Shown: one piece after another, positions 1 to 52,682 of the stretch
Layout of the letters: each line of letters begins with the position of its first letter
Position numbering within the stretch: the first letter of the stretch is position 1
Source of the DNA: Desulfobacterales bacterium
GTDB taxonomy: Bacteria > Desulfobacterota > Desulfobacteria > Desulfobacterales > SpSt-501
Length of the DNA: 52,682 nucleotides
Direction of reading: 5' to 3'
NCBI GenBank assembly: GCA_025454255.1
Contig: JALOOU010000013.1
Location: forward strand, 1 to 52,682
Notes under the pieces: generated by a model
The model's input: only the letters and a program-made list of their open reading frames with translations
Databases searched by the model: none
Told to the model about the DNA's origin: nothing
Program-made: the position numbers and the translations under genes

Positions 1-1
1 C

Positions 2-1372
2 TCGCTCGAGATCATGGCCATGGCCCACCCCTTCGACGGGCTGGTGCTGATGGCCTCCTGCGACAAGATCATCCCCGGGATGCTGATCGCGGCGGCGCGG
101 CTCAACATCCCCTCGATCTTCCTGCCGGGCGGGCCGATGCTGCCGGGGCACGTCAACGGCAAGCCGACCGGGTTGGACAAGGTGTTCGAGGCCGTCGGCC
201 GCTACAAGGGCGGGAAGATCAGCGCCGCTGAACTCAAAAAATACGAGTGCGCCGCCTGCCCCGGCGCCGGCTCCTGCGCCGGCATGTTCACCGCCAACAC
301 CATGAGCAACCTCTCCGAAGCCCTGGGCATGACCCTGCCGCTGGGCGGGAGCATCCCCGCCGTATACGCCGAACGCGTCTGGATCGCCAAGCAGACCGGC
401 CAGGCGGCGGTGCAGCTCGTCAAAAAGAAGATCCGCCCCCTGGACATTCTGACGCGCGCAGCCTTCCACAACGCCATCGTCACCGACATGGCCCTGGGCG
501 GCTCCACCAACAGCGCGCTGCACCTGCCGGCCATTGCCTACTATGCCGGCCTGGACATCACCCTGTCGGACTTCGGCACGTTCACGGACACGACCCCGCA
601 CCTCACCTCCCTGGTCCCGGCCGGGCCGCACCACGTCGTGGACCTCTTCCATGCCGGCGGGATTCCGGCCGTCATGGCCGAGCTGCGCAAGGGCGGTCTG
701 ATCAAGGAGAAGGCCATGACCGTCTTCGGCCGGCCGGTCGGCAAGATGCTCGATGCCATCAAGGCCGGCAGCAAGGAGACGGAGGTCATCCGGACCCTCA
801 AAAACCCCGTGCACGCGACCGGAGGCTTGGCCGTCCTCAAGGGAAACCTCGCCCCGCAGGGAGCGGTCGTCAAGCAGGCGGCGGTCTCCAAGGAGATGCT
901 CACGCACAGCGGCCCGGCCCGCATCTTCGACGCGGAAGAGGAGGCCTTCAAGGCCATCGTCGGCGGCAAGGTGCGCAAGGGCGATGTGGTGGTGGTGCGC
1001 TACGAAGGGCCGCGGGGAGGCCCCGGCATGCAGGAGATGCTCTCGCCCACGGCGGCCCTGGCCGGAATGGGGTTGGACAAGGAGGTGGCGCTGATCACCG
1101 ACGGCCGCTTTTCGGGGGCGAGCCGCGGGGCCGCCATCGGCCACATCTCCCCCGAGGCGGCGGCCCGCGGACCGATCGCCGCGCTGCGGGAAGGAGACAT
1201 CATCGCCATTGACATCCCGGCCAAGCGCCTCAACGTCAAACTGTCCGCCGGCGAGATCAAGCGGCGCCTGGCGGCGCTGCCCGAATTCACCCCCAAGATC
1301 CGGACGGGCTATCTGGCCCGCTACGCCACCATCGTCTCCAGCGCGGACAGGGGGGCGGTGTTCCCGCGGTAG
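2..1372 (+). CDS. ilvD: Dihydroxy-acid dehydratase, 5'-truncated by window edge
   Basis: IlvD dehydrates 2,3-dihydroxy-3-methylbutanoate and its isoleucine counterpart to the 2-oxo acids, the third common step of branched-chain amino acid synthesis in the cytoplasm. About 456 residues are visible and the frame is open from base 2, so roughly the first 100 residues lie upstream of the window; the family is usually about 550-570 aa. Visible family motifs are an early [10 protein letters not shown] block with a cluster cysteine, the [16 protein letters not shown] block with the other iron-sulfur ligands, ALGGSTNS, and near the C-terminus GPRGGPGM followed by [12 protein letters not shown]. The related Edd (phosphogluconate dehydratase) shares this fold, but the [16 protein letters not shown] context and the compact length favour IlvD. 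No downstream partner is co-directional within 800 bp. Confidence 0.93.
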
Positions 1373-1402
1373 GCGGCCGGGCGGTCGACCCGTGCGATGG
1401 GC

Positions 1403-2152
1403 TCAGTCGGTCTTGCGCAGCCGGCGCAGCGGGGCGGGCTGCGTCCAGCGGTCCAGGCCGCCCTCGTAGAACCATTTGTCGGGGAACCCCCGGCGGGTGG
1501 TGAAGGTGGGCTTTTCGGACCAGCGGATCAGCTGCTCGTAGGCCTCCCGCAGCTTGCGGAACAGGGAGGGGTTGCCGCCCTGGTCCGGGTGGTGCTGCTT
1601 GGCCTGCCGGCGGAAGGCGCGCTTGATGATCTGCTGCAGGTTGGGCGAGTAAAGGTCCTTTTGCTTGAGCTTGAGATGGGTCATGGAGCGGGCCATGCGC
1701 GCCGGTTCGCGCACCTCCAGCGGCCGCACGGAGTTGATGTCCCCTTCGATCTGGCTCGCTTTGGTCAGGATGTGGCGCGTAGCCAGATAGCGCTTCTTGG
1801 TGCGGTGCACCTCGGCCCACCATGCATTGCCGAGCAGGTTGAGCATGCGGGAGAAATCCTCCACCGGCTTTTTTCCGTTGGAGCGCGGGAAGATGAAACT
1901 CAGCAACTCCGATGACCCGTAGCGCAGGATGTCCAGGGCAATGTGGGTGTCTGTAAAATAGAACGTGGCATAGCGGGTTTGGAGCGCCTGCAGCAGGCCC
2001 GTGCGGATATTGAGGTTGTGGCGCAGTTTCTGGCGGCACTCGAGGGAACAGTAGCGCCGGCGTTTCATGTTCTCGGTCGTGCCGCAAGAGAGGCAGCGGC
2101 GAACAGCTCCGTTCTCCCGTATCAGCGCGTAGGTGTGTGGATGAGATCTCAT
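1403..2152 (-). CDS. Zinc-finger protein with C-terminal J-domain (DnaJ-like)
   Basis: A 249-aa protein. Near the N-terminus CLSCGTTENMKRRRYC followed by LEC gives four cysteines, like a small treble-clef or zinc-ribbon finger. The middle (about residues 45-160) is helical and unrecognised. Around residues 175-215 lies a J-domain with the HPD tripeptide (KQHHPDQGGN), followed by a helix IV-like LFRKLREAYEQLI. J-domains stimulate the ATPase of DnaK/Hsp70, so the protein is probably a specialised co-chaperone that brings a client to Hsp70; the client is unknown. J-domains are usually N-terminal, so this order is atypical. The ATG at 2152 was chosen; a GTG three codons upstream (2161) is also in frame and neither has a clear ribosome-binding site. 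It diverges from the metallophosphoesterase gene. Confidence 0.72.
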   Translation of the reverse strand: MRSHPHTYALIRENGAVRRCLSCGTTENMKRRRYCSLECRQKLRHNLNIRTGLLQALQTRYATFYFTDTHIALDILRYGSSELLSFIFPRSNGKKPVEDFSRMLNLLGNAWWAEVHRTKKRYLATRHILTKASQIEGDINSVRPLEVREPARMARSMTHLKLKQKDLYSPNLQQIIKRAFRRQAKQHHPDQGGNPSLFRKLREAYEQLIRWSEKPTFTTRRGFPDKWFYEGGLDRWTQPAPLRRLRKTD

Positions 2153-2262
2153 GACTCGCACGGATTTTCGAAAAAGAGACAGAGTTCCACCCTAACATGC
2201 CGGGCGGCGCAAGGTCAAAGGCCTCTTGCGCACCGACTCCCGCGCCCCGGCGGAGCCCCCTG

Positions 2263-3483
2263 ATGCTCTTTCTTTCCATTGCGTTTGCAACCATCGTCGG
2301 CGGTCACCTCCTGCTCTATCGGTTTGCCCTTCGGTGCCTGGAGGTTGCCCATCCACTGGCGCGCGGCGGGATCCTGGTCGTTTTTCTGCTCTTGTCCGTT
2401 AGCTTCATAGCCGCGTTTTTTCTCCTGCGCTGGAGCGAAACCCCGCTGACCATAGGCCTTTACAAGGCCGCGGCCGTGTGGTTCGCCGTGTTCGTAAAAC
2501 TCCTCCTGGCCGTCGGGGCGACCTGGTCGATCTACGGCCTCCTGCGCGCGGCGGGAAGCACCGCCGTGAGCTTTCGCATGCTCGCGGCCGGCTGCGTGCT
2601 GCTCGGGGTGGGGTGGGCGCTTTACGGCTTCTGGAGCGCGCTTCACCCCGTCGTCCGGCGCGTCGAACTCACGGTCGATCGCCTGCCGGAGCCCTGGCGC
2701 AACAAGACCATCGTGCAGCTCTCCGACGTCCACTTGGGCCACTTCCACACCGCCGCCGCCATGGAGCGGTTGGCCGGGCGGGTCAACGCCCTCGCCCCGG
2801 ATCTGGTGGTGATCACCGGCGACCTGTTCGACGGCATGATCGACGGGCTGCCGGCATTCGCCGCTCCGCTCAGTCGGCTGAAAGCGAAAAAGGGCGTCTT
2901 CTTTGTGACCGGCAACCACGAGGTCTACGCCGGCGTGCGTCGGTGCCTCACCATCGTGGAGCAGGCCGGGATCCGGGTGTTGTCCAACGAGGTGGTCGAT
3001 CTCGACGGTCTGGCGCTGATCGGCGTTGCCTACCCCGGCATTCGCAGCCAGGCGGAGCTGTGCGGACTTGACCTGCTCGCGGCCGCAGGCGGGCCTCCTC
3101 CGCCGAGCGTCCTGCTGTTCCACACCCCCTCCGACATCCTGCGGCCGACGATGCGCGACAGCCGTTCGGCGACCTATTGGCGTCCGGACACCTCTTTCGC
3201 GCTGGCTCGGCAGCTGGGGGTGACTTTGCAGCTCTCCGGCCACACCCACCGGGGCCAGTTTTTCCCCTTCGGCCTGTTGACGCGCTGGGTCTACAACGGC
3301 TACGATTACGGGCTGCACCGTGAAGGCGGGTTCTCCATATACATCGCCAGCGGGATCGGCACCTGGGGTCCGCCGATGCGCACCGGGGCGCCTCCGGAAA
3401 TCGTCGTGTTTAAGTTGAAGCCGGCCGAAGAGCCGCACCATCAGGTGCAGCCGGGGCCCGCGAGGAAATCGGGGTCGGGTTGA
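2263..3483 (+). CDS. Membrane-anchored metallophosphoesterase (calcineurin-like)
   Basis: A 406-aa protein with about four hydrophobic segments in its first 140 residues, followed by a calcineurin-like phosphoesterase domain. The domain shows the metal-binding series in order: LSDVHLGHFH (DxH), ITGDLFDG (GD), VTGNHE (GNH) and a late SGHTHRGQ (GHxH). Bacterial proteins with this layout are dinuclear-metal phosphodiesterases or phosphatases anchored in the inner membrane; the substrate cannot be read from sequence and most relatives are uncharacterised. The start at 2263 places a hydrophobic segment at the N-terminus. An in-frame ATG 22 codons upstream (2197) would add a proline/arginine-rich leader and looks less likely. 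It stands alone, 70 bp before metX. Confidence 0.83.
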   Translation: MLFLSIAFATIVGGHLLLYRFALRCLEVAHPLARGGILVVFLLLSVSFIAAFFLLRWSETPLTIGLYKAAAVWFAVFVKLLLAVGATWSIYGLLRAAGSTAVSFRMLAAGCVLLGVGWALYGFWSALHPVVRRVELTVDRLPEPWRNKTIVQLSDVHLGHFHTAAAMERLAGRVNALAPDLVVITGDLFDGMIDGLPAFAAPLSRLKAKKGVFFVTGNHEVYAGVRRCLTIVEQAGIRVLSNEVVDLDGLALIGVAYPGIRSQAELCGLDLLAAAGGPPPPSVLLFHTPSDILRPTMRDSRSATYWRPDTSFALARQLGVTLQLSGHTHRGQFFPFGLLTRWVYNGYDYGLHREGGFSIYIASGIGTWGPPMRTGAPPEIVVFKLKPAEEPHHQVQPGPARKSGSG

Positions 3484-3553
3484 CGGGGCTGCGCTCCTGT
3501 CGGCCGATGGCGCTTGAGGGCGGCCGCAGGGCGTTTACAAAACAGGGCGATCC

Positions 3554-4706
<1,153 letters not shown>

Positions 4707-4726
<20 letters not shown>

Positions 4727-5330
4727 TTTCATCCGCTACGATCTGCAGATCATCGCCTCCTGGATCGAACCCGGTGCGCGGGTGTTGGATCTGGGCTGCG
4801 GGGAGGGCGACCTGCTGCAGCATCTGATCGCGCAGAAAGGGGTGGCCGGCACCGGCATCGAACACAACGAAGAGAAGGTCGCCCGCTGCATCGAAAAAGG
4901 GTTGTCGGTCCTGCAGGGCGACATCAACCGGGAGATCCTCGATTACCCGCGGAACGCCTTCGACTACGTCATCCTGAGCCAGACCCTCCAGCAGGTATAT
5001 GAACCCGCCGCCCTCATTCGCACCATGCTGCACGTGGGCCGGCGCGGAATCGTGAGTTTTCCGAACTTCAGCCACTGGCGGCTGAGGCTGCAGCTGTTGT
5101 TGACCGGCTACGCCCCGGTGTCGCGCCAGCTGCCCTATCAGTGGTACGACACCCCCAACATCCGCGTGATCACCCTGAAGGACTTCAAGAAATTTGCGGA
5201 TGCCGTCGGCCTGCGGGTGCTGAAAGAGGCGGCCATCAACACCAACTCCCAGGACCGCTACGGCCGCACCACCCGGCTGCTTCCGAACCTGAGGGCGACC
5301 TACGGTATATACATGATCACAAAGAACTGA
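4707..5330 (+). CDS. metW: Methionine biosynthesis protein MetW
   Basis: A 207-aa class I SAM-methyltransferase-like protein. It opens with RYDLQIIASWIEPGARVLDL, typical of MetW, and continues with the glycine-rich SAM-site motif GCGEGDLLQHL (motif I) and a conserved DYVILSQTLQQV stretch. MetW is required with MetX for homoserine acylation in several proteobacteria and is thought to form a complex with MetX; no methyl acceptor has been established. The 20-bp overlap with metX supports translational coupling and a joint role. Two adjacent ATGs (4707 and 4710) can serve as start. The MOSC gene follows after 14 bp, so it may belong to the same transcript. Confidence 0.92.
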
Positions 5331-5344
5331 ATCAGGAGAGGTGC

Positions 5345-5788
5345 ATGAAGATCGTTTCCATCGCGGTCAGCCGCAAAAAAGGCACGGTCAAAACCCCGGT
5401 CGAGGAGGCTTTTTTGAAGAAAGACCATGGCCTCGAGGGGGACGCCCACGCCGGTCCCTGGCACCGTCAGGTGAGCTTTTTGGCCGCCGAAAGCATCGCA
5501 TCGGCTCGGCAGCAGGGGCTCACGGTGGATTTCGGCGATTTCGCCGAGAACATCGCCACCCTCGGCATCGACTGGAAAAACCTCCCCATCGGTACGCGCG
5601 TGCGATTAGGGCCGAAAGCGGTCGTCGAAATCACCCAGATCGGCAAGGAGTGCCACAACCGCTGCGCCATCTACTACAAAGCCGGTGATTGCATCATGCC
5701 CCGTGAAGGCGTTTTCGGCCGGGTGGTAGAGGAGGGCGCCGTCCGCTGCGGCGACCTGGTCGAAATACAGGATTTGCCGGCCGGCTAA
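5345..5788 (+). CDS. MOSC-domain protein
   Basis: A 147-aa protein consisting of one MOSC (molybdenum cofactor sulfurase C-terminal) domain. Visible family features are the GLEGDAHAG segment, the HRQVSFLA strand, and the cysteine-containing core GKECHNRCAIYYKAGDC followed by MPREGVFGRVVEEG. Stand-alone MOSC proteins handle sulfur or molybdenum cofactor (YiiM, and MoaB-associated or MogA-associated proteins); this short type often accompanies molybdopterin genes, but none is nearby. The ATG at 5345 follows the ribosome-binding sequence AGGAGAGG; the same frame runs open further upstream inside metW, which is rejected as a start. Its stop codon TAA forms the first bases of the predicted motA promoter -35 box. 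Confidence 0.85.
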   Translation: MKIVSIAVSRKKGTVKTPVEEAFLKKDHGLEGDAHAGPWHRQVSFLAAESIASARQQGLTVDFGDFAENIATLGIDWKNLPIGTRVRLGPKAVVEITQIGKECHNRCAIYYKAGDCIMPREGVFGRVVEEGAVRCGDLVEIQDLPAG

Positions 5789-5812
5789 AGTTTCCGGCCA
5801 AGCGACCGATAT
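5786..5812 (+). promoter_or_regulatory. Sigma-28 (FliA)-type promoter of motAB
   Basis: The sequence reads TAAAGTTT, 11 bases, ACCGATAT. The family consensus for sigma-28 is TAAAGTTT-N11-GCCGATAA, so the -35 box is a perfect match, the spacer is exact and six of eight -10 bases match. It lies about 75 bp upstream of the motA start, the expected place for a class 3 flagellar promoter. The TAA of the -35 box is also the stop codon of the MOSC gene. Confidence 0.78.
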
Positions 5813-5887
5813 TTCCTCAGCAGGAGACTTTCGGCAGCCACTACCCCATGCTCTGCCGGAGCACTTCGACCAGACCTGAGGGAACTC

Positions 5888-6742
5888 GTGTTCGTCATTA
5901 TAGGATTCACAGTTGTCATCGTGTCCGTTCTGGGAGGTTTCTGGGAGGCGGGAGGACCTTTCATGGTCCTCGTTCAGCCGGCCGAATTCATCATTATCGG
6001 GGGTGCGGCGCTGGGCGCCCTGCTCGCTTCGGCGCCGAAAAACGTCCTGCAGCGGATGTGGGCCAAATCGATCGGCGCCCTGAAGGGGGAGACCGTCACC
6101 AAGGCGACCTACCTCTCGGTGCTCAAGCTCCTTTACGAGCTGCTCTACATGGCCCAAAAAGAAGGCCTCATCGCCCTCGAGAAGCATATCGAAACCCCAG
6201 CCGAGAGCCCCATTTTTTCGAAGTATGCGGACATCCTGACGCACAAGACGCTGATCGCCTTCATGACCGACACCTTCCGCATGGTCATCATCGGCGGCAT
6301 CGCCTCCCATGACCTGGAATCCCTCATGGAGGGCGATATCGACACGCACCACAACGACATGAAAAAACCGAGCATCGTCCTGGCGAAAATCGGCGACACG
6401 CTGCCGGGGCTGGGGATCGTCGCGGCCGTGCTGGGCATCGTCATCACCATGCAGGCGATCGACGGCCCGGCCGGAGAGATCGGCAAAAAGGTGGCCGCCG
6501 CCCTGGTCGGGACCTTTCTGGGCATCTTCTTGTGCTACGGGTTCGTCCAGCCGCTGGCCTCGAACTTGGACATCGCCAGCGAGACCGAAATTCAGGTGTT
6601 CGAGGCCGTGAAGGCAGCGATCGCCGCGTTCGCCCGGGGTTTCAGCCCGCTGGTCTGCGTGGAGTTCGCGCGGCGCAGCATCCCGAGCGAGACCCGCCCT
6701 GAATTTTCGGAGATGGAATCCCACGTGAAGGAAAAATCGTGA
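5888..6742 (+). CDS. motA: Flagellar motor stator protein MotA
   Basis: A 284-aa inner-membrane protein with four hydrophobic segments: two near the N-terminus (residues 1-20 and about 30-50), then two after a large cytoplasmic loop (about residues 160-225). The first carries the MotA-like start FVIIGFTVVIVSVLGGFW. The later segments contain KIGDTLPGLGIVAAVLGIVITM, with the conserved proline and glycines near the ion channel. MotA with MotB forms the stator that converts ion flow into flagellar rotation. The start codon is GTG at 5888, preceded by GAGGGA. It overlaps motB by 4 bp. Proton versus sodium coupling cannot be decided safely. Confidence 0.93.
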   Translation: MFVIIGFTVVIVSVLGGFWEAGGPFMVLVQPAEFIIIGGAALGALLASAPKNVLQRMWAKSIGALKGETVTKATYLSVLKLLYELLYMAQKEGLIALEKHIETPAESPIFSKYADILTHKTLIAFMTDTFRMVIIGGIASHDLESLMEGDIDTHHNDMKKPSIVLAKIGDTLPGLGIVAAVLGIVITMQAIDGPAGEIGKKVAAALVGTFLGIFLCYGFVQPLASNLDIASETEIQVFEAVKAAIAAFARGFSPLVCVEFARRSIPSETRPEFSEMESHVKEKS

Positions 6743-7593
6743 GCGACGCCGAAAAATACACGATCATCAAGAAAGTCAAGAAGCGGGGCGGGCACGAGGC
6801 GCATCACGGGGGAGCCTGGAAGGTGGCCTATGCCGATTTCGTCACCGCCATGATGGCGCTCTTCATCGTGCTGTGGATCATCGCCAACAACGTGACCATT
6901 CGCGCCTCCGTGGCCGACTACTTCAGGGATCCGGGGGCGATGCACAAGAGCGCCTCCGGGGTGCTGGAGGGCGTCAACTCGAGCAAGCCGTTTTCGGAAC
7001 CGCGGCCGGCCGTCCCGGCCATTCAGCCCAAACGGCCCGAACAGTCGGAGGTCGAGCAGTTGCGCGAGGAGGGCGAAAAGCTGATCAAGGCCATCGCGGC
7101 GCTGCCGGACCTGGCCAAATTCAAAGACCAGATCCAGATCACGATCACCAGCGAGGGGCTGCGCATCGAGCTGATCGAGCAGTCGGAAGGGCTCTTTTTC
7201 GATATCGGCAGCTCGCGTCTCAAGGCCGATGCCGTGAAACTGCTCAAGCTGATCGCCGCGCGGATCGGGACCTTTCCCAACGACGTGGTGATCGAAGGCC
7301 ACACCGACAGCCGGCCCTACACCCGGCCCGGCTACAACAACTGGGACCTGAGTTCGGACCGCGCCAATTCCGCGCGACGGGTGCTGGAGGAGAACGGGAT
7401 CCGCGACCACCAGATCACCGGCGTCAACGGCTATGCCGACCGGCGCCTGAAAAACCCCGAAAAACCGAATGACTTCTCCAACCGGCGCGTGACGATTCTG
7501 GTGGCCTTCTCGACCTCGGTCACCGCCGGCCCCCAGACCATCGCCCCCGCGGTCGTTCCCTTGATCCCGAAGCCGCTTCTCGGAAACAGCTGA
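6739..7593 (+). CDS. motB: Flagellar motor stator protein MotB
   Basis: A 284-aa protein with a short basic cytoplasmic head, one membrane helix (about residues 30-48) and a periplasmic OmpA-like peptidoglycan-binding domain. Asp33 in YADFVTAMMALFIVLW is the ion-binding aspartate equivalent to Asp32 of Escherichia coli MotB. The OmpA domain (about residues 150-260) has the signature IEGHTDSRPY and NWDLSSDRANSARRVL. The head has extra histidines (GGHEAHHGGAWK), as is common. The start is a GTG that overlaps the motA stop, so translation is coupled. It anchors the stator ring to the cell wall. A 218-bp gap without a gene follows. Confidence 0.93.
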   Translation: MSDAEKYTIIKKVKKRGGHEAHHGGAWKVAYADFVTAMMALFIVLWIIANNVTIRASVADYFRDPGAMHKSASGVLEGVNSSKPFSEPRPAVPAIQPKRPEQSEVEQLREEGEKLIKAIAALPDLAKFKDQIQITITSEGLRIELIEQSEGLFFDIGSSRLKADAVKLLKLIAARIGTFPNDVVIEGHTDSRPYTRPGYNNWDLSSDRANSARRVLEENGIRDHQITGVNGYADRRLKNPEKPNDFSNRRVTILVAFSTSVTAGPQTIAPAVVPLIPKPLLGNS

Positions 7594-7811
7594 CGCGCTG
7601 CGCCGCGTTCAGCCGTTTGGCATGGCAAACCCGCTGTTATTCGTGCTACGATTCCCGCAGAGAGACTCCGGTCCACCCTGAGGCCGCCGCCAGATTGGAT
7701 CCATCCCCTGGGGTCCGCCGTCCTGCCGCATCCGGCTAAGATCGGGATGGCGACCGAGGGGGTCGGCCCATTTCGCCCCACGCCAGGCGCAACCGAGAGG
7801 AGGGAGCAACG

Positions 7812-9683
7812 ATGATACCCAAGAAGATGGAGGCTTACCTGCGGGATCACATCCCCGGGGCGGTGCTGCAGAGCCGCACCCGCCGCCGCGAGGGGAGGTG
7901 CCATGTGGTGCTGGGCTACCGGGACGAGCACCTGCTCGCGAAGATGGGCATCGTCTGCGACAAGCTCGGCCCCAAGCTGGTGGTGTGCGCGTGGGACGAA
8001 TCCACCGCGCTCGAGGTCGGGGGCTACATCGTGGTGGACAACCTGGCCATGGGGGCGCCGTCGATGGGCGGAATCCGCATGCTGGCCGAGATCACCCCGG
8101 CCGACATCCACAATCTGGCGCGCGGCATGACGCTCAAGAATGCGGCCGCCAGCCTGCCCTTCGGCGGAGGCAAGGCGGGCATCGTCGCCGAACCGGGGCT
8201 GTCGGCCGAGGCGCACGCCGAAGTGGTACGGCGCTTCGCCCGTCTGATCCGCCGCTACCGGGACATTTACCTGCCGGGGCCGGATGTCGGCACCAACGAT
8301 GCCGACATGAAGACCATCGCCGTCGAGAACGGGCTCGAGGCGGCCGTCTCCAAGCCGGTGGAAATGGGCGGCAATCGCATCGACGCGCTGGGCGCTGCGG
8401 CCGGCGGGGTGGTCATCGCCCTGGAGCGGCTGCTCGAGATCATGCCGCGCTTGAGCGTGCTGCCTCAGTTCGCCCGCCTGGCCCTGCCGCCTCCGGAGGA
8501 GCTCACCGTCCTCATCCAAGGCTTCGGCGCCGTCGGGGCCCACGCGGCGCGCATGCTGAAGCAGCGGCTTCCGGCCGCCCGCCTCACCGGGGCCAGCGAC
8601 CTGGAGGGCTACCTCTTCGATGCCGGCGGGCTGCCCGTCGAGGCGCTTTTTTCTCTTTGGAAAACGCACGGCGCCGTCACCGCGCGCTGGTACGACGAGC
8701 ACCTCCGGGCCAAAGGGCCGCGCCTATCCACGCGGTTTGCGACCGACCCCGCCAATTTGCTGCGGGAGTCCGCCTTCTGCTTCATACCGGCCGCACCGGT
8801 CTTCAACTACCTGGGGGTGCCCCCGACGGACCCCTGCGCGATGAGCGTCGATCGCATGGGGGAGTGGCGGCTGATCGTCGAGGGGGCCAACACCTACTCG
8901 CCGGATCCCAACCGCAAGGCGGCCCGCACCCGCATGGAGCAGGTGGTGTTCCGCCAGAAGGGGGTCATGATCGCGACCGACTACCTGGTCAATTCCGGCG
9001 GCGTCATTTTCGCCGCGCAGGAGCAGCTGCTGCCGACCCCGCCGGAGCTGCGGATCCCGGAGGCCCTGCTGGGGCAGCGCGCGGCGGTGGACGGCTGGCT
9101 CGGCCAACACGCGGCCCAGTTTGCCCGGCTGGCCGAAAAAAGGCTCGCAGCGGGGCAGGCCGCACGGGACAAGGCGATCCGCCACAACATGACCGAGCTG
9201 GTGGACCTGCTGGCCGCGACGGCCGACCTGCTGCCGTGCCAGGCGGCGGAGAGCATCAGCCTGCGCCGCCTGGCCGCCCGTGAAGACGAGCGCACGGCCA
9301 AGGACATCATGGAGCCGATCCCAACGATTCCGGCCGATTCGTCGCTGACGGAGGCCGCGGCGCTGATCGTGCGGGGCCGCGGCAACATCGTCGCCGTGCT
9401 CGACCCGCAGGGGATGCTGGCCGGAGTGCTGACCACCTGGGACATCACCCGGGCCGTGGCCGAAAACGCCTGCACGGCCAGCCTGGAGGCGGTCATGACC
9501 CGCAAAGTCGTCTGCGCGGCGCCGGGGTCGCGCATTCCGGAGATCGTGCGCGAGCTCGAGCAGAACCGCATTTCGGCCATGCCGGTCGTCGAGGAGGGGC
9601 GGGTGCTCGGACTCGTGAGCTCGGATCTGCTCGCCCAGCGCTACCTGCCCCAGCTTCTGCGCGCCCAGGACAAAGAGCGCTGA
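7812..9683 (+). CDS. Glu/Leu/Phe/Val-type dehydrogenase fused to two CBS domains
   Basis: A 623-aa protein. Residues about 20-440 are an amino-acid dehydrogenase of the glutamate dehydrogenase family: the substrate-binding segment LPFGGGKAGIV with Lys121, then LPGPDVGTNDADMKT with the catalytic-region aspartate, then the NAD(P) Rossmann motif QGFGAVGAHAA, and late VEGANTYSPDP and LVNSGGVIF blocks. Residues about 495-615 hold two CBS repeats (KDIMEPIPTIPADSSLTEAA and VMTRKVVCAAPGSRI). Ordinary enzymes of the family are 410-450 aa and lack CBS domains, which bind adenine nucleotides, so allosteric control by energy state is inferred. The substrate (glutamate or a branched-chain amino acid) is not certain. 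A strong ribosome-binding site, GGAGGGAG, precedes the ATG. Confidence 0.85.
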   Translation: MIPKKMEAYLRDHIPGAVLQSRTRRREGRCHVVLGYRDEHLLAKMGIVCDKLGPKLVVCAWDESTALEVGGYIVVDNLAMGAPSMGGIRMLAEITPADIHNLARGMTLKNAAASLPFGGGKAGIVAEPGLSAEAHAEVVRRFARLIRRYRDIYLPGPDVGTNDADMKTIAVENGLEAAVSKPVEMGGNRIDALGAAAGGVVIALERLLEIMPRLSVLPQFARLALPPPEELTVLIQGFGAVGAHAARMLKQRLPAARLTGASDLEGYLFDAGGLPVEALFSLWKTHGAVTARWYDEHLRAKGPRLSTRFATDPANLLRESAFCFIPAAPVFNYLGVPPTDPCAMSVDRMGEWRLIVEGANTYSPDPNRKAARTRMEQVVFRQKGVMIATDYLVNSGGVIFAAQEQLLPTPPELRIPEALLGQRAAVDGWLGQHAAQFARLAEKRLAAGQAARDKAIRHNMTELVDLLAATADLLPCQAAESISLRRLAAREDERTAKDIMEPIPTIPADSSLTEAAALIVRGRGNIVAVLDPQGMLAGVLTTWDITRAVAENACTASLEAVMTRKVVCAAPGSRIPEIVRELEQNRISAMPVVEEGRVLGLVSSDLLAQRYLPQLLRAQDKER

Positions 9684-9722
9684 ACAGACCGCGGCCGGAG
9701 CCGCCGCATTTCAGCCGCGCGT

Positions 9723-10685
9723 TTAAACCGCCTCGATCGTGGAGGGCGGCTTGGCGGTGATGTTGTAGGTGACGCTGACGACCCCCGGCACCTTTTTGAC
9801 GATGTCGGCGGCGAGCTGCTGCAGGGTGGCGAACGGCAGCCGGGTGGGGGTGGCCACGCGCGCGTCGATGCTGTCCCAGCAGCGGATCTCGATTTGCTGG
9901 CCGAACTCGCGCCGGCCGGCGCGCATGCCGGTCACGCGGTCCGCGTGCAGGATCGCCAGGTACTGGAACGCCCGGGCGCCCTTGAGGTGATGCTCCACCA
10001 CGGCCGTGGCCTTGCGCACCGTCGCGATGCGCTCGGGGGTCGCCTCGCCGATCACCCGGGCCGCGAGCGCCGGCCCGGGGAACGGGATGCGCCGGCAGGT
10101 CGACTCGGGCAGGCCGAGGGCCATGCCCACCTTGCGCACCCCGTCCTTGCGCAGCTGGATCAGGGGCTCGATGATCCCGTAGCCGAAGGCCGCCTGCGGG
10201 TCGATGCCGAGCTGGGCAAAGACGTTGTGCTGGCGCTTGATGCCGGCCACGGTCTCGTCGACATCGGTCAGGATGGTGCCCTGGAGCAGGAAGCGGGCCC
10301 CGCTTTCTCGCACGATGCGTCCGAAGACATGCCGGTAGAAGGTCTGGGTGATCGCCTCGCGCTTCTCTTCCGGGTCGGTGAGCCCCTTGAGCGCCGCAAA
10401 GAACTCCGCGCGCGCGTCCACGATCTCCACCGGCACCTTGAGCTTTCTGAAGAGTGCGGCCACCTGCCGGGGCTCGCCGTCGCGCATCAGCCCGTTTTCG
10501 ACGAAGACCGTCGTGAGCCGTTTTCCCAGCGCGCGGTGGCCGAGCAGGGTGACGGTGGAGGAGTCGACGCCGCCCGAGAGCGCGTTGATGGCCGATGCGT
10601 CGCCCACAGCCGCGCGGATTTCGGCGATCTTTTGCGCGATGAAGTTGCGGGTGTTCAACCCTTTCGCTTTGACCTCGGTGATCAT
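9723..10685 (-). CDS. guaAb: GMP synthase ATP-pyrophosphatase subunit (no glutaminase domain)
   Basis: A 320-aa protein equal to the C-terminal two thirds of bacterial GuaA. The ATP-pyrophosphatase loop LSGGVDSSTV is at about residues 37-46, followed by VFVENGLMR and the dimerisation domain blocks IRKDGVRKVG-like and RRIPFPGPALAARVIGE. The end, ITAKPPSTIEAV, resembles the GuaA terminus (SKPPATIEWE) but differs in the last residues. It adenylates XMP and aminates it to GMP. With no class I glutaminase domain (no GGP or CEGH-type motifs), it must use free ammonia or a separate GuaAa subunit, the archaeal arrangement. The start at 10685 follows AAGGAGAAG; the open frame further upstream lies inside the CDF gene and is rejected. 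It is the last gene of the sucA transcript. Confidence 0.88.
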   Translation of the reverse strand: MITEVKAKGLNTRNFIAQKIAEIRAAVGDASAINALSGGVDSSTVTLLGHRALGKRLTTVFVENGLMRDGEPRQVAALFRKLKVPVEIVDARAEFFAALKGLTDPEEKREAITQTFYRHVFGRIVRESGARFLLQGTILTDVDETVAGIKRQHNVFAQLGIDPQAAFGYGIIEPLIQLRKDGVRKVGMALGLPESTCRRIPFPGPALAARVIGEATPERIATVRKATAVVEHHLKGARAFQYLAILHADRVTGMRAGRREFGQQIEIRCWDSIDARVATPTRLPFATLQQLAADIVKKVPGVVSVTYNITAKPPSTIEAV

Positions 10686-10747
10686 GTCGCTTCTCCTTGT
10701 TGGATGGGACCGGGGCGGATCGTTCATCGGCAGGCGCATGCCGGCCG

Positions 10748-11722
10748 TCACCGTTGTTCGCCCTCCGGCCTCGGGACCAGGCAGCCCTGCAGGCACTTTT
10801 TGCTGCATTCCAGGGTGCAGGGCTCCACGTGGATCGTGACGCTCGTGTTCGGTATGCGCGCCTGAATGGCTTTGCTCAGCTTCTGGGTCAGGGCATGGGA
10901 GTCGGCGACGCTCATCAGCGGGTCGACCTGGATGTGAAACTCGACGAAGCGGAAGTGGCCCGCCTTGCGCGTGCGCAGCGCGTGGTAGCCGTTGACAACG
11001 GCGCGCTCGGCCTCGACGCTTTGCCGGATCCACTGCTCTTCCTGAACCGGGAGGCTGGCATCCAGAAGGTCGCGCGCGGCCTGGCGGGTCAGGTCATAGG
11101 CGGCCTTGACGATGAGTGCCGCCACCCCGATGGCACAGACCGGATCGATCCAGTGGAGGTCGGTGCCGGGCAGCGCTCCATGACCGAGCCAGATGATGCC
11201 GAGCCCCGCCATGACGCCGGCCGAGGTGTAAACGTCGGTGCGCAGGTGCCAGGCGTCGGCCAAAAGGGCGACGGAGTCGGTCTCCCGGCCCACCGTGAAG
11301 AGCAGCCGCGACACGGTCACGTTGACGACGACCGATACCAGCATCACCGCCACGCCGAGCAGCGGGGCATCCAGCGGTTCGGGGTGGATGAGTTTTTGGA
11401 CGGCCTCGTAGACGATCCAGCCGGCGGCCGCGAAAATGAGCAGCGCTTCGATGGTGCCGGAGACGTTTTCGATTTTGCCGTGCCCGAACGGGTGGCCGCG
11501 GTCGGCCGGCAGGCTTGAGGTGCGAACCGAGTAGAGGGCGATCGCCGCCGCCACCAGGTCCACGGCCGAGTGGATCGCCTCGGAGATGACCGACACCGAG
11601 CCGATCAAAAACCCGATGCCGAGCTTGGCCGTGACCAGGCTGGCGTTGGAGGCAACCGAGATCAGCGCCGCGCGCTGCTTGCGCTGCTTTGCCTCAGCAA
11701 AGGATGAGCGGTCTGTGCCCAC
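10748..11722 (-). CDS. Cation diffusion facilitator (CDF) metal transporter with Cys-rich tail
   Basis: A 324-aa inner-membrane metal-ion/proton antiporter. There are about six hydrophobic segments in residues 17-210 and a cytoplasmic C-terminal domain. The metal-site signatures are SEAIHSAVDL in TM2 and ADAWHLRTDVYTSAGV in TM5, both of the HxxxD type. The loop RGHPFGHGKIE is a CDF hallmark. The cytoplasmic domain ends HVEPCTLECSKKC, continuing to a fourth Cys, which makes a perfect C-x3-C-x3-C-x3-C array close to the C-terminus. The transported metal (Zn, Fe, Mn, Co) is not decided. The start is GTG at 11722, preceded by GGGGAG. It lies 27 bp after lpd and 62 bp before the GMP synthase gene. 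Confidence 0.88.
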   Translation of the reverse strand: MGTDRSSFAEAKQRKQRAALISVASNASLVTAKLGIGFLIGSVSVISEAIHSAVDLVAAAIALYSVRTSSLPADRGHPFGHGKIENVSGTIEALLIFAAAGWIVYEAVQKLIHPEPLDAPLLGVAVMLVSVVVNVTVSRLLFTVGRETDSVALLADAWHLRTDVYTSAGVMAGLGIIWLGHGALPGTDLHWIDPVCAIGVAALIVKAAYDLTRQAARDLLDASLPVQEEQWIRQSVEAERAVVNGYHALRTRKAGHFRFVEFHIQVDPLMSVADSHALTQKLSKAIQARIPNTSVTIHVEPCTLECSKKCLQGCLVPRPEGEQR

Positions 11723-11749
11723 GTCGGCAGCTCCCCGGGGGTGAGGGGG

Positions 11750-13141
11750 TCATGCGCGCACGGCCGCGGCGGCTTCCATCACGGCCTCGGAAAAGGTCGG
11801 GTGGGCGTGGACGGTGCGGGCGATGTCTTCGGCGCTGGCGCCGAACTCGAGTGCGATCACCGCTTCGGCGATCATCTCCGCGGCCCGGGCGCCGATGATG
11901 TGCGCTCCGAGCAGCCGGTCGGTTGTCTTGTGGGCGATGAGCTTGACGAAGCCCTCGGTCTCCCCCAGGCAGCGCGCCCGGCCGACCCCGGCGAAGGGGT
12001 AGACGCCCGTGGCGTAGGGGATCCGGCGCTCTTTGACCTGCTCCTCGGTCAGGCCCACGCCGGCGACCTCGGGCGCGGTGTAGACGATGGCCGGGATGGC
12101 GTCGTAGTTGACCTCGCCCGGCTGGCCGGCGATGATTTCGGCGGCGGCCCGGCCCTCGGCCGATGCCTTGTGGGCGAGCATGGGGCCCGGCACGAGGTCG
12201 CCGATGGCGTAGATGCCGGGCGCGCTCGTGCGCAGGGATGCGTCCACGCGCACGCAGCCGGTCTGCGGGTCGGTTTCGACGCCGGCCGCCTCCAGGCCGA
12301 GCCCGCGGGTGAGCGGCCGGCGGCCCACGCTGACCAGGAGCGCATCGAACTCCAGGGTCTCGGTGGCGGTGTCGGATTCGACCTCGACCGCGGCCCGGCC
12401 GTTGGCTGCCGTTGCGCGCTTGACGCGCGTCCCCAATCGAAACGTGAACCCCTGCCGCTTCAGGATGCTCTGCAGCCGGCGGCGAACCTGACCGTCCAGG
12501 GTGGGGGCGATCTCCGGCAGCATTTCGATGACGGTCACCTGGGCGCCCAGCCGCAGCCACACCGATCCCAGTTCGAGCCCGATATAGCCGCCGCCGACGA
12601 TGCCCAGCCGTTCCGGGACGGCATCGAGCCGCAGGGCTTCGGTGGAGCTCAGGATGGTCTTGCCGTCGAAGGCCAGGCCGGCGGGCGCGAGCGGCTCGCT
12701 GCCGGTGGCCAGAATGATGTTCGGCGCCGTCAGCGTTCGGGACCCCTCCGCGGACGCCACCTCCACCCGCTGGCGTCCGGCCAGCTTCGCCGTGCCCGGC
12801 ACCAGGGCGACCTTGTGCGTTTCAAGGAGTTTGCGCACGTTGTCGGTCAGCTCTTTGACCACCTGCTCCTTGCGCGCCATCATCTTGGCCAGATCCATGC
12901 GGACCTCGCCGGCCGTTATGCCGTGGCCGGCCAGCCCGGTCCGGGCGAAGTGGAAATGCTCGCTCGAATCCAGCAGCGCCTTGCTGGGGATGCAGCCGAC
13001 GTTCAGGCAGACGCCGCCCGGGCGCGGCCATTTTTCGACGCAGGCGGTTTTCAAACCGAGCTGGGCGGCGCGCACCGCGGCGACATAGCCGCCCGGGCCG
13101 CTGCCGATGATCACCAGGTCGTAGGAGCTGTTCTCGGCCAT
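11750..13141 (-). CDS. lpdA: Dihydrolipoamide dehydrogenase (E3)
   Basis: A 463-aa FAD/NAD-disulfide oxidoreductase that reoxidises dihydrolipoamide on the E2 of 2-oxoacid dehydrogenase complexes. The FAD-binding motif VIIGSGPGGYVAAVRAAQLG is at the N-terminus, the redox-active disulfide is in GGVCLNVGCIPSKALL (CxxxxC), the NAD-binding motif is IVGGGYIGLELG, and the C-terminal His-Glu pair is in HAHPTFSEA. The start ATG at 13141 lies 2 bp after the sucB stop; the frame extends 14 codons upstream into sucB and is not needed. Its position directly after sucA-sucB assigns it to the 2-oxoglutarate complex, although E3 can be shared with others. Confidence 0.95.
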   Translation of the reverse strand: MAENSSYDLVIIGSGPGGYVAAVRAAQLGLKTACVEKWPRPGGVCLNVGCIPSKALLDSSEHFHFARTGLAGHGITAGEVRMDLAKMMARKEQVVKELTDNVRKLLETHKVALVPGTAKLAGRQRVEVASAEGSRTLTAPNIILATGSEPLAPAGLAFDGKTILSSTEALRLDAVPERLGIVGGGYIGLELGSVWLRLGAQVTVIEMLPEIAPTLDGQVRRRLQSILKRQGFTFRLGTRVKRATAANGRAAVEVESDTATETLEFDALLVSVGRRPLTRGLGLEAAGVETDPQTGCVRVDASLRTSAPGIYAIGDLVPGPMLAHKASAEGRAAAEIIAGQPGEVNYDAIPAIVYTAPEVAGVGLTEEQVKERRIPYATGVYPFAGVGRARCLGETEGFVKLIAHKTTDRLLGAHIIGARAAEMIAEAVIALEFGASAEDIARTVHAHPTFSEAVMEAAAAVRA

Positions 13142-13143
13142 GC

Positions 13144-14451
13144 TCAGATCTCCATCATGATTCGTTCCGGGTTCTCGATGCACTCCTTGATGTGCTTTAA
13201 AAAGGTGACGGCCTCGCGGCCGTCGACGATGCGATGGTCGTAGCTGAGCGCCACATACATCATCGGCCGGATCACCACCGCATCGCCGACCGCCACCGGG
13301 CGGCGGTCGACGCGGTGCATGCCGAGGATGCCGCTTTGGGGCGTGTTCAGAATGGGGGTGCTCAAAAGCGAGCCGAAGACCCCGCCGTTGGTGATGGTGA
13401 AGGTGCCGCCCTCTAAGTCGGAGAGCTGGAGCTTGTTCTCCTTGATTTTGGCAACGACCGCGCCGATGGCCTGTTCGATCTGGGCGAAGGAGAGGCGGTC
13501 CGCGTGGCGGATGACCGGGACGATCAGCCCTTTCTCGGACCCGACCGCGACGCCGATGTGGTAGTAGCCGTGGTAAAGGATGTCGTCGCCTTCGATGAAG
13601 GCGTTGATCTCGGGGACGGCCTTCAATGCCTCCACGCTGGCCTTGACGAAAAAGGACATGAACCCGAGGGAGACCCCGTATTTTTTCTGAAACGACTCCT
13701 TGTAGCGCTGGCGCAGCTCGATGACGGCGCTCATGTCCACGTCGTTGAAGGTGGTCAGCATGGCCGTGTTCTGGCGCGCCTTTAGCAGCCGCTCGGCGAT
13801 GCGCTTGCGGATCGGGCTCATCGGCTTGCGCGAAATTTCCTCCGCCGGCCCCTCGCAGGGGGGGCAGGCCGGAGCGCCGGCCGCTGCATCGGGCGCGACG
13901 GGTTTTTCCGGCGGCGCCGCCTTCGCGGCCTCGATGAAAAGCAGCACGTCCCCCTTGGTGATGCGCCCGGACGGGCCCGTGCCGGGGATGCGGCTTACGT
14001 CCAGAGCGTGTTCGGCCGCCAGGCGCCGCACCGACGGCGGCAGCCCCTCGGCGGGGGGCGGCGTCCCGGAGGCCGGTTCGGCGGCTTTTTCGGGTTCAGG
14101 GGCGGGGCGGGTGGCCGTGGGGGGGGAAGGGGCCGGGGCCCTGTGGGCGGCGGTCGCCACGGCGGCCGGCTCGGCCGCAGCCGGCGCCGGGGCCGAGGGC
14201 TGCGCCTTCGCGGCGGCCGAGTCGATGGCTCCCACGACGGCGCCGACCTTGACCGTGGAGCCGGCGGCTACCGCGATCCGGAGCGTGCCCGAGGCCTCGG
14301 CCAGGACCTCCAGGGTCACCTTGTCGGTTTCCAAGGCAAAGAGCGCCTCGTCCTTGCGCACGGTGTCGCCGTCTTTTTTGAACCACTCGGCCAGAAGCGC
14401 CTCGGTGATGGACTCGCCGACGGCGGGGACTTTGATTTCGATCGAGGCCAT
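13144..14451 (-). CDS. sucB: 2-oxoglutarate dehydrogenase E2, dihydrolipoyl succinyltransferase
   Basis: A 435-aa E2 subunit. Residues 1-78 form the lipoyl domain with the lipoylated lysine in ALETDKVTLEV. An Ala/Pro-rich linker (about 79-135) follows, then the peripheral-subunit-binding domain PPSVRRLAAEHALDVSRIPG and GRITKGDVL (about 137-175). The catalytic domain starts near residue 205 with RKPMSPIRKRIAERL and carries the active-site motif YDHRIVDGREAV near the end. VPAVGESITEALLAEW is typical of SucB rather than AceF. It transfers the succinyl group from E1 to CoA. It lies between sucA (110 bp upstream) and lpd (2 bp downstream). Confidence 0.95.
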   Translation of the reverse strand: MASIEIKVPAVGESITEALLAEWFKKDGDTVRKDEALFALETDKVTLEVLAEASGTLRIAVAAGSTVKVGAVVGAIDSAAAKAQPSAPAPAAAEPAAVATAAHRAPAPSPPTATRPAPEPEKAAEPASGTPPPAEGLPPSVRRLAAEHALDVSRIPGTGPSGRITKGDVLLFIEAAKAAPPEKPVAPDAAAGAPACPPCEGPAEEISRKPMSPIRKRIAERLLKARQNTAMLTTFNDVDMSAVIELRQRYKESFQKKYGVSLGFMSFFVKASVEALKAVPEINAFIEGDDILYHGYYHIGVAVGSEKGLIVPVIRHADRLSFAQIEQAIGAVVAKIKENKLQLSDLEGGTFTITNGGVFGSLLSTPILNTPQSGILGMHRVDRRPVAVGDAVVIRPMMYVALSYDHRIVDGREAVTFLKHIKECIENPERIMMEI

Positions 14452-14561
14452 GGTCTCTCCTTTGCGGGGATCGTAGTTTCGGCGCCGGCGGCGCGGTCGC
14501 AGCCGCGGCGGCGGCGATGATCGCCAGCCGCGGAGCGGGGCCCACCGGGGGGCGCCTCGCG

Positions 14562-17273
14562 TCAGCTCTTCGGGCCCACGGCGCGGTCGATGATCTCCGC
14601 CTGCCAGCGGCGGTAGATGTGCGGAAACCCCGTTGCCGGCGATGCGGATTCCGGTCGCCCGATGAAGGCGAGCGGCTTGCCGGTGGCGGCCTCGATCCGC
14701 GGTCGGATGAACTGCCAGGCGCCCATGTTTTCGGGCTCATCCTGCACCCAGACCCAGCGCGTGACCGCTTTGAAGCGCTTCAGGGCGAACTTCAGGTGCG
14801 ATTGGGGAAACGGATAGAGCTGCTCCAGTCTGAGGATGGCGATATCCGTGCGCTGCAGGTCGCTGCGCCGCTGCATCAGCTCGTAGGCCACTTTTCCGCT
14901 GCAGAAGAGGACCGTGGCTGCCGCGGGGTCGGCCGCGGGGTCCTCCTTGACCCCGCGAAAGCTCCCCTTGGCGAGCTCTTCGATCGCCGCGACCGCCGCC
15001 GGGTGGCGCAGGAGGCTCTTGGGGGTCATGACGACCAGCGGTTTGCGATAGCCGGCCAGCGCCTGGCGCCGGAGCAGGTGGAAGTACTGGGCCGGCGTGG
15101 TGGGCTGGCAGACCTGGAGGTTCTCGCCGGCGCACAGCTGCAGGAAGCGCTCCAGGCGGGCGCTGGAGTGCTCCGGCCCCAGCCCCTCCATGCCGTGGGG
15201 CAAGAGCAGGGTCAGGCCGCTCAGCCGCTGCCACTTGGCCTCGCCGCTGGCGATGAACAGGTCGATCACCGCCTGGGCGTTGTTGGCAAAATCCCCGAAC
15301 TGGGCCTCCCACACGGTCAGCCCCTCGGGCCGAGCGAGGGAGTAGCCGTACTCGAAGCCGAGCACGCCGGCTTCCGACAGCGGGCTGTCCCAGACGGCAA
15401 AGGGGGCCTGGCCCTCGGCGGCGCGGTTGAGCGGCGTGAAGGCGGCGCCGTTCTCGGTGTCGAACAGCACGCTGTGGCGCTGGCTGAAGGTGCCGCGGCC
15501 GCTGTCCTGTCCGCTCAGCCGCACGGGGTGCCCCTCGGCGAGCAGGCTTGCCAGGGCCAGGGCCTCGGCGTTGGCCCAGTCGATGCCCGTGCCCGTTGCG
15601 ACCGCCTCCCGGCGCCGTGCGAGCAGCTTTTCGAGCTTGGGGTTCAGGCGGAACCCCTCCGGGACCGTGTTCAGGCGGCGGGCCAGCGCGAGCAGCGTGT
15701 CGCGGGACACGCCGGTGTCGGCGCTGACGGGCGAGTAGACCCCGGAGTAAGGGGCCCAGTTCTCATAGGTGCGCTGCTCGGGAAAGACGCAGACGCTGCC
15801 GTGGATCGCGTCGTAGTCGGCGCTCAGGCGGGCGCGCAGCTCCTCGGCCGTGCGGTCGGCATCGGCCGCAGCGATCAGGCCCTGGTCGATGAGCGCGGCG
15901 GCGTAGAGGCGTTCGAGGGCGGGGCGCTCGCGGATGCGCGCGTACATGAGCGGCTGGGTGAAGTAGGGTTCATCGCCTTCGTTGTGGCCGTAGCGGCGGA
16001 AGCAGACCAAATCGACGACCACGTCCTTGCCGAACTCCCAGCGGTAGTCGGCGGCCAGCTGCATCACATGGGCCACGGCCTCCGGGTCCTCGCCGTGCAC
16101 GTGAATCACCGGCACCATGAGCATCTTGGCGATGTCGGTCGAGTAGCGCGTCGAGCGCGCATGTTCGGGCAGGGTGGTGTAGCCGATCTGGTTGTTGATG
16201 ATGACGTGCACGGTGCCGCCGGTCTTGTAGCCGGCCAGCTGGGAGAGGTTCAGGGTTTCGGCCACCACGCCCTGGCCGGCGAACGCCGCGTCGCCGTGGA
16301 TGAGCAGCGGGAGCACCTGCCTGCCGGAGGGGTCCCCCGCGAGCTCCTGCCGGGCCCGGGCAAAGCCCTCGACGACCGGGTCCACGGCTTCGAGGTGGCT
16401 GGGGTTGTTCATCATGACCACCCGCAGCGTCCGCCCTCCGAACGGCTGGATGTCGTTCAGGTAGCCGGTGTGGTACTTGACGTCGCCCGCCCCCACGAGG
16501 TTGTCCGGGTCGTAGCAGTTCTCGAATTCGCTGAAGACGTCGCTGAAGGGCTTGGCGAGGATGTTGACCTGAACGTTCAACCGCCCGCGGTGGGCCATCC
16601 CCAGGATGATCTCGCGGCCCCCCAGCGCAGCGGCGCGTTCGAGCAGCGCGTCGAGGCCGGGGATCAGGGCATCCCCGCCCTCCAGAGAAAAGCGCGTGAC
16701 GCCGACATACTTGGTGTTCAGAAACTGCTCGAAGACGCTGCTCTGGATGAGTTTTTCCAGGATGCGGCGCCGGCGGGCCGGGTCCAGGACCGGACGGTTG
16801 CGCACGGGCTCCATGCGCTCGATCAGCCAGCGGCGTTCGGCCGGGTCCTGCAGGTGCATGAACTCGACCCCGATGGAGCGGCAGTAGGTTTCACGCAGCC
16901 CGGCCAGGATCTCCTTCAGGGGCGCTTTGAGGTTGGGCGCCCCGTCGGGGACGACAAACGTGCGCTCCAGATCCTCCAGCTCCAAGCCGAAGGCCTCGAG
17001 GCTCAGCAGCGGGTGCTCGGTCGGGCAGGCCTCCAGGGGGTCGAGACAGGCCAGCAGGTGGCCGATCTCGCGGAAGCGGCTTACCATGGAGTGGACACGC
17101 GCCTGCCGGGGCATCCGGGTGCTGTCGCCCAGCTCCTGGAGGCGGCCGGAGGCGCCGAGATCAAAGCCCTCGAAAAAAAACCGCCAGTCCGGGCTGAGCC
17201 GGGAAGGGTCCGATTTCCACAGGCTGTATTGCGTCTCGATGTAGTCGAGGTTGGGGGCGACGAATGAGCTCAT
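14562..17273 (-). CDS. sucA: 2-oxoglutarate dehydrogenase E1 component
   Basis: A 903-aa thiamine-diphosphate-dependent decarboxylating E1 subunit. The N-terminus has the E2-contact segment YIETQYSLWKSDPSRL. Thiamine-site motifs are GMAHRGRLNVQVN, then HGDAAFAGQGVVAETLN and INNQIGYTT. The C-terminal transketolase-like part has LLLPHGMEGLGPEHSSAR and QDEPENMGAW. The length is typical (about 900-930 aa). The start ATG at 17273 is preceded by AGAGGA; the same frame is open for a further kilobase upstream across a promoter and an antisense gene, which is rejected. With sucB and lpd it encodes the full NAD-linked complex, which anaerobic sulfate reducers generally replace with a ferredoxin oxidoreductase. 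Confidence 0.95.
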   Translation of the reverse strand: MSSFVAPNLDYIETQYSLWKSDPSRLSPDWRFFFEGFDLGASGRLQELGDSTRMPRQARVHSMVSRFREIGHLLACLDPLEACPTEHPLLSLEAFGLELEDLERTFVVPDGAPNLKAPLKEILAGLRETYCRSIGVEFMHLQDPAERRWLIERMEPVRNRPVLDPARRRRILEKLIQSSVFEQFLNTKYVGVTRFSLEGGDALIPGLDALLERAAALGGREIILGMAHRGRLNVQVNILAKPFSDVFSEFENCYDPDNLVGAGDVKYHTGYLNDIQPFGGRTLRVVMMNNPSHLEAVDPVVEGFARARQELAGDPSGRQVLPLLIHGDAAFAGQGVVAETLNLSQLAGYKTGGTVHVIINNQIGYTTLPEHARSTRYSTDIAKMLMVPVIHVHGEDPEAVAHVMQLAADYRWEFGKDVVVDLVCFRRYGHNEGDEPYFTQPLMYARIRERPALERLYAAALIDQGLIAAADADRTAEELRARLSADYDAIHGSVCVFPEQRTYENWAPYSGVYSPVSADTGVSRDTLLALARRLNTVPEGFRLNPKLEKLLARRREAVATGTGIDWANAEALALASLLAEGHPVRLSGQDSGRGTFSQRHSVLFDTENGAAFTPLNRAAEGQAPFAVWDSPLSEAGVLGFEYGYSLARPEGLTVWEAQFGDFANNAQAVIDLFIASGEAKWQRLSGLTLLLPHGMEGLGPEHSSARLERFLQLCAGENLQVCQPTTPAQYFHLLRRQALAGYRKPLVVMTPKSLLRHPAAVAAIEELAKGSFRGVKEDPAADPAAATVLFCSGKVAYELMQRRSDLQRTDIAILRLEQLYPFPQSHLKFALKRFKAVTRWVWVQDEPENMGAWQFIRPRIEAATGKPLAFIGRPESASPATGFPHIYRRWQAEIIDRAVGPKS

Positions 17274-17324
17274 GGCGGGCCGCTCCTCTGAATAGGTGCG
17301 TTTGGCGGATTGAAAGACGGCCGA

Positions 17325-17353
17325 ATCATAAAGAAAGTGCGCATGGGTGTCAA
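17325..17353 (-). promoter_or_regulatory. Sigma-70-type promoter of sucA operon
   Basis: On the minus strand the bases read TTGACA (17353-17348), a 17-base spacer, then TATGAT (17330-17325). The -35 box is a perfect consensus match, the -10 box matches five of six and the spacing is optimal. It ends about 50 bp before the sucA start codon. This is one of the best promoter matches in the window and would drive sucA-sucB-lpd-CDF-guaAb. Confidence 0.75.
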
Positions 17354-17389
17354 ACGCTAATCGACGGCTGGAGAAATGCTCCTGCATTT

Positions 17390-17418
17390 TTGCGTCCTGC
17401 CGGAATGTGGTGTAGAAT
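17390..17418 (+). promoter_or_regulatory. Probable promoter of HD-GYP/HDOD gene
   Basis: TTGCGT (17390-17395), 17 bases, TAGAAT (17413-17418): a four-of-six -35 box and a five-of-six -10 box with optimal spacing. It lies back to back with the sucA promoter. It makes translation starts before about 17425 impossible for this transcript and so supports the ATG at 17550. Confidence 0.5.
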
Positions 17419-17549
17419 ACGCAGTACGGGCGAAGGGTTGCAGCGTGCGCCGGTGCGGGGCCGACGGCCTTGCGCTGCCGGCGGAGCGCGCCCGCCCTCG
17501 CATTAAAACAAGGCCGCCCATGCTGCGGCCGCCCCGGAGCCATGCGACC

Positions 17550-19025
17550 ATGTCCGAAGACACCTTTGCATCCCTTTGCGCAGCGGAGCGCGATCACTTG
17601 CTTGAGATTGCCGCCATGATGCTGGCCGCGATGGGCGAGAAAGACCCGCCCCTCAGGCAGCATTCCGAACGGGTGGCCAACGCCTGTGCGAATTTTTGCC
17701 GATCCGCCGGAAATTCGACCGATGAGGATCTGTTTTACCTCTACCTGGCGGGGTTGCTGCATGATGCCGGCCTCATCGCGGCCCCAAACGATTGCCTTGA
17801 GCGGAACCGGCCCCTCTCGGCGGGCGACCTGCAGCAGATCAAGAAACACCCGGTGGCCGGTGTGCGCATCCTCTCCACGGTGCACCAGTTCGAACCCCTG
17901 CTGGCCGCCGTCCGACACCATCACGAGTCCTGGGATGGCAGCGGCTATCCCGACGGCAAGCGCGGTGAGGAGATCCCGCTGGCGGCGCGGGTCATCCGCC
18001 TGGTTGACGCCTTCGACGAGCTGACCTCGACCTACCGGCGGCCGCAGGGGCTTTCCAGCGGCGAGGCCTTGGCCGCGATCGAAGAGCGGGCCGGGACGGA
18101 CTTCGACCCGGGCCTCCTGCCCGCCTTCAAGAGCTTCGTCGGATCCACACCGGCTTTGGGGGCCGATTTCATGCTCCGCCAACAGTCGGATATCCTCAAG
18201 CAGCAGCTGCCCGCGATTGTGCAGAAGTTCAGCACGGGCAAGATCCTCCCGCCGGCCATGCCCCAGGTGGTTTTCGAACTGCGCCGCGCCATCCACCGCA
18301 AGGATGCGACCGTTCGGGATTTGGCGCAGATTATCGAAAAGGACCCGGTCGTTTCACTGCGCTTGATTTCGATCGCCAACAGCCCGGTCTACAAGGGGTA
18401 CGGGGAGATCCCGAGCGTCCAGGCCGCCATCCCGCGCCTGGGGTTCAAGGAGACCCTGAGCATCGTCGTGGCCATCGCCAATAAAAACATGTATGAAGCC
18501 AAACCGCCCCGGCTCAAAGCGGCGCTCGACCGGATGTGGGGCCACTCGCTCGCCACCGCCTATGCGTCCCGGCTGTTCGCACAGGCTCTTGCCCTGGAGG
18601 AGCCCGAGACGCTCTTTCTCATGGGGTTGACCCACGACGTGGGCAAAGTGGTCCTGCTCCGCGCGTTTGCCGAGGTCACCCGCGCGAATCAGCTCCCGAT
18701 AGACTCCGTTTTGAAGGCCGTCCAGGAGGCCCATCAGCCCATCGGGATCATGCTGCTCAAACGCTGGGGGTTCGGCGAGGAGTTTCAGGAGGCGGTTTCC
18801 CTTAGCGCGGGGGCGAGCTTGACCGCCCAGACGAGCAAGAAAACGCTGGTCGTGCATCTGTCGAAGATGCTCGCGCGCAAACTGGGGTACAGCTCGATGG
18901 AGTGGGACGGCGGCGACCTGGCCGCGCTTGCTTCGGCCAGACTGCTGGGGCTCTCGACGGCCGCCATCGCCCCGGTCGAGGACAAAGTCAAGGCGATGAT
19001 CACGGATATCGCCCACCTGTTTTAG
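17550..19025 (+). CDS. HD-GYP and HDOD two-domain signalling protein
   Basis: A 491-aa cytoplasmic protein. Residues about 10-185 are an HD-GYP-like phosphodiesterase domain: RQHSERV (first His), LLHDAGLIAAP (HD pair), HHHESWDGSGYPDG (the GYP motif) and RLVDAFDELTS. HD-GYP enzymes hydrolyse cyclic di-GMP. Here the usual HDxGK is HDAGL, without the conserved lysine, so activity is doubtful. Residues about 225-430 are an HDOD domain (LPPAMPQVVFELRRA, ARLISIANSP-like and GLTHDVGKV), a signalling or scaffold module. The ATG at 17550 was preferred; one at 17520 is in frame. It diverges from sucA and has no cotranscribed partner. Confidence 0.82.
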   Translation: MSEDTFASLCAAERDHLLEIAAMMLAAMGEKDPPLRQHSERVANACANFCRSAGNSTDEDLFYLYLAGLLHDAGLIAAPNDCLERNRPLSAGDLQQIKKHPVAGVRILSTVHQFEPLLAAVRHHHESWDGSGYPDGKRGEEIPLAARVIRLVDAFDELTSTYRRPQGLSSGEALAAIEERAGTDFDPGLLPAFKSFVGSTPALGADFMLRQQSDILKQQLPAIVQKFSTGKILPPAMPQVVFELRRAIHRKDATVRDLAQIIEKDPVVSLRLISIANSPVYKGYGEIPSVQAAIPRLGFKETLSIVVAIANKNMYEAKPPRLKAALDRMWGHSLATAYASRLFAQALALEEPETLFLMGLTHDVGKVVLLRAFAEVTRANQLPIDSVLKAVQEAHQPIGIMLLKRWGFGEEFQEAVSLSAGASLTAQTSKKTLVVHLSKMLARKLGYSSMEWDGGDLAALASARLLGLSTAAIAPVEDKVKAMITDIAHLF

Positions 19026-19086
19026 CCCGCCTGCCGCACCGCTGGTTTTCCTCCCGGCAATGCGCCCTCCGATCAAAGGGCATGTG

Positions 19087-19115
19087 TTGACTTTTGCGTT
19101 GCGTGACGTGATTAT
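19087..19115 (+). promoter_or_regulatory. Possible promoter of RND operon
   Basis: TTGACT (19087-19092), 17 bases, GATTAT (19110-19115): five of six at -35 and four of six at -10, about 85 bp upstream of the adaptor gene. It lies in the 173-bp gap after the HDOD gene, which otherwise shows nothing. Confidence 0.4.
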
Positions 19116-19198
19116 GGTCGACTTGCGTTCGAGCGAGGCGGTGGCGCGTTTGAACCCGTCCCCTTGGGTGGGTCGCCGCCTTTGCAGCGGGAGGCGCC

Positions 19199-20293
19199 AT
19201 GGAGCGACGTTCACCGACTCATGATTCCGGCCGGTGGTTGCGGATCGTCACCGGAGGGGTTTTCTTCTTCGTCCACTGCCTTGCGGCCGTTCCGGCGACC
19301 GGCCAGGCCGGGCCGTTTTCCGCCCCGCCGCTGGTGAGCGTGGCGCCGGTCGTCTCCGGAGAGATCGCGCCGCAGGTTGAGTTTGTCGGCACGGTCTACT
19401 TTGCCGAAGTCTCGGATCTCTCCTCCGAAATCGAGGGCATCGTCGATGCCGTCAAGATCGAAGACGGCCAGCGGGTCAAGGCCGGCCAGGCGCTGGTGGA
19501 GCTCAACACCGATCTGCTGGCCAAGCGGCTGGAGGCGACCCGATCCAGCCACCAGCAGGTGCTGGCCGAGCTGGAAGTGGCGCGGCTCGATCTGCAGCGC
19601 AGAGAGGCGTTGTTCCGCAAGGGATCGATCGCGGAGGGCAACTACGATGACATCCGCTTCAAGGCAAGGGCGCTGGAACGACGGGCGGATTCCCTTAAAG
19701 CGGAGGTCGAGCGGCTGGAAATGGAAAACAAAAAGGCGGTGATTCGAGCTCCCTACGACGGTGTCGTGATCCGTCGCAGCGTCAGCCGCGGGGAGTGGCT
19801 GGCCAAGGGCAAGCCGCTGGCGGTCCTGGCGCGCGATGATGTGGTGGACATCGTGGTCGAGGTTCCCGAGGCCGCCATCGGTCAAATGCGGCCCGGCCTG
19901 CCCGCCAGAGTATCCGTCGGCGCAGAGGGCTTTGACGGTGCGGTCTTCGCCGTCGTCCCGCGCGTGAACGAGGCGACCCGCACCCTGCCGGTCAAGGTCC
20001 GGAGCGCCAACCGCAAGGGGCTGGTCGAGGGTCAGTCCGCCACGGTGATGCTCCCGACCGCCGCCGCCCGGCCGGCGCTCATCGTCCCGCGGGACGCCGT
20101 GATCACCAGCGCGGGCCGCACGGTGGTCTTCGTGGTGCAGGAGGCCAAGGTGCGGATGGTGCCGGTGGCCGTGATCGGCTTCGATGGACTGAAGGCGGGC
20201 GTCGCCGGCGATGGGCTTTCCGAGGGGCTGCAGGTCGTGGTCAAGGGCAACGAGCGGTTGCGGGACGGGCAGGAGGTGGCGCTCAGCCGATGA
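19199..20293 (+). CDS. RND efflux periplasmic adaptor (membrane fusion protein)
   Basis: A 364-aa HlyD/AcrA-type adaptor. Residues about 12-36 form a signal sequence (basic start, hydrophobic core, then ATGQAGPF). Next come the split lipoyl-like domain (DLSSEIEGIVDAVKIEDGQR and KKAVIRAPYDGVVIRRSVSRG) flanking a helical hairpin (about residues 100-180), then the beta-barrel and membrane-proximal domains. It links the inner-membrane RND pump to an outer-membrane channel. The last codon overlaps the start of the pump gene (ATGA), so the two are translationally coupled. No TolC-type channel gene is nearby, so one encoded elsewhere must be used. The substrate is unknown. Confidence 0.88.
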   Translation: MERRSPTHDSGRWLRIVTGGVFFFVHCLAAVPATGQAGPFSAPPLVSVAPVVSGEIAPQVEFVGTVYFAEVSDLSSEIEGIVDAVKIEDGQRVKAGQALVELNTDLLAKRLEATRSSHQQVLAELEVARLDLQRREALFRKGSIAEGNYDDIRFKARALERRADSLKAEVERLEMENKKAVIRAPYDGVVIRRSVSRGEWLAKGKPLAVLARDDVVDIVVEVPEAAIGQMRPGLPARVSVGAEGFDGAVFAVVPRVNEATRTLPVKVRSANRKGLVEGQSATVMLPTAAARPALIVPRDAVITSAGRTVVFVVQEAKVRMVPVAVIGFDGLKAGVAGDGLSEGLQVVVKGNERLRDGQEVALSR

Positions 20294-23200
20294 ACCTGAT
20301 TCAGCTGTGCATCGAAAAACGGGTGGCCGTCCTGGTCGCAGTGACGTTCGTCTTGCTGTTCGGCTGGCTCGGCCTGCAGCGCATGCCCTACCAGCTCAGC
20401 CCCACGGTGATCGAGCCCGAAATCTCGGTGACCACCAACTGGCCGGGCGCCACCCCCTATGAGGTCGAGCGCGACATCATCGAGGAGCAGGAGAAGGTGC
20501 TCAAGGGGATCCCGGGGCTGATCGAAATGGAGAGCACCTCCTCCAACAGCCAGGGAACGGTGACGCTCAAATTCGCCATCGGCACGGACGTGAACGCCGC
20601 CCTGCTGCGGGTGTCCAACAAGCTCGACGAGGTGCCCTCCTACCCGGATAACATCGACAAGCCGATCATCACCGCCACCGGCGCGGCCACATCGCCGGTG
20701 GTGTGGATGGTGTTGAAAACCGCCGAGGGGAACCCGGCCTCCGCTTACACCTACCGGACCTTCTTCGAAAACAATATCCGCCAGTTTCTGGAGCGAACCC
20801 CGGGGGTGGCGGAGCTGTTCATCGGCGGGGGGGTCGAGAAGGAGCTTCACATCGAGGTTTCCGCCGAGCGGCTGGCCGCCCACGGACTGACGATCCCGCA
20901 GCTGATCGACATCCTGCGCGCCGAGAACGTGGACATCTCCGCCGGCACCATGGGGGTCGGGCGGCGCGACTACCGCATCCGCACCACGGCCGAATTCCGC
21001 TCCAAGGAGGAGATCGAGGAGCTGATCGTGGTCTCCACCGGCCAGCGCCGCGTGCGCCTCGGGGAGATCGCACAGGTGCGCGACGGCTACCAGAAACGGG
21101 TGGCGGCGACCCTGCACATGGGCCGCGAGGGGATCGCCATCGGGGTGAAGCCCGAACCCGATGCCAACATACTAGACCTCACCGACCGGCTGGAAAAGGT
21201 CGTGCAGTGGCTGAACGCGGAGAAGCTCAAACCCGAGAAGATCTTCATCGACTGGACCTACGACCAGCGGCCCTACATCCGCGGGGCCATCGACCTGGCC
21301 TGGGGCAATATCGCGATCGGCTCGATCCTGGCGGTGGTCGTGCTGCTGGTGTTTCTACGCCGCCTCTCCTCCACGCTGGTGGTCGCGGCGGCCATCCCGA
21401 TCAGCGCGGTCGGCACCTTCGCTTTCATGGACCTTCTCGGCCGCAACCTGAACGTGGTGAGCCTGGCGGGCATCGCCTTTGCCGCGGGGATGCTCGTCGA
21501 CAACGCCATCGTGGTGCTCGAGAACATCGACCGGCACCGCAGCATGGGAAAACGTCCCTATCTGGCCGCCTACGAAGGGACGCGCGAGGTATGGGGCGCA
21601 GTGCTGGCCTCAACCCTGACGACCGTGTCGGTGTTCCTGCCGGTGATTTTCATGCGCGAAGAGGCCGGGCAGCTTTTCCGGGACATCGCCATCGCCATCA
21701 CCTCCGCCATCGTCTTGAGCTTGCTGGTGTCGGTGCTGGCCATCCCCATGCTCTCCCGCCAGCTGTTCCGGCTCATCCGCGAGGATGCCTTGTCGGAGCG
21801 CATCCGCCGGGCGGTCGGCTCGGCCGGCTCGGCCGTCGCGGCCGTCATCATGGCCGGCGTCGAACTGGCGACGCGCAGCGCGGCCTCGCGCGCGGCAACG
21901 GTCGTGCTCTTCACCGCCGTATCGGTGGGTCTGGCGGTGCTCTTGTTGCCCAAGATGGAGTATCTGCCCCAAGGCAACCGCAACCTGGTGCTGAACTTGC
22001 TCATCCCCCCGCCCGGGCTTTCCTTCGATGAACGCAAAACCATCGGCGAGCAGATCTACCGGAAAATCGAGCCCCACGTCGGGGTGGAAAAAGACGGATT
22101 GCCGGGCATCAACTCCATGTTCTACATCGGCGCGGAAGGGTTCATGCTTTTCGGGGCCATCAGCACCCATGAGCAGCGTGCCGGGGAGCTCATCCCCCTG
22201 TTTCAGGCGGCCATCCGCTCCATTCCCGGGCTGATGGGGGTGAGCCTGCAGGCGGGGGTCTTTCAGACCAGCTTGGGCCGCGGCCGCACCATCGAGGTGG
22301 ACGTGAGCGGTGAGGACCTCAACCGTCTCGTGCAGGCGGCCGGTTTGCTCTTTGCGGAGATCATGAAGGCCGTTCCCGGCTCGCAGATCCGGCCGGTGCC
22401 GTCGCTGGAGCTCTTGTTCCCGGAGGTGCGGCTGATACCGGAGCGCGACCGGCTGCGGGCGCTCGGCATGAGCGCGCGCGACTTCGGCCTGGTCGTGGAT
22501 GTCCTTATGGACGGCAGGGACATCGGCGATTACAAACAGGAGGGTCAGAAGAAGATCGAACTGCGGCTGATGGGCTCGGAGACGGACATCGACACACCGG
22601 AGGCCCTGTACAGCGCGCCGGTGGCCGTGCCCGGCGGGCGCGTGGTGCCGCTGTCGTCGCTGGCGGCCCTGGAGCGGACCAATGGGATCACCCAGGTCCG
22701 CCATCTCGAGCGCCAGAGGACGATCACCCTGCAGGTGACCCCGCCCTTCACCGTTCCTCTCCAGGAGGCCATGGAGGTCATTCAGGAGAAGGTGGTGGCC
22801 GGCCTGACCGCCAAGGGGGTGCTCCAAGGAACGCAGGTCGGCTTCAGCGGGGTGGCCGACAAACTGACCGAGGCGCGTCAGACCCTGCAATGGAACTTCC
22901 TTCTCGCCGCCCTGATCTGCTATCTGCTCATGGCGGCGCTGTTCGAAAATTTCCTCTATCCGTTGATTATCATGTTTTCGGTGCCGCTGGCGGCCGTGGG
23001 CGGGTTGGTGGGCTTGAAGCTCATCAACCTTTTCATCGCCCCGCAGCCGCTGGACATCCTGACCATGCTCGGGTTTGTGATCCTGGTCGGGGTGGTGGTG
23101 AACAACCCGATCCTGATCGTCCACCAGGCCCTCAACAACATCCGCAGCTACGGCATGGGACACCGCGAAGCCGTCTTGGAATCCACTCGCTCCCGGCTGC

Positions 23201-23442
23201 GGCCGATTTACATGAGCACCTGCACCAGCCTGTTCGCCATGCTGCCGCTCGTGCTGGTGCCGGGCCCGGGCTCGGAGTTTTACCGGGGGCTGGGCGGCGT
23301 CGTCCTGGGCGGGCTCACCCTTTCCACGGTGTTCACCATTTTTCTCATCCCCGCCCTGCTCCTGTTCCTGATCCAGCGCGAGGAGCTGCGGCCCGCCCCG
23401 GACGGAGGTGCGCAGAGCGGGGCTCCCGGAGCCAAGCTGTGA
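20290..23442 (+). CDS. RND-family efflux transporter (AcrB-like)
   Basis: A 1050-aa inner-membrane proton-driven pump with the standard duplicated layout: TM1 at residues about 10-28, a large periplasmic loop, TM2-6 (about 338-480), a second loop, and TM8-12 (about 870-1030). The proton-relay segment of TM4 reads AAGMLVDNAIVVLENIDRH, with one Asp followed by Asn instead of the Asp-Asp pair of AcrB. The matching second-half segment is ILVGVVVNNPILIVH. Length and topology fit the HAE or a related RND class. The substrate may be a drug, solvent or lipid and is not readable from the sequence. It forms an operon with the adaptor gene. Confidence 0.92.
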   Translation: MNLIQLCIEKRVAVLVAVTFVLLFGWLGLQRMPYQLSPTVIEPEISVTTNWPGATPYEVERDIIEEQEKVLKGIPGLIEMESTSSNSQGTVTLKFAIGTDVNAALLRVSNKLDEVPSYPDNIDKPIITATGAATSPVVWMVLKTAEGNPASAYTYRTFFENNIRQFLERTPGVAELFIGGGVEKELHIEVSAERLAAHGLTIPQLIDILRAENVDISAGTMGVGRRDYRIRTTAEFRSKEEIEELIVVSTGQRRVRLGEIAQVRDGYQKRVAATLHMGREGIAIGVKPEPDANILDLTDRLEKVVQWLNAEKLKPEKIFIDWTYDQRPYIRGAIDLAWGNIAIGSILAVVVLLVFLRRLSSTLVVAAAIPISAVGTFAFMDLLGRNLNVVSLAGIAFAAGMLVDNAIVVLENIDRHRSMGKRPYLAAYEGTREVWGAVLASTLTTVSVFLPVIFMREEAGQLFRDIAIAITSAIVLSLLVSVLAIPMLSRQLFRLIREDALSERIRRAVGSAGSAVAAVIMAGVELATRSAASRAATVVLFTAVSVGLAVLLLPKMEYLPQGNRNLVLNLLIPPPGLSFDERKTIGEQIYRKIEPHVGVEKDGLPGINSMFYIGAEGFMLFGAISTHEQRAGELIPLFQAAIRSIPGLMGVSLQAGVFQTSLGRGRTIEVDVSGEDLNRLVQAAGLLFAEIMKAVPGSQIRPVPSLELLFPEVRLIPERDRLRALGMSARDFGLVVDVLMDGRDIGDYKQEGQKKIELRLMGSETDIDTPEALYSAPVAVPGGRVVPLSSLAALERTNGITQVRHLERQRTITLQVTPPFTVPLQEAMEVIQEKVVAGLTAKGVLQGTQVGFSGVADKLTEARQTLQWNFLLAALICYLLMAALFENFLYPLIIMFSVPLAAVGGLVGLKLINLFIAPQPLDILTMLGFVILVGVVVNNPILIVHQALNNIRSYGMGHREAVLESTRSRLRPIYMSTCTSLFAMLPLVLVPGPGSEFYRGLGGVVLGGLTLSTVFTIFLIPALLLFLIQREELRPAPDGGAQSGAPGAKL

Positions 23443-23535
23443 CGGCGAGGCCTCCGGCTTTGATCTTTCGGAGTTCGGCATTATCTTCTCGCTCATCCAT
23501 CAGAACGCAGCCTGCCTGAACCGTGAGGAGGAACG

Positions 23536-23793
23536 ATGATCGACAAGAAAACGCTTTGTGACAAAATCCGTCAGATCTACCCGGACATCGGCGAGTGCGG
23601 GATCGATGTCGATGTCGATTTCGACCGCCAGCAGAACTCCTGGGTGGTGCACCTCAAGAAGGGCGCGACGCGCCTGAAGACCTTTCTCGAGGAGGGGGAT
23701 GCCGAAAAGTGCATGCTCGGCCAAAAATGCGTCGGACTGGGAATTGAAATCGCCCAGCTCAGGGCCAACATCGAACGCCTGAAGCAGGCCTGA
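23536..23793 (+). CDS. Conserved-looking small protein, unknown function
   Basis: An 85-aa acidic cytoplasmic protein without signal peptide or membrane segment. It starts after the strong ribosome-binding sequence GAGGAGG, which supports it as a real gene. The middle has an alternating strand pattern (IDVDVDFDRQQNSWVVHLKK), followed by two helices. Two cysteines lie near the centre (EKCMLGQKC), with one more in each of the flanking halves, GECG and DKI-proximal LCDK. I do not recognise a family. It lies 33 bp before fumC on the same strand and may be cotranscribed with it. Confidence 0.7.
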   Translation: MIDKKTLCDKIRQIYPDIGECGIDVDVDFDRQQNSWVVHLKKGATRLKTFLEEGDAEKCMLGQKCVGLGIEIAQLRANIERLKQA

Positions 23794-23826
23794 CACGGCG
23801 CTCGTCTTCGCAGGACCCGACACGCC

Positions 23827-25203
23827 ATGAACGCTCCCTCGACACGGGAAGAGAAAGACACCATGGGGGTCGTGCGGGTGCCCGAGGCGGCCTATTTCGG
23901 GGCCCAGACCCAGCGCGCCGCCGACAACGTCCTCTGCCCCGAGCTGAAGCTGCCCACGAGCCTCATCCGAGCCCTGGCGCTCATCAAGCGGGCGGGCGCG
24001 GAGGTGAACCGGGCCTTGGGCCTGCTGGAGCCCCGCCTGGCCGAGGCCATCACGGCGGCCGCCGATGAGGTGGTCCGGGGAAATTTCGACGATCAGTTCA
24101 TCGTGGGGGTGTTTCAAACCGGATCCGGAACCTCCACCAACATGAATCTCAACGAGGTCATCGCCTCGCGGGCCAACGAACTGCTGACCGGACGCAAGGG
24201 CGGCCGCAGTCCGGTCCACCCCAACGATCACGTCAACTTGGGCCAGTCGAGCAACGATGCCGTCCCGTCGGCGATCCACATTGCCGCCGGCATCTGCCTG
24301 CAGCGGCAGCTCATTCCCGCGCTGCAGCAACTGCAGCGCGCGCTCGCGGCCAAGAGCCGGGAGTTCGCCGATGTGCGCAAGATCGGCCGCACCCACCTGC
24401 AGGATGCCGTTCCCATGAGCCTGGGGCAGGAATTCTCCGGCTACGCCCGCCAGGTGGAGCTCGGTATCGAGCGGGTGCAGGCTGCCGCATCGCGCCTGTC
24501 CGAGCTGGCTTTGGGAGGGACTGCGGTCGGCACCGGGGTCAACGCGCACCCGCGGTTTGCCGCCGAGGCCATAGCGCTCATCGCGCAGCAGACCGGGATC
24601 GGCTTCCGTGAGGCGGAAAACCACTTCGAGGCCCAGGGGGCGCGGGACGCGGCCGTGGAGACGAGCGGGGCGCTGCGGACGGTTGCGGTCAGCCTCACCA
24701 AGATCGCCAACGACCTGCGCTGGCTCGGCTCGGGGCCGCGCTGCGGGTTGGGGGAGATCGTGATCCCCGCCCTCCAGCCCGGCTCCTCGATCATGCCCGG
24801 CAAGGTCAACCCGGTGATCCCCGAGGCCGTGATTCAGGCTGCCGCCCAGGTCGTGGGCAACGACGCGACGATCGCTCTGAGCGGGATGGGCGGGAACTTC
24901 GAGCTCAACACCATGCTCCCGGTCATCGCCTACAACCTGCTGCAGTCCATCGACCTGCTCGCGGCGGCGGCGCTGACCTTGGCGCAGAAGTGCATCAGCG
25001 GCATCACCGCCGACCGCGAGGCCTGCGCGGCGGCGGTCGAAAAAAGCCTGGCGCTGGCAACCGGGCTGGTGCCGCGCCTCGGCTATGACCGTGCGGCTGC
25101 GGTGGCCAAGGCGGCCTACGACTCGGGCAAAACGGTGCGTGAGGTCCTGCTGGCAGAGGGGGAGCTCTCCGCAGCGGAGATCGAAGCGGCGTTGAAACTC
25201 TGA
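23827..25203 (+). CDS. fumC: Class II fumarate hydratase (fumarase C type)
   Basis: A 458-aa member of the fumarase/aspartase superfamily. The catalytic motifs appear in order: TGSGTSTNMNLNEVIASRAN, then HPNDHVNLGQSSND, then GRTHLQDAVPMSLGQE and the signature loop GSSIMPGKVNPVIPEA. Fumarase-like traits are the start REEKDTMGVVRVP, LPTSLIRALALIKRA and GGNFELN. The stretch after the signature loop, VNPVIPEAV, is closer to aspartase (VNPVVPEVV) than to typical fumarase (VNPTQCEA). Fumarase, which interconverts fumarate and malate in the TCA cycle, is the best call; aspartate ammonia-lyase is the alternative. The sucAB-lpd operon on the opposite strand serves the same pathway. Confidence 0.82.
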   Translation: MNAPSTREEKDTMGVVRVPEAAYFGAQTQRAADNVLCPELKLPTSLIRALALIKRAGAEVNRALGLLEPRLAEAITAAADEVVRGNFDDQFIVGVFQTGSGTSTNMNLNEVIASRANELLTGRKGGRSPVHPNDHVNLGQSSNDAVPSAIHIAAGICLQRQLIPALQQLQRALAAKSREFADVRKIGRTHLQDAVPMSLGQEFSGYARQVELGIERVQAAASRLSELALGGTAVGTGVNAHPRFAAEAIALIAQQTGIGFREAENHFEAQGARDAAVETSGALRTVAVSLTKIANDLRWLGSGPRCGLGEIVIPALQPGSSIMPGKVNPVIPEAVIQAAAQVVGNDATIALSGMGGNFELNTMLPVIAYNLLQSIDLLAAAALTLAQKCISGITADREACAAAVEKSLALATGLVPRLGYDRAAAVAKAAYDSGKTVREVLLAEGELSAAEIEAALKL

Positions 25204-25244
25204 TGCAACCACGGGAAGGATGGTTCCAACGGAAGGAGGCCGTG

Positions 25245-25457
25245 ATGACCGCGAAAAAGAAACGCTATACCGTCAAGAGCTCCTGCCCGCAGTGCGGCTG
25301 CAGCGGGGCGACCGTCCTGAGCGAGGAGGAGCTGAAGGCGCGCTACGGCCATGTCCCCAACTTCGACATGGAGTGCGGGGAGTGCCTGGCCAAGTTTTCG
25401 GTGCCGGCCAAGGAGGCCTGCCCCGAGTGGGACCAGGAGTGCCGCATGAAGAAGTGA
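25245..25457 (+). CDS. Small zinc-ribbon-like protein
   Basis: A 70-aa cytoplasmic protein. CPQCGCSG near residue 12 and MECGECLAKF near residue 45 supply two CxxC pairs suited to one zinc ion; two further cysteines (ACPEWDQEC) lie near the C-terminus. The ATG at 25245 follows GGAAGGAGG, while an in-frame start at 25203 overlaps the fumC stop and lacks a site. The function is unknown; such small ribbons often bind nucleic acid or act as metal-binding adaptors. It is probably cotranscribed with fumC (41 bp gap). Confidence 0.62.
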   Translation: MTAKKKRYTVKSSCPQCGCSGATVLSEEELKARYGHVPNFDMECGECLAKFSVPAKEACPEWDQECRMKK

Positions 25458-25498
25458 CCCCTGCGTCGCTCGAAGGCCGCGGCCGCCTGCCCAGGCCG

Positions 25499-26173
25499 TC
25501 ATGCGGTAAGCATGGTGAACGCCTTGTGGCCCATTTTGAGGGCCATGACGATCATCAGGATGCCAGCCAGGATGTCCGACTGCCGGCGGAAGCGGTTGAA
25601 CAGCGCCGAGGCCCCGCTGCCCAGTAAAATGAGGCCGGGAGCGGTCCCGAGCGCAAAGGCGAGGGTGACCACCGTGCCCTTGAGCACGCTGGCGCTACCC
25701 AGTGCCTGTGCGAACGCGCCGTAGGAGAGCCCGCAGGGCAAAAATCCCAGGATCAGCCCCAAGAACAGAAAAGGGGCCAGGCCCTTGCCCGATGTCGCAC
25801 CGCCCAGGGCGCTCTTGAACCCGGGGATCCGTTCGGGGCTCACCAGATTCAGCCAGCGCGGCTCAGGGAAAATGCCCAGCCGCGCCACTCCCAGCACCAT
25901 CAAAAGAGATGCCGCCACGAGCCACAAGACCACTTTGATCGTAGCGACGCTGCCGGGATCGCCGCCGGGGCCGGCCATCACCTGGCCGACGGCCCCCAGG
26001 GCGGCGCCGACGGCGGTATAGGTGGCGATTCGGCCGAGGTGGTAGGCCAGGTGCGGCATCAACCTGCCGGTGCGCCCTGGAAAGGCGAAGATGAGCGGCC
26101 CGCACATCCCGATGCAGTGACCGGTGCCGAGCAGCCCCAGCAGGAACATCCCCCAGATGTCGATTCTGTCCAA
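25499..26173 (-). CDS. SafE/DsbD-like inner-membrane protein (TauE/SafE or UreH-type TM domain)
   Basis: A 224-aa protein with about six hydrophobic segments. The first has LLGTGHCIGMCGPLIFAF and a later one has GFLPCGLSYGAFAQALGS. These GHCxGMCG and PCG motifs mark the family annotated as sulfite exporter TauE/SafE or cytochrome biogenesis (DsbD/CcdA-like, and the CcoS/CcoH-neighbour type), which probably moves metal or reducing equivalents across the inner membrane. The best start is TTG at 26173, eight bases after a perfect AAGGAGGT; the first ATG (26149) would remove eight residues and leave the site too far away. It is convergent with the zinc-ribbon gene and diverges from ubiA. The function is not certain. 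Confidence 0.72.
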   Translation of the reverse strand: MDRIDIWGMFLLGLLGTGHCIGMCGPLIFAFPGRTGRLMPHLAYHLGRIATYTAVGAALGAVGQVMAGPGGDPGSVATIKVVLWLVAASLLMVLGVARLGIFPEPRWLNLVSPERIPGFKSALGGATSGKGLAPFLFLGLILGFLPCGLSYGAFAQALGSASVLKGTVVTLAFALGTAPGLILLGSGASALFNRFRRQSDILAGILMIVMALKMGHKAFTMLTA

Positions 26174-26332
26174 AGGCAGCGACCTCCTTGTGATCGGCGG
26201 GTGCACCACCGGTCCGTGCGGCTTGCCGAAACGCTTTTCAGCGTCGAGCCGAAAGATGCCCTGTCTGGCTCGATACGCTCTACCAGATCGCGGCCGCACC
26301 GAAAAGGGAATTCCACCCCTGCACCCATCGCC

Positions 26333-26362
26333 TTGACGCGCTTTCGGCCGACGTGTTAGAAA
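26333..26362 (+). promoter_or_regulatory. Possible promoter of ubiA-like gene
   Basis: TTGACG (26333-26338), 18 bases, TAGAAA (26357-26362): five of six at -35 and four of six at -10. It lies 40 bp before the GTG start of the prenyltransferase gene, in the 228-bp divergent gap. Confidence 0.4.
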
Positions 26363-26401
26363 AAACCCGTTCGCCGAGATCGGCGCCTGAGCGGAAACGA
26401 G

Positions 26402-27352
26402 GTGGCGGTGGAGCCGGTGCATCAGCAGTCGTTCAGCGGGTTTTCCAGGCTGAAGCTATTCTTGGCCTTGTCCAGGACCCCCCACGGCCTGTTGGACATG
26501 TGCACCCCTGTTTTTGCCGCCCTGCTGTGGCTGGGGGGATTTCCGACGCTGCAGGTGGCGATCATCGGATTGATCACCACCTTTGCGGGCTACACCGCGG
26601 TCTACGCCCTGAACGACGTGGTGGACTACCGGGTCGACCAGGAAAAAGCGGCAACCGGGGCGCTGGCGGCCGCCGGCGGCGACATCGACGGGCTGATCGT
26701 CCGGCACCCCATGGCCCAGGGTCTTCTCAGCTTTGGAGAGGGGTTGGCCTGGGCCCTTTTCTGGTCGGCAGCGGCGCTGGTCGGCGCCTTCGTGCTCAAC
26801 CCGGTGTGCGCCGCCATCTTTTTGGGTGGGTGCGCCTTCGAGGCCGTCTACTGCTGGCTGTGGCGCGTCAGCCCCTTCCGGACCCTGGTGAGCGGCGCCG
26901 TCAAGACCTCCGGGTCGATGGCCGCCGTGTTTGCCGTCGATCCGAGCCCCTCGCCCGGGTTCGTGGCGGCCCTGTTTTTTGCGCTTTTCTTCTGGGAGGC
27001 CGGCGGACAAAACATCCCCAACGATCTGACCGACCTCGACGAGGATCGGCGCCTGCGCGCCCGGACGATCCCGGTTCATTACGGGGTTGAGCGGGCCGTC
27101 TGCCTGGCCGTTGCGGCGCTGGCCCTGGCGTTGGTGCTCATCGTGGTCGTGTTCCAGTTGAGCCGCCTGGCACATGCCAGCCTCCTGGCGATGCCGGCCG
27201 TAGCGGCCGGGGTTTGGCTGCTCGCGTGGCCCGGAATGAGGCTGGCCGAAAAAAAGGACCGGGCTGCGGCCATGGCGCTCTTCAACCGGGCCAGCTATTA
27301 TCCGCCGGTGCTGCTGGGGGTCGTGCTGCTGGGGCTGGTGACGGGACTATAA
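26402..27352 (+). CDS. UbiA-family prenyltransferase
   Basis: A 316-aa intramembrane aromatic prenyltransferase with about eight or nine hydrophobic segments. The first Mg-diphosphate motif is YALNDVVDYRVDQ (NDxxD, about residues 70-80) and the second is NIPNDLTDLDEDRR (about residues 205-217). The family attaches prenyl chains to aromatic rings in quinone, heme O or lipid synthesis. The substrate cannot be fixed; a quinone role is consistent with ubiE at 38821-39630, but the two are 11 kb apart. The start is GTG at 26402, with another GTG two codons later. It lies 15 bp before the cytochrome b5/DUF2231 gene, so the pair is probably cotranscribed. Confidence 0.85.
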   Translation: MAVEPVHQQSFSGFSRLKLFLALSRTPHGLLDMCTPVFAALLWLGGFPTLQVAIIGLITTFAGYTAVYALNDVVDYRVDQEKAATGALAAAGGDIDGLIVRHPMAQGLLSFGEGLAWALFWSAAALVGAFVLNPVCAAIFLGGCAFEAVYCWLWRVSPFRTLVSGAVKTSGSMAAVFAVDPSPSPGFVAALFFALFFWEAGGQNIPNDLTDLDEDRRLRARTIPVHYGVERAVCLAVAALALALVLIVVVFQLSRLAHASLLAMPAVAAGVWLLAWPGMRLAEKKDRAAAMALFNRASYYPPVLLGVVLLGLVTGL

Positions 27353-27367
27353 TGTGAAGGAGCCGAC

Positions 27368-28084
27368 ATGAAGGAGTTCACCGCTGAGGAGCTGGCGCAG
27401 TTCAACGGCGAAAACGGAAAGCCGGTCTACATCGCCCACGACGGCAAAGTCTACGACGTCACGGCCAGCAAAATGTGGAAGACCGGCTCGCACATGAAGC
27501 GCCACCCCTCCGGCCGGGATCTCACCACGGACATCCTGGGCGCACCCCACACTCCGGAGGTGCTCCAGCGCTTCCCGCAGGTGGGGACCCTCGCCGTGGA
27601 AAAAGAGGTCGAAGACCCGCGTGTGCCCGCGGCGCTGGCCACCCTGCTCCACACCTTCCCATTCCTGAGGCGCCACCCCCACCCGATGACCGTGCACTTT
27701 CCGATCGTTTTCATGTTCTCCACCACGGTGTTCAGTATGCTCTACCTCGTCACCGGGGAGAAGTCCTTCGACACCACGGCCTTTCACTGCCTGGGGGCGG
27801 GGGTTTTCTTCAACTTGGTCGGGATCGGCACCGGCCTTTACACCTGGTGGTTGAACTACATGGCCAAACCGCTCAAGCCGGTCATGATCAAGATCCCGCT
27901 CACCCTGGCGATGTTCGCCGTCTCGATCGCTCTTTTCATCTGGCGTATGGAAGTCCCGAACATCCTGGATGCATTGAGCGGGAGCGGGCTGCTCTATATT
28001 TTTCTGGTGCTCTCGCTATCGGCGATGGTCACCGTCATCGGCTGGAACGGCGCATCGATGACTTTTCCGGTCGAAAAAGAGTAG
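27368..28084 (+). CDS. Cytochrome b5-like heme domain fused to DUF2231-type membrane domain
   Basis: A 238-aa protein. Residues 1-80 resemble a cytochrome b5 domain: FTAEELAQFNGENGKPVYIA, then GKVYDVTASKMW, with likely heme-ligand histidines in MKRHPSGRDLT and GAPHTPEVL. Residues about 95-235 are a membrane domain with four hydrophobic segments that opens with LRRHPHPMTVHFPIVFM, the histidine-rich signature of DUF2231. Its soluble heme domain is on the N-terminal side of the first segment. Electron transfer to or from a membrane partner is inferred; the partner is unknown. The ribosome-binding sequence GAAGGAG lies just ahead of the ATG. A UbiA-type gene is directly upstream. Confidence 0.8.
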   Translation: MKEFTAEELAQFNGENGKPVYIAHDGKVYDVTASKMWKTGSHMKRHPSGRDLTTDILGAPHTPEVLQRFPQVGTLAVEKEVEDPRVPAALATLLHTFPFLRRHPHPMTVHFPIVFMFSTTVFSMLYLVTGEKSFDTTAFHCLGAGVFFNLVGIGTGLYTWWLNYMAKPLKPVMIKIPLTLAMFAVSIALFIWRMEVPNILDALSGSGLLYIFLVLSLSAMVTVIGWNGASMTFPVEKE

Positions 28085-28137
28085 CCGCCGCGGAGTGCCC
28101 GGAAGCCGGAGCGACCGGTATAGAGCGTGTGAATCAA

Positions 28138-28731
28138 ATGACCAAGAAGGAAGCCATCCTGCACGTCGCCACCAAGCTTTTTTCGGAAAAAGGCTACCGC
28201 AACACAACCATTGCCGAATTGGCGGAGCACACCGGAGTGGCGGAAGGGACCATTTTTTATCATTTCAAAACCAAAGAGGGGCTGTTCCTTGCCATTCTGG
28301 AAAACATCCGCCAGACGCTGATCGGGGAGTTCAATAGTTTTTTCAGGGAAAAAACGTTTGATTCGGGCATCGAGATGCTGGAGGGCAGCATCTTTTTTTA
28401 CCTTTACCTGGTCGGGACCAAAGAGGAGCTCTTCCTGATCCTGCACCGTTATGACGCCTACGAACTGGCCCAGGTGACGCCCGTCTTCCGCAAGAATTTT
28501 TCGGCGATTTACAACTTCATTTTAGACACCTTCGAAAGGGCCATCCAGCGGGGCCAGCGGGACGGGTCGATCGAAGATCTCCCGGCCGGAAAAACCGCTT
28601 TCATCGTCTTTGCGCTGGTGGACGGTATTGCCAGGCTGAAGACCTTCAACCTGTACGATTCGAGCGCGCTTTTCGAGCAGTTGATCCTGAGTTGCCGCCG
28701 CATGCTGCAGAAGGCACCCGCCCGGAAGTAA
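28138..28731 (+). CDS. TetR-family transcriptional regulator
   Basis: A 197-aa repressor-type protein. The N-terminal helix-turn-helix is typical: KEAILHVATKLFSEKGY, then TTIAELAEHTGVAEGTIFYHF and TKEGLF (residues 2-52). The C-terminal ligand-binding helical domain is variable. The ATG at 28138 was chosen; a GTG three codons upstream (28129) is equally possible. It follows the b5/DUF2231 gene by 53 bp and is followed by a terminator-like hairpin. A TetR-style palindrome sits 230 bp downstream in the promoter of the receiver/TSUP operon, so it is the obvious candidate regulator of that operon. The inducer is unknown. Confidence 0.87.
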   Translation: MTKKEAILHVATKLFSEKGYRNTTIAELAEHTGVAEGTIFYHFKTKEGLFLAILENIRQTLIGEFNSFFREKTFDSGIEMLEGSIFFYLYLVGTKEELFLILHRYDAYELAQVTPVFRKNFSAIYNFILDTFERAIQRGQRDGSIEDLPAGKTAFIVFALVDGIARLKTFNLYDSSALFEQLILSCRRMLQKAPARK

Positions 28732-28893
28732 CCCCCAGCTGAGTCCGCGGAAAGTTTCACCGAAAAATTGACGACTTCGTAATAACCCCACCATCCGCGT
28801 TGCGCTCCATCCCGTGGTCGCCGCGGTCCCGCCCTGGCGGGATGCGCCTCGCGGCGCGGGATTTGCCCCCTCTGATCCTGGACTGTCAAGACC

Positions 28894-28916
28894 CCCCTCT
28901 GTGTCAGGGGCTTTTT
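28894..28916 (+). terminator. Probable rho-independent terminator of TetR gene
   Basis: CCCCT (28894-28898), a 7-base loop, AGGGG (28906-28910), then C and five T (28912-28916). The stem is short but fully G-C apart from one pair and is followed by a T run. It separates the tetR transcript from the downstream promoter. Confidence 0.5.
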
Positions 28917-28936
28917 ACCGGCCCATCAAAATTTAC

Positions 28937-28965
28937 TTGACACGATTAAAACGCTAAAGTATTAT
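28937..28965 (+). promoter_or_regulatory. Sigma-70-type promoter of the receiver/TSUP operon
   Basis: TTGACA (28937-28942) is a perfect -35 box; after 17 bases TATTAT (28960-28965) matches five of six -10 bases. The flanking sequence is locally AT-rich. It is the only good promoter before the nine-gene block and gives a leader of about 140 bases before the receiver at 29110. Confidence 0.75.
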
Positions 28966-28983
28966 ACTGAGTACTCACTCAGT
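28966..28983. promoter_or_regulatory. TetR-type palindromic operator
   Basis: ACTGAGT and ACTCAGT are perfect 7-bp inverted arms around a 4-base centre (ACTC); within them GAGTACTC is itself a perfect 8-bp palindrome. It begins one base after the -10 box, so a bound protein would cover the transcription start. Size and symmetry fit a TetR-family dimer, and a TetR gene lies just upstream. Binding is inferred. Confidence 0.6.
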
Positions 28984-29109
28984 TTTTTTGGCGTATAGCG
29001 TTGCCCGTCGCCAGGGCCGGCGGTTCGTCGGCAGGCAAGTTAAAAAGGAATGGCGCCCTGTTTTTGCTTGCAGCTTTCAGGTTTCCCGCCAAAAGGGGAA
29101 GGTGCAGCG

Positions 29110-29517
29110 ATGACGCATGAACTCAACATTTTGCTGGTGGACGACGAAGCCGAGTTCATTCAACGCCTCGCCGAAAGACTCTCGCTCAGGGGTTTCAAAA
29201 CCCAGGTGGCATATGAGGGCCCTGGGGCCATCGAATTGGTCAGGAGGGGAGCGTTTCATGCAGTGGTGCTGGACGTCATGATGCCGGGGATGGATGGTCT
29301 GCAGACCCTAAACGCAGTCAAAAAAATCGATTCTGATGTCGAGGTCATTCTGCTGACGGGGCACACGAGTTTGGAGGCTGCATTGGAAGGCATCCAGGCC
29401 GGGGCTTTCGATTACCTGGTAAAGCCGGTGGATGTCGACGAATTGGCCTTCAGACTGCAGGACGCATGTGAAAAACGAAGGCTGCAGATCAAGCAGGCCA
29501 CGAATTCCGACCGCTAG
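29110..29517 (+). CDS. Stand-alone receiver (response regulator) protein 1
   Basis: A 135-aa CheY-like receiver without an output domain. Visible residues are the acidic pair Asp11-Asp12 (ILLVDDEAEF), phosphoacceptor Asp55 (VVLDVMMPGMDG), Thr83 (ILLTGHT) and Lys105 (LVKPVD), all canonical for phosphorylation. The ATG at 29110 was chosen; an in-frame start at 29050 would add a cysteine-rich stretch and has no better site. It is the first gene after the TetR-controlled promoter and lies 46 bp before the TSUP permease. With no DNA-binding domain, it probably acts by protein contact, either as a phosphorelay intermediate or on the permease complex. Confidence 0.88.
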   Translation: MTHELNILLVDDEAEFIQRLAERLSLRGFKTQVAYEGPGAIELVRRGAFHAVVLDVMMPGMDGLQTLNAVKKIDSDVEVILLTGHTSLEAALEGIQAGAFDYLVKPVDVDELAFRLQDACEKRRLQIKQATNSDR

Positions 29518-29563
29518 GATTTTGGCAGGCACCCATACCACCAACCACAAAAGGAGACGGAAA

Positions 29564-30871
29564 ATGGGGTTCATCAAACAACTGGGCCGATTCATGATGC
29601 ATGGCGCCGAGGCCCACGCCAAGTGGGAGATCGCGGTTTCCCTGGAAATTCTGCACAGCAGAAAGCGCCTGTTGATCCTGATGCTGCTGTTGATCCCCCT
29701 GCTTTTGGGCGGGATCGCCTTTGCGGATCCGATCAAGGAGGCGCTGCCCGATGTCCTTGGGGGCAAAAAAGCCTACAGCCCGTCGTTTTATTCCATGGGC
29801 ATCTTCATCGTCTCCATCCTCATCGGAATGGGTGCCGGGCTGATCACCGGCTGCATCGGCGCCGGGGGGGGGTTCGTCATCGCCCCCGCGCTGATGAGCG
29901 CGGGCATCAAAGGCATCCTGGCGGTGGGGACGGACTTGTTCCACATTTTCGCCAAGGCGATCATGGGCAGCGTGATCCACCGCAAGCTGGGGAACGTCTC
30001 GGTGCCGCTGGCGCTCGTTTTTCTCATCGGCGCGATCATCGGCGCCACCGCCGGGGGCATGATCAACCGTTTTTTCTACGAGATAAACCCCGTCTTGAGC
30101 GACGCCTTCATCACCGTCATCTATTCCCTGATGCTTGGGTTCCTGGGGTCCTACGCCATGCTGGACTACCTGAAGGCCCGTAAACGGATGAAGCAGCAGG
30201 ACGCCTCGGTTCCGGACACGGGGGCCCACGGCCAGCGGGACGAAGGCGCCGAGATGGGCAGCCTGCCCCGTTCCATCCAGGCGGTCAAAATCCCGCCGAT
30301 GGTGCGTTTCGATCACGATTTCACGCCCGGCGGGCGGGCGATCTCCTGGGTGTTCCTGGTGGCCAGCGGCGCCCTGGTGGGGCTGGCGGCCGGCATCATG
30401 GGCGTCGGCGGCGGTTTTCTTACCTTCCCCATCTTTGTTTACGTCCTAGGCGTTTCGTCGATGACCACGGTGGGAACCGATATCTTCCAGATCATCTTCA
30501 CCGCCGGCTATGCCGCCATCACCCAGTATGCCATTTATGGTTTTATCTTCTACACCCTGGCCATGGGGATGCTGATCGGATCGCTGGTCGGGATTCAAAT
30601 CGGTGCCATCGTCACCAAAGTCGTAAAGGGCATCACCATTCGCGGCTTCTACGCCATGTCGGTTCTGGCGGGGTTCGTGAACCGGATTTTCGCCCTGCCG
30701 GCCAAGCTCGCCGAAATGGAACTCATCCCGCTTTCCAAACCCGTCGCTCATGCCTTGGAGGTGATCGGCATCTGGGCGTTTTTCGTGATCATCGGCGGAT
30801 TCGGGGTGTGGGTGGTGGGTACTTTTTTTGCAAACTTAGGCGTGCTTAGAGAAAAGGAGAAAGGCCAATGA
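29564..30871 (+). CDS. TSUP-family (TauE/SafE) anion permease
   Basis: A 435-aa inner-membrane protein of the sulfite exporter TauE/SafE (TSUP) family, larger than the usual 250-300 aa. A cytoplasmic N-terminal tail (about 40 residues) precedes the first TM. The family repeat appears twice: GLITGCIGAGGGFVIAP followed by AVGTDLF (near residue 90), and GLAAGIMGVGGGFLTFP followed by TVGTDIF (near residue 272). A hydrophilic loop (about residues 210-255) separates the halves. TSUP proteins carry sulfite, sulfonates, sulfoacetate or sulfate, so an anionic, probably sulfur-containing substrate is inferred; direction is unknown. The start at 29564 has AAGGAGACGG ahead. It overlaps the next gene by 4 bp. 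Confidence 0.87.
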   Translation: MGFIKQLGRFMMHGAEAHAKWEIAVSLEILHSRKRLLILMLLLIPLLLGGIAFADPIKEALPDVLGGKKAYSPSFYSMGIFIVSILIGMGAGLITGCIGAGGGFVIAPALMSAGIKGILAVGTDLFHIFAKAIMGSVIHRKLGNVSVPLALVFLIGAIIGATAGGMINRFFYEINPVLSDAFITVIYSLMLGFLGSYAMLDYLKARKRMKQQDASVPDTGAHGQRDEGAEMGSLPRSIQAVKIPPMVRFDHDFTPGGRAISWVFLVASGALVGLAAGIMGVGGGFLTFPIFVYVLGVSSMTTVGTDIFQIIFTAGYAAITQYAIYGFIFYTLAMGMLIGSLVGIQIGAIVTKVVKGITIRGFYAMSVLAGFVNRIFALPAKLAEMELIPLSKPVAHALEVIGIWAFFVIIGGFGVWVVGTFFANLGVLREKEKGQ

Positions 30872-31554
30872 GCTCTCAAAAACAGAGCATGTTCAAAGGG
30901 ATAGCGCTGCTGGGCAGCTTCGCGGCAGTCCTGGTTCTGCTGTTTGTCCCCTTTTTTAACGGCTACAATGCACTCGAATTTATGGACAACCTCTATAACT
31001 CCATCTCGAAGGGTTCAGCCAACTACCTGCCGAGTGTGACAGCCGACGTCCAGCGCTTTAAATCAAACCCCATCGATGTCACCCTTGCTTTGGCCGATGA
31101 AAAACAGGCCGCCCAGGCCGTGCAATTGATAACACGCGCGGGCGGCCGCGCCCGGGCCGATGGAAAACAGCTTAAAATAGAGGGCGATCTGGTCGCAATT
31201 TTAGCGAATGCGGTTGCCGACGCCGAGAAGATGTATGCCAACCAGGGCGAGGCGGTTCGGAGCAAGTACGGCTTCGATGAGCGTCTGGCGATGTTCAACT
31301 GGTGGAGCACGCTAAAGGCCATGGATTTCGAACTCAACAAGCAAAAGCAGTTCAAGGAGGCAAAACTCGTGGCGCTGGTGCAGAACCGGGCGATCGAGAC
31401 GGCCTACAACTACTATGGAATCCAAGCCCAGAGCATTCGGGAGCGATACGCCATCGTCATTGCATCGCTGGTATTTTACGTGGTCTACACCTTGTGGTAC
31501 GGTTTTGGCGTTATGTACCTGTTCGAGGGGTTCGGCCTCAAACTGGGGCACTAG
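30868..31554 (+). CDS. Two-TM membrane protein coupled to the TSUP permease
   Basis: A 228-aa protein with a hydrophobic helix at residues about 10-30, a loop of about 160 residues predicted outside the cytoplasm, and a second helix at about 193-217 followed by a short glycine-rich tail. The loop is mostly helical and charged. I recognise no family. Its start overlaps the TSUP stop (ATGA), so translation is coupled and the product is probably an accessory or periplasmic subunit of the permease. The two-helix topology with a large loop also resembles simple ligand-sensing modules, but no cytoplasmic signalling domain is attached. Confidence 0.75.
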   Translation: MSSQKQSMFKGIALLGSFAAVLVLLFVPFFNGYNALEFMDNLYNSISKGSANYLPSVTADVQRFKSNPIDVTLALADEKQAAQAVQLITRAGGRARADGKQLKIEGDLVAILANAVADAEKMYANQGEAVRSKYGFDERLAMFNWWSTLKAMDFELNKQKQFKEAKLVALVQNRAIETAYNYYGIQAQSIRERYAIVIASLVFYVVYTLWYGFGVMYLFEGFGLKLGH

Positions 31555-31591
31555 GAAAGCAAACCAGCGACCGTTCCGAATCTGATGCGAA

Positions 31592-34216
31592 ATGCTGCGT
31601 CTTCTCCGCAACATGCTGGCGGGGTTCAGGGCCCGGAGTGAGCCTCCCCGGGCCCTGGAGACCGACGAGGCACTGCAGACGGGGTTCAAGCTCCGCTACC
31701 TGCTGTTCAAGCGGATTCTCAATGCCAACGACAAGGTCCTCAACATGATGGCGGAGATGGAAACAGCCCTGCAGGGCAGCCGGCCCTTCGGGATGAGTTT
31801 TACGCGCTCCCGCTGCGCCCTGATCTCCGCCAATGTGTTTCAAATCATCCAGCACCTGAATTCCCTCGCACCGGGCGGAAACTACAAAGGGCTGTACGCG
31901 CGCTTCGACGATATACAGCAACAGCTGGGGCGGATGCTGGACACCCGGCCGAAGACCTCCGAGGGGCAGCTCGTTTTGCGCCTCGACCAGATCGATAAAA
32001 CCCAAGTGGATGCCGCCGGCGGGAAAATGGCGACCCTGGGGGAGATCTCGCGAAAACTCCGGCTGTCCACCCCGCCCGGTTTCGTGATCACAGCGGCGGC
32101 CTACCGGCTCTTCATGGCCCACAACCGGCTCCAGGAGGAGATCGAACGGCGCCTGCAGGCTTACGATACCGGTGACCCGGACCAGGCGCAGCAGCTGCGC
32201 TCCGGCATTCAGCAACTGGTGATTCGGTCCCCTCTGCCCGATGCCCTCGCGGTGGAACTCGGCCGGGCGGTCGAGATGTTGCAAGCCTCGAACGGCAATC
32301 GATTGCACTTGGCGGTGCGCAGCAGCGCCGTCAACGAGGACACGCGGGAGGCTTCGTTTGCCGGTCAATACCGGTCGCTGTTGAACGTGAGCCCTAAACA
32401 CCTGCAGCAGGCCTACAAGGAGGTCGTGGCCTCCAAATACACGGAGACCGCCATGTCCTACCGCTTTCACCGCGGGCTGCGCGACGAGGACGTGGTCATG
32501 TGCGTCGGGTGCCTCAAAATGGTGGACGCAGTTTGCGGCGGGGTCGTCTACACCCGCAATCCGCTCAACCCCGCGGAAGATACGCTGCTCATCCACTCCG
32601 TGTGGGGGCTGCCCAGACTCGTCGTGGACGGCCGCTCCGGCGCGGATCGCTTTGTGGTGTCACGCAAAGAGCCGCTCGTCATCCTGTCCCGAGAGATCGT
32701 TCAGAAACCCCTGAAGTATCGCTGCCTCGAAGAGGAAGGCATTTGCCGGTATGCCGTGGAGGATCGGGAGAGCCTCCAGGCCTCTTTGAGCGATGCCCAG
32801 GCGCTGGATCTCGGGCGGTTGGCGCTGGAGCTCGAAACCTATTCTGGAGAACCCCAGGACATCGAGTGGGCCATCGACGGCGAAGGCCGCGTCCAGATCC
32901 TGCAGTGCCGATGCCTGCAGATGTTCCCTCAGCCGGGCCGCGACCCCGAGGCGGCGGAGGCAGGGGCATCGGATCATCCCGTGCTCCTGCAGGGAGGGGT
33001 TGCGGCCAGCCCCGGAGCCGCCGCCGGGGCGGTCCATCTCCTGAAAAAGGAGGTGGACAAGCTCCGTTTCAAAGCCGGCGGCGTCATGGTCATCCGCCAG
33101 GCCCTGCCGGGGTACGCCCCCCTGTTGGATCGGGCCGCGGCGGTGATCGCCGAACACGGCAGCCTGAGCAGCCACTTGGCCAATGTGGCCCGGGAGTATG
33201 GGGTGCCGGCCCTTTTCGGCGTCAGCGGCGCCCTCGCGAAGTTGACGCCGGGCCAGGTGGTCACCGTCGATGCCATGGGCCGCCGGGTGTATGAGGGCGC
33301 CGTCGCGCACCTTTTCCGATCGGTCCGCCCGCCTATCCGCTTGATGGCGGGAACGCCCGTTCACGAAACGCTCAAAAGCGTGTCGGCCCATATCCTGCCC
33401 CTGAACCTGCGGGATCCGGACGCGGTTGACTTCAGGCCGGGGTCCTGCCGAACCTTCCATGACATCATCCGCTTCTGCCACGAGAGCGCGGTGCGGGAGA
33501 TGTTTCAGTTCGGCCGGGAGAATGAGTTCCCCCAGCGCGCCAGCAAGCAGCTGCTGGTCGACGTGCCCTTGAAATGGTGGGTGCTGAACCTCGATGATGG
33601 GTTTCGGGAGGAGGTCGAAGGCCGCCACGTCAAACTGGACAACATCGTTTCCATCCCCATGCAGGCCCTGTGGGACGGGATTACGATGGCCCCTTGGCAG
33701 GGCCCGCCCCCGATCGACGGCAAAGGCTTTTTGTCCGTCATGTTCGAGGCCACCCGCAACACGGCCCTTTTGCCGGGGATGCAGTCGCGCTACACGGAGC
33801 GCAATTATTTCATGATCGCTAAAAACTACTGCAGCCTGACCACGCGGTTCGGCTTCCATTTTGCCTCCGTTGAAAGCTGCGTCAGCGAGCGGGTGCCGGA
33901 AAACTACATTCTTTTTCGCTTCAAGGGCGGGGCCGCCGACGATCTGCGCCGGCATCGCAGGGTGGCCTTGATCGGCGACGTGCTGGGAGAGCACGACTTC
34001 GACGTCTCGGTCGCCGATGACGTCCTGCGGGCCCGTTTCGAAGACTACCCCATGGAGGTGATGCAGCACCGGCTCAAGATTCTGGGCTACCTGATCATGC
34101 ACACCCGGCAGCTGGACATGGTCATGGCCAACGACGCCATGGTGAACCACTATCGCAACAAGTTGAAGACGGCGATCGCCGGCCTATCGCGGCGGGAATG
34201 CCAGGAGCGGCCATGA
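31592..34216 (+). CDS. PEP-synthase-like phosphotransfer protein with unrecognised C-terminus
   Basis: An 874-aa protein. Residues 1-130 are helical and unrecognised. Residues about 135-460 resemble the ATP/pyruvate-binding domain of PPDK and PEP synthase: AAGGKMATLGEISRKL, then TPPGFVITAAAYRLF, then AVRSSAVNEDTREASFAGQY and IEWAIDGEGRVQILQCR. Residues about 480-580 form a swivelling phosphohistidine domain with His528 in GSLSSHLANVAREYGVPALFG. The TIM-barrel PEP-binding domain expected next is absent; residues about 590-874 do not match it by eye. So ATP-driven phosphorylation of His528 is plausible but the acceptor is unknown. The same overall layout occurs in rifampin phosphotransferase and other substrate-phosphorylating relatives. 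It is followed by an ATGA overlap. Confidence 0.78.
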   Translation: MLRLLRNMLAGFRARSEPPRALETDEALQTGFKLRYLLFKRILNANDKVLNMMAEMETALQGSRPFGMSFTRSRCALISANVFQIIQHLNSLAPGGNYKGLYARFDDIQQQLGRMLDTRPKTSEGQLVLRLDQIDKTQVDAAGGKMATLGEISRKLRLSTPPGFVITAAAYRLFMAHNRLQEEIERRLQAYDTGDPDQAQQLRSGIQQLVIRSPLPDALAVELGRAVEMLQASNGNRLHLAVRSSAVNEDTREASFAGQYRSLLNVSPKHLQQAYKEVVASKYTETAMSYRFHRGLRDEDVVMCVGCLKMVDAVCGGVVYTRNPLNPAEDTLLIHSVWGLPRLVVDGRSGADRFVVSRKEPLVILSREIVQKPLKYRCLEEEGICRYAVEDRESLQASLSDAQALDLGRLALELETYSGEPQDIEWAIDGEGRVQILQCRCLQMFPQPGRDPEAAEAGASDHPVLLQGGVAASPGAAAGAVHLLKKEVDKLRFKAGGVMVIRQALPGYAPLLDRAAAVIAEHGSLSSHLANVAREYGVPALFGVSGALAKLTPGQVVTVDAMGRRVYEGAVAHLFRSVRPPIRLMAGTPVHETLKSVSAHILPLNLRDPDAVDFRPGSCRTFHDIIRFCHESAVREMFQFGRENEFPQRASKQLLVDVPLKWWVLNLDDGFREEVEGRHVKLDNIVSIPMQALWDGITMAPWQGPPPIDGKGFLSVMFEATRNTALLPGMQSRYTERNYFMIAKNYCSLTTRFGFHFASVESCVSERVPENYILFRFKGGAADDLRRHRRVALIGDVLGEHDFDVSVADDVLRARFEDYPMEVMQHRLKILGYLIMHTRQLDMVMANDAMVNHYRNKLKTAIAGLSRRECQERP

Positions 34217-35442
34217 GCGTTGTTTCGGTTTTCAGCGGATCGTTTTGTCGGGAGGAGGGGTTGATTGAGACCCTGCTCGCCGAAACGGGCTACCGGCGCT
34301 TGACCGACGAGATGCTCGCGGCGCGCGCCAGCGACCTCTCCTCGCTCTCGGCGGACCTGTTGCGGCGCTCGTTTACAGCCAAACCCTCGGTGTTCAACCC
34401 CTTCACGCGCGAGCGGGAGCGCTGCCTCGCATGGCTGAAGCTGGCGCTGGCCGAGTCTCTGCAGGAGACGGGATTGCTGCTCCACGGGTTTTGCGCTCAT
34501 CTGGTGCCGGCCTCCCTTTCCCACGTGCTGCGCATCGGCCTGATTGCCGACATGGCCTATCGGGTCGAGGCCGCCTGCGCCCAACTCGGCATCGGCCCCG
34601 AGGCGGCCGCCGGCCGCATTCGGGAGCTGGACCGCGACCAGGCCGCCTGGGTGCGAATCTTCCATCCCGGCGCCGACCCCTGGGACCCGGCGTTCTACGA
34701 CATGGTCCTGCCGGTGCACAAAACAGAGGCGCGGCAGTCCGCGGCCTTGGTCAAGCGCAGCCTGGCCGCTGAGGCCCTCCAGGCCTCCGACGCCTCCCTC
34801 CGGGCGGCCCGAGAGTTTCTCTCGGCGGCCCGGGTTCAGGCGGCGCTCGCGGCGGAAGGGCATCTGATAGAGGTCACGGTGCAGGCGGGTGCCGCCGTCC
34901 TCACCATCGACCGGCCCGTTTTGATGCAGGAGCGCCTGGAAGAGGAGCTCAAGGCCGCCGTCCGGGCCGCGACCGACATCGCCGAGGTCGAAGTGCGCAT
35001 CCGGCCTGCGTCGAAGGAGGGTGCTGCCTACAGCAGGGTCACCCCCGATCGCATGTCGAAGGTGCTGCTGGTGGACGACGAGCGCGAATTTGTTCAGACG
35101 CTTTCCGAGCGGCTTGGCATGCGGGACATCGGCGCGGCCGCCGCCTTCGACGGCGAGAGCGCCCTGGAACTGGTGCGCGAGGACGAGCCCGAGGTCATGC
35201 TCCTTGATCTGCGGATGCCCGGGATCGACGGCATCGAGGTCCTCAAGCGGGTCAAAGCCGAACACCCGCAGATCGAGGTGGTGATCCTCACCGGGCACGG
35301 GACGGATGTGGACCGGAAACAGTGCCTGCAGCTGGGCGCCTTCGCCTACCTGGAAAAGCCGGTGGATATCGATGTGTTGAGCGACACCCTGAAAAGAGCC
35401 AACGAAAAGATGCGGGCCAATGTCCGCGCAAAGAAGGCCTGA
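34213..35442 (+). CDS. Cytidylate-kinase-like domain fused to C-terminal receiver
   Basis: A 409-aa protein. Residues 1-190 resemble the cytidylate-kinase-like family: VFSGSFCREEGLIETLLAE at the phosphate-loop position, and late RELDRDQAAWVRIFHP and WDPAFYDMVLPVHK, which match its typical DxxRAxYYR and DPxxYDLVLNT pattern. The loop lacks the usual GSGGR/GK residues, so catalysis is doubtful. Residues about 205-270 look like a BON-type alpha/beta module. Residues 281-409 are a receiver with the Asp288-Asp289 pair, phosphoacceptor Asp332 (LLDLRMPGIDG), a Thr in ILTGHG and a Lys in LEKPVD. The start at 34213 overlaps the preceding stop (ATGA). It probably senses a ligand or nucleotide under phosphorelay control. 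Confidence 0.7.
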   Translation: MSVVSVFSGSFCREEGLIETLLAETGYRRLTDEMLAARASDLSSLSADLLRRSFTAKPSVFNPFTRERERCLAWLKLALAESLQETGLLLHGFCAHLVPASLSHVLRIGLIADMAYRVEAACAQLGIGPEAAAGRIRELDRDQAAWVRIFHPGADPWDPAFYDMVLPVHKTEARQSAALVKRSLAAEALQASDASLRAAREFLSAARVQAALAAEGHLIEVTVQAGAAVLTIDRPVLMQERLEEELKAAVRAATDIAEVEVRIRPASKEGAAYSRVTPDRMSKVLLVDDEREFVQTLSERLGMRDIGAAAAFDGESALELVREDEPEVMLLDLRMPGIDGIEVLKRVKAEHPQIEVVILTGHGTDVDRKQCLQLGAFAYLEKPVDIDVLSDTLKRANEKMRANVRAKKA

Positions 35443-35522
35443 ACGCGCTGAGCGCGTCACTTTCCGAGAGGGAGGCCTGAAGCTGCGTTTGCCCAACCAA
35501 AGCGATAGCGCGAGTCGAGACC

Positions 35523-37268
35523 ATGACTGTTTTGCAGCGACTTAAACCCAGGTTCTGGGACCACCGTGACGCTGCTTCCGGCGTCGACAAGCATTCGTTC
35601 AATCTTCGCCGCATCTGGTATCTGAGCGTGCTGTTGACTGCAGGCGCCGCGTTGATCCCGTTGTGCCTTCTGGCCGCGATCGACTATCAGATGACCCAGA
35701 AGGCCATCGAATCGGAAAATGTGCTGCGCATATCGCGCCTGGTCTCCAATACCCGGCGCTCCCTCGCCTTCCTGCTGATCGAGCGCCGGCATGCCCTGCA
35801 GTTCCTGGTGCGGGACAACCCTCTGGGCGAGCTGAAAGCCCCCGGGCGCCTGGCCGCGATCCTCAAAAACCTGCAGGAGAGCTTCGGGGGTTTTACGGAT
35901 CTTGAGATCATCGACGCGCAGGGGCGCCAGATCAGCTACAGCGGCCCGTATGATCTGGCCAACCGGGATTACAGCCATCAGGCTTGGTTTGCCGAAGTCG
36001 TCCAGCACGGCAGCCACACGAGCGACGTGTTCATGGGATACCGTCAAATCCCTCACATCGTTATTGCCGTCACGCACCAGCCGCCGACCGGACCGTTCTA
36101 TGTGCTGCGGGCCACCCTGGAGGCGGAGCGCTTCCACCGCGAACTGCTGGGGCTCGAGGCCGGCATCGGCGGCGATCTCTTCATCGTCAACACGGCCGGC
36201 GTGTTGCAGACCCCTTCTAAGAACTATGGGGGCCTGCTCGAAAAATTGGCTCTGCCAATTCCGGAATACGTCGAAACGACGCAGACGTTCGAGACGAAAA
36301 GCCCCGCAGGGGAGGCCGTGCTCATCGGCTATGCCTACGTCGCCCAGACCCCGTTCGTGCTGATGGCGGTGAAGACCAAAGACGACTTGATGCAGCCCTG
36401 GAACAAGGCCCGCCGCCAGCTCATCGCCTATCTGTTCTTCAGCGGCGGTTCCATCCTGCTTGTCGTCCTGGCGGTTCCCACCTACCTGGTCAGCAGGATC
36501 CGCGCCGCGGACCGCACCCGGGTGGCGGCCCTGCACCAGGTGGAGTATGCCAACAAAATGGCGTCCATCGGCAGGCTGGCGGCCGGCGTGGCCCATGAAA
36601 TCAACAATCCGCTCGCCATCATCAATGAAAAAGCCGGCTTGGTCAAAGACCTGCTGCTGCTGCAGCAGGAGGACAGCGCGGCCCTCCGCCCCAAGCTGCT
36701 GGCCCAGATCGATTCGATCCAGGCAGCGGTCAAGCGCTGCGCCACGATCATCCGCAGGCTCCTCAGCTTTGCCCGCAAGTCGGATGCCACCTTTGATACC
36801 GTCGATCTGAAGAGCGTCATCGAGAGCGTGATCGGCTTCTTGGGCAAGGAGGCCGAATACCGGGGGATCGCCACCCGAATCGACATCGCACCGAATATTC
36901 CGTCGTTCCCCAGCGATCGGGGCAAGCTGGAGCAGATTTTCCTCAATCTGGTCAACAACGCATTTGCCGCGATGGCCGACGGCGGCCATCTGACCTTTCA
37001 AGGCCGGCGGCTGTCCGAAGACCGGGTGCAGGTCGCGGTCATCGACGACGGCTGCGGCATTTCGCCCGAGGATCTCAAACACGTCTTCGAACCCTTTTTC
37101 TCGACCCGCACCAAGCAGGGGGGCACCGGCCTCGGCCTTTCCATCACCTACGGTCTGGCCCAGGAGATCGGCGGCTCGATTGATGTCGAAAGCCAGGTCG
37201 GCAAAGGGACCCGGTTCATATTGACCGTACCGCTCAACCCACCGGAAAGGAAAAATGAAAACGCTTAG
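35523..37268 (+). CDS. Membrane sensor histidine kinase with Cache-type periplasmic domain
   Basis: A 581-aa kinase. TM1 is at residues about 33-53, an extracytoplasmic double-Cache-like sensor at about 60-300, and TM2 at about 302-325, followed by a short linker. The HisKA phosphoacceptor is His358 in LAAGVAHEINNPLAI. The HATPase domain has all boxes: LVNNAFAAMADGG (N), DDGCGISPED (G1), FEPFFSTRTKQGGTGLGLSI (F and G2). It is the only complete kinase in the block, so it is the likely phosphate source for the four receivers. It overlaps the next receiver by 14 bp. The ligand is unknown; Cache domains often bind small carboxylates or amino acids. Confidence 0.9.
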   Translation: MTVLQRLKPRFWDHRDAASGVDKHSFNLRRIWYLSVLLTAGAALIPLCLLAAIDYQMTQKAIESENVLRISRLVSNTRRSLAFLLIERRHALQFLVRDNPLGELKAPGRLAAILKNLQESFGGFTDLEIIDAQGRQISYSGPYDLANRDYSHQAWFAEVVQHGSHTSDVFMGYRQIPHIVIAVTHQPPTGPFYVLRATLEAERFHRELLGLEAGIGGDLFIVNTAGVLQTPSKNYGGLLEKLALPIPEYVETTQTFETKSPAGEAVLIGYAYVAQTPFVLMAVKTKDDLMQPWNKARRQLIAYLFFSGGSILLVVLAVPTYLVSRIRAADRTRVAALHQVEYANKMASIGRLAAGVAHEINNPLAIINEKAGLVKDLLLLQQEDSAALRPKLLAQIDSIQAAVKRCATIIRRLLSFARKSDATFDTVDLKSVIESVIGFLGKEAEYRGIATRIDIAPNIPSFPSDRGKLEQIFLNLVNNAFAAMADGGHLTFQGRRLSEDRVQVAVIDDGCGISPEDLKHVFEPFFSTRTKQGGTGLGLSITYGLAQEIGGSIDVESQVGKGTRFILTVPLNPPERKNENA

Positions 37269-37617
37269 CGTGTTGCTGGTGGATGACGAAGAAGATCTGG
37301 TGACCACTTTAGCGGAGCGCCTCGTCATGCGAGGAATCGAGGCCAAGTGGGCGTCGACCCCCGAAGCGGCTTTCGAAATGCTAAACCAACAGCGGTTCGA
37401 CGTCGGCGTCCTGGACATCAAATTGCCGCGCGCGAGCGGCATCGAGATCAAACGAAAAATGGAATCCATGGCTCCCGGCATGAAGTTCATCTTCATGACC
37501 GGCCATGGCTCGGAGAAGGATTTCGAGCGGGGATCGGCCGAGGCCGGCGCGTCGAACTATTTGTTGAAGCCGGTGGATATCGAGCTGCTCTTAACGAAAA
37601 TCCGGGAGATGGCCTGA
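37255..37617 (+). CDS. Stand-alone receiver protein 2
   Basis: A 120-aa receiver with the acidic pair Asp10-Asp11, phosphoacceptor Asp54 (VGVLDIKLPRASG), Thr82 (FIFMTGHG) and Lys105 (YLLKPVD), and no output domain. The loop after the phosphoacceptor (KLPRASG) is more divergent than in the other three receivers. It overlaps the kinase stop by 14 bp and shares one base with the next start, so it is translationally coupled to both, which suggests that it is the direct partner of the kinase at 35523. Confidence 0.88.
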   Translation: MKTLSVLLVDDEEDLVTTLAERLVMRGIEAKWASTPEAAFEMLNQQRFDVGVLDIKLPRASGIEIKRKMESMAPGMKFIFMTGHGSEKDFERGSAEAGASNYLLKPVDIELLLTKIREMA

Positions 37618-38399
37618 TGGCGGACACCTTGCCCAAAACCGATAGCCTCCAAGCGAAAGGGATCCTGGAACGCGCAGAGGATTCGCTGCTGGATTCGGCC
37701 GCTTCTGCCGGTTTGCGGTTTTTCGGCCGCATGTCGGCGTCCATCTCGCATGAGCTCAAAAACACCCTGAGCATCATGAATGAGAGCGCCGGGCTGATAG
37801 AAGATTTGGCGCTGCTGGCCGAACGGGGAAAGACGCTCGACGCCTCGCGGGTGAAAAGCCTGGGCGCGACCATCCAGCGGCAGATCCAGCGTACGGATCA
37901 AATCATACGCAACATGAACCGGTTTTCCCATACCGTGGACGAGCCGTTCAAAGAGGTCGAACTGGTCGACTTCCTCGAATTCATCTTGACGGTTTCCCGC
38001 CGGTTGACGGCCGCCAAAGGGGTCGCCGTGGCGGTGCATTCCAGGGATCGGCCCATCGCGGTCGTCACCCGGCCCTTTTTTCTTCACTGCCTGCTGTGGC
38101 GCCTGCTTGAATTTGGAATGCAATGGGTCGGCAAAGCCAAAGAACTGACCGTGACCCCCGCAAAAAAGCAGCCCGGAATCGTGATCCGGCTGCTCGGGGT
38201 GGAAACCCTAACTCCCGAAGCGGGCCGGGATTTCCCTGCGCCGCCGGAGCGAACGCTTTTGGCCCTGCTGGAGGCTCAGTTCAAAATCGATGTTGAAGAG
38301 AAAGCCTTGGTCCTCGTGCTGCCGCAACGTGTCAGCGACGGACGGCAAGAGGAATACGCGTCGAATACACCATCCAAAGGAGCAACGCCATGTCCATAA
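37617..38399 (+). CDS. Histidine-kinase-like protein lacking a recognisable ATPase domain
   Basis: A 260-aa soluble protein. Residues about 36-105 form a DHp/HisKA-like hairpin with His45 in RMSASISHELKNTLSIMNES. Where an ATP-binding HATPase domain should follow (about residues 135-235) no N box, DxGxG or GxGLGL motif is visible. The segment FFLHCLLWRLLEFGMQWVG sits at the N-box position without the asparagine. It may be a histidine phosphotransfer protein or a pseudokinase passing phosphate between receivers. The ATG at 37617 overlaps the receiver stop by one base; the frame upstream is a shadow inside that gene. It overlaps the next receiver by 10 bp. Confidence 0.75.
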   Translation: MADTLPKTDSLQAKGILERAEDSLLDSAASAGLRFFGRMSASISHELKNTLSIMNESAGLIEDLALLAERGKTLDASRVKSLGATIQRQIQRTDQIIRNMNRFSHTVDEPFKEVELVDFLEFILTVSRRLTAAKGVAVAVHSRDRPIAVVTRPFFLHCLLWRLLEFGMQWVGKAKELTVTPAKKQPGIVIRLLGVETLTPEAGRDFPAPPERTLLALLEAQFKIDVEEKALVLVLPQRVSDGRQEEYASNTPSKGATPCP

Positions 38400-38818
38400 A
38401 AGTGCTGTTGGTGGATGACGAAAAAGAGTTTGTGGATCTGCTGGGGGAGCGAATGTCCTCCCGGGGCATGGAGGTCAAGTCCACGACCTCCGCAAAGGAC
38501 GCCTTGAAGATTTCCGAGGGGCAGGCGTTTGACGCCATCGTTTTAGACTTGATGATGCCCGAGATGGACGGTCTGGAGGTCTTGAAAAACCTGAAGGCGA
38601 CCCGGCCGGAGCTGCAGGTCATTCTGCTGACGGGCCATGGGACCATCGAAAAAGGGGTGGAAGCCATGCGGTTGGGCGCCATGGATTTTGTTGAGAAACC
38701 GGCCGACCTCGACACCTTGACCGAAAAGATCAAGAAGGCCCAAGCCCGCAAAATGATCCTGGTGGAGCGCAAAGTGGAAGAAAAAATGCGGGATATTTTG
38801 ACGACCCGCGGCTGGTGA
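38390..38818 (+). CDS. Stand-alone receiver protein 3
   Basis: A 142-aa receiver with the acidic pair Asp9-Asp10 (VLLVDDEKEF), phosphoacceptor Asp53 (IVLDLMMPEMDG), a Thr in ILLTGHG and a Lys in FVEKPAD. After the receiver comes a charged helix of about 25 residues (AQARKMILVERKVEEKM), but no DNA-binding domain. It closes the nine-gene block. The stop lies only two bases from the stop of the convergent ubiE gene, so no terminator fits between the two. Confidence 0.88.
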   Translation: MSIKVLLVDDEKEFVDLLGERMSSRGMEVKSTTSAKDALKISEGQAFDAIVLDLMMPEMDGLEVLKNLKATRPELQVILLTGHGTIEKGVEAMRLGAMDFVEKPADLDTLTEKIKKAQARKMILVERKVEEKMRDILTTRGW

Positions 38819-38820
38819 TC

Positions 38821-39630
38821 TCACTTTGACTTTATCGCCAAGTGGGCCACGGCGATGCCGTTGGTGAAGCGGCGGTAGTCCACCCGGCTGAATCCGGCCG
38901 CGCGCAGCATGCCGGAAAGCTCATCGGGCAGCGGGAACATCCGGATGGACTCCGGCAGGTGGGTGTACGCCTTGCGCGTTCCGGCCACGAGCTCCCCGAT
39001 ATACGGCATCATGTAGAACGAATAGAGGTCGTAGATCCAGCGGAACATCGGCCAGACCGGGCGCGAGAACTCAAGGCACAGGAGCCGGCCGCCGGGCTTG
39101 AGGACGCGGCACATCTCGGAGAACCCCCGGCGCATGCGGGTCACGTTGCGGATGCCGAAGCCCACCATGACCGCATCGAAGCTGTGGTCGGGGAAGGCGA
39201 TCTGTTCGGCATCGCCTTGAACGTGCCGGATCCGGCCCTCGAGCGCCGTCCCGATCACCTTGGGCAGCCCGGCCGTGATCATGGCGCGGTTGATGTCGTA
39301 GATCACCACGGCTCCCCGTGGGCCGGCCCGCCGTGCCGCGAGAATCGCAAGGTCCCCGGTGCCGCCGCAGACGTCCAGGACCCGCTCCCCGGGCTTGAGC
39401 TCCAGCATGCGCACGGCCTCGCGCTTCCAGGCGTGGTGGATGCCGAAGCTCAGCAGGGAATTCATGAAATCGTAGACGCGGGCCACCGAGTTGAAATGCC
39501 TTACCACCCGCTCGGTCTTTTCCCGGGCCTGGATGCGCTCATAGCCGAAGAAGGCGCTCTCGTCCAACGGCGCGTGCACCTGGCGCCTGCGGTCGGCCGC
39601 GTTCAGCCACACGGGTTTGGTCAACGGCAT
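38821..39630 (-). CDS. ubiE: UbiE/MenG-type quinone C-methyltransferase
   Basis: A 269-aa SAM-dependent methyltransferase that methylates the ring of demethylmenaquinone (or demethoxyubiquinol). Family landmarks are FNSVARVYDFMNSLLSFGIHH-like residues near 48-65, SAM motif I VLDVCGGTGDLA, YDINRAMI, FDAVMVGFGIRNVT and CRVLKPGGRLLCLEFSRP. There is an N-terminal extension of about 40 residues compared with Escherichia coli UbiE (about 250 aa). In an anaerobe the product would be menaquinone. It lies 15 bp after ftsH on the same strand, so the two may be cotranscribed. Confidence 0.9.
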   Translation of the reverse strand: MPLTKPVWLNAADRRRQVHAPLDESAFFGYERIQAREKTERVVRHFNSVARVYDFMNSLLSFGIHHAWKREAVRMLELKPGERVLDVCGGTGDLAILAARRAGPRGAVVIYDINRAMITAGLPKVIGTALEGRIRHVQGDAEQIAFPDHSFDAVMVGFGIRNVTRMRRGFSEMCRVLKPGGRLLCLEFSRPVWPMFRWIYDLYSFYMMPYIGELVAGTRKAYTHLPESIRMFPLPDELSGMLRAAGFSRVDYRRFTNGIAVAHLAIKSK

Positions 39631-39645
39631 TCCGCCTCCAGCTCT

Positions 39646-41466
39646 TTAGGCCGCGGCGGGCGCCCCGGCGACGTTGGCCATGAGATCTTTCAGCTCCTCA
39701 CCCTCGATCGTCTCCTTTTCGAGCAGCAGGGCAAAGGACTTCTCCAAAACATCGCGTTTCTGCTTTAAAATGCCCAAGGCTTTCCGATACTGCGAACCGA
39801 TGATGTCGTTCACCTCTTTGTCGATGGCCTCCGCCGTGGCTTGGCTGTACTCCCCGGGGCCCTCCGGCAGCATGGGCAGAAACTGCGCGCGGCGGTTGGG
39901 GGCGTAGTAGACCTGGCCCACCTTACTCATGCCGTATTCGCGCACCATGCTGCGCGCGATGTCGGAGGCCCGGGAGAGATCGTTGTGGGCGCCGGTGGAG
40001 ATGTCGCCGATGACGACCTCCTCGGCCGCGCGTCCGCCGAGAAGGGTTGCGATCTTGTTCTCCAGCTCGGTCTTGCTCATCAGGAAGCGGTCCTCGGTGG
40101 GCACCTGCATGGTGTAGCCCAGCGCGGCGATTCCGCGCGGGATGACGGTGATCTTCTGGACCGGGTCGGTTCCCGGCAGCGACATGGCGACGATGGCGTG
40201 GCCCAGTTCGTGGTAGGCCACGATCTTTTTTTCGTGCGGGTTGATGACCCGGTTTTTTTTCTCCAGCCCGGCGATCACGCGTTCCACCGCCTCCTGGAAC
40301 TCGGGCATCCCCGCCTGGTTTTTGCCGCGGCGCACCGCCAGCAGGGCCGCCTCGTTGACGATGTTGGCCAGGTCGGCCCCGACCATGCCCGGGGTCATGT
40401 TGGCCAGCTTCTCGACATCCAGCCCTTCATCGTACTTGACCTTTTTCAGATGCACGCGCAGGATGGCCTCGCGCCCCTTCTTGTCGGGGCGGTCCACCAG
40501 CACCTGGCGGTCGAAACGGCCCGGCCGCAGCAGAGCCGGGTCCAAAATCTCTGGGCGGTTGGTGGCGGCGATCAGGATGACCCCGACCTGGGGATCGAAC
40601 CCGTCCATCTCCACCAGCAGCTGGTTCAGGGTCTGCTCGCGTTCGTCATGGCCGCCCATGGTGCCCATGCCGCGGGCCTTGCCCAGGGCGTCGAGCTCGT
40701 CGATGAAAATGATGCAGGGCGCCTTCGCCTTGGCTTGGGTGAAGAGGTCCCGCACCCGGGCGGCCCCCAAGCCGACGAACATTTCGACGAACTCCGACCC
40801 GCTCATGATGAAGAACGGCACCCCGCTTTCGCCGGCCACGGCCTTGGCCAAGAGGGTTTTGCCGGTGCCGGGCGGCCCGACCAGCAGGACGCCGCGCGGC
40901 ATCTTGCCGCCGACCGATGTGAAGCGCCCCGGCTCCTTGAGAAACTCGATGATCTCCACCAGCTCCTGCTTGGACTCCTCCACCCCGGCCACGTCCTCAA
41001 AGCGCACGCCGACCTGGTCTTCCATGTAGATTTTGGCCTTGTTCTTGCCGAGGCTCATAAAGCCCGGCTGCTGGCCCTGCATGCGCTTGATCATGAAAAA
41101 CCAGATCCCGACGAAGAGGAATACCGGCAAAATCCAGGAGAGCAGGTCCCGCAGGAAGGTCGATTCGATCTCCCCCTTGAATACGACGTTGTGCCGGGCC
41201 AGCTGCTCCGAGATCTCCGGGTCCACGCGTATGGTCCGGAAGGCCTGGGCCTGATCGACGCTGCCCGAGGAGGTTTTCATGCGCCCCTGAATGTGGTTGG
41301 CGGTGATGGCCACTTCCGTCACCCGGCCGTCGTTCAGCGCATTCAGAAATTCGCTGTATGGTATGATTTTGACCTGAAAGGATGAAAAAATCATGTTCTG
41401 AATGATGAGCACCACCCAAATGCCCAACAGGACATACCAGATGGAAAATTTCTGGTGCTTCTCCAT
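39646..41466 (-). CDS. ftsH: ATP-dependent zinc metalloprotease FtsH
   Basis: A 606-aa membrane AAA+ protease for quality control of membrane and regulatory proteins. TM1 is at residues about 7-25, a periplasmic loop follows to about 105, and TM2 spans about 106-124. The AAA domain has [13 protein letters not shown] (Walker A), [11 protein letters not shown] (Walker B) and the second region of homology ending [11 protein letters not shown]. The protease domain has the zinc motif HELGHA (HExxH) and [10 protein letters not shown]. Most homologs have HEAGHA; the Leu is tolerated. The start at 41466 follows AAGGAGAT; an open frame further upstream is less likely. The C-terminus is slightly shorter than in Escherichia coli (644 aa). 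Confidence 0.95.
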
Positions 41467-41544
41467 TCCTATCTCCTTTTTGAGCCGGCAGGCTCCGCTG
41501 GCCACCGTGCCGGTTGCACAGATATGCTGTAAATTTAATCTATT

Positions 41545-41572
41545 AATATAATCCATCCGCGCCATGACGCAA
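41545..41572 (-). promoter_or_regulatory. Possible promoter of ftsH
   Basis: Minus strand TTGCGT (41572-41567), 16 bases, TATATT (41550-41545), about 80 bp before the ftsH start. It is a moderate match in a locally AT-rich patch of the 323-bp divergent region between ftsH and the hydrolase gene. A heat-shock sigma-32 pattern was looked for and not seen. Confidence 0.4.
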
Positions 41573-41672
41573 GATCTGATTTTCCATCCGCAGGGGTCGC
41601 GTTCGGCGGCATCCGGTTGCGAACCGAGGTTTCTCGAAAATGAAGGCAACCGGCCGGCCTCATCAGGCCCGA

Positions 41673-41701
41673 TTGACGCGGCTTTCAAAAGCGCGTAACA
41701 C
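41673..41701 (+). promoter_or_regulatory. Weak candidate promoter of the hydrolase gene
   Basis: TTGACG (41673-41678), 17 bases, TAACAC (41696-41701): a good -35 box with a poor -10 box, about 90 bp before the ATG at 41790. Confidence 0.3.
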
Positions 41702-41789
41702 ATATCAAGAGATATCCGCGGGCCTGTGACCCATGCCCGCTCACCGCCTGAACCTTCACCGACGGAAGGTCAACCGATGGAGGAGTGAA

Positions 41790-42671
41790 ATGGAGATCGA
41801 AAAGGATTGGATCGCGAATGCCTACGAGGGGATGTCCCGGCGCCAGTTCATGGCCAAAATGACCGCCGCCGGTGCGGCGATCGCAGGCTTTGCGATCGCC
41901 TCCAGGGCCGTGGCGGGCGAGATCATCCGTACGCCTGCCGCCGGCCTGAAGATCGCCGAGGGCCAGGTGGCCTCGGGCGGGTCCCAGGTGCCGATCTACA
42001 CGGCGCGGCCGGCGGCATCGGGCAAATACCCGGTGGTGGTGGTGATCCCCGAAATCTGGGGCATGCACGAATACATCAAGGACGTGGTGCGCCGCTTTGC
42101 GCAGAGGGGCTTTTTGGCCATCACCTTCGAGCCGTACGCCCGCACCGGGGGGGTCCTGCACATAGAGGACCGGGAGGCGCTGTTGAAGGTGGTCAATGCC
42201 GTGCCGGACGCCCAGGTCATGGCGGACCTGGACGCCATCGTCGCCCACGCTAAAAAGCATGAATCCGCCCGCGCCGACCGGATCGGCGTGACCGGGTTCT
42301 GCCGCGGCGGGCTCTACACGATGCTCTTTTCCGCCCACAGCGCCGCGGTGGCGGCGGCGGTGGTCTGGTACGGGCAGATCAAGCCCGCCAAGAACCCGGC
42401 GGTGCGCTCCGTGGGGCCCCTCGATGTGGCCGGAAAGATCCAGGCGCCGCTCTTGGGGCTCTTCGGCGGGGCGGACGCCGGGATCCCGGTGGCCGATGTG
42501 AGGGAGTTCGAGGCGGCGCTCAAAGCCGCCGGCCGGACGGCGGAGATCGTAATCTACGAGCACGCCCCGCACGCCTTCCACGCGGACTACCGCCCCAGCT
42601 ATCGGGAGAACGAGGCCAAGGACGCCTGGGCCCGCTGCCTGGCGTGGTTCGACCGGTACCTCAAGGGCTGA
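41790..42671 (+). CDS. Tat-exported dienelactone-hydrolase-family protein
   Basis: A 293-aa protein. The N-terminus carries a twin-arginine motif MSRRQFMAKM (from about residue 15) followed by a hydrophobic stretch and AVAGE, so export folded to the periplasm is likely. The alpha/beta-hydrolase domain (about residues 55-290) has the dienelactone hydrolase features: PEIWGMHEYIKDV with the conserved Glu, the nucleophile GFCRGG (Cys instead of Ser, normal for the family), an acid in FGGADAGIP and a histidine in APHAFHADY. The natural substrate is an ester or lactone but is unknown. The start at 41790 follows GGAGGAG. Confidence 0.85.
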   Translation: MEIEKDWIANAYEGMSRRQFMAKMTAAGAAIAGFAIASRAVAGEIIRTPAAGLKIAEGQVASGGSQVPIYTARPAASGKYPVVVVIPEIWGMHEYIKDVVRRFAQRGFLAITFEPYARTGGVLHIEDREALLKVVNAVPDAQVMADLDAIVAHAKKHESARADRIGVTGFCRGGLYTMLFSAHSAAVAAAVVWYGQIKPAKNPAVRSVGPLDVAGKIQAPLLGLFGGADAGIPVADVREFEAALKAAGRTAEIVIYEHAPHAFHADYRPSYRENEAKDAWARCLAWFDRYLKG

Positions 42672-42766
42672 TCCCCCGCCGGTGTGCGACTCCAGCGCGC
42701 GCCGGATTTTCCGAACGAAAGGCGCCGATCGACCCCGGTTCTCCGACCGAACCTGCGAGGCTGAAC

Positions 42767-43483
42767 GTGGCGGCAGCAGCGGTTGCGCTCTGGCTGAGCG
42801 AGTGGATGCGAACCCGCAGGATCCGCCTGTGGGGCGGGGCCGATCTGCGCGAGTTTTCAACGCCCGAGGATTTGTTTGGGGAACGGTTTCCCTTCGCGCT
42901 ATCGTTAGCGGTGCCGATGGACCCCCGCATCATGGCCGGCATCCGCTGCGGCCCCAACCAGGCCTACGCGGATGAGTATGCCCGGGTGAACCGCTGCATC
43001 GATGACGCATCCGCAGCGCTGGCAGCCGCGATCGCCGCCCGCGGCTTTCGGTCCCGACCCCTGGCGGCCTCGAGCCGCACCGATGCGGTGAACATCCAGG
43101 GCGACTTCCCTCACAAGACGGCAGCGACCCGGGCCGGCGTGGGCTGGGTCGGCCGCCATTGCCAGCTGATCACGCGGCCGTTCGGGTCATGGATTCGGCT
43201 CGGCACCGTCTTCACCGACATGCAGATCGCCTGTGGCCCCCCGATAGAGAGAAACTTCTGCGGCAGCTGCCGGCGCTGCGTGGAGGCCTGCCCGGCGAAG
43301 GCCTTGAAAGGCAACGGCTGGCATCCGGGCATCCCCCGCGAGGAGCTGCTGGATGTGCGGGCGTGCGATCAGTGGAAAAAGGAGAACTATTTTCAGTACC
43401 ACCGCGGGCACAACTGCGGGATCTGCTCGGCGGTGTGCCCCTACGGGATGAAAGTGCTGAAGAAAAGGCCCAACCCTGTTTGA
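42767..43483 (+). CDS. Short epoxyqueuosine-reductase-like double [4Fe-4S] protein
   Basis: A protein of about 238 aa that resembles the iron-sulfur half of QueG. Two ferredoxin-type clusters are visible: CGSCRRCVEACPAKAL, and later CGICSAVCPYG. The N-terminal half has blocks seen in QueG relatives (DFPHKTAATRAGVGWVGRH). QueG proper is about 340-380 aa, so this is a shortened or paralogous reductase and the cobalamin contacts cannot be confirmed. The start is uncertain: GTG at 42767 is used here, ATG at 42806 is an alternative, and the open frame reaches further upstream. It lies 95 bp after the hydrolase gene and may be cotranscribed with it. Confidence 0.72.
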   Translation: MAAAAVALWLSEWMRTRRIRLWGGADLREFSTPEDLFGERFPFALSLAVPMDPRIMAGIRCGPNQAYADEYARVNRCIDDASAALAAAIAARGFRSRPLAASSRTDAVNIQGDFPHKTAATRAGVGWVGRHCQLITRPFGSWIRLGTVFTDMQIACGPPIERNFCGSCRRCVEACPAKALKGNGWHPGIPREELLDVRACDQWKKENYFQYHRGHNCGICSAVCPYGMKVLKKRPNPV

Positions 43484-43515
43484 AGATGCGTGCGGTCCGG
43501 TTGCGGCGTGGGCGG

Positions 43516-43881
43516 TCAGCGATCCTCGGGCAGATAGAGCGTGTGTTTTCCGCGGGCGCGGTTGGGGCTGATCCAGACGGTGTGGGTGCCGGTGGGGGAT
43601 TCCACCTCCCCGATATAGGGATAGTCGCCTTTTTCGGTCTCTTCGCATCGGTGGAACAGTGCGAGCGCTGCGGCGAACAGCTCGCCGACCTGCGGGGAGA
43701 TGGCCCGGCCGCCGAAGGCATTGGGGGCGAGGTAGCCCAGTTTCTCCAGCAGGCTTGTCGTCACATAGCGGATCGGGCCGGCGGCGTAGGCGGAGTCCAC
43801 CGCGGTCAGCGGAAAAAGGACCCCTTCGCGTTCGGCTTGCTTGTCGCTGGTAGAGAAGGTGACGATGAACTCTTTGTGCAT
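43516..43881 (-). CDS. Uncharacterised 121-aa protein
   Basis: A 121-aa soluble protein without signal peptide or membrane helix. Only one cysteine is present. The sequence has a central PNAFGGRAISPQVGELFAAA segment and an alternating strand pattern near the C-terminus (YIGEVESPTGTHTVWISP). I recognise no family. It is convergent with the QueG-like gene (32 bp between stops) and borders the AT-richer gap. Codon use looks like that of its neighbours. A TATGAT-like -10 box lies about 80 bp upstream, without a good -35. Confidence 0.6.
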   Translation of the reverse strand: MHKEFIVTFSTSDKQAEREGVLFPLTAVDSAYAAGPIRYVTTSLLEKLGYLAPNAFGGRAISPQVGELFAAALALFHRCEETEKGDYPYIGEVESPTGTHTVWISPNRARGKHTLYLPEDR

Positions 43882-44000
43882 GCGTTCTCGTCCCGCCGGC
43901 CGCCCGGACGCCGGCGCTCGGTCAGGTGTTTTCAGAAAGGCTTCCTCACATGAGTTTGACTATCATATTTTGAAAAGCGAATCCATCGTATGCTGATTCC

Positions 44001-44043
44001 CGCCCAAAAGGCCGACCTCGAAAAATCGATGGGCGCTTTTTTT
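44001..44043 (+). terminator. Rho-independent terminator-like hairpin
   Basis: CGCCCA (44001-44006) pairs with TGGGCG (44030-44035), with an inner TCGA-AAAA-TCGA hairpin (44018-44029) and a run of seven T (44037-44043). Form and T-run are convincing, but no plus-strand gene ends within 500 bp, so it may terminate a non-coding transcript or be left over from a lost gene. Confidence 0.5.
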
Positions 44044-44218
44044 ATGCCTAAGAAGTCATATTGGGATACAGATCCGACAAATCACTGGACCGCCATTTTT
44101 TGATCTTGTTTCAGCGAATCACTGTTGCCTCTCGCCCCCATACCCAATGAGCGCCTGAACTAATCTGCAATTCTCTGAATCGATGCCTTTGATCAGGTAA
44201 TCTCAACCCCGTTTTGCC

Positions 44219-44270
44219 AAAGGCTGCTTTGGATTAAGGCACGCATGCTATAAGCCGACGTGCAGCCTTT
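44219..44270. repeat. 9-bp perfect inverted repeat
   Basis: AAAGGCTGC (44219-44227) and GCAGCCTTT (44262-44270) enclose a 34-base spacer. It could form a hairpin in DNA or RNA, or mark an insertion footprint. No function is assigned. Confidence 0.4.
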
Positions 44271-44724
44271 TGACTCAACTATATACTGGCCTGCTCAGCT
44301 TGGTTCAGGTGGATCGTGAGTCACAGTGTTTTCAGCTCGGCCATATAATTTTTTGCCAAAGGGAACTGGAAACTATCGACACGGTTCTGGAGGGGGTGAA
44401 AACCGAGGCCAGCAATTAACTTGCGCGGCAACAGGTGCGTCGGCTGTTCCCGGAGTACAACGCCGGCGTCTGGCTCCGCAATTTTACGAACCCTAACCAT
44501 GTTTGGTTTTCCCAGATTCATGGATCGACTGCATGCACGGCCATGACTTAGGCGCGTAAACAGGGCAACCGGCAATACAATAAACTTACGGCAGTGTAAT
44601 TCCGTGCAAAAAATTCTTTGCACAATGAACATGAGAATTGCCTATTCGGTAGAAAATTCCGGCATTGACAATAAAGCGGCTGGTTGCTAAGCGATTCGAA
44701 TCGGCCGTTAACCCATGCAAATAG

Positions 44725-45888
44725 GTGAAACCTGCGGATCCACGTGATTCCAGAGAAAGCGAAAAAGGATTTTTGGACAAGCCGTCCCTATCTTCTTCGG
44801 TTGCCATGACGGTCACAGGGCCTGTGGCCGGCAACGACCTTGGTGTTGTCCTGCCACATGAACACATATTGATCGATACCTCCTCTTTTTTTGTGCCGCT
44901 GGCCGCGGAATCCGAACGTCACCGGGAAAATGAGCCGATCCGTCTTTCCAACTTGAGCTGGGTCCGCTACAATGCCCGGCATAACCGCGACTGCCTCCGA
45001 ATGCTGGACGAAGAGCAGGCGTCCCACGAAGTCGGCCTTTTCGCAGCCGCCGGAGGCACTACGATCGTCGAGCTCACCTCGCGCGAGATGGGGCGGGATC
45101 CGGTCGCCCTGGCCCGCATCAGCCGCAGGACCGGCGTCAACATCATCATCGGCACCGGCTATTACACGGCCGGGACCCACCCGCGCAGCCTCATCCTATC
45201 AAGCGTTGAGGAGATCGCCGCGGCAATGGTCGGCGAGATCAACGACGGGGTGGACGCTACCGGGATCCGGGCGGGCATCATTGGGGAGATCGGCTGCTCT
45301 TGGCCGCTTGCCGCGGGCGAGATGAGGGTGCTCGAGGCGGCCGCAGTCGCCCAGGGTCGAACCGGTGCGGCTATCACCGTGCATCCCAGCCGTAACGAGG
45401 CAGGGCCTGAAGACGCAATTAAAGTCCTCAGGGCTGCCGGGGCCGACCTGAACCGCGTGGTCATCTGCCACATGGATCGCTGCGGGTACGCGCCTGAGAC
45501 TCGATTAAACATTCTCGAGGCAGGGTGCTACGTCGAATACGACCTTTTTGGCAAGGAGGGATATTATCCTGCTCAGCCAGCACTGGCAGACGGGCATCTG
45601 CCGGACATGCCCAACGATGTCGGCCGCATCAAGGAGATTGCCGACCTGATCGACTGTGGCTGGGCCGAACGGATTCTGGTATCGCATGACAACTGCCTCA
45701 AGACGAACTTCAGCCAATGGGGAGGGCCGGGATTTGCGCATCTGCTTGAGCGGGTCATTCCCTACATGCGCGTTTTCGGCTACTCTGAAGACCAGATCCG
45801 GCAACTCATGCGCGCCAATCCAGCCCGCATGCTGAGCGGATACAACGCTTCCATCAACCCGCAAACGAAAAAGGAGGGCCTCCAATGA
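44725..45888 (+). CDS. Phosphotriesterase-family metal-dependent hydrolase
   Basis: A 387-aa protein of the PTE/amidohydrolase superfamily. Metal ligands in order: LPHEHILID (HxH on strand 1), GEIGCSW (Glu at the position of the carboxylated lysine, as in some PTE-homology proteins), ITVHPSR (His), VICHMDRCG (His) and VSHDNCLK (Asp). Known members act as lactonases, phosphotriesterases or other esterases; the true substrate here is unknown. The start is uncertain: GTG at 44725 gives a long leader, while ATG at 44806, just before TVTGPVAGNDLGVVLPHEH, fits the family's usual N-terminus. The stop overlaps the next start (ATGA), so it belongs to the transporter operon. Confidence 0.83.
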   Translation: MKPADPRDSRESEKGFLDKPSLSSSVAMTVTGPVAGNDLGVVLPHEHILIDTSSFFVPLAAESERHRENEPIRLSNLSWVRYNARHNRDCLRMLDEEQASHEVGLFAAAGGTTIVELTSREMGRDPVALARISRRTGVNIIIGTGYYTAGTHPRSLILSSVEEIAAAMVGEINDGVDATGIRAGIIGEIGCSWPLAAGEMRVLEAAAVAQGRTGAAITVHPSRNEAGPEDAIKVLRAAGADLNRVVICHMDRCGYAPETRLNILEAGCYVEYDLFGKEGYYPAQPALADGHLPDMPNDVGRIKEIADLIDCGWAERILVSHDNCLKTNFSQWGGPGFAHLLERVIPYMRVFGYSEDQIRQLMRANPARMLSGYNASINPQTKKEGLQ

Positions 45889-47447
45889 AGATTTTTAAAT
45901 GTCTTGCGACGATGGCGCTTGCGGCGATCCTTCTCGCAGGCCCGGGGCAGGCGACTGCTGCGGAAAAGATCCTTAAAATCGGTGTTTTTTCGGCCGATAT
46001 GGGAATTCTCGACCCACACCGGTCCGCAACCACGGCCAATCTGCCGATCATGGATTCGATCTTCAACGGGCTTGTCCGGTGGCGACCCGGTTCGGTCGAC
46101 TTGGAAACCATCGAGCCCGACCTGGCCGAGCGCTGGGAGGCATCCGCCGATGGAAGAGTCTGGACCTTTTTCCTGCGCAAGGGCGTGCAGTTTCATCATG
46201 GGTTCGGCGAAATGACCGCGGAGGATGTGGTTTTCAGTCTCAAAAAAGCGGCCAACAAGGAAACAAGCATCTGGCACACCGGCTACACCGCCTTCGAGAA
46301 GGTGGAGGCCGTCGACCCCTACACCGTGCGCATCAGCCTCTCCAACAACGTACCGTCGATGCTGGCCTTGGTGCTGAATTTCCACGGTGGCATGGTGCTC
46401 AGCAAGAAAGCCGTAGAAAAATACGGAGATGATTTCAGGCTCAACCCCGTCGGCACCGGACCGTTCGCATTCAAGGAATACATCCCCAAGCAGAAAACCA
46501 TCCTGGTCGCCCACCCGCAGTACTTCCGCGGGAAGCCCAAACTGGATAGCGTCGTCTACCATTTCGTTCCCGTCGACCAGGCCCGCGAGATGGCCTTCCT
46601 CAAGGGAGAGCTCGACATGATCGAGGGGGTCAAGCAGGAGTGGTGGGTCGAAAAAATGAAAAAGGAGAAAAACGTCATCGTCGACGCACTGCCGCCGGGC
46701 GAGCTGACCATGGTACACTTCAACATGACCAAGAAGCCCCTGGAGGATATCCGGGTGCGGCGCGCGCTGGCGCATGCCATCAACCGCAAGGAATTCAGAG
46801 AGACCTACGGCATGTCCATTACCGGGGATGCGGTCTCCGTGATCGGCCCCGGCTACCTTGGCTTCACCGACAAGGTAGCCCAGTATGAGTTCAATGTAGA
46901 AAAAGCCAAGGCGTTGCTGAAAGAGGCCGGCTTCCCGAACGGGTTCAACCTGGGCGAATTCGTTACCAGCCCGATTTATCTCAACTCCGCTGAACTACTC
47001 CAGGGGCAGCTGAAGAAAATCGGGGTTACGTTCGAGATCAAAATGGTCGATCACCCGACCATGCACAAGATGATCCGGCAGGACCTGAACGCTTTGGTCC
47101 CTTACGGCGCCGCGCGTTTTCCGATCGCCGATGAAATGATGACCCAGTTTTTTCACAGCAATTCAATTGTGGGGACCCCCACGGGCATCACCAACTTCAG
47201 CCACTATGGGAAGGTCATTCCGGGAGTCGACGACCTTCTGGACCAAGCGCGGGTGGAGCCCAACGTCGAAAAGCAGAAAGCGCTGTGGGTCAAGGCCCAG
47301 CAGAAAATCCTGGACGATGTGCCGGCCTATCCGCTGCGGATCACCTACGTTCTTTTCCTGCGCAAGGCCACAATCGATTTGGGATACGACCTCAAATCGA
47401 ACATGACACTGCACTACCAGATCACGGAAAAAACCGACCTCAAATGA
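45885..47447 (+). CDS. ABC transporter substrate-binding protein (peptide/opine/nickel family)
   Basis: A 520-aa periplasmic binding protein of family 5 (DppA/OppA type). The signal peptide is MKIFKCLATMALAAILLAG with cleavage after ATAAE; no lipobox is evident. Family blocks are SFDIxxxxDPHRSATTANLPI-like near residue 45, LAERWEASADGRVWTFFLRKGV, FGEMTAEDVVFS and NPVGTGPFAFKEY. It captures a substrate, such as an oligopeptide, opine or other amine-containing compound, for DppBCDF. The start overlaps the hydrolase stop by 4 bp, which ties the hydrolase to whatever is transported. Confidence 0.9.
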   Translation: MKIFKCLATMALAAILLAGPGQATAAEKILKIGVFSADMGILDPHRSATTANLPIMDSIFNGLVRWRPGSVDLETIEPDLAERWEASADGRVWTFFLRKGVQFHHGFGEMTAEDVVFSLKKAANKETSIWHTGYTAFEKVEAVDPYTVRISLSNNVPSMLALVLNFHGGMVLSKKAVEKYGDDFRLNPVGTGPFAFKEYIPKQKTILVAHPQYFRGKPKLDSVVYHFVPVDQAREMAFLKGELDMIEGVKQEWWVEKMKKEKNVIVDALPPGELTMVHFNMTKKPLEDIRVRRALAHAINRKEFRETYGMSITGDAVSVIGPGYLGFTDKVAQYEFNVEKAKALLKEAGFPNGFNLGEFVTSPIYLNSAELLQGQLKKIGVTFEIKMVDHPTMHKMIRQDLNALVPYGAARFPIADEMMTQFFHSNSIVGTPTGITNFSHYGKVIPGVDDLLDQARVEPNVEKQKALWVKAQQKILDDVPAYPLRITYVLFLRKATIDLGYDLKSNMTLHYQITEKTDLK

Positions 47448-47464
47448 ACTCATAGGGACTGCCC

Positions 47465-48406
47465 ATGCTGGCCTACACCATCAGACGCATCCTGATGGCC
47501 ATCCCCACCCTCTGGGTCGCCCTGACCATGATTTTCATCCTGGTCAGGGTGATTCCAGGGGATCCCACCACGGCTGTGATGGGCGACTACGTGACCGATA
47601 AATCCCTCGAGGTCCTCAAACGGCAGATGGGGCTTGACCTGCCCTTGATCGAGCAGTATGGACTCTACCTCTACAACTTCGTTCGGGGCGATTTCGGCAA
47701 CTCCCTGATCACCGGGGCCCCGGTCCTCAAAGAGCTCAAGAACGCATTGCCGCACACGCTCGAACTGACGTTCTTTAGCCTCCTGATCGGCACGCTCACC
47801 GGCATCCCATTGGGGGTTTTCCTGGCGCTGAAGCGAAATTCGGCATGGGACTATCTCGGACGGTTCTTCTCCTTGGCCGGGATCTCCTTTCCATCCTTTT
47901 ACATCGCGGTGCTCTTGATTTTGCTGTTCAGCATGAAGCTGGACTTGCTGCCGGTGATGGGCGTCGGCCCCGCTGGCGACACCTGGGCAAGGATGCGGCA
48001 TCTCGTGCTGCCCGCACTGACGCTGGGGCTTCTGATGATGTCCTATCTGACCCGCATGACGCGCTCCACCATGCTGGATGTGCTGGGGGCCGATTACATA
48101 CGGACCGCCCATGCCAAGGGGCTGAGGAAAGCGAAGGTGATCTTTAAGCATGCATTGAAGAACGCCAGCGTCTCGATCGTGACGGTCCTCGGGATCTACA
48201 CCGGGATCCTCATCGGCTCCTCCGTCATGACCGAGATCATCTTCAACCGTCCGGGGCTGGGAAGCCTCATCGTCGGCTCGATGCTCAACCGGGACTACAT
48301 CACCATCACATCCATCATGACGGTTTACGCGGCCATCGTGATTTTCATCAACCTGATTACCGATCTGAGCTATGGTCTGATCGACCCGCGTATCCGCTAC
48401 GAGTAG
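47465..48406 (+). CDS. ABC transporter permease, DppB type
   Basis: A 313-aa inner-membrane permease with a typical N-terminus (MLAYTIRRILMAIPTLWVAL), about six TM helices and the cytoplasmic EAA-like loop GADYIRTAHAKGLRKAKVI, which contacts the ATPases. The end, GLIDPRIRYE, is typical of the family. It pairs with the DppC-type permease encoded 8 bp downstream. Confidence 0.92.
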   Translation: MLAYTIRRILMAIPTLWVALTMIFILVRVIPGDPTTAVMGDYVTDKSLEVLKRQMGLDLPLIEQYGLYLYNFVRGDFGNSLITGAPVLKELKNALPHTLELTFFSLLIGTLTGIPLGVFLALKRNSAWDYLGRFFSLAGISFPSFYIAVLLILLFSMKLDLLPVMGVGPAGDTWARMRHLVLPALTLGLLMMSYLTRMTRSTMLDVLGADYIRTAHAKGLRKAKVIFKHALKNASVSIVTVLGIYTGILIGSSVMTEIIFNRPGLGSLIVGSMLNRDYITITSIMTVYAAIVIFINLITDLSYGLIDPRIRYE

Positions 48407-48414
48407 AAGGCACC

Positions 48415-49260
48415 GTGAATCAAGACACCCGCGCGAAAATCATCCGGACCTTCGTCCAGAACAAAGCGGCCCTGGCGGGTCTTGTCATCTCCATGGTGGT
48501 GGTCCTGACCTGCGCGGCGGCCCCTTTTCTGCCACTGCCGGACCCCGTCGACCAGTCCTTGTCTCAACGCTTCAAGGCGCCGAGCGCAACTCACCCCCTC
48601 GGCACCGACAATTTCGGAAGGGACGTTTTGAGCCGCGTCATCTGGGGTGGCCGGGTCAGCATGCTCGTCGGTGTGCTTTCGGTTCTGCTGGCGATGACGC
48701 TGGGAACCGTCATCGGGCTGGTCACCGGTTACAAGGGCGGGGTCATCGACAACCTGACCATGCGGATGGTCGACGTGCTGATGTGCTTTCCGACCCTGAT
48801 TTTGGGCATCCTTTTCATGGCGGCTCTAGGTTCCGGGATAACCAGTCTGATCATCGCAATCGGCATAGCCATTGCCCCACGGTTTGCGCGGTTGTGTCGC
48901 GGAGCCGTGCTCAGCGTCAGGCAGAACGACTTCGTCGAGGCGGCGCGGTCCATGGGCATGAGCGATATGCGCATCATGTTTCGACACATCCTGCCCAACG
49001 TCCTGGGAGACGTTATCGTCATGGGAGCTCTTTGGGTCGGAGCGATCATCATCACCGAGGCCAGCCTCAGCTTTATCGGTCTGGGAGTCCCGCCGCCGAC
49101 CCCAAGCTGGGGGCGGATGGTCCGCGAGGGGTTGGACTTCATGGGCCACGCTTACTGGGTGAGTGTCTATTCCGGCGGCGCTATTTTCATCACCGTCGTC
49201 GGATTTAATCTTTTCGGCGACGGGTTGAGGGATATTTTGGACCCCAAGCTCCGTCGCTAA
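48415..49260 (+). CDS. ABC transporter permease, DppC type
   Basis: A 281-aa permease. The N-terminus has the NKAALAGLVISMVVVL segment typical of DppC/OppC, followed by THPLGTDNFGRDVLSRVIWG and five or six TM helices. The EAA loop reads RQNDFVEAARSMGMSDMRI, and the end GDGLRDILDPKLRR is diagnostic. The start is GTG at 48415, 8 bp after dppB. Confidence 0.92.
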   Translation: MNQDTRAKIIRTFVQNKAALAGLVISMVVVLTCAAAPFLPLPDPVDQSLSQRFKAPSATHPLGTDNFGRDVLSRVIWGGRVSMLVGVLSVLLAMTLGTVIGLVTGYKGGVIDNLTMRMVDVLMCFPTLILGILFMAALGSGITSLIIAIGIAIAPRFARLCRGAVLSVRQNDFVEAARSMGMSDMRIMFRHILPNVLGDVIVMGALWVGAIIITEASLSFIGLGVPPPTPSWGRMVREGLDFMGHAYWVSVYSGGAIFITVVGFNLFGDGLRDILDPKLRR

Positions 49261-49288
49261 GCAGGGGAGTGGACCCGGCGAGAGTCGA

Positions 49289-50290
49289 ATGGAAAAACCC
49301 GCCAAAGCGGTTCTAAAAATTACCGAGCTGACGACGGAGTTCCGCATTCCGGAGGGGGTGGTGCCAGCGGTCAATCGGGTCAGCTTCAGCTTGCATGAGG
49401 GGGAGACCGTGTGTTTGGTGGGAGAGTCCGGCTGCGGCAAGAGCGTGACGGCCCTCTCCATCATGCGGCTAATTCCCGATCCCCCGGGTAGGATCGTTGC
49501 AGGGCTCATCGAGTTCGGCGGGCAGAATTTGTTGACCCTTACCGAGGAGCAGATGCGGCGCATCCGTGGGGAAAAGATCGCCATGATCTTTCAGGAACCG
49601 ATGACCTCGTTGAACCCGCTTTTTACCGTGGGCGACCAAATCGCGGAGGTCTATCGCGAGCACACCAGTATGGATCGGCGCGCTGCCTGGGAATCCGTGG
49701 AGGCGATCCTCGGCCGGGTCGGGATCCCGGAACCGGCCCAGCGCTCCCGCCAGTACATTCACGAGATGAGCGGCGGTATGCGGCAGCGTGCCATGATCGC
49801 CATGGCTTTGGCTTGCAACCCCTCCCTGCTCATCGCCGATGAGCCGACCACCGCACTCGATGTCACCATTCAAGCGCAGATCCTCGTTTTGATGCGCGAG
49901 CTTCAGGTTAGAACCGGCGCGGCGATACTTCTTATCACCCACAACCTCGGCGTGGTGGCTGAAATGGCCGACCGCGTAATCGTGATGTACCTCGGCCGAG
50001 TGGTGGAGGACGCCCCCGCCGCGGAGTTGTTCAACCGGCCCATGCACCCTTATACCCGCGGGCTGCTTGCATCGGTTCCGTTCCCGGGGCGCAAGAGCGT
50101 TTTGGGGAAAAGAAAGTTGGCGGAAATCCCCGGGATCGTCCCAAGCATGTTCAATATGCCCGAAGGCTGTGTCTTCCATCCCAGGTGCACGATAGCGCGG
50201 GAGGGCTGCCGGCAACGCCAGCCGGCGTTGATCGAGCAGGGGGAAAACCACCGGGTTGCCTGCTACGCGGTGGAGGAGGGTTGGTCATGA
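49289..50290 (+). CDS. ABC transporter ATP-binding protein, DppD type
   Basis: A 333-aa ATPase. The Walker A is [13 protein letters not shown], the signature [15 protein letters not shown], the Walker [14 protein letters not shown] and the switch His is in [10 protein letters not shown]. The C-terminal peptide-ABC extension has a cysteine cluster ([14 protein letters not shown] and a later VACY) that binds an iron-sulfur cluster in some DppD proteins. It overlaps the next ATPase by 4 bp. Confidence 0.93.
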
Positions 50291-51282
50291 CGCCACCTGC
50301 GCAGGCCGTGCTCCAGGTCGTCGACCTCAAGAAGCACTTTCCGATCCGCAAAGGCGTGCTCAAGCGCACGGTGGGGCACGTTCACGCCGTCAACGGGGTG
50401 ACGTTCACCATCCACCCGGGAGAATCTCTGGGGCTAGTGGGGGAGTCCGGCTGCGGCAAGACCACTCTCGGAAAATGCGTCGTATTGCTCCAGCGGCCGA
50501 CGGAGGGCAAGGTCATCTTCAACGGGGTTGATTTGGGCAGCATCCCGGGGCCGGAACTGCGCCGCATCCGGCCTCAATTCCAAATGGTCTTTCAGGACCC
50601 GTTTTCGACGTTGAACCCGCGCATGTCGGTGGAGGCCATGCTGGCCGAGCCCCTGATGCTGTTCGAGGGGCTCTCGTCCGGCGAGCGCCGCCAGCGAGTT
50701 ATCGAACTCCTCGAGAAGGTAGGCCTTCGTCCGGAACACAGCAACCGCTATCCCCACGAATTCTCCGGGGGCCAGCGTCAGCGGCTTGCGGTTGCCCGGG
50801 CCCTGGCATTAAACCCGACGCTGATCGTCTGTGATGAGCCTGTATCCGCTCTGGATGTAAGCATTCAGGCTCAGGTTTTAAACCTCTTCGAACGGTTGAA
50901 GGATGATTTCGGGTTGAGCTACCTTTTCATCTCCCATGATCTGGGCGTGGTCGAACACATCGCCGACCGGATCGCCGTGATGTATTTGGGAAAAGTGGTG
51001 GAGCTCAACAGGGAGAGCGAGATCTGCCGCAACCCCAGACACCCGTACACCCAGGCCTTGATGGCGGCCATCCCCATTCCCAGAGTCGATTCGGGCAAGA
51101 AGGAGAAGACGCCGTTGGCCGGCGATGTCCCCAGCCCCATCCATCTTCCTTCCGGATGTTCCTTTCATCCACGGTGTCCCCAGGTCATGGAAAGATGCCG
51201 AACAGAGCCTCCACGCCCGGTGCCGTTGCCGGGAGGGGGTGAGGTGGCCTGTCACCTGTTCGAAGCCACCACGGGTGGATAG
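50287..51282 (+). CDS. ABC transporter ATP-binding protein, DppF type
   Basis: A 331-aa ATPase and partner of the DppD-type protein. The N-terminus, LKKHFPIRKGVLKRTVGHV, is typical of DppF/OppF. Walker A is GESGCGKTTLGK, the signature is FSGGQRQRLAVARAL, and Walker B is LIVCDEPVSALDV. The C-terminal cysteine block reads CSFHPRCPQVMERC. The ATG at 50287 overlaps the dppD stop (ATGA); the open frame further upstream is a shadow inside dppD. Confidence 0.93.
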   Translation: MTPPAQAVLQVVDLKKHFPIRKGVLKRTVGHVHAVNGVTFTIHPGESLGLVGESGCGKTTLGKCVVLLQRPTEGKVIFNGVDLGSIPGPELRRIRPQFQMVFQDPFSTLNPRMSVEAMLAEPLMLFEGLSSGERRQRVIELLEKVGLRPEHSNRYPHEFSGGQRQRLAVARALALNPTLIVCDEPVSALDVSIQAQVLNLFERLKDDFGLSYLFISHDLGVVEHIADRIAVMYLGKVVELNRESEICRNPRHPYTQALMAAIPIPRVDSGKKEKTPLAGDVPSPIHLPSGCSFHPRCPQVMERCRTEPPRPVPLPGGGEVACHLFEATTGG

Positions 51283-51320
51283 CGGCAAACCGGAGTGATC
51301 ACTCGTTTCAAGGAGCATGC

Positions 51321-52658
51321 ATGGAACCCACCACGGTGGAACAGGTTGCACGGATGGCATGCACCCTGCGGGCGAAGGACATACCGGAGGCGGTGCTGGA
51401 CCACGCCGCATGGTGTCTGCTGGACCTGCTGGGAGCGGCCATGGCGGGTTTCAACCAGCCATCTGCGCAATCGGCGCGGGGGTTCGCGCGCTGTTTTTTC
51501 CCCAGCGGATCGTCCGACGTCTGGTTGACCCGGGATCGCCTTTCGCCAGCAGGAGCTGCTTTCTGCAATGCGGTTGCAGGCAGCGCCCTGGACCTGGACG
51601 ACGGACACCGTGCCGCCGGCGGACACCCGGGAGCGTCCCTCATTCCCGCGGCGCTGGCAGTGGGCCAATTCCTGAACTCCGGCGGTCGCGACACGCTGGC
51701 CGCTGTGGTGATCGGGTATGAAGTCGCCGTACGGGCCGCTGCCGCGCGCAACCCCGCCACCCTGGACACCTTCTCGACCGGCCGCTGGTGCGGCTTTGGA
51801 GCGGCTACCGTCCGCTGCTGGCTGGAGAAGCGGGGACCGGAGGTGCTTGCGCGTGCCATGGCGATCAGCGGCATACACGCGCCGCTACAATCGGCCTCCG
51901 CGTACAGCCGATTGGGCCATCACACCAAGGAGGGAATCCCCTGGGGAACCTTAACCGGATTGGCGGCCGTGGACTTGGCGGCCCAAGGTTTCGTCGGACC
52001 CTTGGATCTTTGGGATCACCCCAACTACTACCGGAGTCAGGTCATCACGGACGGTTTCGGCGAAGATTGGACCATCCTTCGAACCTATTTCAAGCCATAC
52101 GCATGCTGCCGTTGGCTGCACGCCGCCTTGGATGCCTGGCAAACTCTCGTTGGACAGGGGCTTTCTCCCAGTGAGGTGGAGCGGGTGGAAGTCTTCACCT
52201 TCAACCGGGCCATCAACCTCAATAACCATCCGGATCCCGCAAGCCTGGAGCAATCCCAATTCTCACTGCCCTTTTGCCTGGCAGTGATTGCTTTAGATGG
52301 GCCCCAAGCTCTTTTGCCCCTGTCGGCTGATCTTTTGGGGCGCCCTCAGCTCGCGGCTTTCGCTCGAAAGGTTAGCCTACACCACGACTCCGCGATAGAA
52401 GCTGAATTCCCGGCTCGGGCGGGGGCACGCCTGGTTGTCCATACCGCGAAAGGTACTTTCTCCCAACAAGTGCAGCACCCGCGGGGCGATCCCGCAAACC
52501 CCCTTTCGGCCGAAGAGTTGACATCTAAATTCTATCGATTGGCCGGCATGCTTGCGGAGCGCAAGAAGGCGGAGGCAGTTGTCCAAGCGGTCCTGGAGTT
52601 GAGGAAGACAGGGGTGGAAGGGCTGTTTGGCGCCCTGAAGGAGTTGAAAGGTGAGTGA
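51321..52658 (+). CDS. MmgE/PrpD-family protein
   Basis: A 445-aa protein of the family that contains 2-methylcitrate dehydratase (PrpD), cis-aconitate decarboxylase and iminodisuccinate epimerase. Family features are LLDLLGAAMAG near residue 36, the DLDDGHRAAGGHPGASLIPAALA block near residue 92, and the KPYACCRWLHAALDA segment near residue 255. The local sequence LDDGHRAAGGHP is compatible with the active-site region but does not decide the reaction. The start has an ideal AAGGAG five bases before the ATG. Because it follows the hydrolase and importer, it probably acts on a di- or tricarboxylate-like product of the imported compound. Dehydratase, epimerase and decarboxylase activities all remain possible. 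Confidence 0.83.
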   Translation: MEPTTVEQVARMACTLRAKDIPEAVLDHAAWCLLDLLGAAMAGFNQPSAQSARGFARCFFPSGSSDVWLTRDRLSPAGAAFCNAVAGSALDLDDGHRAAGGHPGASLIPAALAVGQFLNSGGRDTLAAVVIGYEVAVRAAAARNPATLDTFSTGRWCGFGAATVRCWLEKRGPEVLARAMAISGIHAPLQSASAYSRLGHHTKEGIPWGTLTGLAAVDLAAQGFVGPLDLWDHPNYYRSQVITDGFGEDWTILRTYFKPYACCRWLHAALDAWQTLVGQGLSPSEVERVEVFTFNRAINLNNHPDPASLEQSQFSLPFCLAVIALDGPQALLPLSADLLGRPQLAAFARKVSLHHDSAIEAEFPARAGARLVVHTAKGTFSQQVQHPRGDPANPLSAEELTSKFYRLAGMLAERKKAEAVVQAVLELRKTGVEGLFGALKELKGE

Positions 52659-52682
52659 CCTGCAGGCAGTCGATTGCGATGT
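52651..52682 (+). CDS. Start of a further operon gene, truncated by the window end
   Basis: GTG at 52651 overlaps the end of the PrpD-family gene and is preceded by AAGGAG (52638-52643) with a spacing of 7, so a gene very probably starts here. Only VSDLQAVDCD is visible, with the frame open to the edge. The product cannot be named. Confidence 0.5.
   Translation, partial: MSDLQAVDCD

Follow-up and report, generated by a model that had tools for sequence, protein, structure and literature searches.

How sulfate enters sulfate-reducing bacteria, by which carriers and under what regulation, is an unsettled question; according to PMC7531388, Desulfovibrio vulgaris can still grow on sulfate when all three permeases annotated for this anion are missing. 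The window considered here (the whole 52,682-nt stretch of contig JALOOU010000013.1, assembly GCA_025454255.1, whose host is a sulfate-reducing bacterium) contains a TSUP permease encoded together with phosphorelay proteins and a PEP-synthase-like protein, a set that the original prediction took for one new system. The question is whether these genes natively belong together and what the permease may transport.

Layout of the locus

Nine ORFs lie at 29110..38818, all open and on the same strand (+) in an ORF check of the sequence; behind TetR and the operator they have the order RR1-TSUP-TM2-PEPS-CK::REC-HK-RR3-DHp-RR4. RR1 and TSUP are separated by 46 bp, TM2 and PEPS by 37 bp and CK::REC and HK by 80 bp; the other junctions overlap (TSUP/TM2 by 4 bp, PEPS/CK::REC by 4 bp, HK/RR3 by 14 bp, RR3/DHp by 1 bp and DHp/RR4 by 10 bp). 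A putative sigma70-type promoter, TTGACA-17-TATTAT (28937..28965, +), was read from the sequence upstream of the cassette and consists of a -35-like TTGACA (28937-28942), a 17 bp spacer and TATTAT (28960-28965), with the predicted TetR operator ACTGAGT-ACTC-ACTCAGT (28966..28983, +) directly 3' of it. The arrangement originally described, nine co-directional genes with these junctions behind one promoter/operator, is therefore present in the sequence. Pfam searches found Response_reg in four window proteins and agreed with the four receivers, complete kinase, DHp-only protein and phosphohistidine enzyme that had been predicted, the HisKA match of the DHp-only protein falling just below the cut-off (26.3 vs 26.9 bits).

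Judged from gene order in other genomes, the nine genes are two conserved modules fused in one operon and not one native system. Module A (RR1-TSUP-TM2-PEPS) elsewhere usually forms a separate locus of its own, and module B comprises TetR, CK::REC, HK, RR3, the DHp protein and RR4; because the modules are usually apart, we rejected the one-system reading. Among the relatives with module A is the culturable Desulfosarcina widdelii (L088). The expectation that homologs cluster elsewhere holds for each half, and for the joined set in genomes G249 and G293 and partly in locus L071, but the halves are usually separate. An assembly chimera was considered and rejected in view of the 4-bp overlap of PEPS with CK::REC and of L071, from another genome, in which CK also directly follows PEPS.

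A SulP operon in relatives

Relatives have the layout TetR-SulP-CK::REC-HK-RR-DHp-RR, in which SulP is a permease of ~715 aa that includes a STAS domain, and the window has the orthologous TetR, CK::REC, HK, RR3, DHp and RR4 in this sequence. The SulP gene is not in the window operon and module A fills its slot, which is why we regard the window locus as a derivative and not as a plain member of the SulP-relay operons. Compared with the best-match copies at 20 module B loci, the window proteins are 42-56% (TetR of the SulP operons), 45-51% (CK::REC), 48-55% (HK), 44-58% (RR3), 32-46% (DHp) and 46-68% (RR4) identical. All SulP-slot proteins tested (7/7) carry PF00916 and STAS.

In a set of 395 genomes of the phylum, 50 have CK::REC (E<=1e-60) and 44 have the SulP type that scores highest (E reported as 0), both cuts having been set after viewing the lists (the searches' own limits give 84 and 52 genomes). 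CK::REC is present in 44/44 top-SulP genomes; in 37 it immediately follows SulP in the same orientation, and in 7 the two are on different contigs. This link does not extend to SulP proteins in general, because eight further genomes with a weaker-scoring SulP (E 1e-257 to 1e-162) are without CK::REC. In the window assembly the ~715-aa SulP type was not found, and the two other SulPs of this genome share mostly 32-45% and 23-30% identity with it over the aligned pieces; the L071 genome likewise gave no SulP match. Loss of SulP in these two genomes is not certain, because the window genome is 87.3% complete and the completeness of L071 is not established. TM2 and the ~715-aa SulP are present together in 30/395 genomes, so the two are not strict alternatives.

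The TetR-family repressor (28138..28731, +; TetR_N, Pfam) is the first gene of the SulP-type operon, and its predicted operator stands exactly at the module A promoter, with similar sites upstream of TetR-SulP operons. Genome-wide the operator has a single exact copy, and the sole further site within 2 mismatches has 2. Operator-like sites (<=2 mismatches) were found in 9/16 SulP loci, where shuffles expect 0.075 and control blocks gave 0/201, and were absent at this limit from 7/16; the loci were those of the 20 module B loci with a SulP coordinate, L180 offering only 793 bp upstream. This conservation agrees with the TetR control that had been proposed: TetR would repress the operon at 28966-28983 until an inducer arrives.

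The permease and its partners

RR1 (29110..29517, +; Response_reg, Pfam) is the single-domain receiver of module A and precedes the TSUP permease (29564..30871, +), which passes the gathering score of PF01925 (TauE) with 125.6 vs 32.6 bits and shares 67-78% identity with the 21 orthologs aligned from relatives. Relatives of TSUP were taken as the best 80 of 512, and no related solved structure was found by sequence search at E<=1. The two-TM partner TM2 (30868..31554, +) has an alpha/beta and helical domain between its end helices. No Pfam family was found for it, a fold search gave no match at E<=0.001, and its profile reached a best E of 0.45 against the PDB (alignment of 56 of 69 picks and the window protein). 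Under a strict distance rule TM2 directly follows TSUP in 73/76 named-genome loci with enough flank, the misses being L096 and L103, where another survey lists TM2, and L108, which is without it; the two genes are also adjacent in 20/20 distant loci, which were chosen from TM2 matches. The pairing exceeds chance. TM2 also tracks dissimilatory sulfur metabolism, dsrA (E<=1e-100) being present in 92/97 TM2 genomes vs 190/395 overall (Fisher p 1e-29, kinship ignored), and a tie of the transporter to sulfur metabolism, as originally suggested, is what we infer.

Of 34 TSUP loci that have 8 kb of sequence to either side, 21 contain a receiver protein with a sigma54-activator motif (assigned by motif and length); all six such proteins checked carry the Pfam sigma54 domain, and five of them HTH_8 as well. 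The predicted lack of a DNA-binding output stands for the window, on whose receiver proteins Pfam found no such domain, but fails for module A at other loci. We also considered, and did not adopt, orthology to DVU2958 and the DVU2957-2967 operon, whose gene order we were unable to match.

PEPS (31592..34216, +; PPDK_N and PEP-utilizers, Pfam) contains an ATP-grasp domain (140-444), a phosphohistidine swivel domain (494-561) and a C-terminal domain (about 588-868). Residues K145, R243, E425, Q438, R440 and H528 are invariant in 49/49 alignment rows (48 of 52 picks and the window protein), and PEPS can probably load a phosphoryl group of ATP onto His528, the half-reaction of PEP synthase. The C-terminal ~290 residues gave no Pfam family and no convincing PDB chain by sequence, and the fold search returned PEP synthase and dikinase matches, none assignable to this domain. 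Because Pfam, PDB and fold searches found no PEP/pyruvate barrel in PEPS, the coupling to the PEP/pyruvate state contained in the original prediction is unsupported and was rejected; the phosphoryl acceptor is probably not pyruvate.

The relay proteins

CK::REC (34213..35442, +), the marker of the SulP operon, joins a cytidylate-kinase-like domain (Cytidylate_kin2) to a receiver (Response_reg). Residues 72-166 match positions 78-172 of PF13189 (42.7 vs 28 bits), profile positions 1-77 are unmatched, and no Gly-rich loop of the P-loop pattern was seen by eye in 23 aligned rows; the domain is probably non-catalytic. It is followed by the membrane sensor histidine kinase HK (35523..37268, +; HisKA and HATPase_c, with a sub-threshold dCache_1), the single-domain receiver RR3 (37255..37617, +; Response_reg, Pfam), the DHp-only protein (37617..38399, +) and the single-domain receiver RR4 (38390..38818, +; Response_reg, Pfam). 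The DHp-only protein has no HATPase match, its His is conserved in >=90% of a 20-row alignment, and the consensus is without the ATP-binding G-box; it is likely a histidine phosphotransfer protein, and the predicted relay with a DHp-type protein fits this loss of the ATPase part with the His box kept. From these domains, HK would sense a signal and pass phosphoryl groups through RR3 to the DHp protein and on to other receivers, including CK::REC. Because the relay receivers carry no DNA-binding output, the relay would most likely set transporter activity post-translationally.

Recurrence of the joined set

G249 (100% complete) and G293 (99%), of a family different from that of the window, have the order TetR-CK::REC-HK-RR3-DHp-RR4-[operator, 2 mismatches]-TSUP-TM2-PEPS-REC. 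The gene order differs from the window, the operator stands directly upstream of TSUP, and neither genome has a PF00916 match. G249 lies far from the window in the TSUP tree (which includes L155 and leaves out L193). L071 (RR-TSUP-TM2-PEPS-CK) is the sister of the window TSUP in this tree (100/99). G447 gave no SulP match, and in G109 and G333 a divergent REC-TSUP-TM2 set adjoins the SulP operon. DASS homologs are present in the window genome, G249, G293 and G447, and the merged operons of G249 and G293 each have a DASS gene downstream.

Discussion

We consider it rather probable that the TSUP cassette has taken the place of SulP in a sulfate-permease operon, and that TSUP and TM2 transport sulfate or a closely linked sulfur anion. 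Module A has replaced SulP in the operon, and TSUP with its two-TM partner would move this anion in its stead, which points to TSUP as an overlooked, regulated sulfate uptake route. Given the DASS gene behind the merged operons of G249 and G293, TSUP need not be an importer, and the presence of DASS sulfate-symporter genes in the same genomes leaves some probability to a role in export. TSUP-TM2 would then export an anion of sulfate reduction (sulfite, sulfide or bisulfide) or balance charge, co-regulated with import by SulP or DASS. The Pfam family takes its name from sulfite export, and TSUP proteins include exporters; the 30 genomes with both TM2 and the ~715-aa SulP, the divergent TSUP beside the SulP operons of G109 and G333 and the DASS symporter gene behind the merged operons would also suit an exporter. 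We nevertheless hold export to be unlikely, since the window has the cassette in the slot of the ~715-aa SulP, which was not found in this assembly, and G249, G293 and G447 are without any SulP match.

It is less probable still, and in our judgement improbable, that the cassette was inserted passively downstream of a strong, regulated promoter and that relay and TSUP are unrelated. That module A usually occupies a separate locus, and that related cassettes often lie near kinases and sigma54 regulators of their own, is consistent with such an insertion, but a similar fusion with another gene order and the TetR operator directly upstream of TSUP is seen in G249 and G293, module A adjoins the SulP operon in G109 and G333, and PEPS and CK::REC overlap in the window. 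We give very little credence to the operon as one new post-translational switch tying transport to the PEP/pyruvate state; a PEP-synthase-like protein and four receivers beside a transporter may suggest it, but the barrel was not found and the genes are split into two modules elsewhere.

Returning to displacement of SulP by the TSUP cassette, we suggest only tentatively, as a less likely extension, that TSUP-TM2-PEPS is a new regulated sulfate transporter in which the dikinase-type enzyme charges its own His from ATP and passes the phosphoryl group to the transporter, TM2 or a dedicated receiver, the His-Asp relay inherited from SulP converging there too. If true, two phosphate circuits would meet on one uptake system able to replace SulP in sulfate reducers. 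Through displacement, and through recurrence elsewhere, the locus connects the regulators and operator of a SulP permease with a widespread subfamily of TSUP; it also identifies TM2 as a partner protein and PEPS as a phosphohistidine enzyme with a putative regulatory role, and exposes a SulP-linked phosphorelay, of which no earlier description was found in the parts of the literature searched.

Compared with known systems, the window permease is a member of the TSUP family (PF01925, TauE/SafE) above the cut-off and belongs to a subfamily of ~435 aa that is accompanied by a two-TM partner and, in most cases, by a PEP-synthase-like gene. PEPS resembles PEP synthase, pyruvate phosphate dikinase and rifampin phosphotransferase in having an ATP-grasp and a phosphohistidine domain, but at the position of the C-terminal PEP/pyruvate barrel of PEP synthase it has ~290 residues without a Pfam family. 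The DHp-only protein presumably resembles phosphotransfer proteins of the Spo0B and ChpT type, having a pair of DHp helices, a His box and a C-terminal remnant that lacks the G-box. The SulP-slot proteins are alike in length class and in a PXYGLY-type motif (PPYYGLY) to group Ci, the ~710-aa SulP proteins of sulfate reducers described as putative sulfate transporters (Marietou et al. 2018, PMC5840216). The terms 'cytidylate', 'kinase', 'two-component' and 'response regulator' were not found in the body of that article. With the operons of this group the window shares TetR, operator, kinase, receivers and DHp protein, but SulP is replaced by TSUP-TM2-PEPS.

Results

An ORF check of the window placed the nine co-directional genes and the TetR gene where the original prediction had put them, and Pfam and NCBIfam scans bore out its domain assignments; TM2, the two-TM partner of the TSUP permease (PF01925), had no match in either scan, and Pfam found no ATPase domain in the DHp-only protein. 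Five junctions of the cassette are overlaps (4, 4, 14, 1 and 10 bp) and the remaining gaps measure 46, 37 and 80 bp. A promoter read from the sequence (TTGACA-17-TATTAT, 28937-28965) is followed directly by an 18-bp palindromic operator (28966-28983), of which the genome holds a single exact copy. Elsewhere in the window lie a glutamate-dehydrogenase-like protein with C-terminal CBS domains (7812-9683), a 916-aa ORF with zero Pfam matches (14517-17267) and an HD and HDOD domain protein (17376-19025) that adjoins an AcrB-type efflux pair (19199-23442).

The cytidylate-kinase-like/receiver fusion (CK::REC) and the DHp-only protein had at first looked like odd extras, an impression overturned when orthologs of both turned up in numerous relatives, where they lie some 3.3 kb from each other at loci separate from TSUP. 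In 20 such loci (henceforth module B), some of which end early at contig ends, we found CK::REC in 20/20, the sensor kinase in 19/20, TetR in 16/20 and the DHp protein in 16/20 as listed, plus receivers. A same-strand gene of 708-738 aa was present in 17/20 loci as listed; it encodes a ~715-aa SulP permease that also contains a STAS domain (7/7 tested). In the window this SulP gene is missing and has been replaced by RR1-TSUP-TM2-PEPS (module A, where PEPS is the PEP-synthase-like protein), which occupies the slot between TetR and CK::REC. Compared with their best hits at module B loci, the window regulators show 32-68% identity, and the operator is common to both: allowing ≤2 mismatches, the motif lies upstream of the SulP operon at 9/16 loci (shuffle expectation 0.075; control blocks 0/201), preceded by an exact TTGACA in seven of these nine, and was not found at that threshold at 7/16.

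We then scored co-occurrence over 395 phylum genomes, with cut-offs of E=0 for the top-scoring SulP type and E≤1e-60 for CK::REC. This SulP type was present in 44 genomes and CK::REC in 50; all 44 SulP genomes have CK::REC, adjacent in 37 and on a different contig in the other 7. In eight more genomes SulP matched less strongly (E 1e-257 to 1e-162), and none of these has CK::REC at E≤1e-60. CK::REC without the top-scoring SulP type occurs in six genomes (the window's own, G249, G293, G328, G353 and G026), three of which (the window's own, G249 and G293) have modules A and B joined.

The joined set recurs in another family: G249 and G293 (100 and 99% complete) carry TetR-CK::REC-HK-RR3-DHp-RR4 followed by TSUP-TM2-PEPS-REC, with the TetR operator (2 mismatches) at the TSUP 5' end, after RR4. 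Both genomes have dsrA, and no PF00916 match was found in either. Downstream of the joined operon both carry a DASS-type sulfate symporter gene, which with a single receiver follows PEPS (L155:13355-16305 and L193:306-3461); in G293 a CBS-domain protein also lies between PEPS and the DASS-type gene. In the TSUP tree, G249 falls in a separate supported group and, since its gene order is also unlike the window's, the simplest reading is that the modules were joined at least twice. The window TSUP lies apart from those of its own genus (G001-G004) and is sister (support 100/99) to that of locus L071, where RR-TSUP-TM2-PEPS-CK runs to the contig end; no SulP match was found in the L071 genome, whose completeness is unrated. 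Congeners G001 and G004 have TetR-SulP-CK::REC loci plus TSUP-TM2-PEPS elsewhere, and G003 has TetR and CK::REC at its module B locus with SulP absent among the ORFs listed. In G109 and G333, REC-TSUP-TM2 divergently adjoins an intact TetR-SulP operon.

Among the best 80 of 512 loci in a TSUP-alignment scan, a sample hence biased toward close relatives and counted where flanks sufficed, TM2 follows TSUP in 73/76, a receiver precedes it in 59/75, a kinase lies upstream in 46/55, PEPS (≥39% identity, same strand, ≤3 kb after) in 39/57, any PEPS within 8 kb in 47/57, and a sigma54-activator-type regulator within the locus in 21/34 (Pfam sigma54 domain in 6/6 tested). Titles in these best 80 were Desulfobacterales, Desulfobacteraceae, Desulfosarcina, Desulfovibrionaceae, Desulfarculaceae and similar, the remainder being unassigned Delta- or Proteobacteria. 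TSUP also adjoins TM2 in 20/20 loci chosen from distant families, where PEPS and receivers are sometimes missing. TSUP-TM2 is therefore the invariant core of module A, with PEPS and receivers variable. Across the phylum, 97/395 genomes have TM2; G349 (rated 100% complete) has TM2 and TSUP, but its dsrA match is weak (E 4.9e-5). In family f96 (L151-L152) the locus has the pair but neither receivers nor PEPS, and the two may therefore function without the other module A genes.

PEPS matches occurred in 51/58 genomes searched (own included), many being paralogs, and the order REC-TSUP-TM2-PEPS was repeated around close matches. An alignment to PEP synthases covers residues 115-587, and the predicted structure (mean pLDDT 83.5) matches the folds of PEP synthase, rifampin phosphotransferase and dikinases. 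K145, R243, E425, Q438, R440 and H528, which we take to be the equivalents of dikinase catalytic residues, are invariant in 49/49 aligned rows. No domain match was found for residues 588-868, so, judged by the defining barrel, PEPS is not a PEP synthase. The window's genome has 13 stretches matching PEPS (window:31592-34216 among them; contigs C155, C122, C4, C186, C33, C70 and C32), a sizeable ATP-grasp/phosphohistidine protein family, and two of these paralogs (L038, L039) align also across the C-terminal region lacking family assignment. A second TSUP subfamily, of ~350 aa and with about 30% identity to the TSUP of the window, is encoded no more than about 3 kb from PEPS paralogs (about 30-37% identity) at 8/15 picked paralog loci (L039:9210-14475 on C122 of the window's genome, L042, L044, L046, L049, L050, L058 and L062; the count leaves out L048, a 3.3-kb fragment), so the PEPS-TSUP link extends beyond module A.

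The confident TM2 model (pLDDT 91.5) places an alpha/beta plus helical domain between two long terminal helices; its fold search gave no significant match. Since the CK domain aligns only to the second half of its Pfam profile, and no Gly-rich loop was seen in 23 aligned rows, it is probably a non-catalytic adaptor. The DHp protein keeps a conserved His box, with a consensus lacking a G-box, and by eye the acidic pair, Asp and Lys are kept in all four receivers.

Discussion

The original prediction had proposed one nine-gene switch linked to the phosphate or PEP/pyruvate state of the cell. Our analysis shows that module A has taken over the SulP slot of a SulP-relay operon, that the repressor and operator are shared with such operons, that the joining recurs, and which domains the proteins contain. 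TetR would repress this operon, phosphoryl groups may pass along HK-REC-DHp-REC, and control of the transporter would be post-translational; PEPS may autophosphorylate.

On our main reading, TSUP-TM2 would import sulfate. Two observations suggest this substrate: SulP group Ci, the ~710-aa class, is treated as putative sulfate transporters in the accessible part of Marietou et al. 2018 (PMC5840216), and dsrA occurs in 92/97 TM2 genomes vs 190/395 overall (raw counts that ignore kinship). Against it stand other SulP and DASS genes in the window genome, DASS genes in G249, G293 and G447, and TM2 together with the top-scoring SulP type in 30 genomes.

In the literature searched we found no description of the SulP-relay operon or of a TSUP cassette replacing SulP in it, with subscription papers mostly outside the search's reach. 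As far as the accessible text of PMC5840216 goes, TSUP proteins were found in all 44 sulfate reducers examined, and function prediction was not deemed feasible. The accessible part of PMC4641369 reports nine sigma54-dependent D. vulgaris operons that include TSUP or PSE transporters, and gives no substrate data for them.
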